DNA of 64,000 bases from Chitinophagaceae bacterium (GTDB lineage Bacteria; Bacteroidota; Bacteroidia; Chitinophagales; Chitinophagaceae), in contig JAIXOJ010000191.1 in assembly GCA_027486835.1 (NCBI GenBank), forward strand, positions 1 to 64,000, read 5' to 3'. A program made the position numbers and the translations under genes. Within the stretch, counting starts at the first letter, position 1; every line of letters starts with the position of its first letter. Below are positions 1 through 64,000 of this stretch, piece by piece. The notes under the pieces were generated by a model that saw only the letters and a list, made by a program, of their open reading frames with translations, had not been told where the DNA came from and did no database searches.

Positions 1-73
1 TAACGTCCACAGAAGTTACTTCCCATTTATTGTCCAAATAAAGAAGACTTTTATATAAACTCTTATCTGTCAT
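1..73 (-). CDS. Possible N-terminus of an ISL3-like transposase (partial, runs off the left edge)
   Basis: An open minus-strand frame starts at an ATG at 73 and continues past the window edge, giving 24 residues that begin MTDKSLYKSLLYLDNKW and end in EVTSVDV. ISL3-type transposases commonly begin with a pattern like LYxxLLxLxxPWxVxxV, which this fits well. An in-frame stop lies just upstream at 125-127. Only the first 24 residues are visible, so neither intactness nor an inverted repeat can be judged. The family call rests on a short pattern and is tentative. Confidence 0.4.
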   Translation of the reverse strand, partial: MTDKSLYKSLLYLDNKWEVTSVDV

Positions 74-259
74 AAGTGCAAGTTTAAATAAATCCAACAC
101 TAAATTCCCAGTAGAACCAAATAATTAGGTAATAAAAGTTTTTTCTAGTCGCTAAGTTTTCCGAAAAAGGCTGTTGATGAAAAATTCCTTAACGACAGTT
201 TTTTAATAATAGGAGCATTTCAAACTATTTATCATTAAAATCTTCCTAATTTATCTTAT

Positions 260-469
260 AAGCTATCGATATAGGCTTTGAAGCTATCCGTATCAGCTTT
301 TAGGCTATCGATGTAGGCTCTGAGGCTATTCGTATCAGCTTTTAGGCTGTCGGTATAGGCTTTGAGGCTATCCGTATCAGCTTTAAGGCTATCGATATAG
401 GCTCTGAGGCTTTCCGTATTAGCATTTAGGCTATCGGTATAGGCTTTGAGGTTATCCGTATCAGCTAGG
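260..469. repeat. Tandem array 1: ten 21-bp units forming five 42-bp pairs
   Basis: Ten consecutive 21-bp units occupy this stretch without gaps. Two types alternate. Type A starts AGGCTATCGATATAGGC, type B starts AGGCTATCCGTATCAGC. A plus B gives a 42-bp higher-order unit. Type B contains the inverted repeat AAGCT...AGCTT at 281-299. Type A contains CTAT-CGAT-ATAG. The array lies in non-coding DNA and has no spacer-like variable segments, so it is not a CRISPR array. Confidence 0.9.
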
Positions 470-673
470 GTATTTTTTTAGTTTTTTCGGCATGGAGCAG
501 ATGATTCGTAAGTCATCATTTGAGTAAAGTAATAGGCAAATAATTTCATAAAACCCACACCAGTCAAGCATTTCAGTTCCTTATCCTTTGTAGAGGGTTG
601 GGGAGCGCTTAAGTTATAAGACAAACCCAGCATCCCCTAAGTCTAGTCCACCACAGTAATGTCATATGGTCGC

Positions 674-755
674 TTAACTCCCTCCGATGGAGTTATTACT
701 CCTTAAAATGGGCATATTACTCCTTCCGAGGGACTTATAACTCTCAATGGACTCG
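674..755. repeat. Tandem array 2: degenerate 21-bp units
   Basis: Three to four decayed units start with TTAACTCC, TTACTCCTT, TTACTCCTT and TAACTCTC at 674, 696, 717 and 738, spaced 22, 21 and 21 bp. The first contains the inverted repeat AACTCC...GGAGTT. No gene lies in the surrounding 128-1031 stretch, which otherwise shows only arrays 1 and 2. Confidence 0.6.
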
Positions 756-1031
756 TAACGCCATCTGATAATCTAGTATGGGCATTTGCTCAAGTTACCC
801 TGTGCAGAAAAGTTTCTATTCTCCACTTTATTCAATCGTTAATCAGTTGTTGTTAGCAATAACAATAGCCTTAGGGGAATACCCCTCCAAAAGCAAAAGA
901 AAATAGGAAAAAAATGCCGCCATACCCTTAGTTAACAGCATTCCAGTTCCGTCTCATTTAATTATGGGTAGTGGCGAGGTTTGATGGTAAGCTTGTATTC
1001 ACGCTTAATCACTCCAATAAAATAGGAATAT

Positions 1032-1769
1032 TTATCGTTCTAATCGCTTTCTTATTTTATCTGCTGTAGCCCTAATTGCTTTATACAGTTTGTCTTTGTC
1101 TTTTTCTGTGTACCTACTTTCTGGAACAAAAATGCTAAGTGCAGCAACAACAATCTTATTTTTATAAATAGGTACTGCAAAACCTACAGTATGGGTAGCT
1201 GAACGAATCTTTACAAACTCTTCTGTTCTTATCTTTTGTAATTCAAGCAATAGGCCTTCTTTTGTTTCTGCCCCGGGCCAATCTGATTTAGTGGGTAAGC
1301 CAAGTGATTTAAGTAAATTATTGAGTTCCTTTTCTGGCATGAAGGCCATCATAAGTCTCCCAATTGAAGTGTAATACACTGGGGCTAACATGCCAGTTTT
1401 CACTTGCAATACCTGATCACATTCTTCCAAATGCAAAACAACCCTTTTATTGTTCTTAATCATTCCCAATAGAGAAGTTTCATTGATTTCCTTTTTCAGG
1501 TCTTGCATTGGTTCAATTGCTGCTTCAATTAATTCCTGCTGATAAGCGGGATTTCCAGTTAACTGGTACGCACCAATGCCAATAAGGTAGCCCTGCTTTC
1601 GGCCTACCTGTTCTAGATAATTTTTATCCACCAAAGTCCTTACAATATTGGCACAGGTAGGTTGATTAAGACCCACATGCTCAGCGATTTTTATTAATTG
1701 TACAGGTTCATTGCCATGTTGTGCAACAAACTCTAAAATGTCAATAGCTCTAACGATTACTTGAATCAT
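1032..1769 (-). CDS. IclR-family transcriptional regulator
   Basis: This is a 245-residue IclR-type regulator. The N-terminal winged helix-turn-helix starts MIQVIVRAIDILEFV and includes a recognition region around NQPTCANIVRTLVDKNYLE. The effector-binding domain follows, with the characteristic stretch TSIGRLMMAFMPE and a closing AVPIYKN...AALSIFVP. The frame is open ten codons further upstream (to 1799), but the MIQVI start matches the usual N-terminus of the family and the extra residues are low-complexity isoleucines. IclR proteins often control sugar-acid or aromatic catabolism. A role over the uronate genes of this window is a guess based on proximity alone, since they lie more than 35 kb away. 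The gene is divergent from the giant T9SS gene. Confidence 0.9.
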   Translation of the reverse strand: MIQVIVRAIDILEFVAQHGNEPVQLIKIAEHVGLNQPTCANIVRTLVDKNYLEQVGRKQGYLIGIGAYQLTGNPAYQQELIEAAIEPMQDLKKEINETSLLGMIKNNKRVVLHLEECDQVLQVKTGMLAPVYYTSIGRLMMAFMPEKELNNLLKSLGLPTKSDWPGAETKEGLLLELQKIRTEEFVKIRSATHTVGFAVPIYKNKIVVAALSIFVPESRYTEKDKDKLYKAIRATADKIRKRLER

Positions 1770-2148
1770 AATGATAATAATAATATGCAATGATAGCATT
1801 TATGAGGTATAAAATACAGCGATTAGATGAAAAATGTTGTTAACCCTCGAAAGTGTAAACTTGTTTTTATCATTAAAATACTTGTTGGCATGCAATAATT
1901 GGTAAAAGTAGGGGTGCCACCGTTTAATTAAAAGTATGATCTTCCAAAGTGACGTTTTTTAGGAAAAAAAATTATAAGATTTGGCAAGAACCCAATTTAC
2001 CTTGGTTAATAGGAAAGTCTAACCTTAAAAGCAAATCCTTTTTTAGAATAGCAGACTTAAACTAGACTATCTAAATCATCTTATTTATTGGGTTAAGCAA
2101 GTTTTGAATCTATTACTATAAAAAATTAGGAAAAATCTCAAGAAAAAT

Positions 2149-2178
2149 TTGGCTGATTAGAAATACTCCCTAGTTTTG
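2149..2178 (+). promoter_or_regulatory. Bacteroidota promoter (-33/-7) of the giant T9SS gene
   Basis: TTG at 2149-2151 and TAGTTTTG at 2171-2178 are separated by exactly 19 bp, matching the Bacteroidota sigma-ABfr consensus (TTG, 19 bp, TAnnTTTG). Transcription would start near 2184, giving a leader of about 35-75 nt depending on the start codon used. Confidence 0.75.
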
Positions 2179-2259
2179 TCCTTTCATTATTGAATTTGCA
2201 ACAACTATTATTGAATAATGAAACGATCGATTGCTCATTTTATAATTTTATGCCTAAAT

Positions 2260-5200
2260 ATGAAATACACTTTTATTTCGCTCTTGACTTTCTTCGGATT
2301 GATAGTGAATGCACAGAATTTTACACCAGGAAACGTGGTCGTTACCCGAGTGGGGGATGGCAGTACAACACTATCAACCAACAATTTTGGTGTTAACTTA
2401 TTGGAGTTTAACACGAATACTGCCAATCAAGCTTCGCCAACCAAAACAGTTGCTATAGGCTCTACTACTGCTGGCTCAAGGATAACAGTGGGAGGTACAG
2501 TAACTACGGAAGGACAATTGAGCCTTTCTCAAGACCGAAGGTATCTAAACATAATTGGTTACGATGCTACATTAGGAAGTACTAGTGCCACATATCTAGC
2601 AAGTAGCATTAATAGAACAATAGGTAGGATTGATTATACCGGTACCATAGATTATTCAACAAATGTTACTGGGGCTACTACCTCTTCTAAATTGGCTGCA
2701 ACCATAGACGGAAATGCTTATTACACAGCAATTGGAGGAACAGTAGGTTATATCACCCAAGGCGCAACATCTGCTGCTACTACTATAGCTACTTTGAGTC
2801 ACCGAGTACTAAATATTTATAAAAACCAGCTTTATTCTTATGCGGGGTTCTCTAATATTACAGCTAGCAATACAGCATTGCCAACTGGTACTTCTGCATT
2901 TTCAACGGCAGTTTCGCTTTCTCCAAGCCTTTCTGCACTTGGTTTTGTTTATTTCGATGTGGATCCTACAATTAATTGGAATGGTACGGGTTATGATTTA
3001 CTGTACGTTTCCAATGCCAATTCAGGGCTTGAAAAATATTATTACAATGGAACGAATTGGATACCCGCTAATGCACAATACCAAAGTTTAACAATCGCTA
3101 ACGGGGGCACTGGTTATTCGGGTTCACCAACAGTAGCTATTGGTACAGCTTGGCAATCTGGTGGTACTTATACCGTAAACCAGCAAGTTTACAATGGTGT
3201 TAGTCTTTATACTGTTTCAGCCATTTCAACAGGAATTTCGGGTGCAACTCCTCCAACGCATACTACAGGCTCGGTTGTAAGTGGCGGTGTAACATTTACA
3301 TATTCAGGTACAAATGCTACTGCAACAGTATCTGTTTCTGGAGGTGTAGTAACTGCAGGGTTCATAACTTATGGTAGTGGCGTGTATCTATCCTTACCTT
3401 CTGTTACACTAACAGGCGGTGGCGGTTCAGGTGCTAGTGTAACTTGTAATGTTGCATATGTGCCTACTGCATTAAATAATGGAACTGGTGCATTAGCTCA
3501 GCTTACTGGTGCGCTGAACGGTTCTGGGATTCCAGTAATTTATGCAGTAACAGGTAGTAGCGGTACAGCAACCAACAATAAATTGTATTCAATAGTGGAT
3601 AATAGTGGTCGTACTGGAATCATGACCAATGCCAATACTACTGCTACTGTATTAGCTACTGCGGGAGCTAATTATGCCTTTAGAGGAGTTGCATTTGCAC
3701 CATCGGTAGTTACTTGGACGGGTACAACCAACACTGATTGGAACACAGCATCCAACTGGAGTAATAATAAAGTTCCTGATAGTTCCGTTAATGTGATTAT
3801 TCCTTCTGGTATTACCAATTACCCAAGCATAGCCACAGGCTCTACTGCTAACAATGTTTCTTGTTTAACTGTCAATGCAGGTGCTACACTTACCATAAAC
3901 GACAATGCAGTTTTATATACTACTGGTTCAGTAACTGTAAATGGTCTGGTAGCAGGAAACGGAAATGTATTGAATAGTGATTTGAGTCCGTATTCTTTCA
4001 CAAAAGGAAACTTGGTGGTGTCTCAAGTGGATATTTCAGGATTGTCTGCAAATACTAATTCTGGGCAGGTATCATTAGTAGAATATACAATTGCTGGTGT
4101 AAGAACCCGTAAGCCGGCCATGAAACTCAATGCAACTAGTGGTTATAACCGACTGGTTATTAGTGGCACAGCAACTTCAAATACCGAAGGGCAATTGGCC
4201 TTATCGGGTGATGGACGATATATAACCCTCGCAGGATATGATACCGTAACCAATATTGCAAACACAGATTTTCAAAAGAAAGACAAAGTAATAGGTAGGG
4301 TTGCTTACAATAGTGCTATACCTAATTTGGCTACTAAAATTGCCACTAGCGAGTCTGGTTCTGCTTGGAATGGTACGACTGCCGTGAAAGTAGTTACCGC
4401 CGTAACTAATGATGGTAATGAATACTGGGTATTAGGTAATCAAAATGAATCTATCAGGTTTATTCCGCATTACAATGCTACCCAAACTGCATCAGTTCGG
4501 GTTAATAGCGTTGCTAGTGCTACTTACGGTAGCTTGGGACTTTTTGGTGGTAAATTGTTTACAAGTTTTAGTTTCCCGAGTGTATCACAATTTAACATGT
4601 ACAGTTTTGCCTTAAACAGACCTACAGCATTATCCACCAATGCAGGCTTTATTAACACTACTGTTTCTGCGGGAACAACACTTAATCAGTTTGTATTCTT
4701 CGATGTACAGACAGGTGGCGATCCTGCAACAGGATATGATTTGATGTACATGAATGATGTAAATGGTAGTCTAATTAAATTTTATAACGATGGTATTGGA
4801 TGGGCCAGAATGGGTACATTCGGAAGTGCTGCCAGTTCTCCATTTACAAAACATGGTCTCACAGGCACAATTGTAGCAGGTCAACCAGTACTTTACTTTA
4901 TCCGTGGTGCAGACCAAGCGACTAGTTATATAATGAAAGTAACGGATAATACAGCTTATAATGCTGCAGTTAGTGGACTTACTGCTACTGTAGTAGCTAC
5001 TTCTCCAGCAAATACCGTGTTTAAAGGCTTGGCATTTGTACCTTACATTTCAAGATGGACAGGTGCGGTGAGTACAGATTGGAATACGGCTTCCAACTGG
5101 AGTCCAGCAGTGGTACCAGATTCTACCACTTCTGTAGTTATCCCCAATAATTTAGCTAATTATCCTTCTATTGCAACTAATGTTACTACCAACGTGGTGT

Positions 5201-8200
5201 ATTCATTAGATGTTACCTCTGGTGCCACCATTACCTTAAATTCTGGTGTTGTATTCCGAGTAAAAGGAGCGTTGAATAACAACGGAACAATCACTGGTGC
5301 AGGTAAAGTGTATTTGAAAGATGTTGGTTTTCAACCAATAGTTGGTACTACTTCTACAATCAGTAATGTTGACTTGGATAATACAGAAGGTGCTACTACC
5401 TTAAATACCGTTTCAACACACACAACTACTGGTACTTTAACACTTACGAGTGGTACATTAGCAGTCAATAACTCTACCCTAGCTTTCCATACAGGAAATA
5501 CACCCATTGCAGTAACAGCTGGTAAATTAGCGTTAACTACCACAAGTAACTTGGAATTTGGTACCGCTGGAAACTTAGGCGGTTCAGCATTTACAATACC
5601 TAATGATGTATTTAGTGGTACAGCACCTGCTGGACCTTCTTTCAATAACCTTACAGTTAACAGAGCAAACAGTATAACCCTTGGTAACCAAGATATCACT
5701 GTAAACGGAACGGCTGCACTAACTAGTGGTGTATTAGATGCTAGCGGAAGAACCCTAACTTTCCAAAACGGAAACACTCCGCTAAGCACTGCAACGGGTA
5801 CCCTTACCTTGAGCAGTACGAGCAACTTAATTTTTGGTACAACTGGTAATTTAGGCGGCAATGCAGTTACCATCCCTAATGGCGTATTTACTTCGGATCC
5901 ATCTATTACTAACCTGACAGTAAACAGAACAAATGCGTTAACCCTAGGTAACCAAGACCTGACCATTAGTGGAGCTTTGACATTAACCAATGGTGTTTTA
6001 AACGCAAGTGGCAGAACACTTACTTTCCATACAGGTGCAACACCAATTGTAAGAAATGGTACTACTTCAGTAGGTACGTTAACGCTTAGTAATACTTCTA
6101 ACCTAATTTTTGGAACTTCAGGAAATATAGGTGGTGCTGCGTTTACGCTCCCTAATAGCATGTTTACTTCAGCACCTACTATTAATAACTTCACCCTTAA
6201 CCGTACTAATAACTTAACGTTAGGTAACCAAGATCTTACGGTCAATGGTTCATTAACGCTTACTGCAGGAGTGTTAGTAGCAAGTGGTAAGAATCTGATC
6301 TTCCAAAACGGAGATGTACCTATCGTAAGAGATGGTACTACTTCAACGGGTACAATTACAGTTAGTAGTACTTCTAACTTAACCTTTGGTACTGCGGGTA
6401 ATGTTGGTGGTGCAGCTTTTACCTTACCGAGTGGTACATTTACTGGAACTACCACTTCGGTTAATAGCCTTAACATTAACCGTACAAATAGCTTGACATT
6501 AGGCCAAGATTTAATTGTAAACGCTGGAGGTCTTGCCCTAACAAGTGGCGTTTTCAATATTAATTCAAGAGTACTTACATTACAAACTGCTAATGTTCCA
6601 ATTACTAGAACTTCGGGTACATTAACTGTTAATACAAGTACAGCTATAAGCTTTGGAGCAACAGGTAATACTGGTGGCAATGCTTTCACTTTGCCAGACA
6701 ATGTGTTTACGGCAGCAACTCCAGCCTTCTTTAATTTATCGATTAACAGGGCAAACGATTTAATACTTGGCAACCAAAATATAACCTTAACAAGGGTTAC
6801 GTTAACTGCTGGTGTGTTAGATGCCAGCAACCGTACAATTACTTTTGGAAATACGAGTACTCCTTTGGTTACTACTGGAGGTACTTTAAAAGTAAATAGT
6901 GGTACAAGTTTGTCTTTTGGTGGAGGAAGTGGTGATAATAACGCACAAATTAACATTCCTAATAACTTTTTCACATCCACTCCTAGCCTTAACAACTTCA
7001 CCGTAAACAGGGTAAACCCAATTGCCTTGGGTAATCAGGATATGATTATCAATGGCTCATTGATATTAACCCGTGGCGCTTTTGATGTAAATGGTAGAAC
7101 CCTTACTTTCCAAAATGGCAACACGCCTATTACAAGGAATGGGACAACATCAATTGGTACTTTAACGGTGGGTAGTACCTCAAATCTAGCCTTCGGTAGC
7201 GTAGGAAATGTTGATGGAGATGCCTTTACTTTACCTAATAGCGTATTTACAGCAACCCCTTCTATCAACGATTTAACAATTAATCGTACTAATCCAATAA
7301 CTATAGGCAACCAAGCCTTCACTGTAAACGGTACGCTTACCTTAACATCAGGGGTTATAGCTTTAGGAAGTAATAACTTAACCTTGCCTAATACAGCTAC
7401 CGTTTCTGGTGCAAATACTGCTGGATATGTAGACGCTAGCGGTACAGGCAGACTTATTCGTAATTCAGTTGGCAATACTGCAACGCTATTTCCTGTGGGA
7501 ACGGCAGCTTCTTATGCACCTTTAACAATCACCAATACAACAGGTACTTCTAACTTAAGTGTGGGTGTTCAACCAACCATTACCAATGCAATTGGTGACC
7601 CAACACAGCAAGTAAATTTAGAATGGTCTGTTTTAGGTAGTTCACAAACAACTGCAACCATTCAATACCAGTTTAATGGTAGCGATGCAGCATCTGGATT
7701 CTTAACGAATACCAAATGCGAAATTGGTAATTTCAAATCAAATTATGGTGTTACACAATGTAGCAACAACGGTACTGGTATCCCTGCTGGGTCTGATCCA
7801 TACACCATATCTGCAATTGGTTTTGTTATCCCTAACTCAGGCACGAATTATTATGTTGTAGCCAATACAGGTAATGTTGTAATAACTTCTACCACTTGGA
7901 CTGGTACAGTAAGTTCAGCGTGGGGTACTAGTGCAAACTGGTCTGATGGAGTTCCTTCAGCAACTATTAGTGCAATTGTTGGCACAGCACTAAGGCAGCC
8001 AATAAATACCACTGCTCAAACGGTAAAAAGCTTGACGGTAAATAGTGGCATAACAATTACCAACAATAGTACAATTGATGTAAAATCAACCTTAACAAAT
8101 AATGGTACCATATCAGGAACTGGAACCACCATCCTAAGTGGTAGTGCCAACCAAGCCATCAGCGGTGTTGGAACAGTTAGCAACTTTACGGTTAACAATA

Positions 8201-9939
8201 CAAATGGCGCAACTGTCACTAGTGGTGCCAATAAATTAAATGTTACTGGAACATTAACCTTGAAATCAGGAACATTAACTACTAACGGAAATGTGGTTCT
8301 TAAATCTACTAGCATTACCAATAGTGCGGTTGTAGCACCAATAGGCACAGGTGGCAACAGTGGTTCTATCAGTGGAAATGTTACAGTTGAGCGTTTCATT
8401 CCTAAAGGATTCAGAGCTTGGAGAGATTTCGGTGCTAGCGTTTATAATGCTGGTACTATTTACACCAATTGGCAAGAAGGTGGCAGTTACGCCAATTCAG
8501 GCTACGGTGTCTTTATTACAGGTACAACTGCTTCCACTGCTAGCCATGGCGTGGACGCTACTACAGGTCTTGACCAAACAGTAAACAGTCTAAAATCTGC
8601 TTACACCTTAACTGGTGGTGCTTGGTCTCCTATTACCAATACTAAATTCACAAACTTGAATCCTTTCTTGGGTTATCGTTTGTTGGTGCGTGGCGACAGA
8701 ACATTCAATTTGTTTACAACTCCTATATCAACTGTAGGTACAACTGGTTTCTTGTTGATGAACAGTGCAACTGCTTTAAGGGCAACAGGTAAGTTGGTTA
8801 CGGGAAATGTAGTGTTCAGCACAAGTGGTGTTACAAATGCAGTTTCTGGAGCTACTTATAGTAGTGCTGCGTTTGGATTAAATGGTACTACTACTGACGG
8901 CTTTAGCTCTATCGCTAATCCTTATGTTGCACCAATAGACTGGAAAAATATCTATGATAATGGAAGATTGGTGAACTTAACCCCAAGTTATTATTATTTA
9001 GACCCTACCATTGGTTCTACAGGTGCTTACGTAGCATATAATGCCTTGACTGATGTGGCTAGCAATTTGGCAGCGGGTGCACGTTACATCCAAGCTGGAC
9101 AAGCAGTATTTGTACAAAACAATGCAAGTACTTCACCTAGCTTAACAATCACAGAGGCTGATAAAGCCATTACTTCTACCAAAACATCTGTATTTGGTGC
9201 TGCTGAAAAAAGAAGCAAATTGGCCATCACTTTAATGAAGCAAGACAATGCCGATTGGAAGAAAATGGATATGTCCGGTGTGGTTTTTGACAATCGCTTT
9301 AGCAATGAACTTCGTTCTGAAGATGCGTTGAAAATGACCAATGCTGGTGAAAACCTATCAATTGTAAACAACAACCAGTTGTTAAGTATTGAAGGTCGCC
9401 AACCAGCACAACCAGCAGATGTGTTGCCATTGAGCTTAGAAAAAATGACTACTAGCAGTTATGCACTAAACATTGATGCATCTGCTTACAGTACTGGGGA
9501 TGTAGCTCCTTACTTGGTGGATGCTTATACTAATACCACAACTGCTTTGAATTTGAATGAGAACATTATTCCATTTACAACAGATAATGCAGTTGCTGCT
9601 AGCTATGCAAACAGGTTTAGTATTGTGTTCAAAGCAAAAACTGCGAACACCAGTGGAGCTGTTGCTAATACAATTGCGAGTTACTCCTTATACCCTAATC
9701 CTGCGGTAAGTAAAGCAGTGAACATTGCTTTTGAAAATGTAGTTGCTGGAAAATACACGGTTACTATTTACAACAGCCTTGGACAAAAAGTACACACCCA
9801 AACCATCAGTCATGCTGGCGGTGCAGCAGCCCATTCCTTGGGTATCCGTCAAGTGTTGGCTAAGGGAGTTTATTACGTAACGGTTGGTACGGTTAGTGGA
9901 AATAAAGTTGTTTACAATACTAATTTGTCAGTAGAATAG
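2260..9939 (+). CDS. Giant secreted repeat protein with T9SS type A sorting domain
   Basis: About 2560 residues. The chosen start, MKYTFISLLTFFGLIVNAQ, gives a canonical signal peptide. An in-frame ATG at 2218 would add 14 residues. In order the protein has a propeller-like module (GQLSLSQDRRYLNIIGYD), a WNTASNWS...VPDS connector, a second copy of module and connector (to about nt 5240), seven tandem repeats of 85-92 residues (about 5430-7333) built on LTSGVLDASGRTLTF...TLGNQDLTVNG, another WTG...W connector near 7900, a pre-CTD region, and a C-terminal T9SS domain (SLYPNPAVSKAVNI...KGVYYVTVG). T9SS type A domains direct export through the outer membrane and surface anchoring or release. The repeats suggest a long beta-solenoid, adhesin-like stalk. 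The substrate is unknown. It has its own promoter and no close partner gene. Confidence 0.9.
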   Translation: MKYTFISLLTFFGLIVNAQNFTPGNVVVTRVGDGSTTLSTNNFGVNLLEFNTNTANQASPTKTVAIGSTTAGSRITVGGTVTTEGQLSLSQDRRYLNIIGYDATLGSTSATYLASSINRTIGRIDYTGTIDYSTNVTGATTSSKLAATIDGNAYYTAIGGTVGYITQGATSAATTIATLSHRVLNIYKNQLYSYAGFSNITASNTALPTGTSAFSTAVSLSPSLSALGFVYFDVDPTINWNGTGYDLLYVSNANSGLEKYYYNGTNWIPANAQYQSLTIANGGTGYSGSPTVAIGTAWQSGGTYTVNQQVYNGVSLYTVSAISTGISGATPPTHTTGSVVSGGVTFTYSGTNATATVSVSGGVVTAGFITYGSGVYLSLPSVTLTGGGGSGASVTCNVAYVPTALNNGTGALAQLTGALNGSGIPVIYAVTGSSGTATNNKLYSIVDNSGRTGIMTNANTTATVLATAGANYAFRGVAFAPSVVTWTGTTNTDWNTASNWSNNKVPDSSVNVIIPSGITNYPSIATGSTANNVSCLTVNAGATLTINDNAVLYTTGSVTVNGLVAGNGNVLNSDLSPYSFTKGNLVVSQVDISGLSANTNSGQVSLVEYTIAGVRTRKPAMKLNATSGYNRLVISGTATSNTEGQLALSGDGRYITLAGYDTVTNIANTDFQKKDKVIGRVAYNSAIPNLATKIATSESGSAWNGTTAVKVVTAVTNDGNEYWVLGNQNESIRFIPHYNATQTASVRVNSVASATYGSLGLFGGKLFTSFSFPSVSQFNMYSFALNRPTALSTNAGFINTTVSAGTTLNQFVFFDVQTGGDPATGYDLMYMNDVNGSLIKFYNDGIGWARMGTFGSAASSPFTKHGLTGTIVAGQPVLYFIRGADQATSYIMKVTDNTAYNAAVSGLTATVVATSPANTVFKGLAFVPYISRWTGAVSTDWNTASNWSPAVVPDSTTSVVIPNNLANYPSIATNVTTNVVYSLDVTSGATITLNSGVVFRVKGALNNNGTITGAGKVYLKDVGFQPIVGTTSTISNVDLDNTEGATTLNTVSTHTTTGTLTLTSGTLAVNNSTLAFHTGNTPIAVTAGKLALTTTSNLEFGTAGNLGGSAFTIPNDVFSGTAPAGPSFNNLTVNRANSITLGNQDITVNGTAALTSGVLDASGRTLTFQNGNTPLSTATGTLTLSSTSNLIFGTTGNLGGNAVTIPNGVFTSDPSITNLTVNRTNALTLGNQDLTISGALTLTNGVLNASGRTLTFHTGATPIVRNGTTSVGTLTLSNTSNLIFGTSGNIGGAAFTLPNSMFTSAPTINNFTLNRTNNLTLGNQDLTVNGSLTLTAGVLVASGKNLIFQNGDVPIVRDGTTSTGTITVSSTSNLTFGTAGNVGGAAFTLPSGTFTGTTTSVNSLNINRTNSLTLGQDLIVNAGGLALTSGVFNINSRVLTLQTANVPITRTSGTLTVNTSTAISFGATGNTGGNAFTLPDNVFTAATPAFFNLSINRANDLILGNQNITLTRVTLTAGVLDASNRTITFGNTSTPLVTTGGTLKVNSGTSLSFGGGSGDNNAQINIPNNFFTSTPSLNNFTVNRVNPIALGNQDMIINGSLILTRGAFDVNGRTLTFQNGNTPITRNGTTSIGTLTVGSTSNLAFGSVGNVDGDAFTLPNSVFTATPSINDLTINRTNPITIGNQAFTVNGTLTLTSGVIALGSNNLTLPNTATVSGANTAGYVDASGTGRLIRNSVGNTATLFPVGTAASYAPLTITNTTGTSNLSVGVQPTITNAIGDPTQQVNLEWSVLGSSQTTATIQYQFNGSDAASGFLTNTKCEIGNFKSNYGVTQCSNNGTGIPAGSDPYTISAIGFVIPNSGTNYYVVANTGNVVITSTTWTGTVSSAWGTSANWSDGVPSATISAIVGTALRQPINTTAQTVKSLTVNSGITITNNSTIDVKSTLTNNGTISGTGTTILSGSANQAISGVGTVSNFTVNNTNGATVTSGANKLNVTGTLTLKSGTLTTNGNVVLKSTSITNSAVVAPIGTGGNSGSISGNVTVERFIPKGFRAWRDFGASVYNAGTIYTNWQEGGSYANSGYGVFITGTTASTASHGVDATTGLDQTVNSLKSAYTLTGGAWSPITNTKFTNLNPFLGYRLLVRGDRTFNLFTTPISTVGTTGFLLMNSATALRATGKLVTGNVVFSTSGVTNAVSGATYSSAAFGLNGTTTDGFSSIANPYVAPIDWKNIYDNGRLVNLTPSYYYLDPTIGSTGAYVAYNALTDVASNLAAGARYIQAGQAVFVQNNASTSPSLTITEADKAITSTKTSVFGAAEKRSKLAITLMKQDNADWKKMDMSGVVFDNRFSNELRSEDALKMTNAGENLSIVNNNQLLSIEGRQPAQPADVLPLSLEKMTTSSYALNIDASAYSTGDVAPYLVDAYTNTTTALNLNENIIPFTTDNAVAASYANRFSIVFKAKTANTSGAVANTIASYSLYPNPAVSKAVNIAFENVVAGKYTVTIYNSLGQKVHTQTISHAGGAAAHSLGIRQVLAKGVYYVTVGTVSGNKVVYNTNLSVE
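5431..7333 (+). repeat. Seven in-frame coding repeats of about 270 bp
   Basis: Within the giant gene, units begin near 5431, 5710, 5974, 6250, 6529, 6790 and 7054. Each encodes LTxGVLxAxGRTLTF, a NTPI segment, SNLxFGTxGNxGG, a FTLPNxVFT segment and xxNRTNxLTLGNQD. Units have diverged considerably in sequence, so the expansion is not recent. Unit 4 has lost two residues in its LGNQD turn (LGQD), and unit 6 has a variant FGGGSGDNN loop. Confidence 0.85.
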
Positions 9940-10052
9940 ATTTCAATCAATAGAGCCCTCACCTGCAACCACTTGTTGTATGGGAAATATTAGTTCATTA
10001 ACACGATATATTGTTATTAACTAAACGGAGATTTTAAGCAGAAGCCATAAGG

Positions 10053-10083
10053 GTTGTTAACATGCTACATGTTAGCAACCCTT
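10053..10083. terminator. Inverted repeat downstream of the giant T9SS gene
   Basis: GGGTTGTTAACATG, a CTA loop and CATGTTAGCAACCC form a 14-bp stem with one wobble pair. It is 115 bp past the stop codon and has no strong T tract, so it may be a terminator or an mRNA-stabilising hairpin. Confidence 0.5.
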
Positions 10084-10345
10084 TACCTTGAATGTTAAGG
10101 GAGGGTTTTTAATAGTTCTTTATAGACATCATTCAAGAATGGCTATGAGTATTAAAGTGGTAGGTATTAAGATGTTGGTTGTTTTCGACTTTGTTTGTGA
10201 CATATAAATGGAATCGGATTCGCTTAACTAACCAAAAGGAATGATGTAGTAGAACTCAGCGATGCTTATAAAGCCAACCTCGAATGCTAACTATACCATA
10301 AACTACATTATTTCAATCTGCGAAATGGCAGGAGTTCTGAAAAAA

Positions 10346-10402
10346 TAAAAGCGGAAGCCGTAACCAAAACAACTTGTTGTTTTTACGCCCCGCTTTTTTT
10401 GT
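10346..10402 (+). terminator. Probable rho-independent terminator
   Basis: AAAGCGG is matched by CCGCTTT, with a nested AAACAACTTGTTGTTT palindrome between them, and is followed by a run of seven T residues. This is the strongest terminator candidate downstream of the giant gene, although it is about 410 bp from the stop codon. Confidence 0.55.
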
Positions 10403-10714
10403 GTTCGGTCTTGTCCAATAATCACAAAGGTGTTTCTTGAATCAGAGTATTTGGTTCTAATTGGGCTTTGCAACAGCGTTCTTTCTTGAATTGCGATGCG
10501 TATTATGGGTGTGACTGGTGTTTTTCGATAACAAACCTAGAATAGTATCGGAGAAGCAAATAGCAATTTAAGTGTGCGGTTACTGAAAATTGATTAGCTG
10601 AATAAAACAATAGTTGCACTACTAATTGAAAGAAAGGTCTTAGCAATAAAAGCCAATGTTATCTGGTTTTAAGTCTTTGCTTGAGGCCCTAAAACGGTTA
10701 ATACTCGGTGAAAT

Positions 10715-10880
10715 GTCATTTTTCAGGTAGGAGCTGCCATTTTCGGGGAGTGAGCCGCCATTTTCAGGTAGCGAGCCACCATTTTCTGGGAGTGAGCTAC
10801 CATTTTCTGGGAGTGAGCTACCGTTTTCTGAGAGTGAGCTGCCATTGTCGGGTAGTGAGCCATCATTTTTGGCTATGGAA
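10715..10880. repeat. Tandem array 3: eight 21-bp units
   Basis: Eight consecutive 21-bp units carry a core CCATTTTC followed by G-rich sequence and GTGAGC (for example ACCATTTTCTGGGAGTGAGC). Two adjacent units are identical, and the others differ at a few positions. Unlike the 41/42-bp arrays, no strong inverted repeat is conserved in every unit. Confidence 0.9.
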
Positions 10881-11073
10881 GCGCTTATTGAAAATTGCTA
10901 CTAACGAAAGTTCAGCAAGCCGAGGTGGGGTATAAAATTGTTTATGTCTAGGGTTTTTAATTTTTCCATTGAATGTTCTGATTTTATACTGGTTTGTTCT
11001 AAAGGAGATCAAATAAGTGTTTATGTTTTTCCATAACGAAGGTGTTATTTATCTATTTTAAATTGATTGCATA

Positions 11074-14000
11074 ATGCTAAGAATTGGCAAATACTTGTTT
11101 TTTACAATAGTGTTCATTTCATCAGTGATTGTTGCAAGAGCTGGTAATAAGTATGTATCCGCCTTACTAGGAAGTGATAGTTATGCTGGCACATTTCAAA
11201 ATCCATTTGCCACTATTCAAAAAGCTGCTGATCTTACCATTCCTGGAGACACCGTTTTTATCATGAACGGTACTTATCTGCCCACAAAAACGGGTGTACA
11301 AGACATTTTAGATATCAAGCGTTCTGGTACGGCAGCAAAATACATTACCTATAAAGCCTATCCGGGGCATACCCCAAAACTAAAAGGTTCAATTAACCTG
11401 ACTTGGCAGGTATGGTGTGCTATAGCAATTGACGCTTCTTATATAATAGTGGATGGATTGGAAGTAGAAGGCAACAATGCCAATCTTACCTACCAAATTG
11501 GTTATCAAGGTTATTTAGATTATTCCAACGGAATCAAAGATTTTGTGAAATTATCCAGAACAGAGATGGGCGGGGTTTCAATTGGTAAAAATTTGCCTAA
11601 GACCATAACGCCTAGCCAGGCTGTACACCACATCATTGTGCGTAATTGCAAACTCCACGATTGCGGTGGGAATGGAGGAAGCAAATGCGATTACGTAACT
11701 TTTGAGAACAATATTGTTTACAATAATTGCTGGTATTCCTATAATGCTGGTAGCGGATTGAGTATTTTAGGTCCTGTTGACATTGATACCATAACTAGCT
11801 ATAAAATATTTATAAGAAATAACATTGTCTATAATAACAAGACTTTAGTACCGTGGGAGCAAATCAATGCATTTAGTGATGGTAATGGTATTATACTCGA
11901 CATTAATAATGGAACCCAATTTGGAAATACTTTTACTTATAACGGGCGTTACCTTCTTACAAACAATGTTTGCTACAATAATGGGGGTGGAGGCATTCAT
12001 GCCTATTTAGCTAAACATATAGATATCATTAACAACACTTGTTATAATAATGGCACAGTAGTAGGCTATCCAGAAATCGATGCAAACGGCTCAGCGGACG
12101 TTAGAGTTTACAATAATATTATGTATGCACGAACAGGTGCAAGTTGCAATGGAAATGATGCTGGAATTTATGATTACAACCTGTACTACAATGGCAACGT
12201 GTATAAAGCTGGGAGCAACAGCCTTATTGCCAATCCGCAGTTTATCAATTTGGCTTTAGACTCAACAGGCACCCCAACGGCCAATTTTCAATTAAAGAAT
12301 TTTAGCCCTGCTATTAATGCTGGTGCAGATGCAAGTATTTCAAGTACAAATGACTTATTAGGAATAAGCAGACCTCAAGGATATAATTATGATATAGGCG
12401 CCTATGAGTTTACAGGTGTACCGTCAATGCCAGCAAATTTCAGTTCAGGAAATATGGTAGCCTTAAGGGTAGGCAATCGTTCTAGTACCTTAGATACCAA
12501 AGCCACTGGGGTTTCAATATTGGAATACACTTCGGCAGGTATTGCCACTACTAATAGCATAGTTGTAGGAAATGCAAGTTCCGTTGCGCCAAACCGAATG
12601 GTGTTGAGCGGAGATAATACTACAGGTGAAGGACAACTGAGTCTTTCAGGAGATGGTAGATTTTTAGTTATTGCAGGGTATGATGGTGCAGTAGGCGATA
12701 GTGCTTCTGTTTATCAAGCAGGTGAAAAAATTATTGCTAGGGTTGATTATAATGGTATTGTGGATTACACTACTCGGCTACCAGCAAGTACTATGAATAG
12801 AACCATTAGAACGGCTATTACAGATAGTAGTTCAAGGTATTATTTAACGGGTACTAATGTTTCTCCAGCAACAGGTAACTCAACTAGATTCTTAAATTTT
12901 GGCACTCCCTCTACAACAGCATCTACTGCTTTTACTGGCGGAGTTCGTTCATTGAAAATGTTTGGCGGAGTAGTGTATTACGCCAATAACAACATTGTTG
13001 GTTATTTAACGCCAAATCCAGCAAGTGGTAATTACGCCACAACAACCACTTTAACTGGGGTGAGTTTAAACGGATACAATTTTCAATCTTTTGTATTGCT
13101 GAATTTTAGCCCTACCGCCAATTACAATGGAACTGGCTACGATTTGCTCTATTGTGCCGACCAAAGTTTGGGGTTGGTTAAGTTTTATTGGAATGGGGCT
13201 ACTTGGGTATTGGCTGGCACCAATAATCCTACCTCACCAACAGGTATAACAGGAGGGTTGCAGGATATTACAGCAAGAATAAACAGTGCAGGCAAGCCAG
13301 AGATTTTTGTAGTGAAAGGTGCAGCCTCCAACAACAATATTTTGATGTTGACTGATAATAATTCTTTGAATGGAAGTATTGCAACGAATAATCCTACCAT
13401 CAATTTTTCTATTGCGGCTGGGGTCAATTATATGTTTCGGGGGGTAGCTTTTACACCAATCTATAACCAAACAAATGTTTCTTGGGTGGGCAATGCCAAT
13501 ACTAATTGGAATACTGCGGGCAACTGGAGTAGCAATAAAGTACCAGATAGTTTGGTATCAGTAAAAATTCCAACGGGGTGTACTAACTACCCAATTATTG
13601 ATGTAAGTAACACCAATAATGCGGTAAACAATTTAACGATACAGTCTAACAGTTTGATGAACAATGGTGGTTTAAGCATCAAGAATTCGTTGAATAGTAA
13701 TGGTGTTATTACTGGTAGTGGAACGGTTACATTCAATGGTAGTGCTGCTCAAAATGTTTCAGGAACTGGTAAAGTATCAAATTTTACACTTAATAATGCC
13801 AACGGAGCTACTATAGATTCATTGGGAAAGTTAACCATTACTGGGACACTGAAATTAAAACTAGGCATCTTAACTACCAATGGAAATCTTGAACTAAATT
13901 CTGATAGTACAGGAACTGCCATGTTGGGTTATTATGGCATAAATGGGAATACAGGCACCATCAATGGAGCTATTTCCGTTGAGCGATACATACCTGCTAA

Positions 14001-15744
14001 ATCAGCAAGGAAATATGTTTTTATTAGTTCACCCATTACTCAATCCGTTAGAAACGGTTGGCAGCAACAAGTGTATATCACTGGTAATGGCACTGGAGGG
14101 TCAGTTTGTGGGTCAACTAGTGGTAACGGAACGGTGAGCACTGATAAATATAATTCCAATGGCTTCGATGTTTCCCCAACTAGTGTAGCTAGTTTATATA
14201 CTTATAATGCTACCCCCAATAATGGAACCCGGTGGTTAAGTATTTCAAATACCACTAGTACTAATTTAACTGCTGGCATTGGCTATCGGGCAAATATTCG
14301 AGGCAATAGAAATAGTAGCAACACTACTTGTAACAATCAACTCAATTCTTCATTGCCAGCACCTCCTGAAGCGGTTACGTTAATTACCTCCGGAACAGTA
14401 ACCACTGGAGATAGAATTATTGCACTTAATCATTTCAACGATCATAGATATACTTTATTAGGGAATCCCTATCCGAGCCCGATCAGTTTTACTTCTTTTC
14501 AGTCTGCTAATAGTAGCAGGATAAACAATAAAATGTGGACTTACAGCCCCTACAGTCAAACTGCTGGAAATTATACGACCTATTCAAATGGAATTTGTGC
14601 AAATCAAGCTTTGGGGTATGATGCTACCAATGGAGATTATATAGCGGTTGGTCAAGCATTTTTTGTAGAAGCGAATAGTCAGGGTTCTGTTACTTTCAGG
14701 GAGAATGATAAAATAATTAATAGCCCGCCCAATAACCAATACTTTGGTACATCTGCACAGAAAATTCTACGGATAGCATTGATGGCTGCTAACGCAAATA
14801 CACGTTTTGATGAAGTGGTAATACAATATGCTAAAAGCGGAACGAAAACCTATAATACAGCTATTGATGCTATTTCTTTTAATGGGGGCAATCAGGTTTT
14901 GTATGCGATAAAGGATATTAGTATGCTTGCGATTGCTGCTAGACCAGACTCCTTTGTAATTGCTGATACTGCACAACTTGGATTTCGGGTTAGCTCCACA
15001 GGAAAATATCGCTTAGTTTTTAGTGGCTTCAACAGTGTAAGTAATGTTCAGTCTATATTTCTAAAAGATGCTTTTTTAAGTAGGCTGATAGACCTTTCTA
15101 TCAATAACGAATATGAATTCTCAGTTACTAGCGATACATTGAGCATGGGTAATAGTAGGTTTCAAATTATTGCAAATACACCTTCTTTATTGCCTATAAA
15201 GACAATAGCACTTTCTGCTAGAAAAGAAAGCGGTGTTGTTTTGATTGATTGGAAAATAGATGGCGAAGAGGACTTATCAAATTACGAAGTACAAAAATCT
15301 ACCGATGGCATTTCCTTTAAAGTCATAGGGATAGTAAAAGGAAAAGAGAACCCTGCAAGTATTTATACTTTCCTTGATAGTAATGCAATGTCACAATCAT
15401 TCTATAGAATTAAAGCTGTTGGTATAGAAGGAAAGAACAGTTATAGTAATACCGTGACTTTAAATAATGCTAATGAGAAAAAGAAATTTACATTATTTCC
15501 TTCGCCATTGTTGGGTAATAAACTGCATGTTTCCTTCCCAGAAATTGGTGCAGGTGTTTATTTAATTACCATTACTACTGCCATAGGTCAGAGAATAACA
15601 CAAAAAGCGATCAACCATTCAGGAAGGGCAGGTAATTATACCCTGAATGTGAACGATGGATTAATGAATGGTCAATATTATGTATCAATTTATAAAGAGG
15701 ATAAGCGTTTAGTGTATAATGGGACAATTACAATACAACGCTAA
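11074..15744 (+). CDS. Secreted parallel beta-helix (pectate-lyase-like) protein with T9SS sorting domain
   Basis: 1556 residues with a signal peptide (MLRIGKYLFFTIVFISSVIVARA). Residues about 24-450 form a right-handed parallel beta-helix: a DUF1565-like start (KYVSALLGSDSYAGTFQNP...ATIQKAADL), many NNxxYNN ladders, and the usual closing DIGAYEF. Such folds occur in pectate lyases, PL6 and chondroitinase-B-like enzymes, but no catalytic set can be assigned. Residues about 455-800 repeat the propeller-like module of the preceding giant protein (GQLSLSGDGRFLVIAGYD), followed by a WNTAGNWS...VPDS connector. The C-terminus (LFPSPLLGNKLHVSF...GQYYVSIYKEDKRLVYNG) is a T9SS type A domain. It is probably a surface polysaccharide lyase or binding protein. 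The lyase activity is inference. Confidence 0.85.
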   Translation: MLRIGKYLFFTIVFISSVIVARAGNKYVSALLGSDSYAGTFQNPFATIQKAADLTIPGDTVFIMNGTYLPTKTGVQDILDIKRSGTAAKYITYKAYPGHTPKLKGSINLTWQVWCAIAIDASYIIVDGLEVEGNNANLTYQIGYQGYLDYSNGIKDFVKLSRTEMGGVSIGKNLPKTITPSQAVHHIIVRNCKLHDCGGNGGSKCDYVTFENNIVYNNCWYSYNAGSGLSILGPVDIDTITSYKIFIRNNIVYNNKTLVPWEQINAFSDGNGIILDINNGTQFGNTFTYNGRYLLTNNVCYNNGGGGIHAYLAKHIDIINNTCYNNGTVVGYPEIDANGSADVRVYNNIMYARTGASCNGNDAGIYDYNLYYNGNVYKAGSNSLIANPQFINLALDSTGTPTANFQLKNFSPAINAGADASISSTNDLLGISRPQGYNYDIGAYEFTGVPSMPANFSSGNMVALRVGNRSSTLDTKATGVSILEYTSAGIATTNSIVVGNASSVAPNRMVLSGDNTTGEGQLSLSGDGRFLVIAGYDGAVGDSASVYQAGEKIIARVDYNGIVDYTTRLPASTMNRTIRTAITDSSSRYYLTGTNVSPATGNSTRFLNFGTPSTTASTAFTGGVRSLKMFGGVVYYANNNIVGYLTPNPASGNYATTTTLTGVSLNGYNFQSFVLLNFSPTANYNGTGYDLLYCADQSLGLVKFYWNGATWVLAGTNNPTSPTGITGGLQDITARINSAGKPEIFVVKGAASNNNILMLTDNNSLNGSIATNNPTINFSIAAGVNYMFRGVAFTPIYNQTNVSWVGNANTNWNTAGNWSSNKVPDSLVSVKIPTGCTNYPIIDVSNTNNAVNNLTIQSNSLMNNGGLSIKNSLNSNGVITGSGTVTFNGSAAQNVSGTGKVSNFTLNNANGATIDSLGKLTITGTLKLKLGILTTNGNLELNSDSTGTAMLGYYGINGNTGTINGAISVERYIPAKSARKYVFISSPITQSVRNGWQQQVYITGNGTGGSVCGSTSGNGTVSTDKYNSNGFDVSPTSVASLYTYNATPNNGTRWLSISNTTSTNLTAGIGYRANIRGNRNSSNTTCNNQLNSSLPAPPEAVTLITSGTVTTGDRIIALNHFNDHRYTLLGNPYPSPISFTSFQSANSSRINNKMWTYSPYSQTAGNYTTYSNGICANQALGYDATNGDYIAVGQAFFVEANSQGSVTFRENDKIINSPPNNQYFGTSAQKILRIALMAANANTRFDEVVIQYAKSGTKTYNTAIDAISFNGGNQVLYAIKDISMLAIAARPDSFVIADTAQLGFRVSSTGKYRLVFSGFNSVSNVQSIFLKDAFLSRLIDLSINNEYEFSVTSDTLSMGNSRFQIIANTPSLLPIKTIALSARKESGVVLIDWKIDGEEDLSNYEVQKSTDGISFKVIGIVKGKENPASIYTFLDSNAMSQSFYRIKAVGIEGKNSYSNTVTLNNANEKKKFTLFPSPLLGNKLHVSFPEIGAGVYLITITTAIGQRITQKAINHSGRAGNYTLNVNDGLMNGQYYVSIYKEDKRLVYNGTITIQR

Positions 15745-15788
15745 GCTTAAGAGGTGTTTTAAAGTTTTTCGCTTAAAAGTTTCGTTTC

Positions 15789-15821
15789 AACCTTTATAGG
15801 GTTTCAAACCCTATAAAGGTT
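15789..15821. repeat. 33-bp palindrome (copy 1 of 2)
   Basis: AACCTTTATAGGGTTT, a single C and AAACCCTATAAAGGTT form a near-perfect 16-bp stem, about 45 bp after the beta-helix gene. A second copy with two base changes is at 33096-33128. It acts as a dispersed intergenic palindrome and possibly a terminator or mRNA end-protection element. Confidence 0.75.
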
Positions 15822-15972
15822 TGCAAAGGAGTCATTAATGGTATTTTGTTCGCCATAGGTAAAAATTGAATCGTTGTTTCTTGTTTTTGGTACCAGAAAA
15901 AGTAAGCTTGAGAGAATAGTGAAAAGTTGTTGATAGTGGAAGTTGTTTATGAATTATAAAAGTAGAATTTCG

Positions 15973-18570
15973 ATGTTAAAAAAGTGTTTTTCAATCCTGT
16001 TTTTCTGTGTATCTGTTTGTCCTGTTTTTGCACAGGAAAAAGCATTCCCCTTTCAAAACCCTGCATTGTCTATTGACAAAAGGGTAAACAATATGGTATC
16101 GCTCTTAACACTAGATGAGAAAATTGGGCAAATGGTAAATAATGCTCCTGCCATTAAACGGTTGGGAATACCTGCCTACAATTGGTGGAACGAAACCTTG
16201 CATGGAGTAGCTAGAAGTCCCTATCATGTAACCTCCTATCCACAAGCTATCGCTATGGCAGCCACTTGGGATACTGTCGCCCTTCATACGATGGCAAGAT
16301 TTAGTGCCGAGGAAGGACGTGCCATTTATAATGATTCAAAGCGAAAAGGGAAAACGGGTATTTACTTGGGGCTAACTTATTGGACACCCAATATCAATAT
16401 TTTCAGAGACCCACGTTGGGGTAGGGGGCAAGAAACTTATGGAGAAGATCCATTTTTAACTGGTTCATTGGGTAAATCTTTTGTAAGAGGTTTAGAAGGC
16501 AACAATCCAAAATACTTGATGGCTTCTGCTTGTGCCAAACACTTTGCAGTGCATAGCGGACCTGAATGGAACAGGAGTACGTATAATGCCAAAGTATCTA
16601 ATTATGATTTATGGGACACTTATTTACCAGCTTTCAAAGCATTGATTGTGGATGCAAAAGTGAGTGGGGTGATGTGTGCGTATAACCAGCTTGGTGGTCA
16701 GCCTTGTTGTGGAAATGATTTATTAATGACAGACATCTTACGCAATCAGTGGAAGTTTACCGGTTATGTTACTTCCGATTGTGGAGGGATAGGTCATTTT
16801 TGGAAAACCCATAAAACACATCCCGATGCGGAAACTGCCGCAGCCTCAGCGGTTTTGCACGGTACAGATTGCGAATGTTCGGGCAATCCTACCTATAAAG
16901 CATTAACAAAAGCCATTTCTAGTGGATTGCTTACGGAACAGCAAATTGATATTTCATTAAAGCGTTTGTTCGCCACAAGAATGCGTTTGGGCATGTTTGA
17001 TCCAGAGGCCATCGTTCCTTTTTCCAAGTTTGGGCTAGATGCATTAGAATCTGCACCGCACAAGGCTCATGCCTTGAAAATGGCAAGGGAATCTATGGTG
17101 TTGCTAAAAAATGAAAACAGCACTTTGCCAATCAAAAAAAGTATCAAAACCATTGCGGTTGTTGGGCCAAATGCTGATGATAAATCTGTGTTGTTAGCCA
17201 ATTATTATGGCTACCCATCTTCCATTACCACCGTACTTGAAGGGATAAAACAAAAAGTAGGCAGTGCTGCCAAAGTGATGTATGAAAAAGGTATAAACCT
17301 AATTGACAACAATGTTTTTACACCAATAGAAGCTGGAAAAGCGTTAATGTACAATGGAAAGTTGGGTTTTAATGCGGAGTATTTTCAAAACACCAAGCTA
17401 ACTGGCACACCTGTGTTGGTTCGCCAAGAATCCAAAATTGATTTTCAATGGGGGGATGGTCAGCAAATAGCTAATAACTTGATTGCTCGAGATATGTCTG
17501 CTAGGTTTACTACTACTTATACGCCTACTACAACTGGGGATGTAACGATTGATGTAAAAGCAGATGATAAGTGTAAGTTATTCATCAATGGAGAAAAGAA
17601 ATTTGAACCGGATGCAAAGAATACTTTGTACACTTTTAATGTTGTTCAAGGCACAGAATACAAAATAGTTATTGAATACACACAATCTGCTGACAATGCA
17701 GAAATAAAATTTGAGCTAGGTAAATTAGAACAAACCACCCCAGAAATGATTGCCGAAAGGGTGAAAAATGCCGATGCCATTGTTTTTGTTGGGGGAATTT
17801 CAGCAAGACTAGAAGGGGAGGATATGCCCGTGAAAGTGGATGGATTTAAAGGTGGTGACCGCACCAATATTGCCCTGCCTATCATTCAAACAGACCTGAT
17901 GAAAGCATTAAAAGCCACTGGCAAACCACTTGTGTTTGTGAATATGTCTGGAAGTGCCATCGGTTTTGAGTGGGAAGCACAAAATGTACCTTCTATTCTT
18001 CAAGCATGGTATGGCGGTCAAGCGGGTGGGCAAGCAGTTGCAGATATTTTATTTGGCGATTATAACCCCTCTGGTCGTTTGCCAATAACATTTTACAAGA
18101 ATGTAAACGACTTACCCGATTTTGAAGATTACAGTATGGTCAACAGGACTTACCGCTACTTTAAAGGAACTGCATTGTATCCTTTTGGTTTTGGATTAAG
18201 CTATACGAAGTTTAAATACGATAAGCTGACGCTAACGAAGAATAATACTGCGCTTGTAGTAAAATCAACCGTTACCAACGCAGGACAAAAAGATGGCGAT
18301 GAAGTAGTGCAGTTGTACATAGCCCATAAAAACGAAACCATCAACAAACCTATTCGGGCTTTGAAAGGATTTCAGCGGGTGCATTTAAAAGCAGGAGAAA
18401 CCAAGCAACTAACATTTACATTGTCCAGCGCTGATTTATCGTTAACGGATGATACAGGAAAATTGGTTCAAGTAAACAACGATGAAGTTCAAATTTCAGT
18501 AGGTGGTGGGCAACCCTCAAAGGAGTTATTAGAGAAAGGAACGGTAGTGGTAAAGGAAATTAAGTTATAG
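15973..18570 (+). CDS. GH3 beta-xylosidase/beta-glucosidase with inserted PA14 domain
   Basis: About 865 residues with the signal peptide MLKKCFSILFFCVSVCPVFAQ. An upstream ATG at 15943 would add ten residues. The GH3 N-terminal barrel includes NWWNETLHGVAR, typical of GH3 xylosidase-type enzymes, and the nucleophile Asp in YVTSDCGGI (D279 counted from 15943). The C-terminal GH3 domain is interrupted by a PA14 module (about 470-595), then resumes with the candidate acid/base Glu in ARLEGED (about E624). A fibronectin-III-like domain closes the protein. It is predicted to be periplasmic or lipid-independent secreted, removing terminal beta-linked xylose or glucose from oligosaccharides. It heads the plus-strand cluster, 117 bp before the LamG gene. 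The exact sugar specificity is inferred, not shown. Confidence 0.9.
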   Translation: MLKKCFSILFFCVSVCPVFAQEKAFPFQNPALSIDKRVNNMVSLLTLDEKIGQMVNNAPAIKRLGIPAYNWWNETLHGVARSPYHVTSYPQAIAMAATWDTVALHTMARFSAEEGRAIYNDSKRKGKTGIYLGLTYWTPNINIFRDPRWGRGQETYGEDPFLTGSLGKSFVRGLEGNNPKYLMASACAKHFAVHSGPEWNRSTYNAKVSNYDLWDTYLPAFKALIVDAKVSGVMCAYNQLGGQPCCGNDLLMTDILRNQWKFTGYVTSDCGGIGHFWKTHKTHPDAETAAASAVLHGTDCECSGNPTYKALTKAISSGLLTEQQIDISLKRLFATRMRLGMFDPEAIVPFSKFGLDALESAPHKAHALKMARESMVLLKNENSTLPIKKSIKTIAVVGPNADDKSVLLANYYGYPSSITTVLEGIKQKVGSAAKVMYEKGINLIDNNVFTPIEAGKALMYNGKLGFNAEYFQNTKLTGTPVLVRQESKIDFQWGDGQQIANNLIARDMSARFTTTYTPTTTGDVTIDVKADDKCKLFINGEKKFEPDAKNTLYTFNVVQGTEYKIVIEYTQSADNAEIKFELGKLEQTTPEMIAERVKNADAIVFVGGISARLEGEDMPVKVDGFKGGDRTNIALPIIQTDLMKALKATGKPLVFVNMSGSAIGFEWEAQNVPSILQAWYGGQAGGQAVADILFGDYNPSGRLPITFYKNVNDLPDFEDYSMVNRTYRYFKGTALYPFGFGLSYTKFKYDKLTLTKNNTALVVKSTVTNAGQKDGDEVVQLYIAHKNETINKPIRALKGFQRVHLKAGETKQLTFTLSSADLSLTDDTGKLVQVNNDEVQISVGGGQPSKELLEKGTVVVKEIKL

Positions 18571-18687
18571 CTGGCAACATAATTAAGTATGGGTAAAGTA
18601 GTTAGGGTGAATGTAGAATCAATTGACTGTTCTCAGGAAGGGCTGATACCTAAAACCTATGCCTTAATACTTAAAACTCTCTAGTGG

Positions 18688-21318
18688 ATGAAGTATAGAT
18701 TTTGGATATTGTTTTTATGGCTACCATTTTCCGCTATTGCTCAAAAAGCAAAGCCAGATTTCTATGCCTATTATACCCACATCAAAACGGAAGATTCGTT
18801 TGAAAAAAGTTCTCCTACAGGCGAATATGCAGATGTAATTGTAAACCTTCCAACTGGAAAACTAATCTTTTGGCGAGGTACTAGTTATTTGCCCAAATGG
18901 CAAACACCAAAAGGAGAATGGACTTTGCCTGAGCTAGTAAAAAGAAATGGCGATGGAACAGCAGCCATGCCAGACAGAGCTAATACCTTTTCACATGTAT
19001 CTATAATCGTTACTAATGCGGATAGCACAATCATTCATTGGCGTTATCTGCCTTCTTTTAAACTCACTAGCTATCCCTTTGCACATACAGGTTTTGATGC
19101 AACCAGTTTTGTGGATGAATATTTCACCGTACATCCGAATGGGCAAATAAAAAGGGTATTGATAAAAGGCACACAGCGAATGGATGCCTATAAAAGTCCA
19201 GCGAACGAACAAATACAACTAATAACTTTAAAAAAAGAAGGTGTCTTTTCCAGTTCATTAGTCGCTGGGAAAGTCAGTTTGCACCAAACAAAAGAAACCG
19301 TAAAACGGGTTCTGCCTCAAAAGAATAACAGTCATTTAATTGCTGCTTTCAGCTTTAATGAGGCTAAAAGAAATAATACCACCGAATTAATTTCAGGAAA
19401 AAGTCACGAGGTTTATGGAAGCAAAACCTTCTGGAAGAAAGGGATTACAGGTTCATGTCTCGCATTTGATGGATATCAATCTATGGTGAGTACCACACCT
19501 TCTTTGGTCAATACAAATGCAATTACAGTTTCTTCTTGGATTGCAATTGGGGCATATCCTTGGAACTGGGTGCCCATCATTCAAAGTGGGAATAAGCAAG
19601 GCTTTTTTCTTGGCATCAACGCTTATGGAAATCCTGGTTTCCGAATGTTGATGAAAGATAGCGTGTATGAATTGGTTGGAAAAACACATCTGGAAACCTA
19701 TAAATGGTACCAGATTACAGCAAGCTATTCTGTAAATAAAGGATGGATCTATTTGTATGTAAATGGCAAGGCAACAGATAGTTTGCACTTACCTAATACA
19801 CAGCCAATAGCTTTTGGAGAAGAAGGGTTGCAATTAGGCAGATCTACAGTTGCGCTTAAACCCACCGACGCCGTCCGACCCGAAAGAACCTACCCAACCC
19901 TCTTTGGATTTGATGGGTTAATCGATGAAGTGAAGGTCTATTCAAATAGCCAAGACGCAGCACAAATACAACAAGACTATCAGCACTCAATGCCTAAAGA
20001 AGGAATCGCTGCTCATCCAGATTTAGAGCAAAGACATTTTCCAATAGTACAACCAAGTAACCAATTCAGGGCTTATTACACACACCTAAAATACTATGAT
20101 ACTTGGGATAATCTTTGGCGTTTTGGTCCATATCCCGATGTGGTGGTTGAGTTTGCCAACAACCCATCGAAATTTATTTTCTGGCGGGGTACCAGTTATA
20201 TACCCCAGTTGGTGAACGACAAAAAACAGTGGTTTACCAATGAGTTTAATGAAACTTGGAACAAATCAGGGGGCGAGGGTTGCATGGAACCCATGTCTGA
20301 TAAAGAAAATTACACCGCTCATGTCAGGATTGTGGAGCAATCGCCCGCAAGAGTGGTTATCAATTGGCGGGTGGCTTTGATGGATGCGAACCGCCATGTA
20401 TATGCCAATTATGATACGGCTACGGGTTGGGGCGATTGGATGGATTGGTACTATTATATCTATCCAGACGGCGTAGCTGTAAAAAAAATGCGCTTGTTTA
20501 CCCATGGAGAACTGAATCATGAATGGCAAGAATCCATTGTGTTGATGGAGGAAGGCCAAAAACCAGAGGATGTTTTAGAAAGCAAACCCGTATTCACATC
20601 TATTGATACGGCTGGCAAAGAAACCTTTTACGATTGGGTGACCAAACCCCCTACTTCAGTCAATTTTAAAGATGCCCTTGTTCATAAAACCAATTTAAAA
20701 TCTGATTGGGATGTATTTACCATACAAAGATTTACTGGGGGCAATGTGTACAATTCAGAATTAACCCCTTATTCTGTTTTTTGCACTTGGAACCATTGGC
20801 CAACGGCACAAATTGCATCTGATGGAAGGAATGCAAGCTTCAATGACCGCGCTTCTCATAGCTCAACTACCCATTTGAAATGGGGCTTTTATAAAAAAGA
20901 AAAAGGTGCACGCCCCTTTGCTGAAAAGCTACTAATGGAAGGCTTGTCCAATAAAAATGCTTCGGAGCTTTATTCATTGGCTTTGTCGTGGTTGCAACCT
21001 GCCTCCATAATTCCCCAAACAGGAATCCAACAAGTTTATTACGATTCTGCTCAACGTGCTTACCAACTATTTAGTAAGGAAAATACTTGTTCTTTTTCGC
21101 TCTTGCCCACAGCTAAAAATCCTGTTATAAACCCCGCATTTGTCATTCATGGTTGGGATGCTCACCATGTTGCAGAAGTGTACCTCGGCAAACAACATTT
21201 GGTGAATGGAAAGGATGTGGAGCAGGGGGTGATTTATGACACAGAAGGGAAGCTGACCTTGGTTGTTTGGGTGAAGATTTCAGGAGTTACACAAATTGAT
21301 TTAACGATTAAAAAATAG
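18688..21318 (+). CDS. LamG-domain protein with duplicated flanking domains, unknown function
   Basis: 876 residues with a signal peptide (MKYRFWILFLWLPFSAIAQ). A concanavalin-like LamG domain (about residues 212-435, with AITVSSWIAIG and GFDGLIDEVKVYS) sits between two related segments, about 24-190 and 459-640. Both carry AYYTHxK, a FWRGTSYxP motif (residues 61-69 and 498-506) and an xxPxGxxxKxxLxT stretch (TVHPNGQIKRVLIKG versus YIYPDGVAVKKMRLFTHGE). The second copy is longer and rich in Trp and Asp (WGDWMDWYYYIYPDG). I do not recognise a named catalytic family. Its place between GH3 and a beta-helix protein, with only 8 bp to the latter, makes a glycan-active enzyme or binding protein likely. 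A new lyase or hydrolase family is possible but unproven. Confidence 0.75.
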   Translation: MKYRFWILFLWLPFSAIAQKAKPDFYAYYTHIKTEDSFEKSSPTGEYADVIVNLPTGKLIFWRGTSYLPKWQTPKGEWTLPELVKRNGDGTAAMPDRANTFSHVSIIVTNADSTIIHWRYLPSFKLTSYPFAHTGFDATSFVDEYFTVHPNGQIKRVLIKGTQRMDAYKSPANEQIQLITLKKEGVFSSSLVAGKVSLHQTKETVKRVLPQKNNSHLIAAFSFNEAKRNNTTELISGKSHEVYGSKTFWKKGITGSCLAFDGYQSMVSTTPSLVNTNAITVSSWIAIGAYPWNWVPIIQSGNKQGFFLGINAYGNPGFRMLMKDSVYELVGKTHLETYKWYQITASYSVNKGWIYLYVNGKATDSLHLPNTQPIAFGEEGLQLGRSTVALKPTDAVRPERTYPTLFGFDGLIDEVKVYSNSQDAAQIQQDYQHSMPKEGIAAHPDLEQRHFPIVQPSNQFRAYYTHLKYYDTWDNLWRFGPYPDVVVEFANNPSKFIFWRGTSYIPQLVNDKKQWFTNEFNETWNKSGGEGCMEPMSDKENYTAHVRIVEQSPARVVINWRVALMDANRHVYANYDTATGWGDWMDWYYYIYPDGVAVKKMRLFTHGELNHEWQESIVLMEEGQKPEDVLESKPVFTSIDTAGKETFYDWVTKPPTSVNFKDALVHKTNLKSDWDVFTIQRFTGGNVYNSELTPYSVFCTWNHWPTAQIASDGRNASFNDRASHSSTTHLKWGFYKKEKGARPFAEKLLMEGLSNKNASELYSLALSWLQPASIIPQTGIQQVYYDSAQRAYQLFSKENTCSFSLLPTAKNPVINPAFVIHGWDAHHVAEVYLGKQHLVNGKDVEQGVIYDTEGKLTLVVWVKISGVTQIDLTIKK

Positions 21319-21326
21319 ATAGATTC

Positions 21327-22739
21327 ATGCGTATTCAAAAATTAGTATTGCCAGTTTTCCTGTTGTTAGACCTCTTTTTGGTGGTCAAAAAAGCCGAGGC
21401 TAAGGAAGTAGTTGCTTCATCCAAAACCTATTATGTAGCCACTACGGGCGATGATAGCCGTTCCGCAAAAGAGGCTTCCAATCCTTCCACACCGTGGAAA
21501 TCCATCCAAAAAGCCGCTGCTACCATTTCGGGAGGTGAAACTGTTGTTATTTTGGGTGGGGTATATCATGAAAAAGTAACCGTGCCAGTTTCTTGTAATG
21601 GCGACGAAAAAAAGATGACCATCTTTAAAGCCAAAGAGGGCGATTCGGTAATTATTGATGGTGATAATGGGGGCAAAATTTGGCAGGGCTTCTTTAGCCT
21701 AAAGCAAAACAAGTACATAACTATCAAGGGTATTCGGGTGCAGAATTCCTCTTGGTATGGATTCGACATCTTTGATAGTGAGCATATCACCATCACGGGT
21801 TGTTCTACTTACAATACGGGTGCGTCTGGTATTTATTTGAATACTGGTGCTAACATGAATGTATTGAACAACAATGTACGCAAGGCTTGTCAGCGGCCAT
21901 ATAGGGAGCCCAATGGTAATGGTACTCAAGAGTGTATCACTTTGGTGCGCATTAACAATTTCATGATTAAAGGAAATGAAATCTGGGATTCTAAAATACC
22001 CAACATTGCCGGCGGTGAGGGGATAGACACCAAAGCCGGATCCCACGATGGTGAAATCAATGGAAATTATGTGCACGATATTTTATTGTTGGGTATTTAT
22101 GTAGATGCTGGCAGCAAGGAAGGATACAACATCAAGGTTTGCAACAATAAGCTCATTAGAACTGCTGGACTTGGCGTGGCTGGCGAATTGGGCGGATATG
22201 CCCATGACATCTGTTTCTACAATAACCTTTTGGTGGAAACCATTGGCTCTGGCTTGGTGCTGCAATCAACAGGCAATGGCAAGTTTGTGAATATTTATGT
22301 GGTAAACAACACCTTCTACAACAGTGCGCACAAGGGTTTTGCGGGAGAAATTGGCAGTTATAGCAAGAACCCCGACAATGCCAACATCATTATCAAGAAC
22401 AATATATTTTACAATAAAGTGGCCAATGCACGGTTTAGTATTTGGTTCAATGTAGCCGCCGCCCATATATTGAGTAATAACTTGTTTTTCGATTTTAAAC
22501 CTAGTAACAATGGTACCAACAGTTACAAGGCAGCCAATCTTACCCCAACTGATTTGCAGGCAGACCCACAATTTAAGAACGTTGAAAAGAATGATTTTTC
22601 GTTGATGGCTACTTCCCCTGCATTGAAAAAAGGCATCCCTATTACCTTAACTGGTACCACTACGCTACTATTTACAACAGATATAAATGGGAAACCTCGT
22701 GGAAAAACGAATTGGGACATGGGAGCTTATGAGTTGTAG
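21327..22739 (+). CDS. Secreted right-handed parallel beta-helix protein
   Basis: 470 residues with a signal peptide ending near AEAKEV. The protein begins with a DUF1565-like segment (TYYVATTGDDSR...PWKSIQKAAATISGGETVVILGGVYHE), continues as beta-helix rungs (IKGNEIWDSK, NNNVRKAC, VVNNTFYNS, IIIKNNIFYN) and ends in the common closing motif DINGKPRGKTNWDMGAYEL. This fold is shared by polysaccharide lyases and some hydrolases. A Lys/Arg/His catalytic set cannot be named with confidence. It lies 8 bp after the LamG gene, so the two are almost certainly co-transcribed and may act on the same substrate. It lacks a T9SS domain, unlike the larger beta-helix protein upstream. Confidence 0.8.
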   Translation: MRIQKLVLPVFLLLDLFLVVKKAEAKEVVASSKTYYVATTGDDSRSAKEASNPSTPWKSIQKAAATISGGETVVILGGVYHEKVTVPVSCNGDEKKMTIFKAKEGDSVIIDGDNGGKIWQGFFSLKQNKYITIKGIRVQNSSWYGFDIFDSEHITITGCSTYNTGASGIYLNTGANMNVLNNNVRKACQRPYREPNGNGTQECITLVRINNFMIKGNEIWDSKIPNIAGGEGIDTKAGSHDGEINGNYVHDILLLGIYVDAGSKEGYNIKVCNNKLIRTAGLGVAGELGGYAHDICFYNNLLVETIGSGLVLQSTGNGKFVNIYVVNNTFYNSAHKGFAGEIGSYSKNPDNANIIIKNNIFYNKVANARFSIWFNVAAAHILSNNLFFDFKPSNNGTNSYKAANLTPTDLQADPQFKNVEKNDFSLMATSPALKKGIPITLTGTTTLLFTTDINGKPRGKTNWDMGAYEL

Positions 22740-22977
22740 AATATTTGGTGGAAAGCATCGATTGAGCGGTTGACTATTCTTTAATGTGGTAAAAAGATGC
22801 TGTTGAATTCTTCGAAATTTAACTTCTTCAAAGCATTAATCTATCGGGAAGTGGATGCATTGATTTTCTCCAATTTCGATTATTTCAACCGCTTTGACAT
22901 GGTTACATAGTTTTTTCCAGATTCGATTTCCCCTTACGCCCCCCACCAAATGTTGTGAATATTAACCCAAGAGGTTG

Positions 22978-23395
22978 GGCAGCTATCAGAACATCTGACA
23001 GTCAGCCGCTAACTAGCGGCAAGGTTTCAGAAAATCTGAAAGGCTGCCGATAACTTGTGGCGAGGTTTCAGGAAATCTGACAGTCAGCCGCAACTAGCGG
23101 CGAGGTTTCAGAATATCTGACAGGTAGCCGTCAACTGTCGGCAAGGTTTCAGAAAATCTGAAAGCTTCCCGACAGTTGGAGTTGCTGTCAGAACATCTGA
23201 CAGCAATAAAAAAACGGCGGCGAGGTTTCGGAAAATCCGAAAGGTAGCCGACAACCTTCGGCGAGGTTTCGGGAAATCTGAAAGCTTGCCGCCAACTATA
23301 GACAGGGTTTCGGAAAATCCGAAAACTTGCCAACAATTAAAAACAGGGTTTCGGGAAATCCGAAAGCTTCCTGTCAGTTAGCGGCTGCGCATCGG
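22978..23395. repeat. Tandem array 4: about ten 41-bp units with two alternating hairpins
   Basis: Units anchored on GGCRAGGTTTC recur at 38-41 bp, mostly exactly 41. Each unit has an AT-type stem, TTTCAG...CTGAAA or TTTCGG...CCGAAA, and a GC-type stem, GCCG...CGGC. The A-to-G change in the left arm of the first stem is matched by T-to-C in the right arm in units near 23226 and 23309, a compensatory pattern. One inserted unit has a 9-bp stem, GCTGTCAGA...TCTGACAGC (23183-23203). The 41-bp period is not a multiple of three, so the array cannot encode a repeat peptide. Confidence 0.9.
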
Positions 23396-23484
23396 GAAAT
23401 ATTTTTTGGATGATGTGGATTTTATAAGTGGAAATGGATAATTAAATGTGGTTAGAAAATGTATTCGCAAACCGTCACCGTAAA

Positions 23485-23509
23485 GACAAGGCATGTCTTG
23501 TGCCTTGTC
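23485..23509. repeat. Short inverted repeat before the GH31 gene
   Basis: GACAAGGCA...TGCCTTGTC is a 9-bp perfect stem with a 7-nt loop, located about 50 bp upstream of the GH31 start codon. It may be a dispersed palindromic element or a leader hairpin. Confidence 0.6.
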
Positions 23510-23557
23510 CCTACAAAAAACACCCTAAGCTCCTAAAATGAATAAATAACTGAAAAA

Positions 23558-25180
23558 ATGAAAAAAATTATTGCAACACTGTTCACATTAATAGCTAGTC
23601 TATCCCTTTTTGCGCAAAAATTTGTGTCCGAAATTCCCCCGCTTGCTAATGAGCGTTGGTATGGGGCTTATACTGCCAAAGCCTTTTGCAATACCCCATT
23701 AAAAGATCTCACATTCCAGCCTTATGAAGCCAATGAAAAAAAGAAGGATTTGGCTACTGACAATCGAGGCAACCAAGCCGCACCTTTTTTATTGTCTAAT
23801 AAAGGAAGATACGTTTGGAGCAACGAACCTTTTTCTTTTGAGCTAAAAGAAGGGGTGTTGTCTGTTTATTCGGAGGTGGAAAAAGTGCAGCCAATAGTGG
23901 CAGGTAAAACCTTGCGAGATGCCTATGTTGCGGCAAAAGACAAGTATTTTCCAGCCTCTGGCAAAACGCCCAATCCCTTAATGTTCACTGCACCGCAGTA
24001 CAATATGTGGATTGAACTCAATTATTACCAAACCCAAGAAAAAGTGCTCAACTATGCGGATGCCGTATTGAAAAATGGATTTCCATCAGGGGTTTTTATG
24101 ATAGATGATAACTGGTCTAAAGGCTATGGAACGTATGAGTTTGATGCTTCTAATTTTCCTGACCCTAAAAAAATGACCGATGAGCTACATGCCAAAGGAT
24201 TTAAGGTGATGATGTGGCTTACCCCCTTTGTAAGTGCCGATTCTAGGAACTTCAATACCTTAAATAAATTGGGTTGTTTGGTACAAAAAAAAGACAGCAA
24301 AAAACCTGCACTCATCAAATGGTGGGATGGATACAGTGCTTGTTTAGATTTAACAAAACCTGCCGCTGTGGATTGGCTAAAAGGCCAACTTAAAAATTTA
24401 CAAGAAAAATACGGCATAGACGGGTATAAGTTTGATGCAGGCGACTTTGATTTTTACACCAAAGGCTCACGAATTTTTCCCAATGAAGAAACCAATACAA
24501 CAGGGCCAATACAAGCGGAAGCGTATGGAAAATTAGGGGCAACTTTCGAGTTCAATGAATTTCGTGCGGGCTGGAAAAATGGCAACCAACCCCTTGCCCA
24601 AAGGCTGCAAGACAAAAAATATTCTTGGGACGATTTGAAATTATTAGTACCCGATATGGTATCAGCAGGCATCATAGGCCATCCTTTTTCTTGCCCTGAT
24701 ATGATTGGAGGCGGTTTTTTAGGCGATTTTGAAAATATAGATTACACCAAGTTTGATCAGGAGCTATTGATTCGTTCTGCCCAAACACAAACACTCATGC
24801 CGATGATGCAATTTTCTGTAGCCCCTTGGCGAGTGTTAGATGGAGAACACCTTACTATTTGCCGCAATGCCGCACTGCTTCATGCCAAAATGGGCGCATA
24901 CATCTATGGACTTGCAAAAGAAGCCGCCATCAATGGCGAACCGATTGTAAGACATCTGGAATATGCTTTTCCCAATCAAGGTTTTGAATCCTGCAATGAC
25001 CAGTACATGCTCGGCGATAAATATTTGGTTGCACCAATGACGGAAAAAGGATACAAAAGAGAAGTGAAGTTGCCTATAGGGAATTGGGTAGATGAGTTGG
25101 GCAATAAATTCAAAGGTGGAAAAACGGTTGCTATAGATGTGCCGATAGGAAGGCTGCCTTATTTTATGTTGCAGAAATAA
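23558..25180 (+). CDS. GH31 family glycoside hydrolase (MYORG-like)
   Basis: 540 residues with the signal peptide MKKIIATLFTLIASLSLFAQ. The GH31 barrel shows YNMWIELNYYQTQEKVLNYA, the nucleophile in GIDGYKFDAGD (D293) and the acid/base Asp in CPDMIGGG (D381). The pattern around YNMWIEL and DDNWSKGYGTYEFD resembles the MYORG/KIAA1161 branch of GH31, for which alpha-galactosidase activity is known in the animal protein. Other GH31 members are alpha-glucosidases or alpha-xylosidases. The protein ends in a small beta-sandwich (KYLVAPMTEKGYKREVKLPIGNW). It is probably periplasmic and removes an alpha-linked sugar from the glycan handled by the cluster. It follows the 41-bp array, and two palindromes separate it from the lyase gene. 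Confidence 0.88.
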   Translation: MKKIIATLFTLIASLSLFAQKFVSEIPPLANERWYGAYTAKAFCNTPLKDLTFQPYEANEKKKDLATDNRGNQAAPFLLSNKGRYVWSNEPFSFELKEGVLSVYSEVEKVQPIVAGKTLRDAYVAAKDKYFPASGKTPNPLMFTAPQYNMWIELNYYQTQEKVLNYADAVLKNGFPSGVFMIDDNWSKGYGTYEFDASNFPDPKKMTDELHAKGFKVMMWLTPFVSADSRNFNTLNKLGCLVQKKDSKKPALIKWWDGYSACLDLTKPAAVDWLKGQLKNLQEKYGIDGYKFDAGDFDFYTKGSRIFPNEETNTTGPIQAEAYGKLGATFEFNEFRAGWKNGNQPLAQRLQDKKYSWDDLKLLVPDMVSAGIIGHPFSCPDMIGGGFLGDFENIDYTKFDQELLIRSAQTQTLMPMMQFSVAPWRVLDGEHLTICRNAALLHAKMGAYIYGLAKEAAINGEPIVRHLEYAFPNQGFESCNDQYMLGDKYLVAPMTEKGYKREVKLPIGNWVDELGNKFKGGKTVAIDVPIGRLPYFMLQK

Positions 25181-25263
25181 TACAAATGGGCGGCCTGCAC
25201 CCGCCCATTCTTGGGTAACCCATTGAGAAAGTAGTTAGTCGCAAGGGGTATAAAAGTCGAGTT

Positions 25264-25296
25264 AGACCTGACAGGTTTTAAAAACCTGTCAGGTCT
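25264..25296. repeat. 33-bp palindrome AGACCTGACAGG (copy 1 of 3)
   Basis: AGACCTGACAGGTTTT and its complement AACCTGTCAGGTCT form a 14-bp stem around an A/T-rich centre. It lies 84 bp after the GH31 stop. It belongs to a dispersed family with copies at 25389-25421 and 31737-31769. Confidence 0.85.
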
Positions 25297-25388
25297 GAAG
25301 AAAATGGAGGGTTTGATAGGAGTTTCTCATAGGCGCACCGATGTTTCGCTAAATAGAACCTGTTTAGTATTGGTTTAAAAGTCGAGTT

Positions 25389-25421
25389 AGACCTGACAGG
25401 TTTTTAAAACCTGTCAGGTCT
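25389..25421. repeat. 33-bp palindrome AGACCTGACAGG (copy 2 of 3)
   Basis: Same stem as the copy 125 bp upstream. The flanks are also duplicated (AAAAGTCGAGTT before, GAAGAA after), showing a local tandem duplication of about 50 bp. The A/T-rich centre is in the opposite orientation in the two copies (TTTTAAAAA versus TTTTTAAAA). Confidence 0.85.
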
Positions 25422-25459
25422 GAAGAACAACGATCGAATTGGATTTCTAAAATGAATGT

Positions 25460-27409
25460 ATGAATTTGAAAAAAAAGAATTTCCGCTTAATGGGTAGTAG
25501 TTATCTACTTGCCTTTATTTGGTTGGTAAGTATACCTATTGCAAATGCCCAGGTTAATACCAAAAAGGCATTTCAATTTGGCGAAGCCGCATTCCAATCG
25601 AAGACCTTGCCTGCTCACCCCAGACTTTTTGCCAATAGCCAAAGAATAGCAACTATCGGTTTGCAAAAAGATGCGGTAACCAAGCAATTGCTAGCATTTA
25701 TAAAAGCAGATGCCGAGAAGAAATGTGCCTTAAAAAAGATGGAGTATCCGCAAAATGTGATTACTAACCTGTTTATTTCAAGAGAGGCGGAAGACAGGAT
25801 AATATCCCTTGCCTTTGCGTATCGGCTGTTTAAAGAACCCCGCTATTTAGAAAAAGCGAAAACAGAAATCTTATCCTTGGCGGCATTAACCAATTGGGGT
25901 ACGGGTCATTTTTTAGATGTGGGTGAAGCATCGATGGCAGTAGGTATTGGGTATGATTGGTTGTACAATGAATTAAGTACTAAAGAAAGAGCCACCATTG
26001 TGGCAGCTATAAAAAACAACGCATTACTTCCTTCATTATTAGAAAAAGAAGCCGCTAACGATAAAAGTTGGGTAAATGGCAATTTCAATTGGAATCCTGT
26101 ATGCCATGGTGGATTGATGGTAGGTGCATTGGCAATAGCCGAACAAGAACCTGCATTGGCGAAGCAAATTGTAAATCGTGCAGTGAAAAATATTCCCATA
26201 GCGGGCGAAGCGTATGGCCCAGACGGTGTTTTTGCAGAAGGCACTAGTTATTGGTCTTATGGTACCATCTTTTATGTAATGGGCTTAGAGGCATTAAAAT
26301 CTGTATTGGGAAATACTACAGGACTAGAAAAAATTCCAGGGTTCATGAAATCGGCGGATTACTATATCCAAATGTCGGGGCCAACGGGCAATAAGTTTAA
26401 TTATTCAGATGCCCACCATGAGCAATTGAATGAACCCGTATTGTTCTGGTTTGCCAACCAATTGTCAAGAAAAGACTTGGTGGAAGAAGAGTTGACCAAA
26501 TTGCAAGAATCAGTTACGCCAAATTTGGGCAAACTCAAATACGATACGGCAGGATTAAAGTATAGCCGATTCAGTCCCTTTGAATTGCTTTGGTGGAAAC
26601 CCAATTTGCTCCAACAAAAAGAGCGTTTACCACGGAGTCGGCACTACACGGGTGCGGGTTTGCTTTCAATGGGTGTGGCAAGAAGTGCTTGGAATGAGGA
26701 GAATGCAACCTTTTACGCCATCAAAGGCGGCACGCCCAATAATTCGCACGGACACATGGATGCAGGAAGTTTCATTGTAGAAGCAGAAGGAGTTCGTTGG
26801 GCATTGGATTTAGGTAGTGAAAGCTATGATTTAATGCGGGCAGCCAAAATAGACCTATGGAACTATGCTCAAAACAGTACCCGTTGGTCAACGTTTAGGC
26901 CAGGGCCAGAAGCACACAATATTTTGCGGTTTGATGGAGAAAGACAGTTAATCACAGGCAATGGCGAGGTGAAAGCTTACAACCAAGGAGGAGTAATGGG
27001 CAATCGTGCCAACCTCACGTCCCTTTATTCCAATAAAGCCAGTAAAGTGGAAAGAACCTTGCAATTGCTTCCAGATAATTCCATCAAGATTTTGGATGAA
27101 TGGACTACAAAAGACAATGAGGTGGAAGTAACATTTCAATGGATTACAGGGGCAGCCGTAACAAAAACCAAAAATGGGCTGCTATTAACCCAAGATGGAA
27201 AAACACTACAATTAGTGATAACCACAAAAGTGGATTCTATCCTAATTGAGGATATTTCCAAACCAGTGAATAAGCAAGATTCGCCCAACCCAGGGAAAAG
27301 CAGGATCTTGATAAAGTTAAAAACACCGGCAAACAGCAATGGACAATTGAACATTCGAGCCATTCCTGGAAAGGCATTGAAAAAATTTAAACATCCTATA
27401 GCCCACTAA
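25460..27409 (+). CDS. Heparinase II/III-like polysaccharide lyase
   Basis: 649 residues with a signal peptide (MNLKKKNFRLMGSSYLLAFIWLVSIPIANAQ). The N-terminal alpha/alpha toroid includes HPRLFANSQR, GYDWLYNELSTKERATIVAAI and NWNPVCHGGLMVGALAIAE. The heparinase II/III beta-sheet domain has the hallmark NSHGHMDAGSFIVEAEGVRW followed by ALDLGSESYD. Enzymes with this architecture (PL12, PL15, PL17, PL21 and relatives) cleave uronate-containing glycans by beta-elimination and release 4,5-unsaturated uronates. The exact PL family and substrate cannot be settled from sequence reading alone. The product type fits the KdgF-like cupin and uronate pathway downstream. It is 91 bp ahead of a GH3 gene, probably in the same transcription unit. 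Confidence 0.88.
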   Translation: MNLKKKNFRLMGSSYLLAFIWLVSIPIANAQVNTKKAFQFGEAAFQSKTLPAHPRLFANSQRIATIGLQKDAVTKQLLAFIKADAEKKCALKKMEYPQNVITNLFISREAEDRIISLAFAYRLFKEPRYLEKAKTEILSLAALTNWGTGHFLDVGEASMAVGIGYDWLYNELSTKERATIVAAIKNNALLPSLLEKEAANDKSWVNGNFNWNPVCHGGLMVGALAIAEQEPALAKQIVNRAVKNIPIAGEAYGPDGVFAEGTSYWSYGTIFYVMGLEALKSVLGNTTGLEKIPGFMKSADYYIQMSGPTGNKFNYSDAHHEQLNEPVLFWFANQLSRKDLVEEELTKLQESVTPNLGKLKYDTAGLKYSRFSPFELLWWKPNLLQQKERLPRSRHYTGAGLLSMGVARSAWNEENATFYAIKGGTPNNSHGHMDAGSFIVEAEGVRWALDLGSESYDLMRAAKIDLWNYAQNSTRWSTFRPGPEAHNILRFDGERQLITGNGEVKAYNQGGVMGNRANLTSLYSNKASKVERTLQLLPDNSIKILDEWTTKDNEVEVTFQWITGAAVTKTKNGLLLTQDGKTLQLVITTKVDSILIEDISKPVNKQDSPNPGKSRILIKLKTPANSNGQLNIRAIPGKALKKFKHPIAH

Positions 27410-27410
27410 C

Positions 27411-27476
27411 CCCAAATACTTACACCTTAATACCTACAACTTAATACCTACAACTTAATACCTACTACCTTCTTAG
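27411..27476. repeat. Short direct repeats of TTAATACCTACAAC
   Basis: Four near-copies of a motif like CTTAATACCTACAA fill the gap between the lyase and the GH3 gene. Related runs occur at 33480-33523 and 45360-45400, and the reverse complement form (TAGGTATTAAGTTTTAGG) at 33028-33090. This looks like a dispersed simple repeat of the genome. Confidence 0.6.
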
Positions 27477-27500
27477 TTGAAATAAAATAAACAGTTTACC

Positions 27501-29687
27501 ATGAAAGTATTTTCGCTATTAATCTTTATTGGACTAGCCCATTTGTCATTTGCGCAGCCACTATATAAAGATAAAAAAGCCCCCGTAGAAAGCCGAATCA
27601 AAGACTTGATACAAAGAATGACAGTGGAGGAAAAAATACTCCAGTTGAACCAATACACTTTTGGCGAAAACAGAAATGTAAACAACATTGGAAAGGAAAT
27701 GAACGAGCTGCCAGCAGGCATTGGGTCTCTCATTTATTTTAGTGCAGATCCTGTGATGCGCAACCGAATCCAGAAAAAGGCAATGGATTCTTCCAGACTG
27801 GGTATCCCCATCCTTTTTGGTTTTGATGTAATCCATGGTTTCCGCACGGTTTATCCTATATCCATTGCCCAAGCCTGCTCCTGGAATCCAAGTTTGGTAA
27901 CCCAAAATTGCCGAGCAGCGGCCAAGGAATCGGTGCTTTCGGGCGTAGATTGGACATTCTCACCCATGATAGATGTGGCGCGCGACCCAAGATGGGGAAG
28001 GGTTTCTGAGGGTTATGGCGAAGACCCTTATACCAATGCCATTTTTGGAGTAGCCACCGTAAAAGGATACCAAGGGGCAAGCCTTTCTGATTCTTTTTCA
28101 ATAGCGGCTTGTCTAAAACATTATGTAGGCTATGGTCTCAGCGAGGGTGGTAGAGATTATCATTATAGTGATGTATCGGCACAATCGCTTTGGGAAACCT
28201 ACCTCCCGCCTTACGAAGCTTGTGTAAAAGCAGGTGCAGCCACATTGATGAGTGCTTTTAACGACATCAGCGGTGTTCCTGCCACAGCAAATCATTATAC
28301 TTTGACAGAAATATTGAAACAACGCTGGAAACACGATGGCTTTGTAGTGGCAGATTGGAATGCCGTGGATCAGTTGGTGGCGCAAGGGGTAGCCAAAGAC
28401 AGAAAAGAAGCAGGATTAAAAGCATTTACTGCTGGTGTGGAAATGGATATGCGGGACAATATTTATCGGGAGAATTTTAAACAACTAATCCAAGAACAGA
28501 AGATAACGATGGCGCAAATCAACGATGCCGTTTCCCGTATTCTGCGCGTAAAATTCGGGCTGGGGCTTTTTGACCAACCTTATACGGCTATTGTGTCTGA
28601 AAAAGACCGATACCTCCAACCATATAGCGTTCAATTGGCGGCAGACCTTGCTGCGGAATCGATGGTGTTGCTAAAAAACAAGAACAATACTTTACCCATT
28701 GGTATAGGAGTAAAGCAAGTGGCAGTTATAGGGCCAATGGCAAAGGACAAAACCAATATCATCGGCTCATGGTCTTTCAATGGTCATTCGGCAGATGCAC
28801 AAAGTATTTATGAAGGATTAGAACACGAATTTCAAGGAAAGGCATCCCTTAATTATGCCAAAGGCTGCGCATTTGATGGACAGGATGAAGCGGGTTTTGA
28901 CGAAGCAATTGCAGTTGCGAGTAAGTCAGATGTAGTGATAGTTTGTCTTGGCGAAGAAAAAACATGGAGTGGCGAAAATGCCTCTCGCTCCACCATTGCC
29001 TTGCCCGCCATTCAAGAAAAATTAGTAGCAGCCTTGAAAAAAACAGGAAAGCAGATTGTGTTGGTTTTGTCCAATGGACGGCCTTTGGAATTGCTTCGCT
29101 TAGAGCCACTGAGCGATGCAATTGTAGAAATCTGGCAACCGGGCATTGCTGGTGGAGATGCATTGGCAGGCATTCTTTCTGGCAGAATCAATCCTTCGGC
29201 TAAGTTGGCCATCACTTTCCCACTCACAACAGGACAAATACCTACCTATTACGATATGCGCCAAAGCGCCAGACCCAAAGAAGGGTTGTATCAAGATATC
29301 GCCACAGAGCCATTGTATTGGTTTGGGCATGGATTGAGCTATGCTAATTTTAGTTACGCACAGCCAGTTGCGAGTGCTATTAAAGTGAAGAAACAAGGAA
29401 AAGTCTCCGTTTCCGTATCAGTAAAAAACACTTCTGAGGTAGAAGGAAAGGAAACCGCCCTTTGGTATATCTCCCAGCCAGTAGCTTCCATTTCTAGACC
29501 GATGAAGGAGCTAAAGTTTTTTGAGAAAAAGAACTTAAAAGCAGGGGAGGAGGCAACATTCACATTTGAGATTGTCCCCACAAGAGATTTAAGTTTTACG
29601 GATGCCAATGGCAATAGACACTTAGAAGCAGGGGATTATTTCATTGAAGTAGGGAAGAAAAAAGTAAAGATTGAGTTGGTTGATTAA
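27501..29687 (+). CDS. bglX: GH3 beta-glucosidase, BglX type
   Basis: 728 residues with the signal peptide MKVFSLLIFIGLAHLSFAQ. It follows the BglX plan closely: RIKDLIQRMTVEEKILQLNQ, IPILFGFDVIHGFRTVYPI, DVARDPRWGRVSEGYGEDPY, KHYVGYGLSEGGRDYHYSD and the nucleophile Asp in GFVVADWNAVD (D285). The C-terminal GH3 domain holds the candidate acid/base Glu in TWSGENASRS, and a fibronectin-III-like domain ends the protein. There is no PA14 insertion, in contrast to the GH3 protein at 15973. It is predicted to be periplasmic and to release beta-linked glucose (or xylose) from short oligosaccharides. It stands between the lyase and the GH10 xylanase in the same direction. Confidence 0.92.
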   Translation: MKVFSLLIFIGLAHLSFAQPLYKDKKAPVESRIKDLIQRMTVEEKILQLNQYTFGENRNVNNIGKEMNELPAGIGSLIYFSADPVMRNRIQKKAMDSSRLGIPILFGFDVIHGFRTVYPISIAQACSWNPSLVTQNCRAAAKESVLSGVDWTFSPMIDVARDPRWGRVSEGYGEDPYTNAIFGVATVKGYQGASLSDSFSIAACLKHYVGYGLSEGGRDYHYSDVSAQSLWETYLPPYEACVKAGAATLMSAFNDISGVPATANHYTLTEILKQRWKHDGFVVADWNAVDQLVAQGVAKDRKEAGLKAFTAGVEMDMRDNIYRENFKQLIQEQKITMAQINDAVSRILRVKFGLGLFDQPYTAIVSEKDRYLQPYSVQLAADLAAESMVLLKNKNNTLPIGIGVKQVAVIGPMAKDKTNIIGSWSFNGHSADAQSIYEGLEHEFQGKASLNYAKGCAFDGQDEAGFDEAIAVASKSDVVIVCLGEEKTWSGENASRSTIALPAIQEKLVAALKKTGKQIVLVLSNGRPLELLRLEPLSDAIVEIWQPGIAGGDALAGILSGRINPSAKLAITFPLTTGQIPTYYDMRQSARPKEGLYQDIATEPLYWFGHGLSYANFSYAQPVASAIKVKKQGKVSVSVSVKNTSEVEGKETALWYISQPVASISRPMKELKFFEKKNLKAGEEATFTFEIVPTRDLSFTDANGNRHLEAGDYFIEVGKKKVKIELVD

Positions 29688-29743
29688 AAGGTGTAGGCAG
29701 GGATACAAAAGTTTTTCGTTTTGCCCCTCGCCTTTGTTCTTTC

Positions 29744-29779
29744 TCCCTCTCCCTTCGGAGAGGGCTGGGGTGAGGTTAA
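29744..29779 (+). repeat. Dispersed 36-bp repeat (copy 1 of 4)
   Basis: CCCTCTCCCTTCGGAGAGGG, a perfect inverted repeat, is followed by CTGGGGTGAGGTT. Three further copies in the same orientation follow the SSS, SDR and RraA genes at 42073, 44399 and 45238. Confidence 0.8.
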
Positions 29780-29883
29780 TCTAAATGATTGCGAAAAACA
29801 TTTAAGCACCACAGGGTAGTTATTAAGACATCCATATTATTCATTGGGAAATAAATTTTCCTAACAAAGCATTATTCATTAGT

Positions 29884-31692
29884 ATGAAAATTATCGGTTT
29901 AGCTTGTTTGGCACTGTTGGCGGTTCAGTTACGTATAAACGCACAGCAGTTGGTGCCTTTAGACAAATCGCTTGAAAAATTAAATCCAGTGAATGTTTTT
30001 CCATTGAACCCTGAAAAAACGTACAACTTCAATGATAGAAATAAAAAAGATCGACCATCCGAGTTTACGGTTAAGATGTTGGCCGACTCGGTACGTTTGT
30101 TTACAGCAGAAGTAACAGTTGCGGGTAAGGGCTATAATGATGTTCAGGTTGAGTGGAGAAGCCAATTGAAAATAAAAAAGGGCGATATTTTGTTGGCAAG
30201 AATGGCCATGAGAGGTGTCTATGCCAAGCAAGAATCTGGTGAAGCCATGCTCAATTTTGCGGTAACAGATGCAAGACCCAATGGAGAAAGAAGCGTGATT
30301 GTAGATTTAAGCATCGGCCCCGATTGGAAAACTATCGATATTCCGTTTATTGCCGCATCAGATATTTTGCCCAACAATGGTAAGATAACTATTGGCTTGG
30401 GGGCATTGGCGCAAAAAGTGGAAATTGCTGGGATAGCCGTATTAAATTTTGGAAACAAAGCAAGCCTTGCGCAACTACCGGCTACCAGATTTACGTATGA
30501 AGGCAGGGAAAAAGACGCCAAATGGCGCAAGGATGCATTAAAACGAATAGAAAAAATACGAACAGCACCATTGCAAATCAAAGTGGTGGATGCTGCTGGA
30601 AATGCAGTAGAAGGCGTGAACGTAAAAGCTCGGATGATTCAATCTTCCTTTATATGGGGCACGGCTGTTAATGAAGCAGAACTAGCAGATAACTTGCCTA
30701 CCTCTGAACAATACAAGACCTTGCTCAAGGAATTGTTCAATACCGTAGTGATAGAAAATGGGTTTAAATGGGAACGGTGGGCTGGTATTCCTGCTAGAAA
30801 AGTGCAAACACTTAAAGCTTTTGAATGGTTAGATCAACAAGGATTTAGGCAAAGGGGGCACAATCTGGTTTGGCCCGGATGGAAGTTTGCTCCAAAATTT
30901 GCCAAAGGCATGGCCGAAAAAGACAGTGCCGCTTTCCGCAAGTTGATTGAGGATGACATTCGAGAAAGGATGGCAATAACCAAAGGAAAAGTGATTGCTT
31001 GGGATGTGATTAATGAGCTAATGCACGAGCATGATTTTTTCCCCTACTTACCCAAAGATGTGGTGGGGCAGTGGTATAAGCTGGCAAGAAGTCTAGACCC
31101 AAAAGCACAGCTTTTTATCAATGAATATGCAATGCTCAATGGAAAATACAGTCCAAAGAATATAGAAAAATATATTGAGTTAGTGGATAATTATAGAAAA
31201 GAGGGCGTACCTATTGATGCCATGGGCGTTCAAGGCCATGTGGGCAGGCAGCCCCGCAATCCAGTAGATGTTATTTCAGATTTGGATTTGTTTACTCCAA
31301 TCGGTGTACCCATCCAGATTACAGAATTTGACGTAAACACCACCGACGAGGAATTGCAAGCCGATTATACCCGCGATTTTTTGATTGCTTGTTATAGCCA
31401 TCCTGCCATTACTGGTTTTATCATGTGGGGCTTTTGGCAAGGAAAGCATTGGAAGCCCGATGCCGCTATGTTTAGAACTGATTTTACGCCCAAACCCAAT
31501 GCCGCTGTTTGGCGCGATTTGGTGAATAAGCAATGGAAAACAAGCTTTGAAGCTAGTACAAATGCAAAAGGTAAAGTTGCCTCAAGAGGTCATTTTGGAA
31601 CGTATGATGTGGAGCTGAGTAAAGATGGAAAAGTGGTCAAACAGCAATACCAACTTACCAAAAATGCACCTGCTTTGGAAATAAAATGGTAA
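29884..31692 (+). CDS. GH10 endo-1,4-beta-xylanase with N-terminal beta-sandwich
   Basis: 602 residues with a signal peptide ending near RINAQQ. Residues about 40-195 form a beta-rich domain that may bind carbohydrate (a CBM-like module, family not assigned). The GH10 barrel follows: VIENGFKWERW, the GHNLVWPGW motif, acid/base E378 in WDVINEL and nucleophile E481 in IQITEFDVN. The spacing of 103 residues is normal for GH10. Its end contains GFIMWGFWQGKHWKP. It is predicted to cut the xylan backbone internally, with the two GH3 enzymes finishing the products. This is the clearest clue that the cluster acts on xylan or glucuronoxylan. There is no T9SS domain, so it probably acts in the periplasm on imported oligosaccharides. 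Confidence 0.94.
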   Translation: MKIIGLACLALLAVQLRINAQQLVPLDKSLEKLNPVNVFPLNPEKTYNFNDRNKKDRPSEFTVKMLADSVRLFTAEVTVAGKGYNDVQVEWRSQLKIKKGDILLARMAMRGVYAKQESGEAMLNFAVTDARPNGERSVIVDLSIGPDWKTIDIPFIAASDILPNNGKITIGLGALAQKVEIAGIAVLNFGNKASLAQLPATRFTYEGREKDAKWRKDALKRIEKIRTAPLQIKVVDAAGNAVEGVNVKARMIQSSFIWGTAVNEAELADNLPTSEQYKTLLKELFNTVVIENGFKWERWAGIPARKVQTLKAFEWLDQQGFRQRGHNLVWPGWKFAPKFAKGMAEKDSAAFRKLIEDDIRERMAITKGKVIAWDVINELMHEHDFFPYLPKDVVGQWYKLARSLDPKAQLFINEYAMLNGKYSPKNIEKYIELVDNYRKEGVPIDAMGVQGHVGRQPRNPVDVISDLDLFTPIGVPIQITEFDVNTTDEELQADYTRDFLIACYSHPAITGFIMWGFWQGKHWKPDAAMFRTDFTPKPNAAVWRDLVNKQWKTSFEASTNAKGKVASRGHFGTYDVELSKDGKVVKQQYQLTKNAPALEIKW

Positions 31693-31736
31693 AGAAATAG
31701 GGTATTTATCCCCGGTATAGAACCACCATTTTGTTC

Positions 31737-31769
31737 AGACCTGACAGGTTTTTAAAACCTGTCAGGTCT
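31737..31769. repeat. 33-bp palindrome AGACCTGACAGG (copy 3 of 3)
   Basis: Same stem as the copies near 25.3 kb, here in the 101-bp gap between the GH10 gene and the MFS gene. Its T/A centre matches copy 2. Confidence 0.85.
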
Positions 31770-31793
31770 AACACTAACCCCTAATGACTAAAT

Positions 31794-33029
31794 ATGCGTA
31801 TAATCAATCAAGAAAAAAGTGTTGCAAAGCAGTTATTGCAAATCCCCATTATTGTAGCTGCGCTTGGGTATTTTGTAGATGTGTATGACCTGCTGTTATT
31901 CAGCATTGTGAGGATTCCGAGTTTACAAGCCATTGGCATTTCGGGTTCAAGGCTATTGGAAGATGGTGCATACCTCATGAATATGCAAATGATAGGCATG
32001 TTGATAGGTGGTATTTTCTGGGGCATCATCGGCGATAAAAAAGGAAGGCTTTCGGTATTGTTTGGCTCTATTTTAATGTATTCGGTGGCCAATTTCGCCA
32101 ATGGGTTTGTAACCAATTTAGACCAATATGCCATCCTCCGATTTATTGCAGGTATTGGGCTTGCGGGCGAGCTTGGTGCGGGTATTACCTTGGTAGCAGA
32201 AATTTTACCCAAAGAATTGCGTGGTTATGGTACCACAATGGTGGCCTCCGTTGGGGTATTGGGTGCAATATTGGCCTACTTTGTAGCAGACTTATTCGAC
32301 TGGAAAATCGCATTCATGATTGGTGGTGGATTGGGAATGGCACTCTTGCTCATGCGGGTGAGTGTATTTGAATCAGGCATGTTTAAGCATACGCAAGAGC
32401 AATCCGTAAGCAGAGGCGATTTCTTTTATCTATTTAAAACTTGGAAAACCTTCGTTAAGTATGCCCGTTGCATCATCATTGGGCTACCTATTTGGTTTGT
32501 AATTGGGATACTCGTTACGTTTTCACCAGAGTTTGGAAAAGCATTAAACATCGAAGCTCCTGTAATGGCGGGCAAAGCAGTCATGTTTTGTTACATTGGT
32601 CTGTCCTTAGGCGATTTTTCCAGCGGCTTCTTGAGCCAAGCCATTCGAAGTAGGAAAAAAGTGGTATTGATTTTTATCACACTCACTACCACAGCCATTG
32701 TTAGTTATCTTTTTCTACCTAAAACAAGTCTTTTTTCCTTTTATAGTGCCTGTTTGTTTTTAGGTTTCAGTATTGGCTATTGGGCATTGTTTGTAACCAT
32801 TGCCGCCGAACAATTCGGTACCAATCTTAGAAATACCGTCACTACTACTGTTCCCAATTTTGTGAGGGGAAGTGTCAATATTATTACCCCCGCCTTCTTG
32901 TTGTTGAAGCCAAATGTCGGTATCGTAAATGCGGCATTTATGGTAGGAGGCACCACTATATTGGTTGCATTGCTTGCCCTGAAAGGATTAAAAGAAACCT
33001 TTGGAAAAGATTTGGATTATGTGGAGTAG
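31794..33029 (+). CDS. MFS transporter, probable sugar or sugar-acid importer
   Basis: 411 residues with about 12 predicted membrane segments. The first is IPIIVAALGYFVDVYDLLLF. The cytoplasmic loop GDKKGRLSVLFGS after segment 2 is the MFS signature A, and RFIAGIGLAGELGAGITLVAEI follows in segment 4. The plan resembles metabolite:H+ symporters of the MFS. It comes after the GH10 gene with a palindrome between, so it probably carries a product of the cluster, such as a pentose, a hexuronate or a short oligosaccharide, across the inner membrane. The substrate cannot be read from the sequence. It is one of two candidate inner-membrane carriers in the window. The other is the SSS symporter at 40405. 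Confidence 0.88.
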   Translation: MRIINQEKSVAKQLLQIPIIVAALGYFVDVYDLLLFSIVRIPSLQAIGISGSRLLEDGAYLMNMQMIGMLIGGIFWGIIGDKKGRLSVLFGSILMYSVANFANGFVTNLDQYAILRFIAGIGLAGELGAGITLVAEILPKELRGYGTTMVASVGVLGAILAYFVADLFDWKIAFMIGGGLGMALLLMRVSVFESGMFKHTQEQSVSRGDFFYLFKTWKTFVKYARCIIIGLPIWFVIGILVTFSPEFGKALNIEAPVMAGKAVMFCYIGLSLGDFSSGFLSQAIRSRKKVVLIFITLTTTAIVSYLFLPKTSLFSFYSACLFLGFSIGYWALFVTIAAEQFGTNLRNTVTTTVPNFVRGSVNIITPAFLLLKPNVGIVNAAFMVGGTTILVALLALKGLKETFGKDLDYVE

Positions 33030-33095
33030 GTATTAAATTTTAGGTAATAGGTATTAAGTTTTAGGTTATGGGTAATAGCTATTAGGTTTTGTGTC

Positions 33096-33128
33096 AACCT
33101 TTATAGGGTTTGAAACTCTATAAAGGTT
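33096..33128. repeat. 33-bp palindrome (copy 2 of 2)
   Basis: AACCTTTATAGGGTTTG is paired with AAACTCTATAAAGGTT. It differs from the copy at 15789 by two bases and has one mismatch in the stem. It sits directly upstream of array 5. Confidence 0.7.
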
Positions 33129-33161
33129 TGCGAAGCGGTGGAAAACAGGTCTGATTCTGTT

Positions 33162-33416
33162 CGATTTGCGTTGGCGGACGGGTCGCCGACTCCAATCGTG
33201 CACGATTTACGTTGGCGGACGGGTCGCCAGCCCCAATCGTGTACGATTTACGTTGGCGGACGGGTCGCCAGCCCCAATCGTGCACGATTTACGTTTGCGG
33301 ACGGGTCGCCGGCTCCAATCGTGCACGATTTACGTTTGCGGACGGGTCGCCGGCTCCAATCGTGCACGATTTGCGTTGGCGGATGGGTCGCCAGCATCAT
33401 TGGGGTATGATTTGGG
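33162..33416. repeat. Tandem array 5: six exact 41-bp units with two hairpins each
   Basis: The anchor CGATTTRCGTT recurs at 33162, 33203, 33244, 33285, 33326 and 33367, exactly 41 bp apart, with a decayed seventh start at 33408. Each unit has the palindrome AATCGTGCACGATT (GTAC-type centre in one copy) and a GC stem GGCG...CGCC around GACGGGT. The 41-bp period rotates the reading frame, so the three overlapping frames across it show the same peptides in cyclic order and are not genes. The surrounding 33030-33544 gap has no other gene. Confidence 0.93.
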
Positions 33417-33544
33417 TTGACAAATAGATTTGTCAGCTTCTCGAAAGCAGATTTGAACTGAAGAATATGTTCGTTAAATGCTAATACCTAATACTTACAA
33501 CCTAGTACTTACAACTAGCACCCTTTTTTCAAAATAAATTTTAG

Positions 33545-35743
33545 ATGATTATGAAGTACAATTGTTTTGTTTTTATTGCCACAGTATTCATTGCTTTCTC
33601 CGCCTCCGGGCAAAAGGAAAAGCAACCGCTCGATTATGTAGATAATTTTATAGGGGTCAGGGATTTAAATAGTAGTTGTGTGCTGGGGCCGCAATTGCCG
33701 CAGGGGTCCATCAGCCCAAGTCCACAAACTGCCCCGGGATCTATTAAGTACGATATGGATTGTTATGTGATGGGGCAACCTATCAGAGGTTTTGGGCAAT
33801 TGCACGTGAGTGGCACCGGCTGGGGGAAATATGGGATGTTCTTGCTTTCCCCTCAAATTGGATTAGCAACTGGAGAAACCGAACACGATTCTCCCAAAGA
33901 AAATGAAACAGCTACGCCTTATCAATATGCCGTAACACTAAGTAAATACGGTATCAAAACGGCAGTTACTCCTGCTACACACTCGGCTATTTATCAATTT
34001 ACCTTTCCTGCTTCCGATTCTGCGCATTTATTATTGGATATCAGCCACAACATTACCGACATTGCCACTTCCATGAAAAACAAAACACCCGCCTTTATTG
34101 ACGGGAAAGTGTCTTTTTCCAACAAGGAGAATACAGAGTTGAAAGGCTACGGCAACTATATCGGTGGATTTTCTAATGGGGCATATAAAGTATATTTCTG
34201 TATGCGGTTGAGTAAGTCACCTGCCAAAGCGGGCACTTGGTTGAACGACCGAGTAGCAGATGGAAAAGCAAAAAGTCAATCTGCGGGAAGTGGGGAAAGA
34301 TTAGGTGCTTATGTGCAGTATTCCACCAAAGAAAATGAAGTGTTGTATGTAAAAATTGGCGTGTCTTTAAAAAGCATAGAACAGGCAACGGCTTGGCTTG
34401 ATGAGGAAATTACGGGTTGGGACTATGATCAAGTGAAGCAAACGGCGGTTAATAGCTGGACAAAAGAATTGAGTAAAATAAAAGTGGATGGCGGTACAGA
34501 AACGGAAAAGCAAATCTTTTATACCGCTTGTTATCATGCCAGCATCATGCCGAGAGACCGGACAAATGATTTTGTTGGGTATGAAAGCAAAGTGCCTATG
34601 TGGGATGATCACTTGGCAGTTTGGGACACTTGGCGTACGCTATATCCTTTAAAAGTATTGACAAACCCGGCGATGGTGAGTGGTACGATTAACTCATTTA
34701 TTGCTAGGTACAAAAAGTACAATCGGGTAAAAGATGCTTTTGTAGCAGGAAATGAAAAGTTCCAAGACCAAGGGGGAAATAATACCGACAATATTATTGC
34801 GGACGCATTTGTAAAAAATGTAAAAGGGGTGGATTGGAAAGAGGCATATAAAGTAATGAAAGGCCAGGCCGATCAAGAAAGGCTAGGTATCAATTTCGAT
34901 AAGCCCGACAGCGCCAAGTTGTACAAAGAGTTAGGCTGGTTGCCCGCAGGAAAAATGAGCTGCTCGGTTTCTTTAGAGTATGCGTATAATGATTTTTGTG
35001 CTGCGCAAATGGCCAAAACATTGGGTACATCGGAAGACTATAAAAAGTATAAAGAAAGAAGTGAAAAATGGATAACCCAATGGAACCCCGATGCAGAAAG
35101 CGATGGCTTTAAAGGGTTTATCAATCCAAAAGAATTGAACGGCAATTTTATAGCTATTGATAATAAAAAGAATTGGGGTTCTTGGAAAAACTTTTTCTAC
35201 GAAGGCAATTCTTGGACCTATTCTTATTTCGTACCCCATCAATTTGAAAAACTGGTACAGCTTTCAGAAAGCAAAGCCGGTTTTGCAAAAAAGCTGCAAC
35301 ATGGCTTTGAGAAAAACCTAATTGACTACGGAAATGAACCGGCTTTTCTAGCAGTGCATGCATTTCACTATGCCGATAGAAGCGATTTAGCCAGTTACTA
35401 TGTGCGCAAACTCATGAAAGAAAGGTTTACCACGCAAGGCTATAGCGAAAATGAAGATAGTGGGGCAATGGGAAGCTGGTATATATTCTCGGCAATGGGC
35501 TTTTTCCCCAATGCAGGTCAAGACATTTATTACCTAACAGGGTCTAGTTTTCCTGCTGTCACCTTAACACTTGGCAATGGCAAAAAGCTAAACATCAAGG
35601 CAAAAAATGCTTCTGAAACAAACGTCTATGTCCAATCATGTAAAATAAACGGAAAGGAATGGAGCAAACCTTGGTTTAACCACCATCAAATAGAAAACGG
35701 CGGCACCATAGAATTTGTAATGGGCGATAAACCGGTACAATAA
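33545..35743 (+). CDS. GH92 alpha-mannosidase family protein
   Basis: 732 residues. The signal peptide is MIMKYNCFVFIATVFIAFSASGQ, and the second Met (33551) is an equally good start. GH92 marks are YVDNFIGVRD at the N-terminus, GFGQLHVSGTGWGKYG, VWDTWRTLYPL, the EGNSWTYSYFVPHQ segment carrying the candidate catalytic acid, GNEPAFLAVHAFHYADR, and NEDSGAMGSWYIFSAMGFFP with the general base Asp. GH92 enzymes are calcium-dependent inverting exo-alpha-mannosidases, usually active on alpha-1,2, -1,3, -1,4 or -1,6 mannosides. Length is near the family norm. Its role beside xylan enzymes is unclear; it may act on a mannose-containing side chain. It lies after the 41-bp array and before a terminator. 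Confidence 0.9.
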   Translation: MIMKYNCFVFIATVFIAFSASGQKEKQPLDYVDNFIGVRDLNSSCVLGPQLPQGSISPSPQTAPGSIKYDMDCYVMGQPIRGFGQLHVSGTGWGKYGMFLLSPQIGLATGETEHDSPKENETATPYQYAVTLSKYGIKTAVTPATHSAIYQFTFPASDSAHLLLDISHNITDIATSMKNKTPAFIDGKVSFSNKENTELKGYGNYIGGFSNGAYKVYFCMRLSKSPAKAGTWLNDRVADGKAKSQSAGSGERLGAYVQYSTKENEVLYVKIGVSLKSIEQATAWLDEEITGWDYDQVKQTAVNSWTKELSKIKVDGGTETEKQIFYTACYHASIMPRDRTNDFVGYESKVPMWDDHLAVWDTWRTLYPLKVLTNPAMVSGTINSFIARYKKYNRVKDAFVAGNEKFQDQGGNNTDNIIADAFVKNVKGVDWKEAYKVMKGQADQERLGINFDKPDSAKLYKELGWLPAGKMSCSVSLEYAYNDFCAAQMAKTLGTSEDYKKYKERSEKWITQWNPDAESDGFKGFINPKELNGNFIAIDNKKNWGSWKNFFYEGNSWTYSYFVPHQFEKLVQLSESKAGFAKKLQHGFEKNLIDYGNEPAFLAVHAFHYADRSDLASYYVRKLMKERFTTQGYSENEDSGAMGSWYIFSAMGFFPNAGQDIYYLTGSSFPAVTLTLGNGKKLNIKAKNASETNVYVQSCKINGKEWSKPWFNHHQIENGGTIEFVMGDKPVQ

Positions 35744-35786
35744 GATAGAAACGCTTAACTAGCGATTTTATATAGCATTGTTTACC

Positions 35787-35839
35787 AAAAAGGCACGGAT
35801 GCCAATCGTTCTTTGGGTTGGAGTCTGTGCCTTTTTTTT
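35787..35839 (+). terminator. Rho-independent terminator after GH92
   Basis: AAAAAGGCAC...GTGCCTTTTT forms a long stem with an internal CCAATC/GGTTGG pairing and is followed by eight T residues. The A run on the other side lets it also end the convergent Rpn-family gene. Confidence 0.85.
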
Positions 35840-35914
35840 GTCCAGGTACATTGCAAAGTGTATGTTCAAACCAAATTGTATACCAATATGGCAAGTTTAA
35901 GATTGCTTTTTTGG

Positions 35915-36772
35915 TCAAAGTTTTTCAATTTCATCCTGCGTAAGTCCAGTAGACTCTATAATGGTATCTATTGCGATTCCGTTTTGTTTTAAGGATGCAG
36001 CTACTTTTTTTACGCCTTTTAATTCTGCTTCTATTTCTGTTTTTTGCACAGCTTTTTGTACAGCTTTCCTTATGGCTAAATTCATTCTTCCCCTGTAATC
36101 TTGTTCCCGCATCAGTACATAATCGTAGGCCTCTAATTCTGCTTGAGTCCAATTGTGCTTATAGGCGTCCTGATAGGCCATTTGTAATCCCCCGTCTTGT
36201 ATATTTTCAGGAATTACTTCCAATTCCTTAGCATTCTTAATGAAATAGACCCATTGTTCAACAATGGTTTCAAGTTCGTTGGCTTGCTTGATAAATTTGG
36301 GTAGTTCGATAAAATTGAATTCTATATCCTTTATACAATGCTCACCAGTGGCTACATCAGTTATTTTATGTCGGTTCAAAAAGCTAGGATTGTTTGTAGC
36401 AACAAAGTCTAAAATGCCAATGAAATAAATTGGGTTTAGTTTTTCATAATCATCACCGCTATGTATTTGAGCAGTATAGCTTTTAGATGCATAATAAAGC
36501 ACCCGTTTATCGAAATCATCCACTTCTGCTACCTGCATTTCTACAATATAGTTTTTGTTGTTCTGGTCTTTTGCCCTTACATCTACAATCGTAACCTTGC
36601 CTCCCCTTATATCAGGCAATTGGTAGGGAGTTAAAATTTCAACGTCAATTATTTTATACTGATTTGTCAATAATAAAACGGCATTTAGGAAAGAAATTAG
36701 TACTTCTTTCCTGTTTTCGTTTCCAAATATTTTTCGAAACGCTACATCATTTTTTACGTCTACAAATTTCAT
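35915..36772 (-). CDS. Rpn-family PD-(D/E)XK nuclease (transposase-like)
   Basis: 285 residues from MKFVDVKNDVAFRKIFGNENR, the standard start of the family (the frame is open 20 codons further). The nuclease core shows TIVDVRAKDQNNKNYIVEMQVAEV, the D...ExQ form of the PD-(D/E)XK active site, followed by KRVLYYASKSYTAQIHSG. The C-terminal part is charged and ends in a small helical LTQDEIEKL domain. Rpn proteins promote recA-independent recombination in E. coli. Many Bacteroidota carry dozens of copies. Two Cas9/IS-like features are absent: there are no terminal repeats. The gene lies opposite to, and splits, the glycan cluster, with its own promoter upstream and a shared terminator downstream, as expected for a late insertion. 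Confidence 0.88.
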   Translation of the reverse strand: MKFVDVKNDVAFRKIFGNENRKEVLISFLNAVLLLTNQYKIIDVEILTPYQLPDIRGGKVTIVDVRAKDQNNKNYIVEMQVAEVDDFDKRVLYYASKSYTAQIHSGDDYEKLNPIYFIGILDFVATNNPSFLNRHKITDVATGEHCIKDIEFNFIELPKFIKQANELETIVEQWVYFIKNAKELEVIPENIQDGGLQMAYQDAYKHNWTQAELEAYDYVLMREQDYRGRMNLAIRKAVQKAVQKTEIEAELKGVKKVAASLKQNGIAIDTIIESTGLTQDEIEKL

Positions 36773-36802
36773 TTTGTAATTTTTATATAGAAAAGGAGGT
36801 TT

Positions 36803-36832
36803 CAAAAATAAATAGTAACACTTAAAAAACAA
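36803..36832 (-). promoter_or_regulatory. Bacteroidota promoter of the Rpn-family gene
   Basis: On the minus strand TTG (36832-36830) and TATTTTTG (36810-36803) are 19 bp apart, an exact match to the consensus. Transcription would begin near 36797, about 25 nt before the chosen start codon. Confidence 0.7.
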
Positions 36833-37056
36833 TTCTAGAAAGGTTAAGTTGACTAGCGTCTATCTATGCATGTAGAGAACCATACAAGGAAATACCCATT
36901 ATATGGAATGTCAGGATATTTTTTATACTATTTTTTTTGGGCTAAAGCAAAAAAAAAATTAGGTGGGGAACAAAAAGAGAATATTTTCGCGTCATTAATA
37001 ATGAATAGTCCGTAATTAATATTGAATAGATCCCGACTTAAATGCTTTCAGCACAA

Positions 37057-38439
37057 ATGAATCAAACAAAGGTTTTTCTTTATTTCAGTTTTACAATTCT
37101 GCTTTTTTTATCGCAGGTAACGATAGGTTTTAGTCAAAACAATTGGTACACGCAAGGAAATTTTTCACCTGCTAAAAGAATTGCCTTAACGCTTACCAAT
37201 ACATTGGATTTTGAACGAAAGGATGTGCCAGTAGCTATAAAGAGAAATGAATTTGCTTTTTCCGATTACCAAGATTTTGAAATTACCATTGTGGATCCTA
37301 TGCTTGAGCCCAGACCAGATCCAGGCATCAAACAGCAAGGCAATTTTGGGGTGCATGAAATAAGAGGGGAACATTATGGACGAATGATTTTTCACCAGTT
37401 GGATGATTTAGACAAGGATGGAATTTGGGATGAATTGTTTTTTATCACCAACATGAAACCAAAAGAAACCAAAACAATTTATATCTACATTGGATACAAT
37501 AATCGAGGTTGGAATCCCTATACTACTGCTGCTACAATAGGTAGTTACGTACGCCACCTAGTACCTTTTTGGGAAAACGAATACGTGGGGTGGAAGCTTT
37601 GGTATCCTGCCGATTGTGATGTTTATGGCAAAAGAAAACCACAGTTAATTACATCAAAACTTAGTTTGGATAATTTAGATGGTTACGGTGTGCCGCACGA
37701 TATGGGTAGCGACATTATGGGTGTGGGCGTTTCCTTGGGTGGTGGCGGTGTTGTTATGTTTGACGATACCAACAAGCCTGATACGGTTTCAAGACCCAGA
37801 TTTACCCCTGCTAGAAAAAAGGCAGGTGTTAAAACCCCTTTCAACGTAGGACAATTGAGCGATACAAGGTATTCGTTTGATGTGGTTGTAAACGGGCCGA
37901 TTAGAAGCATTGTTAAAGTAAGAACCTTCAATTGGAATTCAGGTAATGGTTTTTATGAGTTAGAGCAAACTTATACCGCATATACAAGGCAAAACTATTC
38001 CACTTGCCAGGTGAAGTTTACCACATTTCAGCCCAAAAATAAAAACGTGTTTTTTGGTTGCGGCATCAAAAAGCACCCAGGCATAGAAGCAACATTGTAT
38101 AAAAAAGACAACATAGTACTGAGTGGCGGACCAGAAGAAATAGTAAACCCCGATGATCCTACTAATAAAAATCAAATTGTAGATTATATATCCACCGCTT
38201 TAGTCGTTAAAAAACAATACCAACCACAACTACAAGTTGTACGATCCGATACAACTAATAATTATGCTTTTAAAATAAAACCGACAAAAGACTTGAAATT
38301 TGAGTACCTCATAGGTGCTGCTTGGAGCGAAGGCCCACCTTTTAAAACCAATGCAGATTTTAAGGATTATATGGTGAAAACGGAAGAGGAATATGAAAAC
38401 CCACTTCAAGTTAAAGTAGGGGAAATAGAAAAAAAATAA
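37057..38439 (+). CDS. Secreted DUF4861-like protein
   Basis: About 460 residues with the signal peptide MNQTKVFLYFSFTILLFLSQ (an ATG at 37042 would add five residues). The mature part looks like an all-beta protein: RIALTLTNTLDFERKDVPVAI, GMxxGxx-type turns (PHDMGSDIMGVGVSLGGGG), FDVVVNGPIRSIVKVRTFNW and FEYLIGAAWSEGPPF. This matches what I recall of DUF4861, a family found in Bacteroidota glycan-degradation loci with polysaccharide lyases and unsaturated-uronyl hydrolases. Its function is not settled. It starts the second run of the cluster and lies 27 bp before the GH39-cupin fusion gene, so the two proteins likely act on the same product in the periplasm. Confidence 0.65.
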   Translation: MNQTKVFLYFSFTILLFLSQVTIGFSQNNWYTQGNFSPAKRIALTLTNTLDFERKDVPVAIKRNEFAFSDYQDFEITIVDPMLEPRPDPGIKQQGNFGVHEIRGEHYGRMIFHQLDDLDKDGIWDELFFITNMKPKETKTIYIYIGYNNRGWNPYTTAATIGSYVRHLVPFWENEYVGWKLWYPADCDVYGKRKPQLITSKLSLDNLDGYGVPHDMGSDIMGVGVSLGGGGVVMFDDTNKPDTVSRPRFTPARKKAGVKTPFNVGQLSDTRYSFDVVVNGPIRSIVKVRTFNWNSGNGFYELEQTYTAYTRQNYSTCQVKFTTFQPKNKNVFFGCGIKKHPGIEATLYKKDNIVLSGGPEEIVNPDDPTNKNQIVDYISTALVVKKQYQPQLQVVRSDTTNNYAFKIKPTKDLKFEYLIGAAWSEGPPFKTNADFKDYMVKTEEEYENPLQVKVGEIEKK

Positions 38440-38466
38440 AGCACTCAGCTAAAAAAATTATAGAAA

Positions 38467-40350
38467 ATGGATAGAGAAGAATTTTGGTTATTGAGGAATA
38501 AAAAGTGGGTGTTCAACGCCTTACTTACGCCCATTTTATTGTGCTTGAGTATAAATGCCATTGATGCGCAGAAAATTGACACCAGTTCTAAAAGGGTAAT
38601 AACAGACGTCAACATATCACTGCCTAGTATTGGCAAACTGAAACAAAGAAGTACCAATGAAATTGCCTCTTCCAATTGGATTATCGGTTGCGAAACACTT
38701 GACAGGGACTTTACAGATTATGACCAATACAAAGAATACATAGTACCCTTAGGCATCAAGTTGTTGCGAATGCAGGCAGGTTGGACAAAAACAGAGAAGG
38801 TAAAAGGGCGGTACGACTGGGCATGGTTAGATCATATTATTGATGATGCAACAAGCAGGGGTTTTAAACCTTGGCTACAAACCTCTTATGGCAACAAGTT
38901 ATATCCTGGCGGTGGCGGGGATAACCTAGGTGCAGGTATGCCAACCTCTAAAGAGGCTTTGGAGGGCTACAACAAATGGGTAGCTGCCATGGTAACAAGG
39001 TATAAGGACAAAGTAAAAGATTGGGAAATTTGGAATGAACCCAATTTTGGGGACAATACAGTCAATACACCCGAAATAACCGCCGATTTTAATATCAGAA
39101 CAGCAGAAATTATTAAACGCATCCAACCAGAAGCGCGTATTTCTGGTTTGGCTTTAGGGCATTTTAACTATGAATTTGTGGACGGGTTTTTAAAATACAT
39201 AGCCAAAAAAGGAAGGGCCAAATTGTTTGACAACTTCACTTACCATGACTATGTGTATAACCCTGACGCCAACTACTACCAAGTGTATCTATTGCAAACT
39301 TTATTGGAAAAATACACCCCCGGTGTGCAACTAAGGCAGGGAGAGAATGGGGCACCCTCGGGGAGTGGGTCAGGTAGAGGTGCTTTGTGGGATTATGAAT
39401 GGTCTGAGTTGACCCAAGCAAAATGGGATATCCGCCGAATGCTGGGAAATTTAGGACATGGTATAGAGTGCAGCATTTTTGGACTAATAGAAATGGCGTA
39501 CACCAATGGCCCAATCAATAAATTGAACTATAAGGGAATCATTAAATCAGATTCTACCAAAAAAGTGATTCGCCCAAAAATGGCTTATTACGCCATCCAA
39601 AACGTAACCTCCATTTTCGATGATCAATTAGAAAGAATTAAAGGCTTGGAATTCACACATAATATCAACGGCGTAAATCCTGAGGATAATAAATACACTA
39701 CCAATACTGACAGAAGCATCTCTGTGTATGGTTTTCGCAACAAGCAAACGCAAAAACAATTGTACACTATTTGGATGGATGACCATATTCCTGCCGAATC
39801 CAATAAAACAAATTCGATGGAATTTATCTTTTCCAATGCAAACTTCTCTGATCCAGTTTTGGTGGATATGATTACAGGTACAGTCTATGAAATACCCGAA
39901 AACAAATGGAGCAAAAAAGGCAATGTTTATACTTTTAAGGACATCCCAATCTATGATGCCCCAATTGTAATTGCAGATAAATCAACGATTCATTTTAAGC
40001 AAATTAAATCAAACAGTAACAGCTTTTTGTATGATAAAGAACTTCCTTGGGACGATTTAGGCGGCGGTGTTCAAAGGCAGGTGGTTGGCTATAATAAAGA
40101 TTTGATGATTGTAAAATTCAAGTTTCAAAAAGGAGGATTAGGTGCGCCTCACCACCATGTTCATTCTCAAAGTGCGGTGGTACTAAGTGGTGTGTTTGAG
40201 TTAACCATCGATGGAAAAAAGAAAATACTCAAAGCGGGTGATGGCTATATGGTAGAACCCAATGTTGTACACAGTGCTTTATGTTTAGAGGATGGGATAT
40301 TGGTAGATGCTTTTAATCCTACTAGGGACGAATTTTTATTGTCACATTAG
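38467..40350 (+). CDS. GH39-like glycosidase fused to a KdgF-like cupin
   Basis: 627 residues with a long signal-like N-terminus (NALLTPILLCLSINAIDAQ). Residues about 65-500 form a clan-A glycosidase barrel: WEIWNEPNF carries the likely acid/base (E191) and LRQGENGAPS the likely nucleophile (E293), with 102 residues between, as in GH39 and related families. Residues about 523-627 form a cupin that closely follows KdgF: the metal site H562-x-H564, Q568 and H602, and D614 in LVDAFNP corresponds to the catalytic Asp of KdgF. KdgF turns 4,5-unsaturated uronates into linear ketones. The fusion would couple release of a terminal uronate to its linearisation outside the cytoplasm. It lies between the DUF4861-like gene and the SSS symporter (54 bp). 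Fusion is certain from the frame. The coupled function is inference. Confidence 0.82.
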   Translation: MDREEFWLLRNKKWVFNALLTPILLCLSINAIDAQKIDTSSKRVITDVNISLPSIGKLKQRSTNEIASSNWIIGCETLDRDFTDYDQYKEYIVPLGIKLLRMQAGWTKTEKVKGRYDWAWLDHIIDDATSRGFKPWLQTSYGNKLYPGGGGDNLGAGMPTSKEALEGYNKWVAAMVTRYKDKVKDWEIWNEPNFGDNTVNTPEITADFNIRTAEIIKRIQPEARISGLALGHFNYEFVDGFLKYIAKKGRAKLFDNFTYHDYVYNPDANYYQVYLLQTLLEKYTPGVQLRQGENGAPSGSGSGRGALWDYEWSELTQAKWDIRRMLGNLGHGIECSIFGLIEMAYTNGPINKLNYKGIIKSDSTKKVIRPKMAYYAIQNVTSIFDDQLERIKGLEFTHNINGVNPEDNKYTTNTDRSISVYGFRNKQTQKQLYTIWMDDHIPAESNKTNSMEFIFSNANFSDPVLVDMITGTVYEIPENKWSKKGNVYTFKDIPIYDAPIVIADKSTIHFKQIKSNSNSFLYDKELPWDDLGGGVQRQVVGYNKDLMIVKFKFQKGGLGAPHHHVHSQSAVVLSGVFELTIDGKKKILKAGDGYMVEPNVVHSALCLEDGILVDAFNPTRDEFLLSH

Positions 40351-40404
40351 GTTGGTGGCGCAAATTACGAGTGTATTTTTTTTATTGCTTTCCATAAATT
40401 TAAC

Positions 40405-42057
40405 ATGAATAAGCTTCAATTATTAGATTATATAACCATCATTATTTACATGGCATTGATGTGCGGTATCGGCCTTTTCTTAGGCAAATACATTAAAAAC
40501 ATTGGTGATTATTTTAAGGGGGGAAGTGCGGTTTCATGGGTGGCTGGTGGCATCAGTAATTTCATGACCAAGTTTAGCACATTCGTATTTGTGGCTTATG
40601 CGGGCATTGCCTATTCTGACGGTTTGGTAGCTATTACGTTGATGTGGTCCACGATATTTCCTTCATTAATTGCGGTGTTTGTCTATGCAAAAATTTGGAA
40701 AAGAGCGGGCATCATCAGTCCAGTGGAGTTTTTAGAAACGAGGTATAATGCCCCAATCAGGCAGTTATTTTCTTGGAGTGGTGTATTGCTCAAGTTGTTG
40801 GATGACATGATTAAGCTCTATTCTATTGGCATATTTGTAACTGCTGCCTCTGGAATCCCCTTCCAAACAGCCGTTGTTTTTTGCGGATTAGTGGTAGCAG
40901 TATATACGGTTGTGGGAGGATTTCTAGCAGTAATCGTAACAGATGTTTTACAATTTGTCATTCTTTTCCTATCCACTTTCATTTTGGTTCCATTGGCTTA
41001 CAACGCCGCAGGTGGAATAAGCCACATGAAAGAAGTGATTCCCGCCAACATGAGTTTTTTTAATGGCCACAAGGGTGTCCCTTTTTTTATAGCTGTTTAT
41101 TACCTCACCATTATAATTAAATACTTAGGCAACTGGACCTTCATTCAACGCTTTTACAGTGCCAAATCAGAATCCGACGGAAGAAAAATTGGGTGGCTTA
41201 CCGCTGCTTTGTTCCTAGTATTTCCAGTAGTGTTTCTTTTCCCTTCAGTAGCTGCAAGGGTAATTATTCCCGACTTGAAAAACCCCGAAATGGCGTATGT
41301 GTCTTTATGCCTTAAACTATTGCCATCCGGTATTATGGGTTTAATGATTGCAGCCATGTTTGCCTCCACCATGTCTGTATTGAGTGCAGAATTTAATGTT
41401 ACTGCAAGTGTATTAACCAGAGATATCTATCAACGATTATTTAGAAAGAATGCCTTGCCAACGGAAACTTTATGGGTGGCGAGGGTGATGACATTATGTG
41501 TTGGGTTGATTGTTTCTTTTGGGGCTTTGTATGTAGATAAACTGGGAGGTGCATTTCAAGTGAACCAATACATTTCTGGTATATTCTCCATTCCGATGAT
41601 TATTCCAGTAATCATGGGGGTCATTTTCTGGAAACCCCAACCATGGGGTGCTATTGCCTCCATGTTCGTGGGTATTGGTGTGGGGATTTTCCTCAATTCT
41701 CACAAACAATTTAGTTGGGAAGTTGCTACCCTTATAGAAGTATTGGCTTGTATCGCTGTATTTCTCTCCTCTGGCTTTTTCCTTTCTTCTGATGAAGCAT
41801 ACAACACTCGGGTGAAAGCTTTCTTTAAAAAGTTAGCTACTCCCGTGGTAAACCTTGCGGAATCGCAGACTGGTGTAACGGGTGCTATCATGTTATTATA
41901 CGCTATTGCTTTTTTCATTACAGGTGCATTGTTTGTCATGATGAGCATCCCTTCCATCGGAAATTCAAGTGGTAAGTTGGCGATGGGTTCTGGTGCAGCA
42001 TGTATTATAGCGGCATTTATTTTTTATACAAAGCGGACAAAAGAAACGAGTGCATAA
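40405..42057 (+). CDS. Sodium:solute symporter (SSS family)
   Basis: 550 residues with about 13-14 predicted membrane segments, starting LLDYITIIIYMALMCGIGLFLGKYIKNIGDYFKGG. The typical SSS features are the GxxxxFxxxxG region around SWVAGGISNFMTKFSTFVF, SPVEFLETRYNAPIRQLFSW and the central GLMIAAMFASTMSVLSAEFN with the Na+-site Ser/Thr residues. SSS members carry sugars, sugar acids, proline or sialic acid with sodium. Its place between the uronyl-active fusion enzyme and glucuronate isomerase makes a uronate, or the linearised product, the best guess for its cargo. It is 54 bp after the fusion gene and 68 bp before uxaC, and so is part of one operon-like block. Confidence 0.9.
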   Translation: MNKLQLLDYITIIIYMALMCGIGLFLGKYIKNIGDYFKGGSAVSWVAGGISNFMTKFSTFVFVAYAGIAYSDGLVAITLMWSTIFPSLIAVFVYAKIWKRAGIISPVEFLETRYNAPIRQLFSWSGVLLKLLDDMIKLYSIGIFVTAASGIPFQTAVVFCGLVVAVYTVVGGFLAVIVTDVLQFVILFLSTFILVPLAYNAAGGISHMKEVIPANMSFFNGHKGVPFFIAVYYLTIIIKYLGNWTFIQRFYSAKSESDGRKIGWLTAALFLVFPVVFLFPSVAARVIIPDLKNPEMAYVSLCLKLLPSGIMGLMIAAMFASTMSVLSAEFNVTASVLTRDIYQRLFRKNALPTETLWVARVMTLCVGLIVSFGALYVDKLGGAFQVNQYISGIFSIPMIIPVIMGVIFWKPQPWGAIASMFVGIGVGIFLNSHKQFSWEVATLIEVLACIAVFLSSGFFLSSDEAYNTRVKAFFKKLATPVVNLAESQTGVTGAIMLLYAIAFFITGALFVMMSIPSIGNSSGKLAMGSGAACIIAAFIFYTKRTKETSA

Positions 42058-42072
42058 AAGTTTTCATTTCGT

Positions 42073-42108
42073 CCCTCTCATTTGGAGAGGAGTTGGGGTG
42101 AGGTTTAG
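42073..42108 (+). repeat. Dispersed repeat (copy 2 of 4)
   Basis: CCCTCTCATTTGGAGAGGAG followed by TTGGGGTGAGGTT, in the 68-bp gap between the symporter gene and uxaC. It has the same orientation as the other copies. Confidence 0.75.
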
Positions 42109-42125
42109 CTAAAAGGGTAACAATT

Positions 42126-43526
42126 ATGAAAGGGTTTAACGATAAAGATTTTCTACTAAAAAGCGATTATGGTAAAAGATTGTACCATGAAGTGGCTGCT
42201 GCTTTGCCTATTATCGATCCACACAACCATATTGACACGGCTTCATTGGCTGTCAACAAACAATTTGAAAACATCTACCAATTATGGGTGCAAAACGATC
42301 CTTACAAGCATCGCGCTATGCGCATTTATGGCATAAGCGAAGCCCTAATAACTGGTAACGAGCCTGATTATGAAAAATTTCGAGCTTGGGCAGAATGTTT
42401 TCCAAGTACTGCTGGCAATCCGTTGTTTCATTGGAGTTGCATGGAACTGAAACAATTGTTTGGTATTGATTGGATATTAAACACCAACAACGCAAAACAA
42501 GTATGGGATATTGCCAATGAGAAACTATCGAAAGGCAATTTTGGCGCTTTGGATATCGTGAAAAGTTTTGGAGTAGAATTGCTGAGTACTTCTGATGACT
42601 TAACGGATACTTTGGAACACCATATTGTATTTGCCAAGCAGCAAAATGGAATTACTTGTTTGCCTTCTTTAAGGGCGGATAGCATCATCAATTTTAATGC
42701 GGCTAACTTTTTTGCATGGCTCAACCAATTGCAATCGCAAACAGGCGTTTCGGTTACAGATATTGATACTTACCAACTCGCAATTATCAATCGCCTAGAT
42801 TTTTTTGACCAAGCTGGCTGTTTGTTAAGTGACCATTCTTTAGACGGAGGCTTTACTTTTTCAGCAGTGACTAAGCTTGATGCTACCGAATTGTTTGCTA
42901 ATCTATTAATTAGTAAGAAATTAGCTGATAATGAACTAGTACAGCTTCAATCTTATTTTTTAGATTTTCTAGGTAAGGAATATGCCAAGCGCAACTGGGT
43001 CATGCAATTGCACATTGGCGCACATCGCTTCACTAGCACGGTATTGCGAAACAAAGTGGGGCCGGCTGGCGGATATGCTTGTATTGGCAATACAGCCCAC
43101 ATTCCTTCTTTATGTCTTTTCCTTGATGGACTAGACATTGAAGGATTATTGCCCAAAACCATTCTCTATACATTAAACCCTGCCGACAATGCCGCTTTTG
43201 CCAGCCTCACAGGTTCTTACGCTGAGGATGGAGTGAAAGCCAAAGTGCAATACGGCCCGGCTTGGTGGTACAATGATCATTATGAAGGCATTCTTCAACA
43301 ATTAAAGGCACTCAGCAGCTATGGTTTGTTAAGCACTTCCATCGGCATGACTACTGATTCAAGAAGCATCGTTTCTTTCATTAGGCACAATTACTACCGC
43401 AGGATTCTCTGCAATCTTTTAGGCGAATGGGTGGAAAATGGATGGTTACCCAATGATTGGGATTTTGTATCGGAACTGGTGAAAAATATATCGTATCACA
43501 ATATTAAAAATTGGCTAACAAAATGA
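42126..43526 (+). CDS. uxaC: Glucuronate isomerase UxaC
   Basis: 466 residues, the usual length for UxaC. It shows the amidohydrolase-type metal motif PIIDPHNHIDTASL near residue 30, the LHIGAHR segment (VMQLHIGAHRFTS) and the C-terminal GMTTDSRSIVSFIRHNYYRRILCNLLG typical of uronate isomerases. It converts D-glucuronate to D-fructuronate (and galacturonate to tagaturonate) in the cytoplasm, the first step of the isomerase route. Its stop codon overlaps the next start (ATGA at 43523-43526), so translation of the SDR gene is coupled. Together with the SDR and UxuA genes it gives the route from glucuronate to KDG. Confidence 0.95.
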   Translation: MKGFNDKDFLLKSDYGKRLYHEVAAALPIIDPHNHIDTASLAVNKQFENIYQLWVQNDPYKHRAMRIYGISEALITGNEPDYEKFRAWAECFPSTAGNPLFHWSCMELKQLFGIDWILNTNNAKQVWDIANEKLSKGNFGALDIVKSFGVELLSTSDDLTDTLEHHIVFAKQQNGITCLPSLRADSIINFNAANFFAWLNQLQSQTGVSVTDIDTYQLAIINRLDFFDQAGCLLSDHSLDGGFTFSAVTKLDATELFANLLISKKLADNELVQLQSYFLDFLGKEYAKRNWVMQLHIGAHRFTSTVLRNKVGPAGGYACIGNTAHIPSLCLFLDGLDIEGLLPKTILYTLNPADNAAFASLTGSYAEDGVKAKVQYGPAWWYNDHYEGILQQLKALSSYGLLSTSIGMTTDSRSIVSFIRHNYYRRILCNLLGEWVENGWLPNDWDFVSELVKNISYHNIKNWLTK

Positions 43527-44365
43527 GTGAAGTAGGAAACGGAAAGATTGCAGTGGTTACTGGGGCAGGCGGCACATTATGCTCTGCAATGGCTATCAAC
43601 TTGGCAAGTCAGGGTTACAAGGTTGCCCTGTTGGGAAGAAGCTTAGATAAGTTGAAAAAAGTGGAAGAAATCATTCTTGCAGAAGGTGGCATTGCCATTT
43701 CGGTAGGTGTGGATGTGTCAGACGAAGCATCTGTTATCGCAGCAAAAGACACCGTTGAAAAAGAATTGGGCGTGTGTACCGTATTGATCAATGGTGCAGG
43801 TGGCAATCAAAACGATGCATTGACCAATATCACCGAATACGACGAACGGGAACTGCTAGATGATGGTTCTGTAAAAGGGTTTTTCAACCTCAAAATGGAC
43901 ATTTTCAATTCAGTCATCCAAATCAATACCATGGGTACAGTCATCCCTTGTTTTGTATTTGGACGCAGTATGGCAGCAAACAAACAAGGGAGTATCATCA
44001 ATATTGCCTCAATGAACAGCTATAGACCCCTATCCAAAGTGGGTGCTTATGGTATTGCAAAAGCAGGTATCGCCAATTTCACCCAATGGTTGGCCGCTTA
44101 TTTGGCTCCCGCGAATATTCGTGTAAATGCTATTGCACCTGGCTTTTTCTTGAATGACAGGAGTAGAAAAATCATGTTCGAAGCAGATGGTAGCCATTCA
44201 GCCCGTGCTAAAAATGTATTATCCCATACGCCTTTGAAAAGATTTGGCGAAGCACCCGAACTACTTGGGTGTATGAATTGGCTAATCAGCGAAGAAGCTG
44301 CTGGCTTTGTAACCGGAATAGTAGTACCTATTGATGGAGGCTTTCTGGCTACCTCTGGCATATAA
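43523..44365 (+). CDS. uxuB: SDR-type fructuronate reductase (mannonate oxidoreductase)
   Basis: 280 residues of the short-chain dehydrogenase fold: the cofactor glycine motif VVTGAGGTLCSAMA, the NGAGG strand (VLINGAGGNQNDA), the catalytic Ser-Tyr-Lys set with IINIASMNSYRPL and YGIAKAGI, and a C-terminal GIVVPIDGGFLA. E. coli UxuB is a polyol-type dehydrogenase, but many Bacteroidota use an SDR for fructuronate to mannonate, and the operon position between UxaC and UxuA supports that. The ATG at 43523 overlaps the uxaC stop. A TTG further up is in frame but unneeded. The long insertion near residues 95-125 (YDERELLDDGSVKGFFNL) is also seen in SDRs of this pathway. Confidence 0.85.
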   Translation: MSEVGNGKIAVVTGAGGTLCSAMAINLASQGYKVALLGRSLDKLKKVEEIILAEGGIAISVGVDVSDEASVIAAKDTVEKELGVCTVLINGAGGNQNDALTNITEYDERELLDDGSVKGFFNLKMDIFNSVIQINTMGTVIPCFVFGRSMAANKQGSIINIASMNSYRPLSKVGAYGIAKAGIANFTQWLAAYLAPANIRVNAIAPGFFLNDRSRKIMFEADGSHSARAKNVLSHTPLKRFGEAPELLGCMNWLISEEAAGFVTGIVVPIDGGFLATSGI

Positions 44366-44398
44366 AATCAATAAACGGCATAAAATTTCTTTTCAAAG

Positions 44399-44435
44399 CC
44401 CCTCGCCTTTGGAGAGGGGTTGGGGTGAGGTTCAA
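44399..44435 (+). repeat. Dispersed repeat (copy 3 of 4)
   Basis: CCCCTCGCCTTTGGAGAGGG followed by GTTGGGGTGAGGTT, 33 bp after the SDR gene and before the RraA-like gene. Confidence 0.8.
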
Positions 44436-44471
44436 CATTAATCGTAAACAATAAAATAAAAATAAAGGTGT

Positions 44472-45215
44472 ATGAGCGTAGATCAGTATAAAAAGGAAGT
44501 AGGGATGATGAACCTAGAAAAACTCATCGAAACAAGGGAAAGTATTTCAACTGCCACTTTTCCAATACCTGAAAAGGAATTGCTTTCTCGGTTTGAGCAG
44601 TTATATACTGGAGCGGTAAATGATGTGTTAAGGGAGTTTTGCCTATTAGATCAGGCATTGCCTAACCATATAATTCCTTTACGGGATTATAGAACGGTGG
44701 CTGGTTTTGCTTTTACGGTGAAAAGTGCACCTAACGTAAAAGTGAAAGGGGAAATGGAGTTTCGTACCCAAATGTTGGATGCAATGATTGAAGATTCATT
44801 TGTGGTTTGGGATACTAGCCGCGATCAAAAAGCTACCTTATGGGGTGGTGTAATGACGGCAACTGCGAAGGGGAAAAAACTAAAAGCAGCTTGTATTGAT
44901 GGTGGTATTAGGGATACGCACCAGATTTTAGAAGCAGATTTTCCAGTATTCTATGAGTACAGAACATCAAATGGAAGTTTGGGGAGATGTTTAATTACCC
45001 ATTACCAAATTCCTATTAAAATTGGCGATGTAACCATTAAACCAGGTGATGTGGTGGTAGGTGATATTGACGGGGTATTGATTGTACCAAGAGATATTGC
45101 TTATGATGTGCTAGTGAGAGCGGAGCAAATAAAAGAAAACGAGAAAACCATTTTTTGTTGGGTAGAAGCAGGTGACTCTGTACAATCTATCACTGAAAAA
45201 GGGGGTTACTTCTAA
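44472..45215 (+). CDS. RraA-family protein, probable class II pyruvate-type aldolase
   Basis: 247 residues. AAAGG lies 7 nt before the ATG. The core carries the RraA/HMG-aldolase marks: GGVMTATAKGKKLKAACIDGG, IRDTHQI with the conserved Arg-Asp pair used for substrate and metal binding, and GDVVVGDIDGVLIVP. True RraA regulates RNase E in E. coli, but most family members are divalent-metal aldolases that split 4-hydroxy-2-oxo acids to pyruvate and an aldehyde. Older databases call them methyltransferases, which is wrong. In this operon a fitting substrate would be KDG, or a related keto acid. No kdgK or kdgA is present in the window, so this gene may supply the missing cleavage. That role is inference. 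Confidence 0.8.
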   Translation: MSVDQYKKEVGMMNLEKLIETRESISTATFPIPEKELLSRFEQLYTGAVNDVLREFCLLDQALPNHIIPLRDYRTVAGFAFTVKSAPNVKVKGEMEFRTQMLDAMIEDSFVVWDTSRDQKATLWGGVMTATAKGKKLKAACIDGGIRDTHQILEADFPVFYEYRTSNGSLGRCLITHYQIPIKIGDVTIKPGDVVVGDIDGVLIVPRDIAYDVLVRAEQIKENEKTIFCWVEAGDSVQSITEKGGYF

Positions 45216-45237
45216 GGAATATTGATGTCTCCTTTTG

Positions 45238-45274
45238 CCCCTCGCCTTTGGAGAGGGGTTGGGGTGAGGTTTAA
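45238..45274 (+). repeat. Dispersed repeat (copy 4 of 4)
   Basis: CCCCTCGCCTTTGGAGAGGG followed by GTTGGGGTGAGGTT, 23 bp after the RraA-like gene. It is nearly identical to copy 3. Confidence 0.8.
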
Positions 45275-45403
45275 CTATCAACAGCGTAATCCTATTTAGC
45301 ACACTGTTAATTGAAATAATTACAGTAGCAATAATTTGTTGTAGATACGTTTTCATGCCTATCACCTAATACCTAACACTTATTACTTACTACTTCTAAG
45401 CAC

Positions 45404-48331
45404 ATGCTGAATAAGCCATTACATGAATTATCCATTGCCCTTGATGGGGAGTTGTTTTATAATGAAACGGCTCATCATCAAGGGCAATTATTGGCCTATT
45501 CCACCGATGCGTCAGTGTATCAGGAAAAGCCATTGGCTGTTGCGATACCTAAAAATGAGCAAGACATTGTTTTGCTCGTTGCATTTGCCAACCAGCATGG
45601 CAAAACATTGATCCCACGAGCTGCCGGCACTTCCTTGGCGGGGCAAGTGGTAGGGAATGGTATTGTGGTAGATACTTCTCATTATTTCCAGCAAATCCTA
45701 GAAGTGAATGTGGCGGAGCGTTGGGTTCGTGTGCAACCTGGCGTAATAAGGGATGATTTAAACAAACACTTGAAGCCCTTCGGACTCATGTTTGGTCCGG
45801 AAACATCCACTGCAAACCGTGCAATGATTGGAGGTATGGTGGGCAATAATTCCTGTGGCCTACATAGCATAGTTTGGGGTAGTGTAAGAGACCATTTATT
45901 GGAAGTAAAAGTGGTGTTAAGTGATGGAAGCTTGGCAACGATCAATGAAAATGTGGCAACGGAAGCCCACGAAAACAAGCCCGAACTTTTAAAACAGATA
46001 GAGCAGGACTTGCTGCTACTATTAAATAATACCCAATCAAAGGAGACCATACAAACCAACTTTCCGAAAAAAACAGTCGTAAGGCGAAATACAGGTTATG
46101 CCTTGGATGCAATAGTATCCATGCAACCAATTAACCCAGATGGGGCAGCCCTCAATCTTTCCAAACTCATTGCAGGTTCAGAAGGCACTTTGGCTATTTT
46201 AACCGAATGCAAATTGCAATTGCTACCGCTACCACCAAAGTTTGCGGCATTGATTTGCGTGCATTGTCGCTCCATAAAAGAATCGCTGATTGCCAATCGA
46301 TTGGCATTGCCTTTTCAGCCGATGTCTTCCGAGCTGGTGGATAAGTGCATTTTAGATTATACCATTGGACATCCTGTATATGCAAGGAATCGTTTCTTTA
46401 TATCGGGCGACCCAGAAGCAATATTAATGGTGGAGTTTATGGCGGATTCTGTGGAGGAATTGAACCAGAAATCCCAAGAATTAATTACCGCTTTAAAGGA
46501 AGAAAATTGCGGTTATGCCTATCCCGTTTTACATGATAATGAAGCCCTTTTGGCTTGGGATTTAAGAAAAGCGGGACTTGGACTTTTGCGAAATGCGGCG
46601 GGTGATGCCCAACCAGTAAACCTAATTGAAGATTGTGCAGTTGCACCGGAAGACCTTCCTGCCTATATTGAAGACTTACAAAAAATACTGGCTCGATACA
46701 ACGTAAAAGCCTCGTATTATGCACATGCTGGTGCGGGCGAATTGCATGTGGAACCCATGCTGGATTTAAAAACCAAAGCAGGTGTTTTTATTTTCAGAAG
46801 TATATTAAAAGAGACGGCTGGCCTCATTAAAAAATACCAAGGTTCACTTTCGGGAGAACATGGAGATGGTAGGTTGCGTGGCGAATTTATTGGCAGCGTA
46901 ATGGGTGAGGAAGTGATGACCCTCTTTAAGGCAACAAAAAGAATTTTTGACCCCAATAATATTTTCAATGCTGGCAAGATTGTCAATACTCCAGCTATGG
47001 ACACCCATTTGCGGATGAAGCAGGATTTGCCTCCCATTCAGATTCCTACAAATTTTCAGTTCAGTGGTGATGGGGGCATTCTGAAATTGGCCGAGAAATG
47101 TTCTGGTTCGGGCGATTGCAGGCGAAGTGCTGTGTCCACGGGTTTGATGTGTCCCAGCTATATGGCTACAAGAAATGAATTTGACACTACCCGTGCTAGG
47201 GCAAACGTGTTAAGGCAATTTTTGGGAAATCCCGACGATGCCAATCCTTTCAACCACCAAGAGATTAAGGAAGTGATGGACTTGTGCCTTAGCTGCAAGG
47301 GTTGCAAAACAGAATGCCCTTCTGGCGTGGACATTACTAAGATGAAAGCCGAGTTTTTACAACATTATTATGATAAAAATGGTACGCCCCTTCGAGCCAA
47401 ACTCATTGGCAACTTTTCTTCCCAAATGCAGTTGGCTGCTATCATGCCCTCGCTGTACAACAAACTCATTACCACTCCTTTTATTGGCAAAAAAATCAAC
47501 CAATTAATTGGTTTTCATCCAGAACGTTCCATGCCTTTATTGGAAAAAGAAACGCTTGTAAAATGGGTGGCAGGAAGACCGAAAAGCAAATCTAAATTAA
47601 AAAAAGTCTATCTTTTTGTAGATGAGTTTACCAACTATCTCGATGTGTCCATCGGCAAAAAAACCATCCTATTGCTAGAACAATTGGGCTATGAAGTGCT
47701 TATTCCCAACCATAAGGAAAGCGGCAGGACTTTTTTATCTAAAGGCATGGTGCGCAAAGCAAAAGCAATAGTGAATGAAAACATTCAATTATTGGCACCG
47801 CTTGTTTCCGCTCAAACACCATTGATAGGCATTGAACCCTCTGCCATTCTCACCCTTAGGGACGAATACAAAGATTTGGCAGAACCCGCATTGTTGGAAT
47901 CAGCAAAGCATTTGGCGGCAAATACCTATACAATAGAAGAGTTTTTGTATCAAGAAATGCAACGTGGGGCTATTGATCAAACACTTTTTACCAGCGAACA
48001 TAAAACCATTGTTTTTCACTCCCATTGCTACCAAAAAGTGTTGTCTTCTTCAAAATATGCAGCTTTTGTGTTGGGCTTTCCCACCAACTACGAAGTGAAG
48101 GAAATACCCTCTGGTTGTTGCGGCATGGCGGGTGCTTTTGGCTACGAGACAGAGCATTTCGAAGTATCCCAAAAAGTAGGCGAGTTGGTTTTGTTCCCCT
48201 ATTTGCGCAATGTTGCAAAAGAGGTGGCAGTGGTGGCTGCTGGTACATCTTGTCGCCATCAAATAAAAGACGGCTTGGCCATGAAGGCTTTGCACCCTGT
48301 GGAAATATTATTCGATGCATTGTTGTCGTAA
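45404..48331 (+). CDS. Fused FAD-linked oxidase and Fe-S (GlcD-GlcF type) dehydrogenase
   Basis: 975 residues. The N-terminal FAD_binding_4 domain has PRAAGTSLAGQVVGNGIVVDT and FGPETSTANRAMIGGMVGNN. The C-terminal oxidase half carries LSGEHGDGRLRGEF (about residue 482). It is followed by a dicluster ferredoxin domain with Cys groups CSGSGDCRRS...CPSY (about 565) and CLSCKGCKTECPSG (about 627), and a CCG-type heterodisulfide-reductase domain with SGCCGMAGAFG and GTSCRHQI. Such fusions are D-lactate, D-2-hydroxyglutarate or glycolate dehydrogenases feeding the quinone pool. In the uronate operon it may oxidise a 2-hydroxy acid made from the aldehyde product of KDG cleavage. This is a guess, since specificity cannot be read here. 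It is 40 bp before uxuA. Confidence 0.88.
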   Translation: MLNKPLHELSIALDGELFYNETAHHQGQLLAYSTDASVYQEKPLAVAIPKNEQDIVLLVAFANQHGKTLIPRAAGTSLAGQVVGNGIVVDTSHYFQQILEVNVAERWVRVQPGVIRDDLNKHLKPFGLMFGPETSTANRAMIGGMVGNNSCGLHSIVWGSVRDHLLEVKVVLSDGSLATINENVATEAHENKPELLKQIEQDLLLLLNNTQSKETIQTNFPKKTVVRRNTGYALDAIVSMQPINPDGAALNLSKLIAGSEGTLAILTECKLQLLPLPPKFAALICVHCRSIKESLIANRLALPFQPMSSELVDKCILDYTIGHPVYARNRFFISGDPEAILMVEFMADSVEELNQKSQELITALKEENCGYAYPVLHDNEALLAWDLRKAGLGLLRNAAGDAQPVNLIEDCAVAPEDLPAYIEDLQKILARYNVKASYYAHAGAGELHVEPMLDLKTKAGVFIFRSILKETAGLIKKYQGSLSGEHGDGRLRGEFIGSVMGEEVMTLFKATKRIFDPNNIFNAGKIVNTPAMDTHLRMKQDLPPIQIPTNFQFSGDGGILKLAEKCSGSGDCRRSAVSTGLMCPSYMATRNEFDTTRARANVLRQFLGNPDDANPFNHQEIKEVMDLCLSCKGCKTECPSGVDITKMKAEFLQHYYDKNGTPLRAKLIGNFSSQMQLAAIMPSLYNKLITTPFIGKKINQLIGFHPERSMPLLEKETLVKWVAGRPKSKSKLKKVYLFVDEFTNYLDVSIGKKTILLLEQLGYEVLIPNHKESGRTFLSKGMVRKAKAIVNENIQLLAPLVSAQTPLIGIEPSAILTLRDEYKDLAEPALLESAKHLAANTYTIEEFLYQEMQRGAIDQTLFTSEHKTIVFHSHCYQKVLSSSKYAAFVLGFPTNYEVKEIPSGCCGMAGAFGYETEHFEVSQKVGELVLFPYLRNVAKEVAVVAAGTSCRHQIKDGLAMKALHPVEILFDALLS

Positions 48332-48333
48332 AC

Positions 48334-48349
48334 ACGCAATGAATTGCGT
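48334..48349. repeat. Short palindrome between the dehydrogenase gene and uxuA
   Basis: ACGCAAT-GA-ATTGCGT is a 7-bp perfect stem followed by CTCTACC. Sequences of this type are widely scattered in Bacteroidota genomes. Here it fills the 40-bp gap before uxuA. Confidence 0.6.
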
Positions 48350-48371
48350 CTCTACCAAATAAATTATTATC

Positions 48372-49343
48372 ATGAAATTATCTTTTTTATTTTTTGGCAA
48401 TACACCCGACGAAAAATGGCAACTCTGTAACCAGATGGGTATTCAATATGCCATTGGCAAACTAGCCCCAGAAATTACAGGCAAATTACCACCTTGGGAT
48501 TTAGAAGCACTTAAAGCGGCAAAAGCAATCTATCAAGCCAATGGCTTTCAGCTTATTGGTTTAGAAGGCGACCAGTTTGACATGAATCGCATCAAATTTG
48601 GATTGCCTGGCAGGGATGAAGACATTGATTTGTACAAAAAGATGTTGGTGAATATGGGTCAACTCGGCATCAACTTGCTTTGCTACAATTTTATGGCGGG
48701 CATTGGTTGGTACCGCACCGAAACCAATCTTTCCGAAAGGGGAGGAGCTTTCGTAAGCGGTTTTGACACAACCATTGCCAATCAGCAACCATTAACCGAA
48801 TATGGAATCGTGAGCGAGGAGACAATTTGGAACAACTACCAATATTTTATCCAGCAAGTAATACCCGTGGCAGAACAAGCAGGTGTGAAAATGGCATTGC
48901 ATCCCGACGATCCCCCTGTTTCGCCCTTGCGAGGAATTGGTAGAATATTTATCAATGCCGATGGAATAAGAAAAGCTTTGGCACTCACCAACAGCCCGTC
49001 CCACGGATTAACCTTTTGCCAAGGCACATACACCACCATGGGCGAGGATGTACCCGCATTAATTGAGGAGTTTAAAGACCGCATACATTTTGTACATATT
49101 CGTGATGTAGTAGGTACACCCAATCATTTTAGAGAAACCTTCCACGACAATGGCCCAACGGATATGGTCGCCCTATTCAAAGCCTATAAAGCCATTGGTT
49201 TCAAAGGCCCCATCCGCTCCGACCATGTACCCACCATGGCTGGCGAAAGCAACCAACAGCACGGCTATGCCATGAAAGGCAACCTGTTTGGCATTGGCTA
49301 TATGAAAGGAATTATGGAGGCATTGGAAATGGAAATAGAATAA
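48372..49343 (+). CDS. uxuA: Mannonate dehydratase UxuA
   Basis: 323 residues, a compact form of UxuA (the E. coli protein is about 394). Characteristic segments are KLPPWDLEAL, LCYNFMAGIGWYRT, the metal-site pieces MALHPDDPP, TFCQGTYTTMG and IHFVHIRDV, and the closing SDHVPTMAGE. It dehydrates D-mannonate to KDG in the cytoplasm with a divalent metal. It is the last gene of the second block, 40 bp after the dehydrogenase gene. A short hairpin (TGACTTT...AAAGTCA, 49360-49380) follows and may help end the transcript. UxaC, the SDR and UxuA form a complete glucuronate-to-KDG route, which confirms that the cluster's substrate contains glucuronate or a related uronate. Confidence 0.94.
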   Translation: MKLSFLFFGNTPDEKWQLCNQMGIQYAIGKLAPEITGKLPPWDLEALKAAKAIYQANGFQLIGLEGDQFDMNRIKFGLPGRDEDIDLYKKMLVNMGQLGINLLCYNFMAGIGWYRTETNLSERGGAFVSGFDTTIANQQPLTEYGIVSEETIWNNYQYFIQQVIPVAEQAGVKMALHPDDPPVSPLRGIGRIFINADGIRKALALTNSPSHGLTFCQGTYTTMGEDVPALIEEFKDRIHFVHIRDVVGTPNHFRETFHDNGPTDMVALFKAYKAIGFKGPIRSDHVPTMAGESNQQHGYAMKGNLFGIGYMKGIMEALEMEIE

Positions 49344-49433
49344 GGTACGGGTAGTTATTATGACTTTGCAATAAAGTCAATCTAATAACATGTCTTTCCT
49401 GCAATAAACACCCTAGCTAAATTACCTCAGTCA

Positions 49434-49690
49434 TCTGTTACACAACAGATGACTGTGCACGAATTACCTCAAGCATCTGTTGTGTAGCAGATGCCTGTCT
49501 AAGAAGTTTTTCGACCTTCTGTTGTGTAGCAGATGACTGTCCAAGAAGTTTTTCGGCCTTCTGTTGTGCAGCAGATGACTGTCTAAGAAGTTTTTCGACC
49601 TTCTGTTGTGTAGCAGATGACTGTCTAAGAAGTTTTTCGACCTTCTGTTGTATAGCAGATGACTGTCTAAGAATTTTTTCTTGAACTTCT
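49434..49690. repeat. Tandem array 6: six 42-bp units with alternating inverted repeats
   Basis: The anchor TCTG recurs at 49434, 49476, 49518, 49560, 49602 and 49644, exactly 42 bp apart. Unit 1 has CATCTGTTACACAACAGATG, an 8-bp stem. Later units keep CTGYTG...CAGCAG pairing through wobble or compensating bases (CTGTTGTGCAGCAG). The other half-unit has AGAAG...CTTCT around TTTTTCGAC. The array fills the gap after uxuA, together with a separate hairpin at 49743-49762. No gene is seen between 49344 and 50021. Confidence 0.92.
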
Positions 49691-49742
49691 CTTACTCAAG
49701 CTGATGAAGTAGTTTGGGTAAAGCATTTCGTCTTAATAGAAA

Positions 49743-49762
49743 AATGGGATTTCCAAATCCCA
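49743..49762. other. Short hairpin upstream of guaB
   Basis: ATGGGATTT-CC-AAATCCCAT is a 9-bp perfect stem with a 2-nt loop in non-coding DNA about 260 bp before guaB. No T tract follows. Confidence 0.5.
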
Positions 49763-50021
49763 TCTTCTTCAAGTTACACAATACCATTTTCTATTGTCAA
49801 GGCGGTAGCAACTACTACCATTCAATTATTTCTTTGCATTGTTATCCTAAAAATGAATACCCATTTTCAACACAATTACGATTGAACAAATAGCATTATT
49901 TGCAGTACTAAGAAAAGCAATAACACCAATTTGACTCTTTTAGCTTGCTTTTTTTGCTTTCGCAATCACCCTATCTTGCTTTTTGATTACCGGCATTAAG
50001 GTCTGCCATATATCTTTGCCT

Positions 50022-51524
50022 ATGGCATCAATAAAATCTACCGCTGCTAGCAAATCGGCTAGCTCAAGAATATTTGGCGTTGGGCTCACCTTTGACGATG
50101 TGTTGCTAATGCCTTCTTATAGCGAGATACTTCCTCGCGATGTGAATATTCAATCCCACCTCACCAAAGAAATCGTGCTAAATGTTCCAATGCTGTCTGC
50201 GGCAATGGATACCGTAACCGAAGCCAACTTGGCCATTGCATTAGCAAGAGAGGGCGGTATTGGCATACTGCATAAAAACATGAGCATTGAAAAACAAGCC
50301 GAGCAGGTGCGAAAAGTAAAAAGAAGCGAAAGCGGAATGATTATCGATCCGATTACGCTGACTGAAAATGCCACAGTTGCCGATGCATTACGATTGATGC
50401 GGGATAACAAAATTGGGGGTATCCCCATTGTGGATAACAACCAATTGCTAGTAGGGATATTGACCAATAGGGATTTGAGGTTTGAGATAGCCCATAAGAC
50501 CAAAAAAATTCGTGAGGTGATGACGGCTACTAACCTCATCACTGCTCCAGAAGGAACCGATTTGAAAAAGGCAGAAAAAATTTTACAGCAATATAAGATA
50601 GAAAAACTTCCTGTGGTGGACAAAAAAGGCCAATTGATTGGACTGATTACTTACCGCGATATTCTTCAACTTAACAATAACCCCAATGCAGTAAAGGACC
50701 AGTTTGGACGACTATTGGTGGGTGCTGCATTGGGCATTACAAAAGATTTGCTGGATAGAGCAGCAGCATTGTTGCATGTGGGGGTAGATGTAGTAACCTT
50801 AGACAGTGCCCATGGGCATACTTTGGGCGTGATTGAATCCTTAAAAACGCTACGAAAAAACTTTAAAAGTTTACAAATCATAGCTGGTAATGTAGGTACC
50901 GGAGAAGGAGCAAAGGCATTAGCACAGGCTGGTGCGGATGCGGTGAAAGTGGGAATTGGCCCAGGCTCCATTTGTACTACAAGGATAGTAGCTGGTGCAG
51001 GGGTACCACAGCTCACTGCCATTATGGAGGCAACAAAAGCGTTGAAGGCAAAAAATATTCCTGTAATTGCCGATGGGGGCATCCGCTACACGGGCGATAT
51101 GGTAAAGGCACTGGCTGCTGGTGCTAATGCCGTAATGATGGGTAGTGTGTTTGCGGGAGTGGAAGAAAGCCCCGGCGAAACCATCATTTTTGAAGCGAGG
51201 AAGTATAAAGAATACCGAGGAATGGGCAGCTTAGGCGCCATGAGCCAAGGCAGTAGCGATCGCTATTTCCAAGATGTGGAGGACGACCTGAAAAAATTAG
51301 TACCCGAAGGCATTGAAGGGCGAGTGGCCTATAAAGGCAGCTTGAGCGAAATTGTATATCAATATGCAGGTGGTTTAAGGGCTGGAATGGGTTATTGTGG
51401 TGCAAAAACTATAAAGGAATTGCAAAAAGCCACTTTTGTACAAATAACCAATGCTGGTATGCGCGAAAGCCATGCACACGATGTGGATATTACTAAAGAA
51501 GCACCTAATTATAGTAGGAAATAG
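50022..51524 (+). CDS. guaB: IMP dehydrogenase GuaB
   Basis: 500 residues from [11 protein letters not shown]. The frame opens 13 codons earlier, but this start gives the usual short leader before [25 protein letters not shown] pair of CBS domains (about 110-230) interrupts the barrel. The catalytic loop is [15 protein letters not shown] with the active-site Cys, and the flap contains [13 protein letters not shown] with the RY pair. It oxidises IMP to XMP with NAD+, the committed step of guanine nucleotide synthesis. It is a housekeeping gene unrelated to the neighbouring catabolic operon, followed by a strong bidirectional terminator. Confidence 0.97.
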
Positions 51525-51590
51525 TGGTTGGGTTTACGACCACTACTGGGAATAACGAGTAGGTTCATTGGAGCCAATTGAATAACAAAT

Positions 51591-51645
51591 AATGCCCGAA
51601 AGCCAATCTGATAACTCATCAGTTAGGCTTTCGGGCATTGTTTTT
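51591..51645. terminator. Bidirectional terminator between guaB and the PIN gene
   Basis: AATGCCCGAAAGCC and GGCTTTCGGGCATT form a 14-bp perfect stem, followed by GTTTTT on the plus strand and ATTATTTGTT on the minus strand. It serves both convergent genes. Confidence 0.92.
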
Positions 51646-51649
51646 AACG

Positions 51650-52093
51650 TTAGGGGTAATAATATTCTATTGTGGATTTTCTTTTTAGAACATCATTAAA
51701 GTCTTTATAGTTGAACGTAACTAGATAATCTATTTTAAGGTTTTCGTCAGCTAACATCTGCCTTATTACTCCGTCCCCTAGACTAATATTCCAATCTTTT
51801 TCCTTTGATTTAGCCATAGAATAAATTAATGCTTGTTCCTTGTAATTGCTGTCATCAATTTTTGTTACGGTTGGTTTTTGTAAGAACCGCTCAAATCGTT
51901 CAATCCATGGTTTTTCTGACAGAAAACTTGTATTCAAAACTTCATATAACGTAGGCCATGGAACAATTAAAGGGGAGTTCTCGATTTTGCTAAACATGGC
52001 AATGGCTTGCTCATGATATTGATCTGCTTTGTCATAAATAGCATACCAGAATCCAGTATCTATCAAAAAGGTTTTAGGAATGAAAGGAGCCAT
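51650..52093 (-). CDS. PIN-domain protein (VapC-like RNase)
   Basis: 147 residues. The PIN fold acidic residues are visible: Asp in FLIDTGFWYAIYD, Glu in TLYEVLN, Asp in ISLGDGVIRQML and a further Asp in TFNYKDFNDVL. VapC-type PIN proteins cut RNA, often tRNA, and act as toxins. The start codon is 2 bp after the stop of the 104-residue gene upstream, so they form one transcription unit. The partner does not resemble the usual DNA-binding VapB antitoxins. Whether this is a toxin-antitoxin pair is therefore open. It might instead be a housekeeping or defence nuclease. Confidence 0.8.
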   Translation of the reverse strand: MAPFIPKTFLIDTGFWYAIYDKADQYHEQAIAMFSKIENSPLIVPWPTLYEVLNTSFLSEKPWIERFERFLQKPTVTKIDDSNYKEQALIYSMAKSKEKDWNISLGDGVIRQMLADENLKIDYLVTFNYKDFNDVLKRKSTIEYYYP

Positions 52094-52095
52094 AG

Positions 52096-52410
52096 TTAAA
52101 CATCGCTTTGATTATTTTCTTCCATTGAATACCCTACCCATGGCGCCCTTTTTCTTCCACCAATAATAAAACCTGCCTCTAAGGGATTGGTACAAAAAAG
52201 ATAGACCCTATCCGTTTTTTTTAATTGGACTTGTCCTTTTAAATCGTTAGTTACATACTCTTTTAAATCACCAGTAAATTCATAGTCTTTTAAAACAGCC
52301 ACGCTGTCTCCACATTCTTCTGCTTTATGATTATCCAACCAGGTGTAAAGACTTTCGTAATCTCCGTTTATCCCTAAATCATAAGAAATCCAAATTTTCG
52401 TTTTTTCCAT
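52096..52410 (-). CDS. Small Cas2/SinR-like protein, partner of the PIN gene
   Basis: 104 residues. The N-terminus reads IWISYDLGINGDYESLYTWL, followed by an ECGDSVAVLKDY strand and DRVYLFC near residue 70. An order of beta, alpha, beta, beta, alpha, beta beginning with a YDL motif recalls the ferredoxin-like fold of Cas2, VapD and SinR-type proteins, though sequence similarity is low and no family can be named firmly. It is immediately upstream of the PIN gene and surely co-transcribed. It could be the antitoxin or a second effector. No CRISPR array or cas gene is in the window. Confidence 0.6.
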   Translation of the reverse strand: MEKTKIWISYDLGINGDYESLYTWLDNHKAEECGDSVAVLKDYEFTGDLKEYVTNDLKGQVQLKKTDRVYLFCTNPLEAGFIIGGRKRAPWVGYSMEENNQSDV

Positions 52411-52718
52411 TTTAAAATCATTTTTAGTATTGAGTTATTTTAGTAATGAAAGGTTAAGAATAAGGCATTGCTAATTAAGCTATCCCTTGTAAATCGGTGA
52501 CATAAAAATAGAGCCACATGGCTATTTTGTCCATGCGAAAATAGGGCTTTTATATATTCTCATTATTTGAGAGGTTTAAGGAAAAGAGTAAGAATTGCTC
52601 CGATTATTTGATAGTAGTACGCATGTCATTTTTGAATAGGTCAATTGCAACACACAGCACGCAGATTACAATTTTGCGGAAAAGCAAAAGGAAACCTACT
52701 GTTGATTGCGAAATGATA
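52411..52718. other. 308-bp gap with one imperfect hairpin
   Basis: No gene is seen. An imperfect inverted repeat (AAAATAG...GGCTATTTT, about 52505-52530) lies about 190 bp past the SRPBCC stop codon and may contribute to termination. Confidence 0.5.
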
Positions 52719-53177
52719 TTATGCTTCGCAAATTTCTTTCAGTTTGTCGAGTGCCTTAGGGTAGGTCTGGTTCATGAAATCTGAAAAATCCTCCGTGGTG
52801 TCTAAATCAACCGTAACGGTTGTAGTTCCATTATTTTCTACGAACGTATAATTTTCCAATCCGTTTGCCCATTTTTCTACGTCTGGTCCATCTGTAATTT
52901 CCTTGTCCGCTTTTATTAGTCCATAATGTTGAATCGAAACAAATTGGTAAGGTATGTTTTCTACTATTCTGGAAACCAAGCCTCCCTTTTCTCCATGCTC
53001 ATCTACCCCAATAAATAAAATTTTGCTCCCCTTTTCCCAACTACCTTCATAGGAGGATGTAGGGTTAAAAACGGCAGTCCATTGCTCATAAGTTGTTTTA
53101 GAATTAATGCCAAGCATAAAATCATAAACCTTAGTCATTGAGGCATTGATGTTTACATTGAATTGTAACTTTTCCAT
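52719..53177 (-). CDS. SRPBCC/AHSA1-like protein
   Basis: 152 residues of the START/SRPBCC fold, starting MEKLQFNVNINASMTKVYDFM. The pattern continues with TYEQWTAVFNPTSSYEGSW, GLVSRIVENIPYQFVSIQHYG and ends TYPKALDKLKEICEA, the usual AHSA1-like C-terminal helix. Proteins of this family bind hydrophobic ligands or partner proteins. No reaction can be assigned. It stands alone on the minus strand with no clear operon partner. Confidence 0.85.
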   Translation of the reverse strand: MEKLQFNVNINASMTKVYDFMLGINSKTTYEQWTAVFNPTSSYEGSWEKGSKILFIGVDEHGEKGGLVSRIVENIPYQFVSIQHYGLIKADKEITDGPDVEKWANGLENYTFVENNGTTTVTVDLDTTEDFSDFMNQTYPKALDKLKEICEA

Positions 53178-53314
53178 TTTTGTAGTATTTATTTAAATTA
53201 ATCTTTCTAGTTGTTATTTTCTGTGGTTGTAAGTGTATCAATAATTTATTTTTTCCACCCACATACCTAACGGCGAATATCAAGCTTTCTTTATTTCAAA
53301 GCACTCCCAGCTAA

Positions 53315-53887
53315 CTACCTACCACCATTCAATGACCCAAAATACTGATCAATCGTAGCTATTGCCAATTGTAACCGTGCTTCGTCATTACCTGAAATAA
53401 TGGCCCAAGGGGTGGATTGTCTGGTAAGCAATTGGTGATAAATATTAAATAGTTCTTTACGGTTGGCCTTATCAGGGTATTCTCGTAGTTCGTCTTTTAC
53501 CCAAGGCAAATCGGTATTGCACAAAAGATACAAATCATACTGCCTAAGGACAATTTGTCCTTCTATAAAAGGATGGCATTTTCCAAAAACATATTCGCAC
53601 CACACTTTCATCACGTGCATATCGGTATCGATAAATAAATATGGGAAATCAGTTCTACCTTCTGGTTGTTGCAAGTGTTCGATAGCAGCATCTTCAAGTG
53701 CTAGTTGGCCTTTGGCAATGTCGAGCAATTGTTCAAAATGATAATTGGTGCCGTGTTGTAATAAATAAGCCCGAGCATATTCCTCGCACCAAATAGTGCC
53801 ATAATGGGCGGCCAATTGGCTACAAAGGGTACTTTTTCCTGTTGATTCAGGGCCAAGAATGACAATTTTTCTGATGAGCTTATTCAA
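53315..53887 (-). CDS. NadR-like ribosylnicotinamide kinase (P-loop ATPase)
   Basis: 190 residues. The P-loop is KIVILGPESTGKSTLCSQLA, followed by WCEEYARAYLLQ, a Walker-B-like strand YLFIDTDMHVMKVWCEYVFG, and a lid region PWVKDELREYPDKANRKELF. This matches the C-terminal kinase domain of NadR without the adenylyltransferase domain. It phosphorylates nicotinamide riboside to NMN. The pnuC gene lies 249 bp upstream on the same strand, giving uptake plus trapping of nicotinamide riboside for NAD salvage. Confidence 0.87.
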   Translation of the reverse strand: MNKLIRKIVILGPESTGKSTLCSQLAAHYGTIWCEEYARAYLLQHGTNYHFEQLLDIAKGQLALEDAAIEHLQQPEGRTDFPYLFIDTDMHVMKVWCEYVFGKCHPFIEGQIVLRQYDLYLLCNTDLPWVKDELREYPDKANRKELFNIYHQLLTRQSTPWAIISGNDEARLQLAIATIDQYFGSLNGGR

Positions 53888-54136
53888 TTTAAAATGATGA
53901 ATTACGGGTTAAAGTTTAAGAACTAGCTATTTAAAGATGGGCAAAAAGCAAATTCAGGGGGTATTGCCACCAATGCACGAGTGGCGATTTAGACTTGTTG
54001 AATGCTACAAGTAGTGATTTTAGTCGCATTCGCTCCAATGGTACGAATCGTTGAATAATCCAAATTTATTTTAGGATTACGGAGCTAATTGAAAAAGTGA
54101 CATCTTGCTAACACTTTTTTAATAATTAGTGCCCAA

Positions 54137-54766
54137 TCATAAATCATTAAGCATTGAAGCGTTGTTGCTCATTTTCCGCCGCCATTCTTGCAAACCCAAA
54201 ATGGCCAATACAAAAAACACCACAAATTGCACACTGGACAAAACAAACCCTTTATAGAAATACAGTGGGCAAGAAATGGCGTTGGTAATGATCCACCATA
54301 TCCAGTTTTCTACCTTTTTCCTAGCCATCTGCCACATGCCCACATAGGCTGTGGCTGAAGCAATGGAATCGGCAAATGGCACAGTACTATTAGTATAAAA
54401 TCTAAGTACTCCATACAACAATGCCATAGCTACCAATAAAAAAACCCCGCATTGTATCCATTCTTGTCGGCTATTATAACTAATGGCCAAAGTGCTGCCC
54501 GACGATTTACGTTGCCATACATACCAACCATAAATACTCATGCCTGTATAATAGAAGTTTAAGCTGCCCTCCGCGTATAATTGCAAAGGTTTAAAGCAAA
54601 GCCATGTATAGAGTAATGTGCTCACGATACCTGTGGGATAAACCAGTATGTTTTCCTTACGGGAATATAATACGCTGATGATACCAAAACTGGCCGCTAC
54701 TGCCTCCTGCCAACTCGTATGCTGAAAGTCAGCAACGAGCTGTTGCATAAATGTTCCCAAAATCAC
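54137..54766 (-). CDS. pnuC: Nicotinamide riboside transporter PnuC
   Basis: 209 residues with about seven predicted membrane segments. PnuC marks are YSRKENILVYPTGIVSTLLY, NFYYTGMSIYGWYVWQRK and the closing WIWWIITNAISCPLYFYKGF. PnuC-type transporters move nicotinamide riboside by facilitated diffusion, and close relatives move thiamine. The NadR-like kinase downstream supports nicotinamide riboside. It is divergent from the osmC-like gene, with a -7 element (TATCTTTG on the minus strand, 54796-54789) 23 nt before the start. No TPP-type riboswitch is seen in the short leader. Confidence 0.9.
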   Translation of the reverse strand: MILGTFMQQLVADFQHTSWQEAVAASFGIISVLYSRKENILVYPTGIVSTLLYTWLCFKPLQLYAEGSLNFYYTGMSIYGWYVWQRKSSGSTLAISYNSRQEWIQCGVFLLVAMALLYGVLRFYTNSTVPFADSIASATAYVGMWQMARKKVENWIWWIITNAISCPLYFYKGFVLSSVQFVVFFVLAILGLQEWRRKMSNNASMLNDL

Positions 54767-54788
54767 AATAACAATTTGATGAATTATT

Positions 54789-54796
54789 CAAAGATA
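54789..54796 (-). promoter_or_regulatory. Likely -7 element of pnuC
   Basis: TATCTTTG on the minus strand matches TAnnTTTG. No TTG is found 19 bp further up, so the promoter is only half-supported. Confidence 0.4.
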
Positions 54797-54853
54797 AACG
54801 CCTAGTGTTGTTTACTTTGCGGCCTCATTATTTCATCTTAAAAAAAATAAAAA

Positions 54854-55264
54854 ATGATACGCAATGCAACTGCCGTTTGGAACGGTTCGGGTAAAGAAGG
54901 TAATGGACATTTAACTACCCAAAGCACTACCTTAAACCAAACCCAATATTCTTTCAATTCCCGTTTTGCGGATGGCGTGGGTACTAACCCAGAAGAGTTG
55001 GTGGCTGCCGCACACGCTGGTTGTTTTACCATGAAGTTGAGTTTTGTAATTGGTGCTGCAGGATTTACCCCTACCAGCATTGAAACCAAATGTGAAATTA
55101 CGCTTGACAATGGTGCTATTACCCTGTCTCACCTAATTGTGAAAGCCGTTATTCCTGGCATTAGCGAAGAAGTGTTTCAAGCTAGTGTAAAAGATGCTGA
55201 AGCAAACTGTCCTATCAGTAAATTGTATAACACTACCATTACTACCGAAGCTGTATTAGCATAA
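54854..55264 (+). CDS. osmC: OsmC-family peroxiredoxin
   Basis: 136 residues, the usual OsmC length. The two reactive cysteines are in HAGCFTM and ANCPISK. The rest fits the OsmC fold (NATAVWNGSGKEGNGHLTTQ, NPEELVAAAHAG). It reduces organic hydroperoxides using a thiol partner. A strong terminator follows at 55297-55330. Confidence 0.92.
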   Translation: MIRNATAVWNGSGKEGNGHLTTQSTTLNQTQYSFNSRFADGVGTNPEELVAAAHAGCFTMKLSFVIGAAGFTPTSIETKCEITLDNGAITLSHLIVKAVIPGISEEVFQASVKDAEANCPISKLYNTTITTEAVLA

Positions 55265-55296
55265 ACTTCCTTTTTTTCGTTTGTCGTCACAAGTAG

Positions 55297-55330
55297 GGGC
55301 AAGACCAATTTGGTTTTGCCCTTTTTTTTT
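55297..55330 (+). terminator. Rho-independent terminator after osmC
   Basis: GGGCAAGACC-AATT-TGGTTTTGCCC forms a stem of about ten pairs, followed by nine T residues. Confidence 0.9.
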
Positions 55331-55469
55331 ATGCTCTTTGAAACCACCTAACTCTTGCAATCATTTTTAATTTTAAAAAGATGGGGTATTTCAACATTTT
55401 TTTTGCGTTAGCGAAAGTTGAGGTGCCTCATTTGGTTTTAATATCAGTCCCCAAATGTGTTGCATTAGT

Positions 55470-56070
55470 GGTTCTGCGCACGAAGGATGGCTTCCACCGT
55501 TTTGCAGATGCGGTTCTACGGACGTAGAATGGCATCCGCAGTATTGCAGGTGCGGTTCTACACACGTAGAATGGCATCCGCAGTTTTGCAAGTGCGGTTC
55601 TACGGACGTAGAATGGCATCCGCAGTTTTGCAAGTGCGGTTCTACGGACGTAGAATGGCATCCGCAGTTTTGCAAGTACGATTCTACGTCCGTAGAATGG
55701 CATCCGCAGTTTTGCAAGTACGGTTCTACGTGCGTAGAATAGCATCCGCAGTTTTGCAGATGCGGTTCTACGCACGTAGAATAGCATCCGCAGTTTTACA
55801 GGTGCGGTTCTACGGACGTAGAATGGCATCCGCAGTTTTGCAAGTGCAGTTCTACGGACGTAGAATGGCATCCGCAGTTTTGCAAGTGCGGTTCTACACA
55901 CGTAGAATGACATCCGCGGTTTTGCAAGTGCGGTTCTACGTGCGTAGAAATTACATCCGCAGTTTTGCAGATACGGTTCTACGAGCGTAGAATGGCCTCA
56001 GCAGTTTTGCAAGTGCTGTTCTACGTCCAGAAACAGCCACTTGCAGTATTACAGATGCGGTTCTACGTTT
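55470..56070. repeat. Tandem array 7: about fourteen 42-bp units with two alternating hairpins
   Basis: The anchor GGTTCT recurs every 42 bp (55470, 55512, 55554, 55596, 55638 and on to about 56059, with one 1-bp slip near 55950). Each unit carries TTCTACG-NN-CGTAGAA, where only the central dinucleotide varies freely (GA, TC, TG, CA, AG), and a second stem CCGCA...TGCGG. This is the longest of the arrays. It fills the gap between osmC and the papain-like protease gene. The open frames across it are driven by the 42-bp period. No other gene is seen between 55331 and 56251. Confidence 0.95.
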
Positions 56071-56198
56071 TATTTGACTGCTTAAAAGCTTCTCGAGTCA
56101 ATTATTTGGACTTAAAGCAGTATTAATCGTGCATTCTGGGTAGTTCGATAAGTAAAAGATTGGCAACTAATAACCAATTAGGTGCTGGGAATAGCCAT

Positions 56199-56206
56199 TA
56201 TTTTTG
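56199..56206 (+). promoter_or_regulatory. Likely -7 element of the papain-like protease gene
   Basis: TATTTTTG matches TAnnTTTG, with an imperfect TTA 18 bp upstream (56178-56180) in place of the -33 TTG. The start codon is 46 nt downstream. Confidence 0.4.
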
Positions 56207-56251
56207 AAGCCTAACTATAGGAATATTATTTACAAATAAAAAGAGTAGTAT

Positions 56252-57862
56252 ATGCCAATAAGAATGGTAGATGATCCAGAAGATCAGGAAGATAATAGTG
56301 ACGATTATACGGGTGGCGGCGGCAATGGTGGTGGTGGCTTCGGGTTTAACAATGGAAGCGGCGGTGGGGGTGGTTTCCAATTTATCTGGTTCATCCTTGG
56401 GTTGTTGTTTCGTTATCCCGTGCTATTGCTGGTGGTACTGGGTTTTGTAGGCATTAGCTATTTCAAAGGTGGTTGCACTAGTGGAGGGGGCAGAAACAAC
56501 AGTCGCTCCCATCAATCATCCGAACTAGCAACGGGGGGTGTATTAGATGCCAAGCAATTTGAAAAAGCACCCGTTTATGAAGGGTTAGACCCCAGCAAAA
56601 CCGACCTTCCAGAATATGTGTCCTTACTCAAGTTTGCACCAGAGCGCAGAAATCAAGGTCAGCAAGGAAGTTGTGTGGCATGGAGTAGTGCTTATGCCGC
56701 AAGAACCGTTTTGGAAGCGGCAGCAACTGGAGAAAATCCCAATCAACTGGCTTTTAGTCCTTCCTTTTTATACAACCAAATTAAACTGGACGGCTGCCAA
56801 GGGAGCTACATCATCAGAGCCATGGAAACCATGAGCAGGGTGGGGGCGGTGCCATTTAATGAATTTCCTTATGACGATCAAGACTGCGAACGCCAACCAA
56901 ATGGGCAATTGCTGCAAGAGGCATCCTCTTTTCGTATGCTGGGTTACAATCGCTTGACTAGTACAGAAAGCACCCGTGGTATTGACATCCATGCCATTAA
57001 AGAACACTTGTCCAAAGATGTTCCCGTGGTGATAGGCATGATGGTAGGAGGCAGTTTTATGCACGATATGCTTGGGGAAAGTATTTGGCATCCTACGGAA
57101 GATGATTATTCCAAAATGGGTTTTGGGGGTCATGCCCTTTGTGTAATAGGCTACGACGACCGGAAAGAAGGGGGTGCTTTTCAAATCATGAACAGTTGGG
57201 GCAAAGAGTGGGGGCAGGATGGTATTGCGTGGGTGAGATACAAAGATTTTAAACATTTTGTGCAGGAGGCTTATGGCATCAATCCCTTACCCAAAAAAGG
57301 TGCGGCGGCAGTGGAGCAATTGGCCTGTAGCATCGGATTGGTGAATGCAAAAACCAAAGCATATATCCCCCTTCAACTCACCCAAGATAATCTTTTCAAA
57401 ACCATTGAACCCATTGCCAAAGGCACCACTTTTAAAATGGAAGTGAAAAATAATACCGCTTGCTATGTATATGTATTGGGCAAAGAAACCGACGGCAGTA
57501 GCTACGTATTATTCCCTTACCCCAGAAAAGACGACCCGAGCAAAACAAGGTTTTCCCCTTATTGTGGTATTACCGGTTATCGGTTATTTCCAAGGGGCAT
57601 GAGCATGCAGGCGGACGAAGTGGGGGAAAAAGATGAAGTGGCTATTATTACTACCCTGAAACCCTTGTCCATTTTTGAACTGAACGAAACCGTAAACCAA
57701 TTCAAAAGCAAGGGATTTGCCAATGCGGTCAATAAAGCCGTAAAGCACCAGTTGGCAGGTAAAGTAAATTTTTCCAACGGTTCAAATGGTACCATCAGCT
57801 TTGAAACAGACAGTGGCAGTGTGGATGCCGTAGTTTGTATGGTGGCAATTGATAAAAAGTGA
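56252..57862 (+). CDS. Membrane-anchored papain-like (C1) cysteine protease
   Basis: 536 residues. An acidic, glycine-rich N-terminus (DDPEDQEDNSDDYTGGGG) precedes a membrane segment (about 46-75, FIWFILGLLFRYPVLLLVVLG). The C1 domain shows Cys in GQQGSCVAWSSAYA (about C140), His in GGHALCVIGYDD (about H293) and Asn in IMNSWGKEWG (about N313). The C-terminal third (NNTACYVYVLGKETDGSSYVLFPYP) resembles DUF4384, a domain often joined to caspase-like or papain-like peptidases. Its target is unknown. The N-terminus facing the cytoplasm or periplasm cannot be settled. It stands alone between array 7 and the M23 gene. Confidence 0.88.
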   Translation: MPIRMVDDPEDQEDNSDDYTGGGGNGGGGFGFNNGSGGGGGFQFIWFILGLLFRYPVLLLVVLGFVGISYFKGGCTSGGGRNNSRSHQSSELATGGVLDAKQFEKAPVYEGLDPSKTDLPEYVSLLKFAPERRNQGQQGSCVAWSSAYAARTVLEAAATGENPNQLAFSPSFLYNQIKLDGCQGSYIIRAMETMSRVGAVPFNEFPYDDQDCERQPNGQLLQEASSFRMLGYNRLTSTESTRGIDIHAIKEHLSKDVPVVIGMMVGGSFMHDMLGESIWHPTEDDYSKMGFGGHALCVIGYDDRKEGGAFQIMNSWGKEWGQDGIAWVRYKDFKHFVQEAYGINPLPKKGAAAVEQLACSIGLVNAKTKAYIPLQLTQDNLFKTIEPIAKGTTFKMEVKNNTACYVYVLGKETDGSSYVLFPYPRKDDPSKTRFSPYCGITGYRLFPRGMSMQADEVGEKDEVAIITTLKPLSIFELNETVNQFKSKGFANAVNKAVKHQLAGKVNFSNGSNGTISFETDSGSVDAVVCMVAIDKK

Positions 57863-57913
57863 TGCCCAGATAAATGAACTATATCTAAAATAGGAAAGAA
57901 GCGGGCATCAATT

Positions 57914-57938
57914 TCCCGAAAGGTTTCAACTTTCGGGA
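57914..57938. terminator. Hairpin after the papain-like protease gene
   Basis: TCCCGAAAG-GTTTCAA-CTTTCGGGA is a 9-bp perfect stem followed by TGTTTAAA. The T tract is weak. Confidence 0.55.
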
Positions 57939-58006
57939 TGTTTAAATAGGGGTATCTCCAACTGCATTTATTTATCCCATTTTTTTAATGTAACCAATAG
58001 ATTGTA

Positions 58007-58528
58007 ATGAAGCCTTTTTTTAGAAATCTTGGCAAAGCAATAATAATTGTAGTTGTTATTGGCTTCCTGCTACCCCAAGGCTATCGGATGCCAGTGGATA
58101 AAGCCCCTATGAATAGCTATGAACAAAATTCTTATTGGTACTACCCGTGGGGAAAATCAATTACACACAAGGGGGTGGATATTTTTGCTAAAAAAGGCAC
58201 CAAAGTGTGTGCTGCTACTAGTGGAATAGTATTGTTTCAAGGGGAAATCAATAGAGGGGGCAAGGTGGTTCTGGTGCTTGGGCCTAAATGGCGTTTACAT
58301 TATTACGCACATTTAGAAAGTATCCATACTAAAACATGCGCTATGGTATCCCGACAAACAGAAATTGGAAGGGTCGGTAATACGGGTAATGCAAAAGGAA
58401 AACCGCCGCATTTGCACTACGCTATTTTGACACTCTTCCCTTACATCTGGCGAATAGATAATAGTGTACAGGGCTGGAAAAAAATGTTTTATCTGAATCC
58501 CATTGAGTTTCTAAATTCTACATATTAG
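58007..58528 (+). CDS. M23 (LytM-type) metallopeptidase
   Basis: 173 residues with an N-terminal membrane or signal segment (AIIIVVVIGFLLPQGYRM). The zinc site is visible as H50-x3-D54 in THKGVDIF and the second His in HLHYAI (about residue 137), with HYAHL between. Such enzymes cut peptide cross-links in peptidoglycan. It is short but complete. A possible role in cell separation or wall remodelling cannot be refined. Confidence 0.88.
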   Translation: MKPFFRNLGKAIIIVVVIGFLLPQGYRMPVDKAPMNSYEQNSYWYYPWGKSITHKGVDIFAKKGTKVCAATSGIVLFQGEINRGGKVVLVLGPKWRLHYYAHLESIHTKTCAMVSRQTEIGRVGNTGNAKGKPPHLHYAILTLFPYIWRIDNSVQGWKKMFYLNPIEFLNSTY

Positions 58529-58837
58529 AATCACTATTGGTAAAAGAGAAAAGCCATGTAAAGAATATGGTATCTAACTAAGCTTTGATGGAAAGTTTCT
58601 TGGTGTTGCATTGTTTGAAGGGGCTAGCCATCCATTGCAATAACAAAATGATGGGATATCTAGATTTTTCTATCATCATGTATAATATCCTACTATCATT
58701 CAATAAACTAGACCACCAACTGTGGATAATTTGGCCTCATTTTTTTTACAACGTAGCCACAATCAAACTTTTCAAGAGATGTAAACGTTTAGTTTTACGC
58801 TTTTAGTACATCTTTTAATTATTTACACCTATTTAAT
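58529..58837. other. 309-bp gap before mqnD
   Basis: A 73-codon frame (58585-58806) exists, but its composition is unlike a soluble or membrane protein of the region and no ribosome-binding site is seen. I find no other feature. Confidence 0.5.
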
Positions 58838-59689
58838 ATGCAAGTGACAATTGGTTTTTCGCCTTGTCCAAATGATACTTTCATTTTCGATGCCCTCGTA
58901 AACAAGAAAATTGACACCAAAGGAATTGATTTTAAAGTGTATATGGCCGATGTTCAAGCATTGAACGTGTGGGCAAAACAAGGTAAACTAGATTTTAGTA
59001 AAATAAGCTACGGTGTATTACCACTGATATTGCAACAATACCGCGTACTTACCAGTGGGGGGGCCTTAGGGAAAGGTGTAGGGCCTTTGCTGATTAGTAA
59101 AGCGCCACCTACTCCAGATTTAGATTTGGAATCGGCTGTTAACCAAGCTTTCGTAGCTATTCCTGGCAAAGACACTACGGCTCATTTGTTGTTTTCTTTA
59201 GCATTTCCTAAAGCAGTAAACAAAGAGTTTATGTTGTTTCACCATATTGAATCGGCGGTACTTTCTAATGAGGTAGATGCTGGTGTTATTATTCATGAGA
59301 ATAGATTTACGTACCAGAACAAGGGATTGGTAAAATGGATGGATCTTGGTGAATATTGGGAACAACAACTCCATGTACCTATCCCACTTGGTGGCATAGT
59401 TGCGCATAATAGAATAAGCACCGAATTGGCACAGACCGTAAATAGTTTAATAAAAGATAGTCTAGTATATGCACTAGATCAATATACCAAACTGCCCGAT
59501 TATGTTATTGCTAATTCCCAAGAATTGAGCGATGAAGTAATGCGTAAACACATTGACTTGTACGTGAATAATTACACCATTTGCTTAGGAACGGATGGCA
59601 AAAAAGCAGTGATGCAACTACTAAAAGTGTACGGGGACATCAACCATTCTACATCTGATTTTGGAGAGGAGATTTTTATTGGTATTTAA
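58838..59689 (+). CDS. mqnD: 1,4-dihydroxy-6-naphthoate synthase MqnD
   Basis: 283 residues. The opening IGFSPCPNDTFIFDALV is diagnostic of MqnD. FSKISYGVLPLILQQY and DAGVIIHENRFTY follow. It converts cyclic dehypoxanthine futalosine to 1,4-dihydroxy-6-naphthoate in the futalosine route to menaquinone. The stop codon shares TTAA (59686-59689) with the stop of the convergent transglutaminase-like gene, so the two coding ends overlap by 4 bp. Confidence 0.95.
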   Translation: MQVTIGFSPCPNDTFIFDALVNKKIDTKGIDFKVYMADVQALNVWAKQGKLDFSKISYGVLPLILQQYRVLTSGGALGKGVGPLLISKAPPTPDLDLESAVNQAFVAIPGKDTTAHLLFSLAFPKAVNKEFMLFHHIESAVLSNEVDAGVIIHENRFTYQNKGLVKWMDLGEYWEQQLHVPIPLGGIVAHNRISTELAQTVNSLIKDSLVYALDQYTKLPDYVIANSQELSDEVMRKHIDLYVNNYTICLGTDGKKAVMQLLKVYGDINHSTSDFGEEIFIGI

Positions 59690-60939
59690 TGCTTTTTGGT
59701 TTTCCTGTACCGATGCAGGATTTCACAGATCCCCCACATACTGATGAGTGCGAGCAAACCCCAACTAGCGACTAGCCGAATAAATATTTTGCTCCATTGA
59801 TTTTGGGAAGTGGAACTGTATAAACTATAATTTCTATCAAACCCATAAAAGTCGATTAGGGCATGAACCAATGAGGTGGAAGGGACAGACGAGTTGGGTA
59901 GTGCAAAAAGAAAGTGTGCGTTGCTTCTATTATAATAATAGTGAAAGCGGTTAACGCTATCATAAGCAATGGACTCCATTTCCCCTTTTGAATAACGGTA
60001 AGCCCATTTTCCTGTAGTGCTTTTCTGCTGAACAAGCTGCTTAATGTCCACTATATTCAAATAACGCCCTTGGCTATCGTGTGGCAAATAAATATTATTG
60101 ACCCCATCTAATAACACCCATTGTTGTGCATCCCGCAAATAAATTTCATTCATAAAATGTGCGCCATACTGCCAAGTATCAATACTTCCAGTATAGCCAA
60201 TTCGTCTGTTGGCAAGCCCGCCTACAGAAGCCAGAAACGAAATAATGCTGGTATAATTTCCACAAACCAATTCTCCACGACAAGCTAGCGCAGAATCTAG
60301 CTGTTGCACTGCCGGTAGTAAGTTAAGTGCTGCAAATGGGTATCCTTTGGGATTATTACAAAGACTAGCTGCAAAAAGGCAGAGTTCCATCACCCTTGCA
60401 CTGTCAGTAGTTGCTTCATAAAAATGCGTTTTGGAATGTAAAAGGGTTGTTGCTTTGTTTATTTCCGCTTTAGATAGTATGGAAGTGCCCGTTTGATAAT
60501 CTGCCAAATGACCCACTCTGATATTCGGGCCGGGTAAATTACAGTAGGTAAATTCATTTACAACCTTGCCATCCATTTCATCATGATCGATGATAATCGT
60601 GATGCGTTTTTTGCCTTTCAACTCATAAGTATGAATACCTTTTTGCAATGGAATCTTTATGCTTTTTTGGTTAATAACCATTAATTGGTGTGTAGAGACG
60701 GCATTGCTGTCCACCAATAATTGAAAAGTGTCTGTAATTGGGAGCGATAACTGTAACTCCACTTCATTTGCATTAAAATGAAGCTCTTGAAGATAGCAGG
60801 TGCTATCTGTTACATAGAGTTCGCTATAGGTTTTAAATGGATAGTACCTAAAACCTTCATTTCTGTGTGTAAGCACATAAACATTCGTTAACCCTAAGAT
60901 TAAAAGCACCAATAAAAAAATAACCCTAATCGTTTTCAA
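59686..60939 (-). CDS. Membrane-anchored transglutaminase-like protein
   Basis: 417 residues with an N-terminal membrane segment (VIFLLVLLILGLTNVYVL) and a C-terminal one (LVASWGLLALISMWGICEIL). The transglutaminase-core triad can be placed at C226 (GELVCGNYTS), H261 (YGAHFMNEIYL) and D278 (WVLLDGVNN). Family members are peptidases, amidases or crosslinkers. No substrate can be named. The body between the two anchors would lie outside the cytoplasm. It is convergent with mqnD. Confidence 0.8.
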   Translation of the reverse strand: MKTIRVIFLLVLLILGLTNVYVLTHRNEGFRYYPFKTYSELYVTDSTCYLQELHFNANEVELQLSLPITDTFQLLVDSNAVSTHQLMVINQKSIKIPLQKGIHTYELKGKKRITIIIDHDEMDGKVVNEFTYCNLPGPNIRVGHLADYQTGTSILSKAEINKATTLLHSKTHFYEATTDSARVMELCLFAASLCNNPKGYPFAALNLLPAVQQLDSALACRGELVCGNYTSIISFLASVGGLANRRIGYTGSIDTWQYGAHFMNEIYLRDAQQWVLLDGVNNIYLPHDSQGRYLNIVDIKQLVQQKSTTGKWAYRYSKGEMESIAYDSVNRFHYYYNRSNAHFLFALPNSSVPSTSLVHALIDFYGFDRNYSLYSSTSQNQWSKIFIRLVASWGLLALISMWGICEILHRYRKTKKH

Positions 60940-61035
60940 TTTAAAATGTATACGCTATAATGTAAATCGCAAACCAAGCGTTTATTCATAGCCGTTCAGA
61001 TAATCTAGCAGGTAATTCATTTCCCTTAAAATAAC

Positions 61036-61065
61036 AATCCCCGAAACCAACGAGTTTCGGGGATT
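61036..61065 (-). terminator. Terminator of the PKD/T9SS gene
   Basis: AATCCCCGAAAC and GTTTCGGGGATT form a 12-bp perfect stem. On the minus strand it is followed by GTTATTTTAAG, giving a usable T tract about 45 bp past the stop. Confidence 0.85.
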
Positions 61066-61108
61066 ATCTTATTTTATCAATGCGCCCAAGGGCAATGGTT
61101 TGTACTTT

Positions 61109-62977
61109 TTATTCTGTTACAACAAAGTTGGTGGAAGCCAATAATTCGTTGGAGTTATTTGCCAAACACTTAATAAAGTAAGCTCCAGATTTTAAAGCAT
61201 TAGATGGTAATGAAAGTGCATTGCTACCAGCTATTACAGTATGGCTATAACGACCTACTACCTGACCATTTATATTCAACACTTCAAGGGTAATGGATTG
61301 ATTTTCTAATGATTGAACCAACACTTTCACCACTCCACGGCCTACAACAGGATTGGGATAAACCAATATGCTGTTTTTGTCTATGGCCAAACTGTTTATT
61401 TGAACCACGGGAGAGTAACTGATTTTACCATCAGCCTCAATTGCCTTAATTCGATAAAACACTTTACCTGAGGTTAATCTATCCGCATCTGTAAACTGAT
61501 ATTTAGCGGTGCGGTTTGCGGGTAAGCTGCCTATGCTAGAAAAATGGACACCATCTGTACTGCGTTCAATAGAAAAGTTATTAGCAGTTGCGTTTAAGCT
61601 AGTACTCCATTGCAACAAAGCCAATCCGTTGGTGCGTTTTGCATTAAACGATATAAAATCTACTGCAAGAGGATTCGCAATTTTTATTTGGATAACAATA
61701 GTGTCCGAACCAAACGTGTTATAGCTGATTAGTTTTACTTTAAAAGTTCCAGCTTTTTTGTACACATGATTGGGGCTTTTCAAACTACTTGTAGTTGTAG
61801 AATCGCCAAAGTCCCATAAATAAGTAACGCCTTTGGTAGATTGGTTGTTAAACTTAACGGTATCCCCAATTTTAGGTGCTATTGGGCTATAAGCAAAGAA
61901 GGATAATGGTTTACCACTCACGGTAATTACCACCTTCTGGGTATCTGACACGGTGCCATTATAAGCTATTAAGCTAACGGTGTAAACTCCTGGATTGTAG
62001 AAAATGTGGATGGGGTTAATTTCAGTAGTTGTTCCAGTGCCATCACCAAAGTTCCATAGGTAGCTTGTGCTAGCGGTACTGAAATTGTAGAAAGTAACCG
62101 TATCACCAGGATTGGGTTGAAATGGAGTATAGTAAAATACTGCATTGGGGGGGAATGTTTTCTTAATGTCAAGGTATTTTACACTTTGTGTAACATACGA
62201 AAAGCCATTGTAGGTTTGGGTTACATAAAGAACAGGGTAGCCTTTTGTGGTGTCTAACCATTTTAACTCTCTGTAGCGTGTGTACACTCTAGGAATATTA
62301 AATCCAGTAACGCCAAAAGTATCTTGTTGCATCACCTCGCTTACTACACGAAGGCAGTTATTGAAAGTACCGTAAGGGGTGATTAATTTACCCCAGCCAT
62401 CTACTTTATTGGTACGTTTTAAAATCTCTTGGCTGTAAAATATAAATGGTACGATGGTGGTAAAACCAGCCGTTGAGGAAAAAGTATCCAAATATTTCAA
62501 AGGGAATTTGTAAATGGAATCTACGGTAGTAAATGTGTTCTTTAAATCCAACGAAGTACCTGAAGCACTTAATGTGTAACTGGATGCTTTCTGTAATAAA
62601 GCATCTGTGTTTTTAAGGTAAAAATCGTTTCTGTTGCTTACGGTAATTTGACCAAGTGCGTAATCCTGACCAGTTGCGGTAGAGACATTTACATTGTTGG
62701 TGTTGTAAATATATGGCCACTGTACAGCAGAGAAACCAACTTTAGTAGGGTTTCTAAATGCTAAAGCCTCTTGTGAAACGCCATTTATTGTGGCGAAATT
62801 CCAAGTGTAATTAGCGCCAGATTTTAAAAAATTAAAGGCGGTATCCAACTGCACCGAGGTTAGATAAGCAGTGTCGCCCATGTTAGCATAATTGCTCGCT
62901 TTGTAAATGGGCTGTGCCATGCCCACAAAGAACGTGAGCATCACAAAAAGGGTAGTAAAAATTTTGCGCATAATCAT
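61109..62977 (-). CDS. Secreted protein with two PKD domains and T9SS sorting domain
   Basis: 622 residues with a signal peptide (MIMRKIFTTLFVMLTFFVGMAQ; the second Met is an equal start). The N-terminal half (about 20-285) has no recognised domain. Two PKD domains follow, each with the pattern YLWNFGDGTGTTT or YLWDFGDSTTTSS. A fibronectin-III-like region (about 440-525, AKRTNGLALLQWST, FSIERSTDGVHF) leads to the T9SS type A domain (ILVYPNPVVGRGVVKV...LKSGAYFIKCLANN). It is probably a surface adhesin or scaffold. It has its own terminator and no operon partner. Confidence 0.88.
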   Translation of the reverse strand: MIMRKIFTTLFVMLTFFVGMAQPIYKASNYANMGDTAYLTSVQLDTAFNFLKSGANYTWNFATINGVSQEALAFRNPTKVGFSAVQWPYIYNTNNVNVSTATGQDYALGQITVSNRNDFYLKNTDALLQKASSYTLSASGTSLDLKNTFTTVDSIYKFPLKYLDTFSSTAGFTTIVPFIFYSQEILKRTNKVDGWGKLITPYGTFNNCLRVVSEVMQQDTFGVTGFNIPRVYTRYRELKWLDTTKGYPVLYVTQTYNGFSYVTQSVKYLDIKKTFPPNAVFYYTPFQPNPGDTVTFYNFSTASTSYLWNFGDGTGTTTEINPIHIFYNPGVYTVSLIAYNGTVSDTQKVVITVSGKPLSFFAYSPIAPKIGDTVKFNNQSTKGVTYLWDFGDSTTTSSLKSPNHVYKKAGTFKVKLISYNTFGSDTIVIQIKIANPLAVDFISFNAKRTNGLALLQWSTSLNATANNFSIERSTDGVHFSSIGSLPANRTAKYQFTDADRLTSGKVFYRIKAIEADGKISYSPVVQINSLAIDKNSILVYPNPVVGRGVVKVLVQSLENQSITLEVLNINGQVVGRYSHTVIAGSNALSLPSNALKSGAYFIKCLANNSNELLASTNFVVTE

Positions 62978-63477
62978 CCGTTTAGTAAATAATAAATTTA
63001 ATTGTTTTAATAGAAGCCTAAAAGTAGGGTTTCGTTGTTTACACTACTGAATATCGTTTAGAAAAACTATAATTTCTATCCATAGTTCGTTTTTTGCAAT
63101 AGAAATTCGTTGTTTAGATGTAAATCATTACCCCCAAGATACAAGAAAAGGAAACCTCCAATAAGTGAAAAGTAACCTATCAATCTGTTAGCACAGGTTA
63201 TTAGTTACCAGAAAAGATAAGGCAGATATAACACTTATTGAAGAAGTTGAAGTTCAAATTAACCAGTTTGAAAAAGATATAAAAGAGCAAGAATCATTAA
63301 TTGCCGATAATAGATGCAAAAATATTCGACCTAAAAGCCGTTAACACAAGTGCAATAGTAAAGGTAGATACAAGAACAACATTAGATGTTATTGAAAACA
63401 TTAATAAACAAGCATTAGTAGTAACTGAATCAATGAGTAGATCAAGGGAGTTAATGTCAATCAAATAAAATAAAGCA
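62978..63477. pseudogene. Non-coding stretch with fragments of a decayed gene
   Basis: The part from about 63200 to 63468 has a codon-like composition in two frames. One frame reads LIEEVEVQINQFEKDIKEQE (coiled-coil-like) up to about 63320. The other continues as AKIFDLKAVNTSAIVKVDT and ends SMSRSRELMSIK with a stop at 63466. Joined by a single-base shift they look like the C-terminal end of one protein. No start or family is visible. The first 220 bp hold nothing I can name. Confidence 0.4.
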
Positions 63478-63928
63478 ATGACGGAAAAATGAATTGAGAA
63501 AAATATTTAATGGAAAGAATGAATATATAGACCCCAAAGGCAAACAGAAAGAAGGTTTTATAAATACCACTTTTGAGAATTTCAACCAATGGTTTCTTAC
63601 TAGTAATTTTCAAAGGGGCTTCCATTATTGTGGTACAACCAATGAAAGAACGTTAGAACTATATAATGCTTAGCGTAAAATTTTAGGGTTTGATGCTACA
63701 AGAGGCGGAAAAAGAGGTAAACTTTTACAGCTATACAGGGAAGACCCCAGTAAAAAAAATGACGAGTTAAATAATATAGTAAGGTGCTGCTATAGGTGCA
63801 ATAATGCATAGTCAAACTTCTTTTCAGAAGAGAAATTTATTCCAATAGCTAAGGTCATAGGTGAAACAATAAAAAAATTTAAAATGATCGGCATGAGTTT
63901 CAAGCTTCTAGCAATAAGACCACTTTAG
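63478..63928 (+). pseudogene. Decayed HNH endonuclease gene
   Basis: From ATG at 63478 the first codons (MTEK) meet a frameshift and continue in the frame at 63482 as NELRKIFNGKNEYIDPKG, then FQRGFHYCGTTNERTLELY, a TAG at about 63671, GFDATRGGKRGKLLQLYRED, NNIVRCCYRCNNA, a second TAG at about 63809, and SNFFSEEKFIPIAKVIGETI. The intact family reads CxYC...LQLDRxD...WCCxxCNxAK. Here the first Cys of a CxxC pair is Phe, and at least one Trp has become Arg. Two in-frame TAG codons plus the shift make this a pseudogene. Stop-codon reassignment is unlikely since no other gene in the window shows it. Confidence 0.75.
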
Positions 63929-64000
63929 GATTGTGGTAAGAAGTATCTGCTGGGCAACAGTGTTCCGAAAGGCATGTAGCCAAAACTGATGGTGGGGATT

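Follow-up and report, generated by a model that had tools for sequence, protein, structure and literature searches.

The window analysed here is the whole stretch of 64,000 nucleotides at positions 1 to 64,000 of contig JAIXOJ010000191.1 in the assembly of a Chitinophagaceae bacterium (GCA_027486835.1); the genes described below lie on the forward (+) strand unless stated otherwise. At 38467..40350 it contains one uninterrupted frame encoding a protein of 627 aa, the GH39-KdgF fusion, in which a signal-like N-terminus, a GH39-like barrel with a C-terminal beta domain, and a KdgF-type cupin follow one another. The preliminary description of this DNA had joined a GH39-like barrel to a KdgF-type cupin in one protein, and the single frame and the Pfam, sequence and fold matches given below agree with it.

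Directly upstream of the fusion is the gene for a DUF4861 secreted-type protein (37042..38439), the sole copy in the genome, which has no relative in the PDB; the literature searched contained nothing on DUF4861. The dehydratase P29_PDnc was considered as a DUF4861 protein and rejected, because the ulvan paper links it to PL37-type predictions and does not name DUF4861. Downstream, the gene for an SSS sodium/solute symporter (40405..42057), already recognized in the preliminary description as the next gene, begins 54 bp after the fusion. It is followed by genes for the uronate isomerase UxaC (42126..43526), an SDR of the D-mannonate oxidoreductase subfamily (43511..44365), an RraA-like aldolase-type protein (44472..45215) and a UxuA-like mannonate dehydratase (48372..49343), and this downstream cluster also includes an FAD/Fe-S oxidase gene. 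UxaC, the D-mannonate oxidoreductase and UxuA constitute the route for saturated glucuronate.

Further upstream are genes for GH92, MFS, GH10, GH3, PL35-type lyase, GH31 and other proteins. The PL35-type heparinase II/III-like lyase (25460..27409), 11 kb upstream of the fusion, matches the structure 8khv at 1e-114; enzymes of this family cut at D-GlcA in glycosaminoglycans, and one of them also cuts alginate (PMC11262172). The GH10 family protein (29884..31692) has counterparts beside GH39 genes at two other loci (L026 and L034). A PD-(D/E)XK nuclease family transposase is encoded on the opposite strand (35915-36832, -), where it separates the GH92 gene from the cluster of DUF4861 and the fusion, and it may have played a part in putting the locus together.

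GH88/GH105-family (PF07470) matches number 11 in the whole genome and zero on the contig of the fusion (C32). The same genome carries a kduD-kduI-KDG kinase-KDPG aldolase operon on another contig (C196), so that the product of a KdgF would be usable, and a second KdgF gene (L080) beside an alginate-lyase-type gene on contig C191.

Domains of the fusion protein and their junction

The first 36 residues (38467..38574) resemble a signal peptide, with a hydrophobic core at residues 15-29 (mean hydropathy 2.18 over these 15 residues) that is followed by ..NAIDA/QK, which includes DAQ. A signal-type hydrophobic stretch is recognized in 17 of the 20 barrel sequences, fusion included, and in none of the free-standing cupins compared. 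The fusion protein is therefore likely to be exported, as judged from these sequence features, and the signal-like N-terminus of the preliminary description is retained.

The GH39-like region of clan GH-A occupies residues about 57-508 (38635..39990). Its Pfam GH39 match covers residues 106-265 only and, at 27.0 bits, barely exceeds the cut-off of 26, while a profile search matched the region to GH39 entries of the PDB at 5e-11. The acid/base candidate E191 (in WNEP) and the nucleophile candidate E293 (in GEN) are invariant in all 20 barrel sequences, that is, the fusion and 19 relatives, which bears out the earlier statement that both catalytic Glu residues are present. The predicted structure is a clan GH-A barrel plus a C-terminal beta domain, with the acid/base and nucleophile Glu placed after strands 4 and 7 as in GH39; PF07470, an (alpha/alpha)6 family, has no match in this clan GH-A protein. 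The nearest folds are PslG and a Bacteroides GH39, with GH39 beta-xylosidases lower down, at identities of only 12-16%. The activities described for GH39 include even an endo-rhamnosidase (PMC8360166). Alignment and model thus point to a GH39-like barrel with intact catalytic Glu residues, the specific activity of which is not readable from the sequence.

The KdgF-type cupin extends over residues 513-627 (40003..40347), and Pfam recognizes Cupin_2 at residues 551-606 (8e-12). Its closest sequence relatives in the PDB are BeKdgF (7zyb, E = 2e-37) and YeKdgF (5fpx, 3e-28), together with a Shewanella KdgF-like cupin and HaKdgF. The metal-ligand positions H562, H564, Q568 and H602 are invariant across 33 free-standing KdgF-like cupins, and so are D614, F616 and R620, which align with Asp102, Phe104 and Arg108 of BeKdgF (PMC11381880); the numbering of the four ligands and of D614 in the preliminary description proved correct. 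Eighteen of the 19 columns that are invariant among stand-alone cupins are kept in the fused one, the lost column being the start Met. Barrel and cupin were aligned and modelled as separate domains. The cupin model, built from 34 sequences, has a mean pLDDT of 88, and its top five Foldseek matches are all KdgF structures at 1.0-1.5 A (BeKdgF, YeKdgF, HaKdgF and the Shewanella cupin make up the top 11, at 1.0-1.7 A). The superposition proposed earlier therefore yielded a predicted KdgF fold rather than a cupin lacking the KdgF pocket. In the full-length model the cupin part is poorly predicted because its relatives are absent from that alignment, so that the relative placement of the two domains is not readable from that model. 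Sequence and fold together assign the cupin to the KdgF family, with catalysis predicted.

The fused cupin stands on a long branch (1.0) in the cupin tree. Three free-standing cupins group with it, and two of them are encoded at uronate-catabolic loci that also have KDG kinase and KDPG aldolase genes; an alginate lyase gene is directly upstream of the cupin gene at one locus, and KduD is present at the other. An origin from the second KdgF gene of the same genome was considered and rejected, as the tree places the two in different groups, with weak support.

At the junction (39991..40005), the barrel relatives end at around residue 508 and I513 (ATT) is the position that corresponds to the KdgF start Met, so that the domains are joined almost exactly end to start. 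An internal TTG (L521) is a possible separate start for the cupin, but we found no evidence supporting it. The distance from the GH39 stop to the SSS gene is 53-67 bp at three other loci (L029, L031 and L037), close to the 54 bp that follow the fusion; the cupin thus occupies the spot where its relatives run directly from the GH39 stop to the SSS gene, which counts against misassembly. Because the cupin matches KdgF so closely in sequence and is predicted to share its fold, the fusion is more than chance.

Such a fusion is rare. The cupin is absent from all 19 aligned barrel relatives, every one of which ends near residue 508, and among the GH39 genes of the relatives none has an adjoining cupin gene within up to 8 kb of flank, as would be expected of a pre-fusion state. 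The preliminary description had suggested a search for other GH-cupin fusions of this order, and we found no second one in 61 relatives, 398 genomes of the order, 395 of the class and 395 of the phylum (overlapping sets; three candidates scored per genome in the order, class and phylum scans), nor in an all-species scan for close relatives. In 345 Bacteroidota genomes, a KdgF profile found 67 strong matches (E below 1e-30); 66 of them are free-standing, with frames of 106-205 aa, and the fusion, in a 628-codon frame, is the sole exception. These numbers, and the signal-free N-termini of the free-standing cupins, are in line with the earlier remark that KdgF is normally a separate cytoplasmic protein. 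The literature searched described no KdgF fusion.

Relatives of the barrel and the proposed function

Much of the downstream gene set is shared with GH39 loci of Segetibacter, Pedobacter, Mariniphaga, Flavobacterium and others. Orthologues without the fused cupin occur at twelve other loci, next to SSS, RraA, UxaC or SDR genes: UxaC, SDR, RraA and UxuA-type genes accompany the cupin-less GH39 gene in five of the loci compared (L025, L026, L027, L034 and L039), and UxaC and SDR genes in another (L032). Few genes accompany the GH39 gene as constantly as the RraA-like one, which does so at 9 loci. Since these cupin-less orthologues are found in the same glucuronate clusters, the barrel evidently works without a fused KdgF elsewhere. 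Two loci contain paired GH39-like paralogues close to each other, at 6713-8161 and 8493-9911 in L031 and at 3287-4699 and 7941-9485 in L025.

At four other loci (L022, L024, L030 and L037) the GH39 gene is accompanied by heparinase-type lyase genes and/or KduD, not by UxaC. In Rhodocytophaga the KduD gene abuts the GH39 gene, and in Spirosoma (L022:1-9494 and L024:207-9518) a PL35 lyase gene is immediately upstream of the GH39-like gene. The same Spirosoma loci encode RraA, an SDR, a second heparinase-type protein, a glyoxalase-type protein and a zinc dehydrogenase; L022 additionally has an SSS gene, and its PL35 frame is split into three pieces.

We propose, with about even confidence, that the fusion combines two enzymes in one protein that is exported, most likely to the periplasm, and belongs to a uronate-glycan utilization locus. 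The N-terminal GH39-like domain, as a retaining glycosidase, would free a terminal uronic acid, saturated or 4,5-unsaturated, or a sugar beside one, from oligosaccharides, and the C-terminal KdgF would open the ring of the free 4,5-unsaturated monouronate to give a linear keto-uronate of the DKI/DEH type. A stand-alone gh39 gene may have been joined end to start with a kdgF-like gene in the lineage of the fusion, and this would have moved KdgF activity out of the cytoplasm. Export, the catalytic action of each part and a common pathway are our inferences, the weakest point being the supply of the cupin's substrate by the barrel itself. The genes conserved around the barrel speak more for saturated glucuronate, whereas unsaturated uronate is suggested by the lyase and the cupin; release of the saturated sugar by the barrel is about as probable as not, and release of the unsaturated one is rather doubtful. 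Both kinds of uronate may be made in one compartment; that the symporter imports the linear product is a guess. Several facts count against this two-enzyme proposal: the fusion is known from a single genome, its cupin has a long branch, the adjacent catabolic genes serve saturated glucuronate, the orthologues at twelve other loci do without a fused cupin, the unsaturated monouronate also opens spontaneously (PMC11381880), and the full-length model predicts the cupin poorly. Of the interpretation in the preliminary description, the fusion, the KdgF cupin, the probable export signal and the neighbouring symporter stand, whereas a barrel cutting 4,5-unsaturated uronate, action of the two activities in sequence on one substrate, and uptake of the linear product by the symporter remain conjecture; the adjacent catabolic genes are for saturated glucuronate, and KduD and KduI are encoded on another contig.

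Somewhat short of an even chance is an arrangement in which the barrel is beta-glucuronidase-like and frees saturated D-glucuronate for the symporter and for UxaC and UxuA, and the cupin is an independent passenger without sequential coupling, acting on unsaturated monomer made by lyases in the same compartment. This would suit a clan GH-A barrel with two Glu residues, the UxaC, SDR, RraA and UxuA genes that lie downstream here and beside cupin-less GH39 genes elsewhere, and the PL35-type lyase in the same window. However, it does not suit the four loci that combine GH39 with heparinase-type lyases and/or KduD in place of UxaC. Furthermore, the PL35 enzymes characterized so far are endo-acting (PMC12269599), so that a free unsaturated monomer would require another enzyme.

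Rather unlikely, in our estimation, is direct coupling as in the preliminary description, with the barrel as a new unsaturated uronyl hydrolase that passes its product to the fused KdgF and replaces GH88/GH105 in the locus. GH39 includes alpha-L-iduronidase, the substrate of which has the anomeric sense of an alpha-L-threo unsaturated uronide. The PL35-type lyase, the 11 GH88/GH105 matches in the genome and their absence from this contig, and the GH39 genes that abut PL35 (Spirosoma) or KduD (Rhodocytophaga) are likewise consistent with it. However, the pathway genes adjacent to the fusion are for saturated glucuronate, and the known GH88 and GH105 unsaturated uronyl hydrolases differ in fold and act by hydrating the double bond. 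GH88 yields 5-keto-4-deoxyuronate directly (PMC12269599), and thus a KdgF would be needed only with a retaining hydrolase. Quite unlikely is the specific form in which, in a periplasmic pair on one polypeptide, the GH-A domain hydrolyses terminal 4,5-unsaturated uronate through the classical retaining mechanism rather than by GH88/GH105 hydration and the fused KdgF linearizes the product at once; if true, a retaining GH-A enzyme and KdgF would add another way of removing the ends that lyases leave.

It is also unlikely that the cupin is catalytically idle, either as a binding or stabilizing domain or as a recent accidental fusion heading for decay. The singleton status of the fusion, the long branch in the cupin tree and the second intact KdgF of the genome would fit such a fate, but the cupin retains all its metal ligands and catalytic residues, and of the invariant columns it has lost the start Met alone. 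An assembly chimera of two unrelated genes is very improbable, for although the assembly is a draft of 219 contigs and the fusion was found in no second genome, the reading frame continues across the junction, the flanks on both sides fit the gene order of the relatives (GH39 then SSS), and the junction lies deep within a 104.6-kb contig.

If the two-enzyme protein is exported as proposed, the fusion would shift the KdgF step to the periplasm and tie it to polysaccharide trimming. It would also provide a natural handle on the family of GH39-like enzymes that occur alongside glucuronate catabolism genes in many Bacteroidota, a family for which we found no characterized member.

Comparison with known systems

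The fused cupin is 38-54% identical to the KdgF proteins of known structure (BeKdgF, 7zyb/7zyc; YeKdgF, 5fpx/5fpz; HaKdgF, 5fq0), with a predicted fold within 1.0-1.7 A, and has the metal ligands and the Asp/Phe/Arg catalytic set in common with them. However, known KdgF proteins are small and free-standing, whereas this one is the C-terminus of an exported-type glycosidase. The barrel shares with GH39 enzymes (PslG, 5jvk of B. cellulosilyticus and the beta-xylosidases) the clan GH-A fold, the acid/base in an NE motif, the nucleophile Glu and the C-terminal beta domain; it differs from these glycosidases in its low identity (12-16%), its place in a uronate cluster and a Pfam GH39 score only 1 bit over the cut-off. 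Much closer are the GH39-like proteins that stand alone in Spirosoma, Fibrisoma, Segetibacter, Pedobacter, Hymenobacter and others (L022-L037), those of the close group being 57-66% identical to the N-terminal part; they have a signal-like N-terminus and neighbours as in the fusion; unlike the fusion, they have no cupin and stop near residue 508.

The locus may also be likened to two Bacteroidota pairs, the glucuronate dehydratase BcGDH with GH88 (PMC12269599) and P29_PDnc with GH105 (ulvan), in which terminal glucuronate is converted to an unsaturated uronate for a dedicated enzyme. In contrast to these, the contig of the fusion has no GH88, GH105 or recognized dehydratase.

In other Bacteroidota, cupin-MRJP propeller proteins (L087:5128-6549 (+) and L088:4932-6344 (+)) are, like the fusion, of exported type and contain a KdgF-like cupin, which is 37% identical to the fused cupin over 101 aa and keeps HxH..Q..H and DxFxPxR. 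Their cupin, however, is N-terminal and is joined to a royal-jelly/SMP-30-type propeller, not to a glycosidase; by sequence, they represent a second kind of secreted KdgF-like fusion. Because this different fusion exists, an exported KdgF-like cupin is not new as an idea, and what is new to the genome searches and to the literature searched is the GH39-KdgF architecture.
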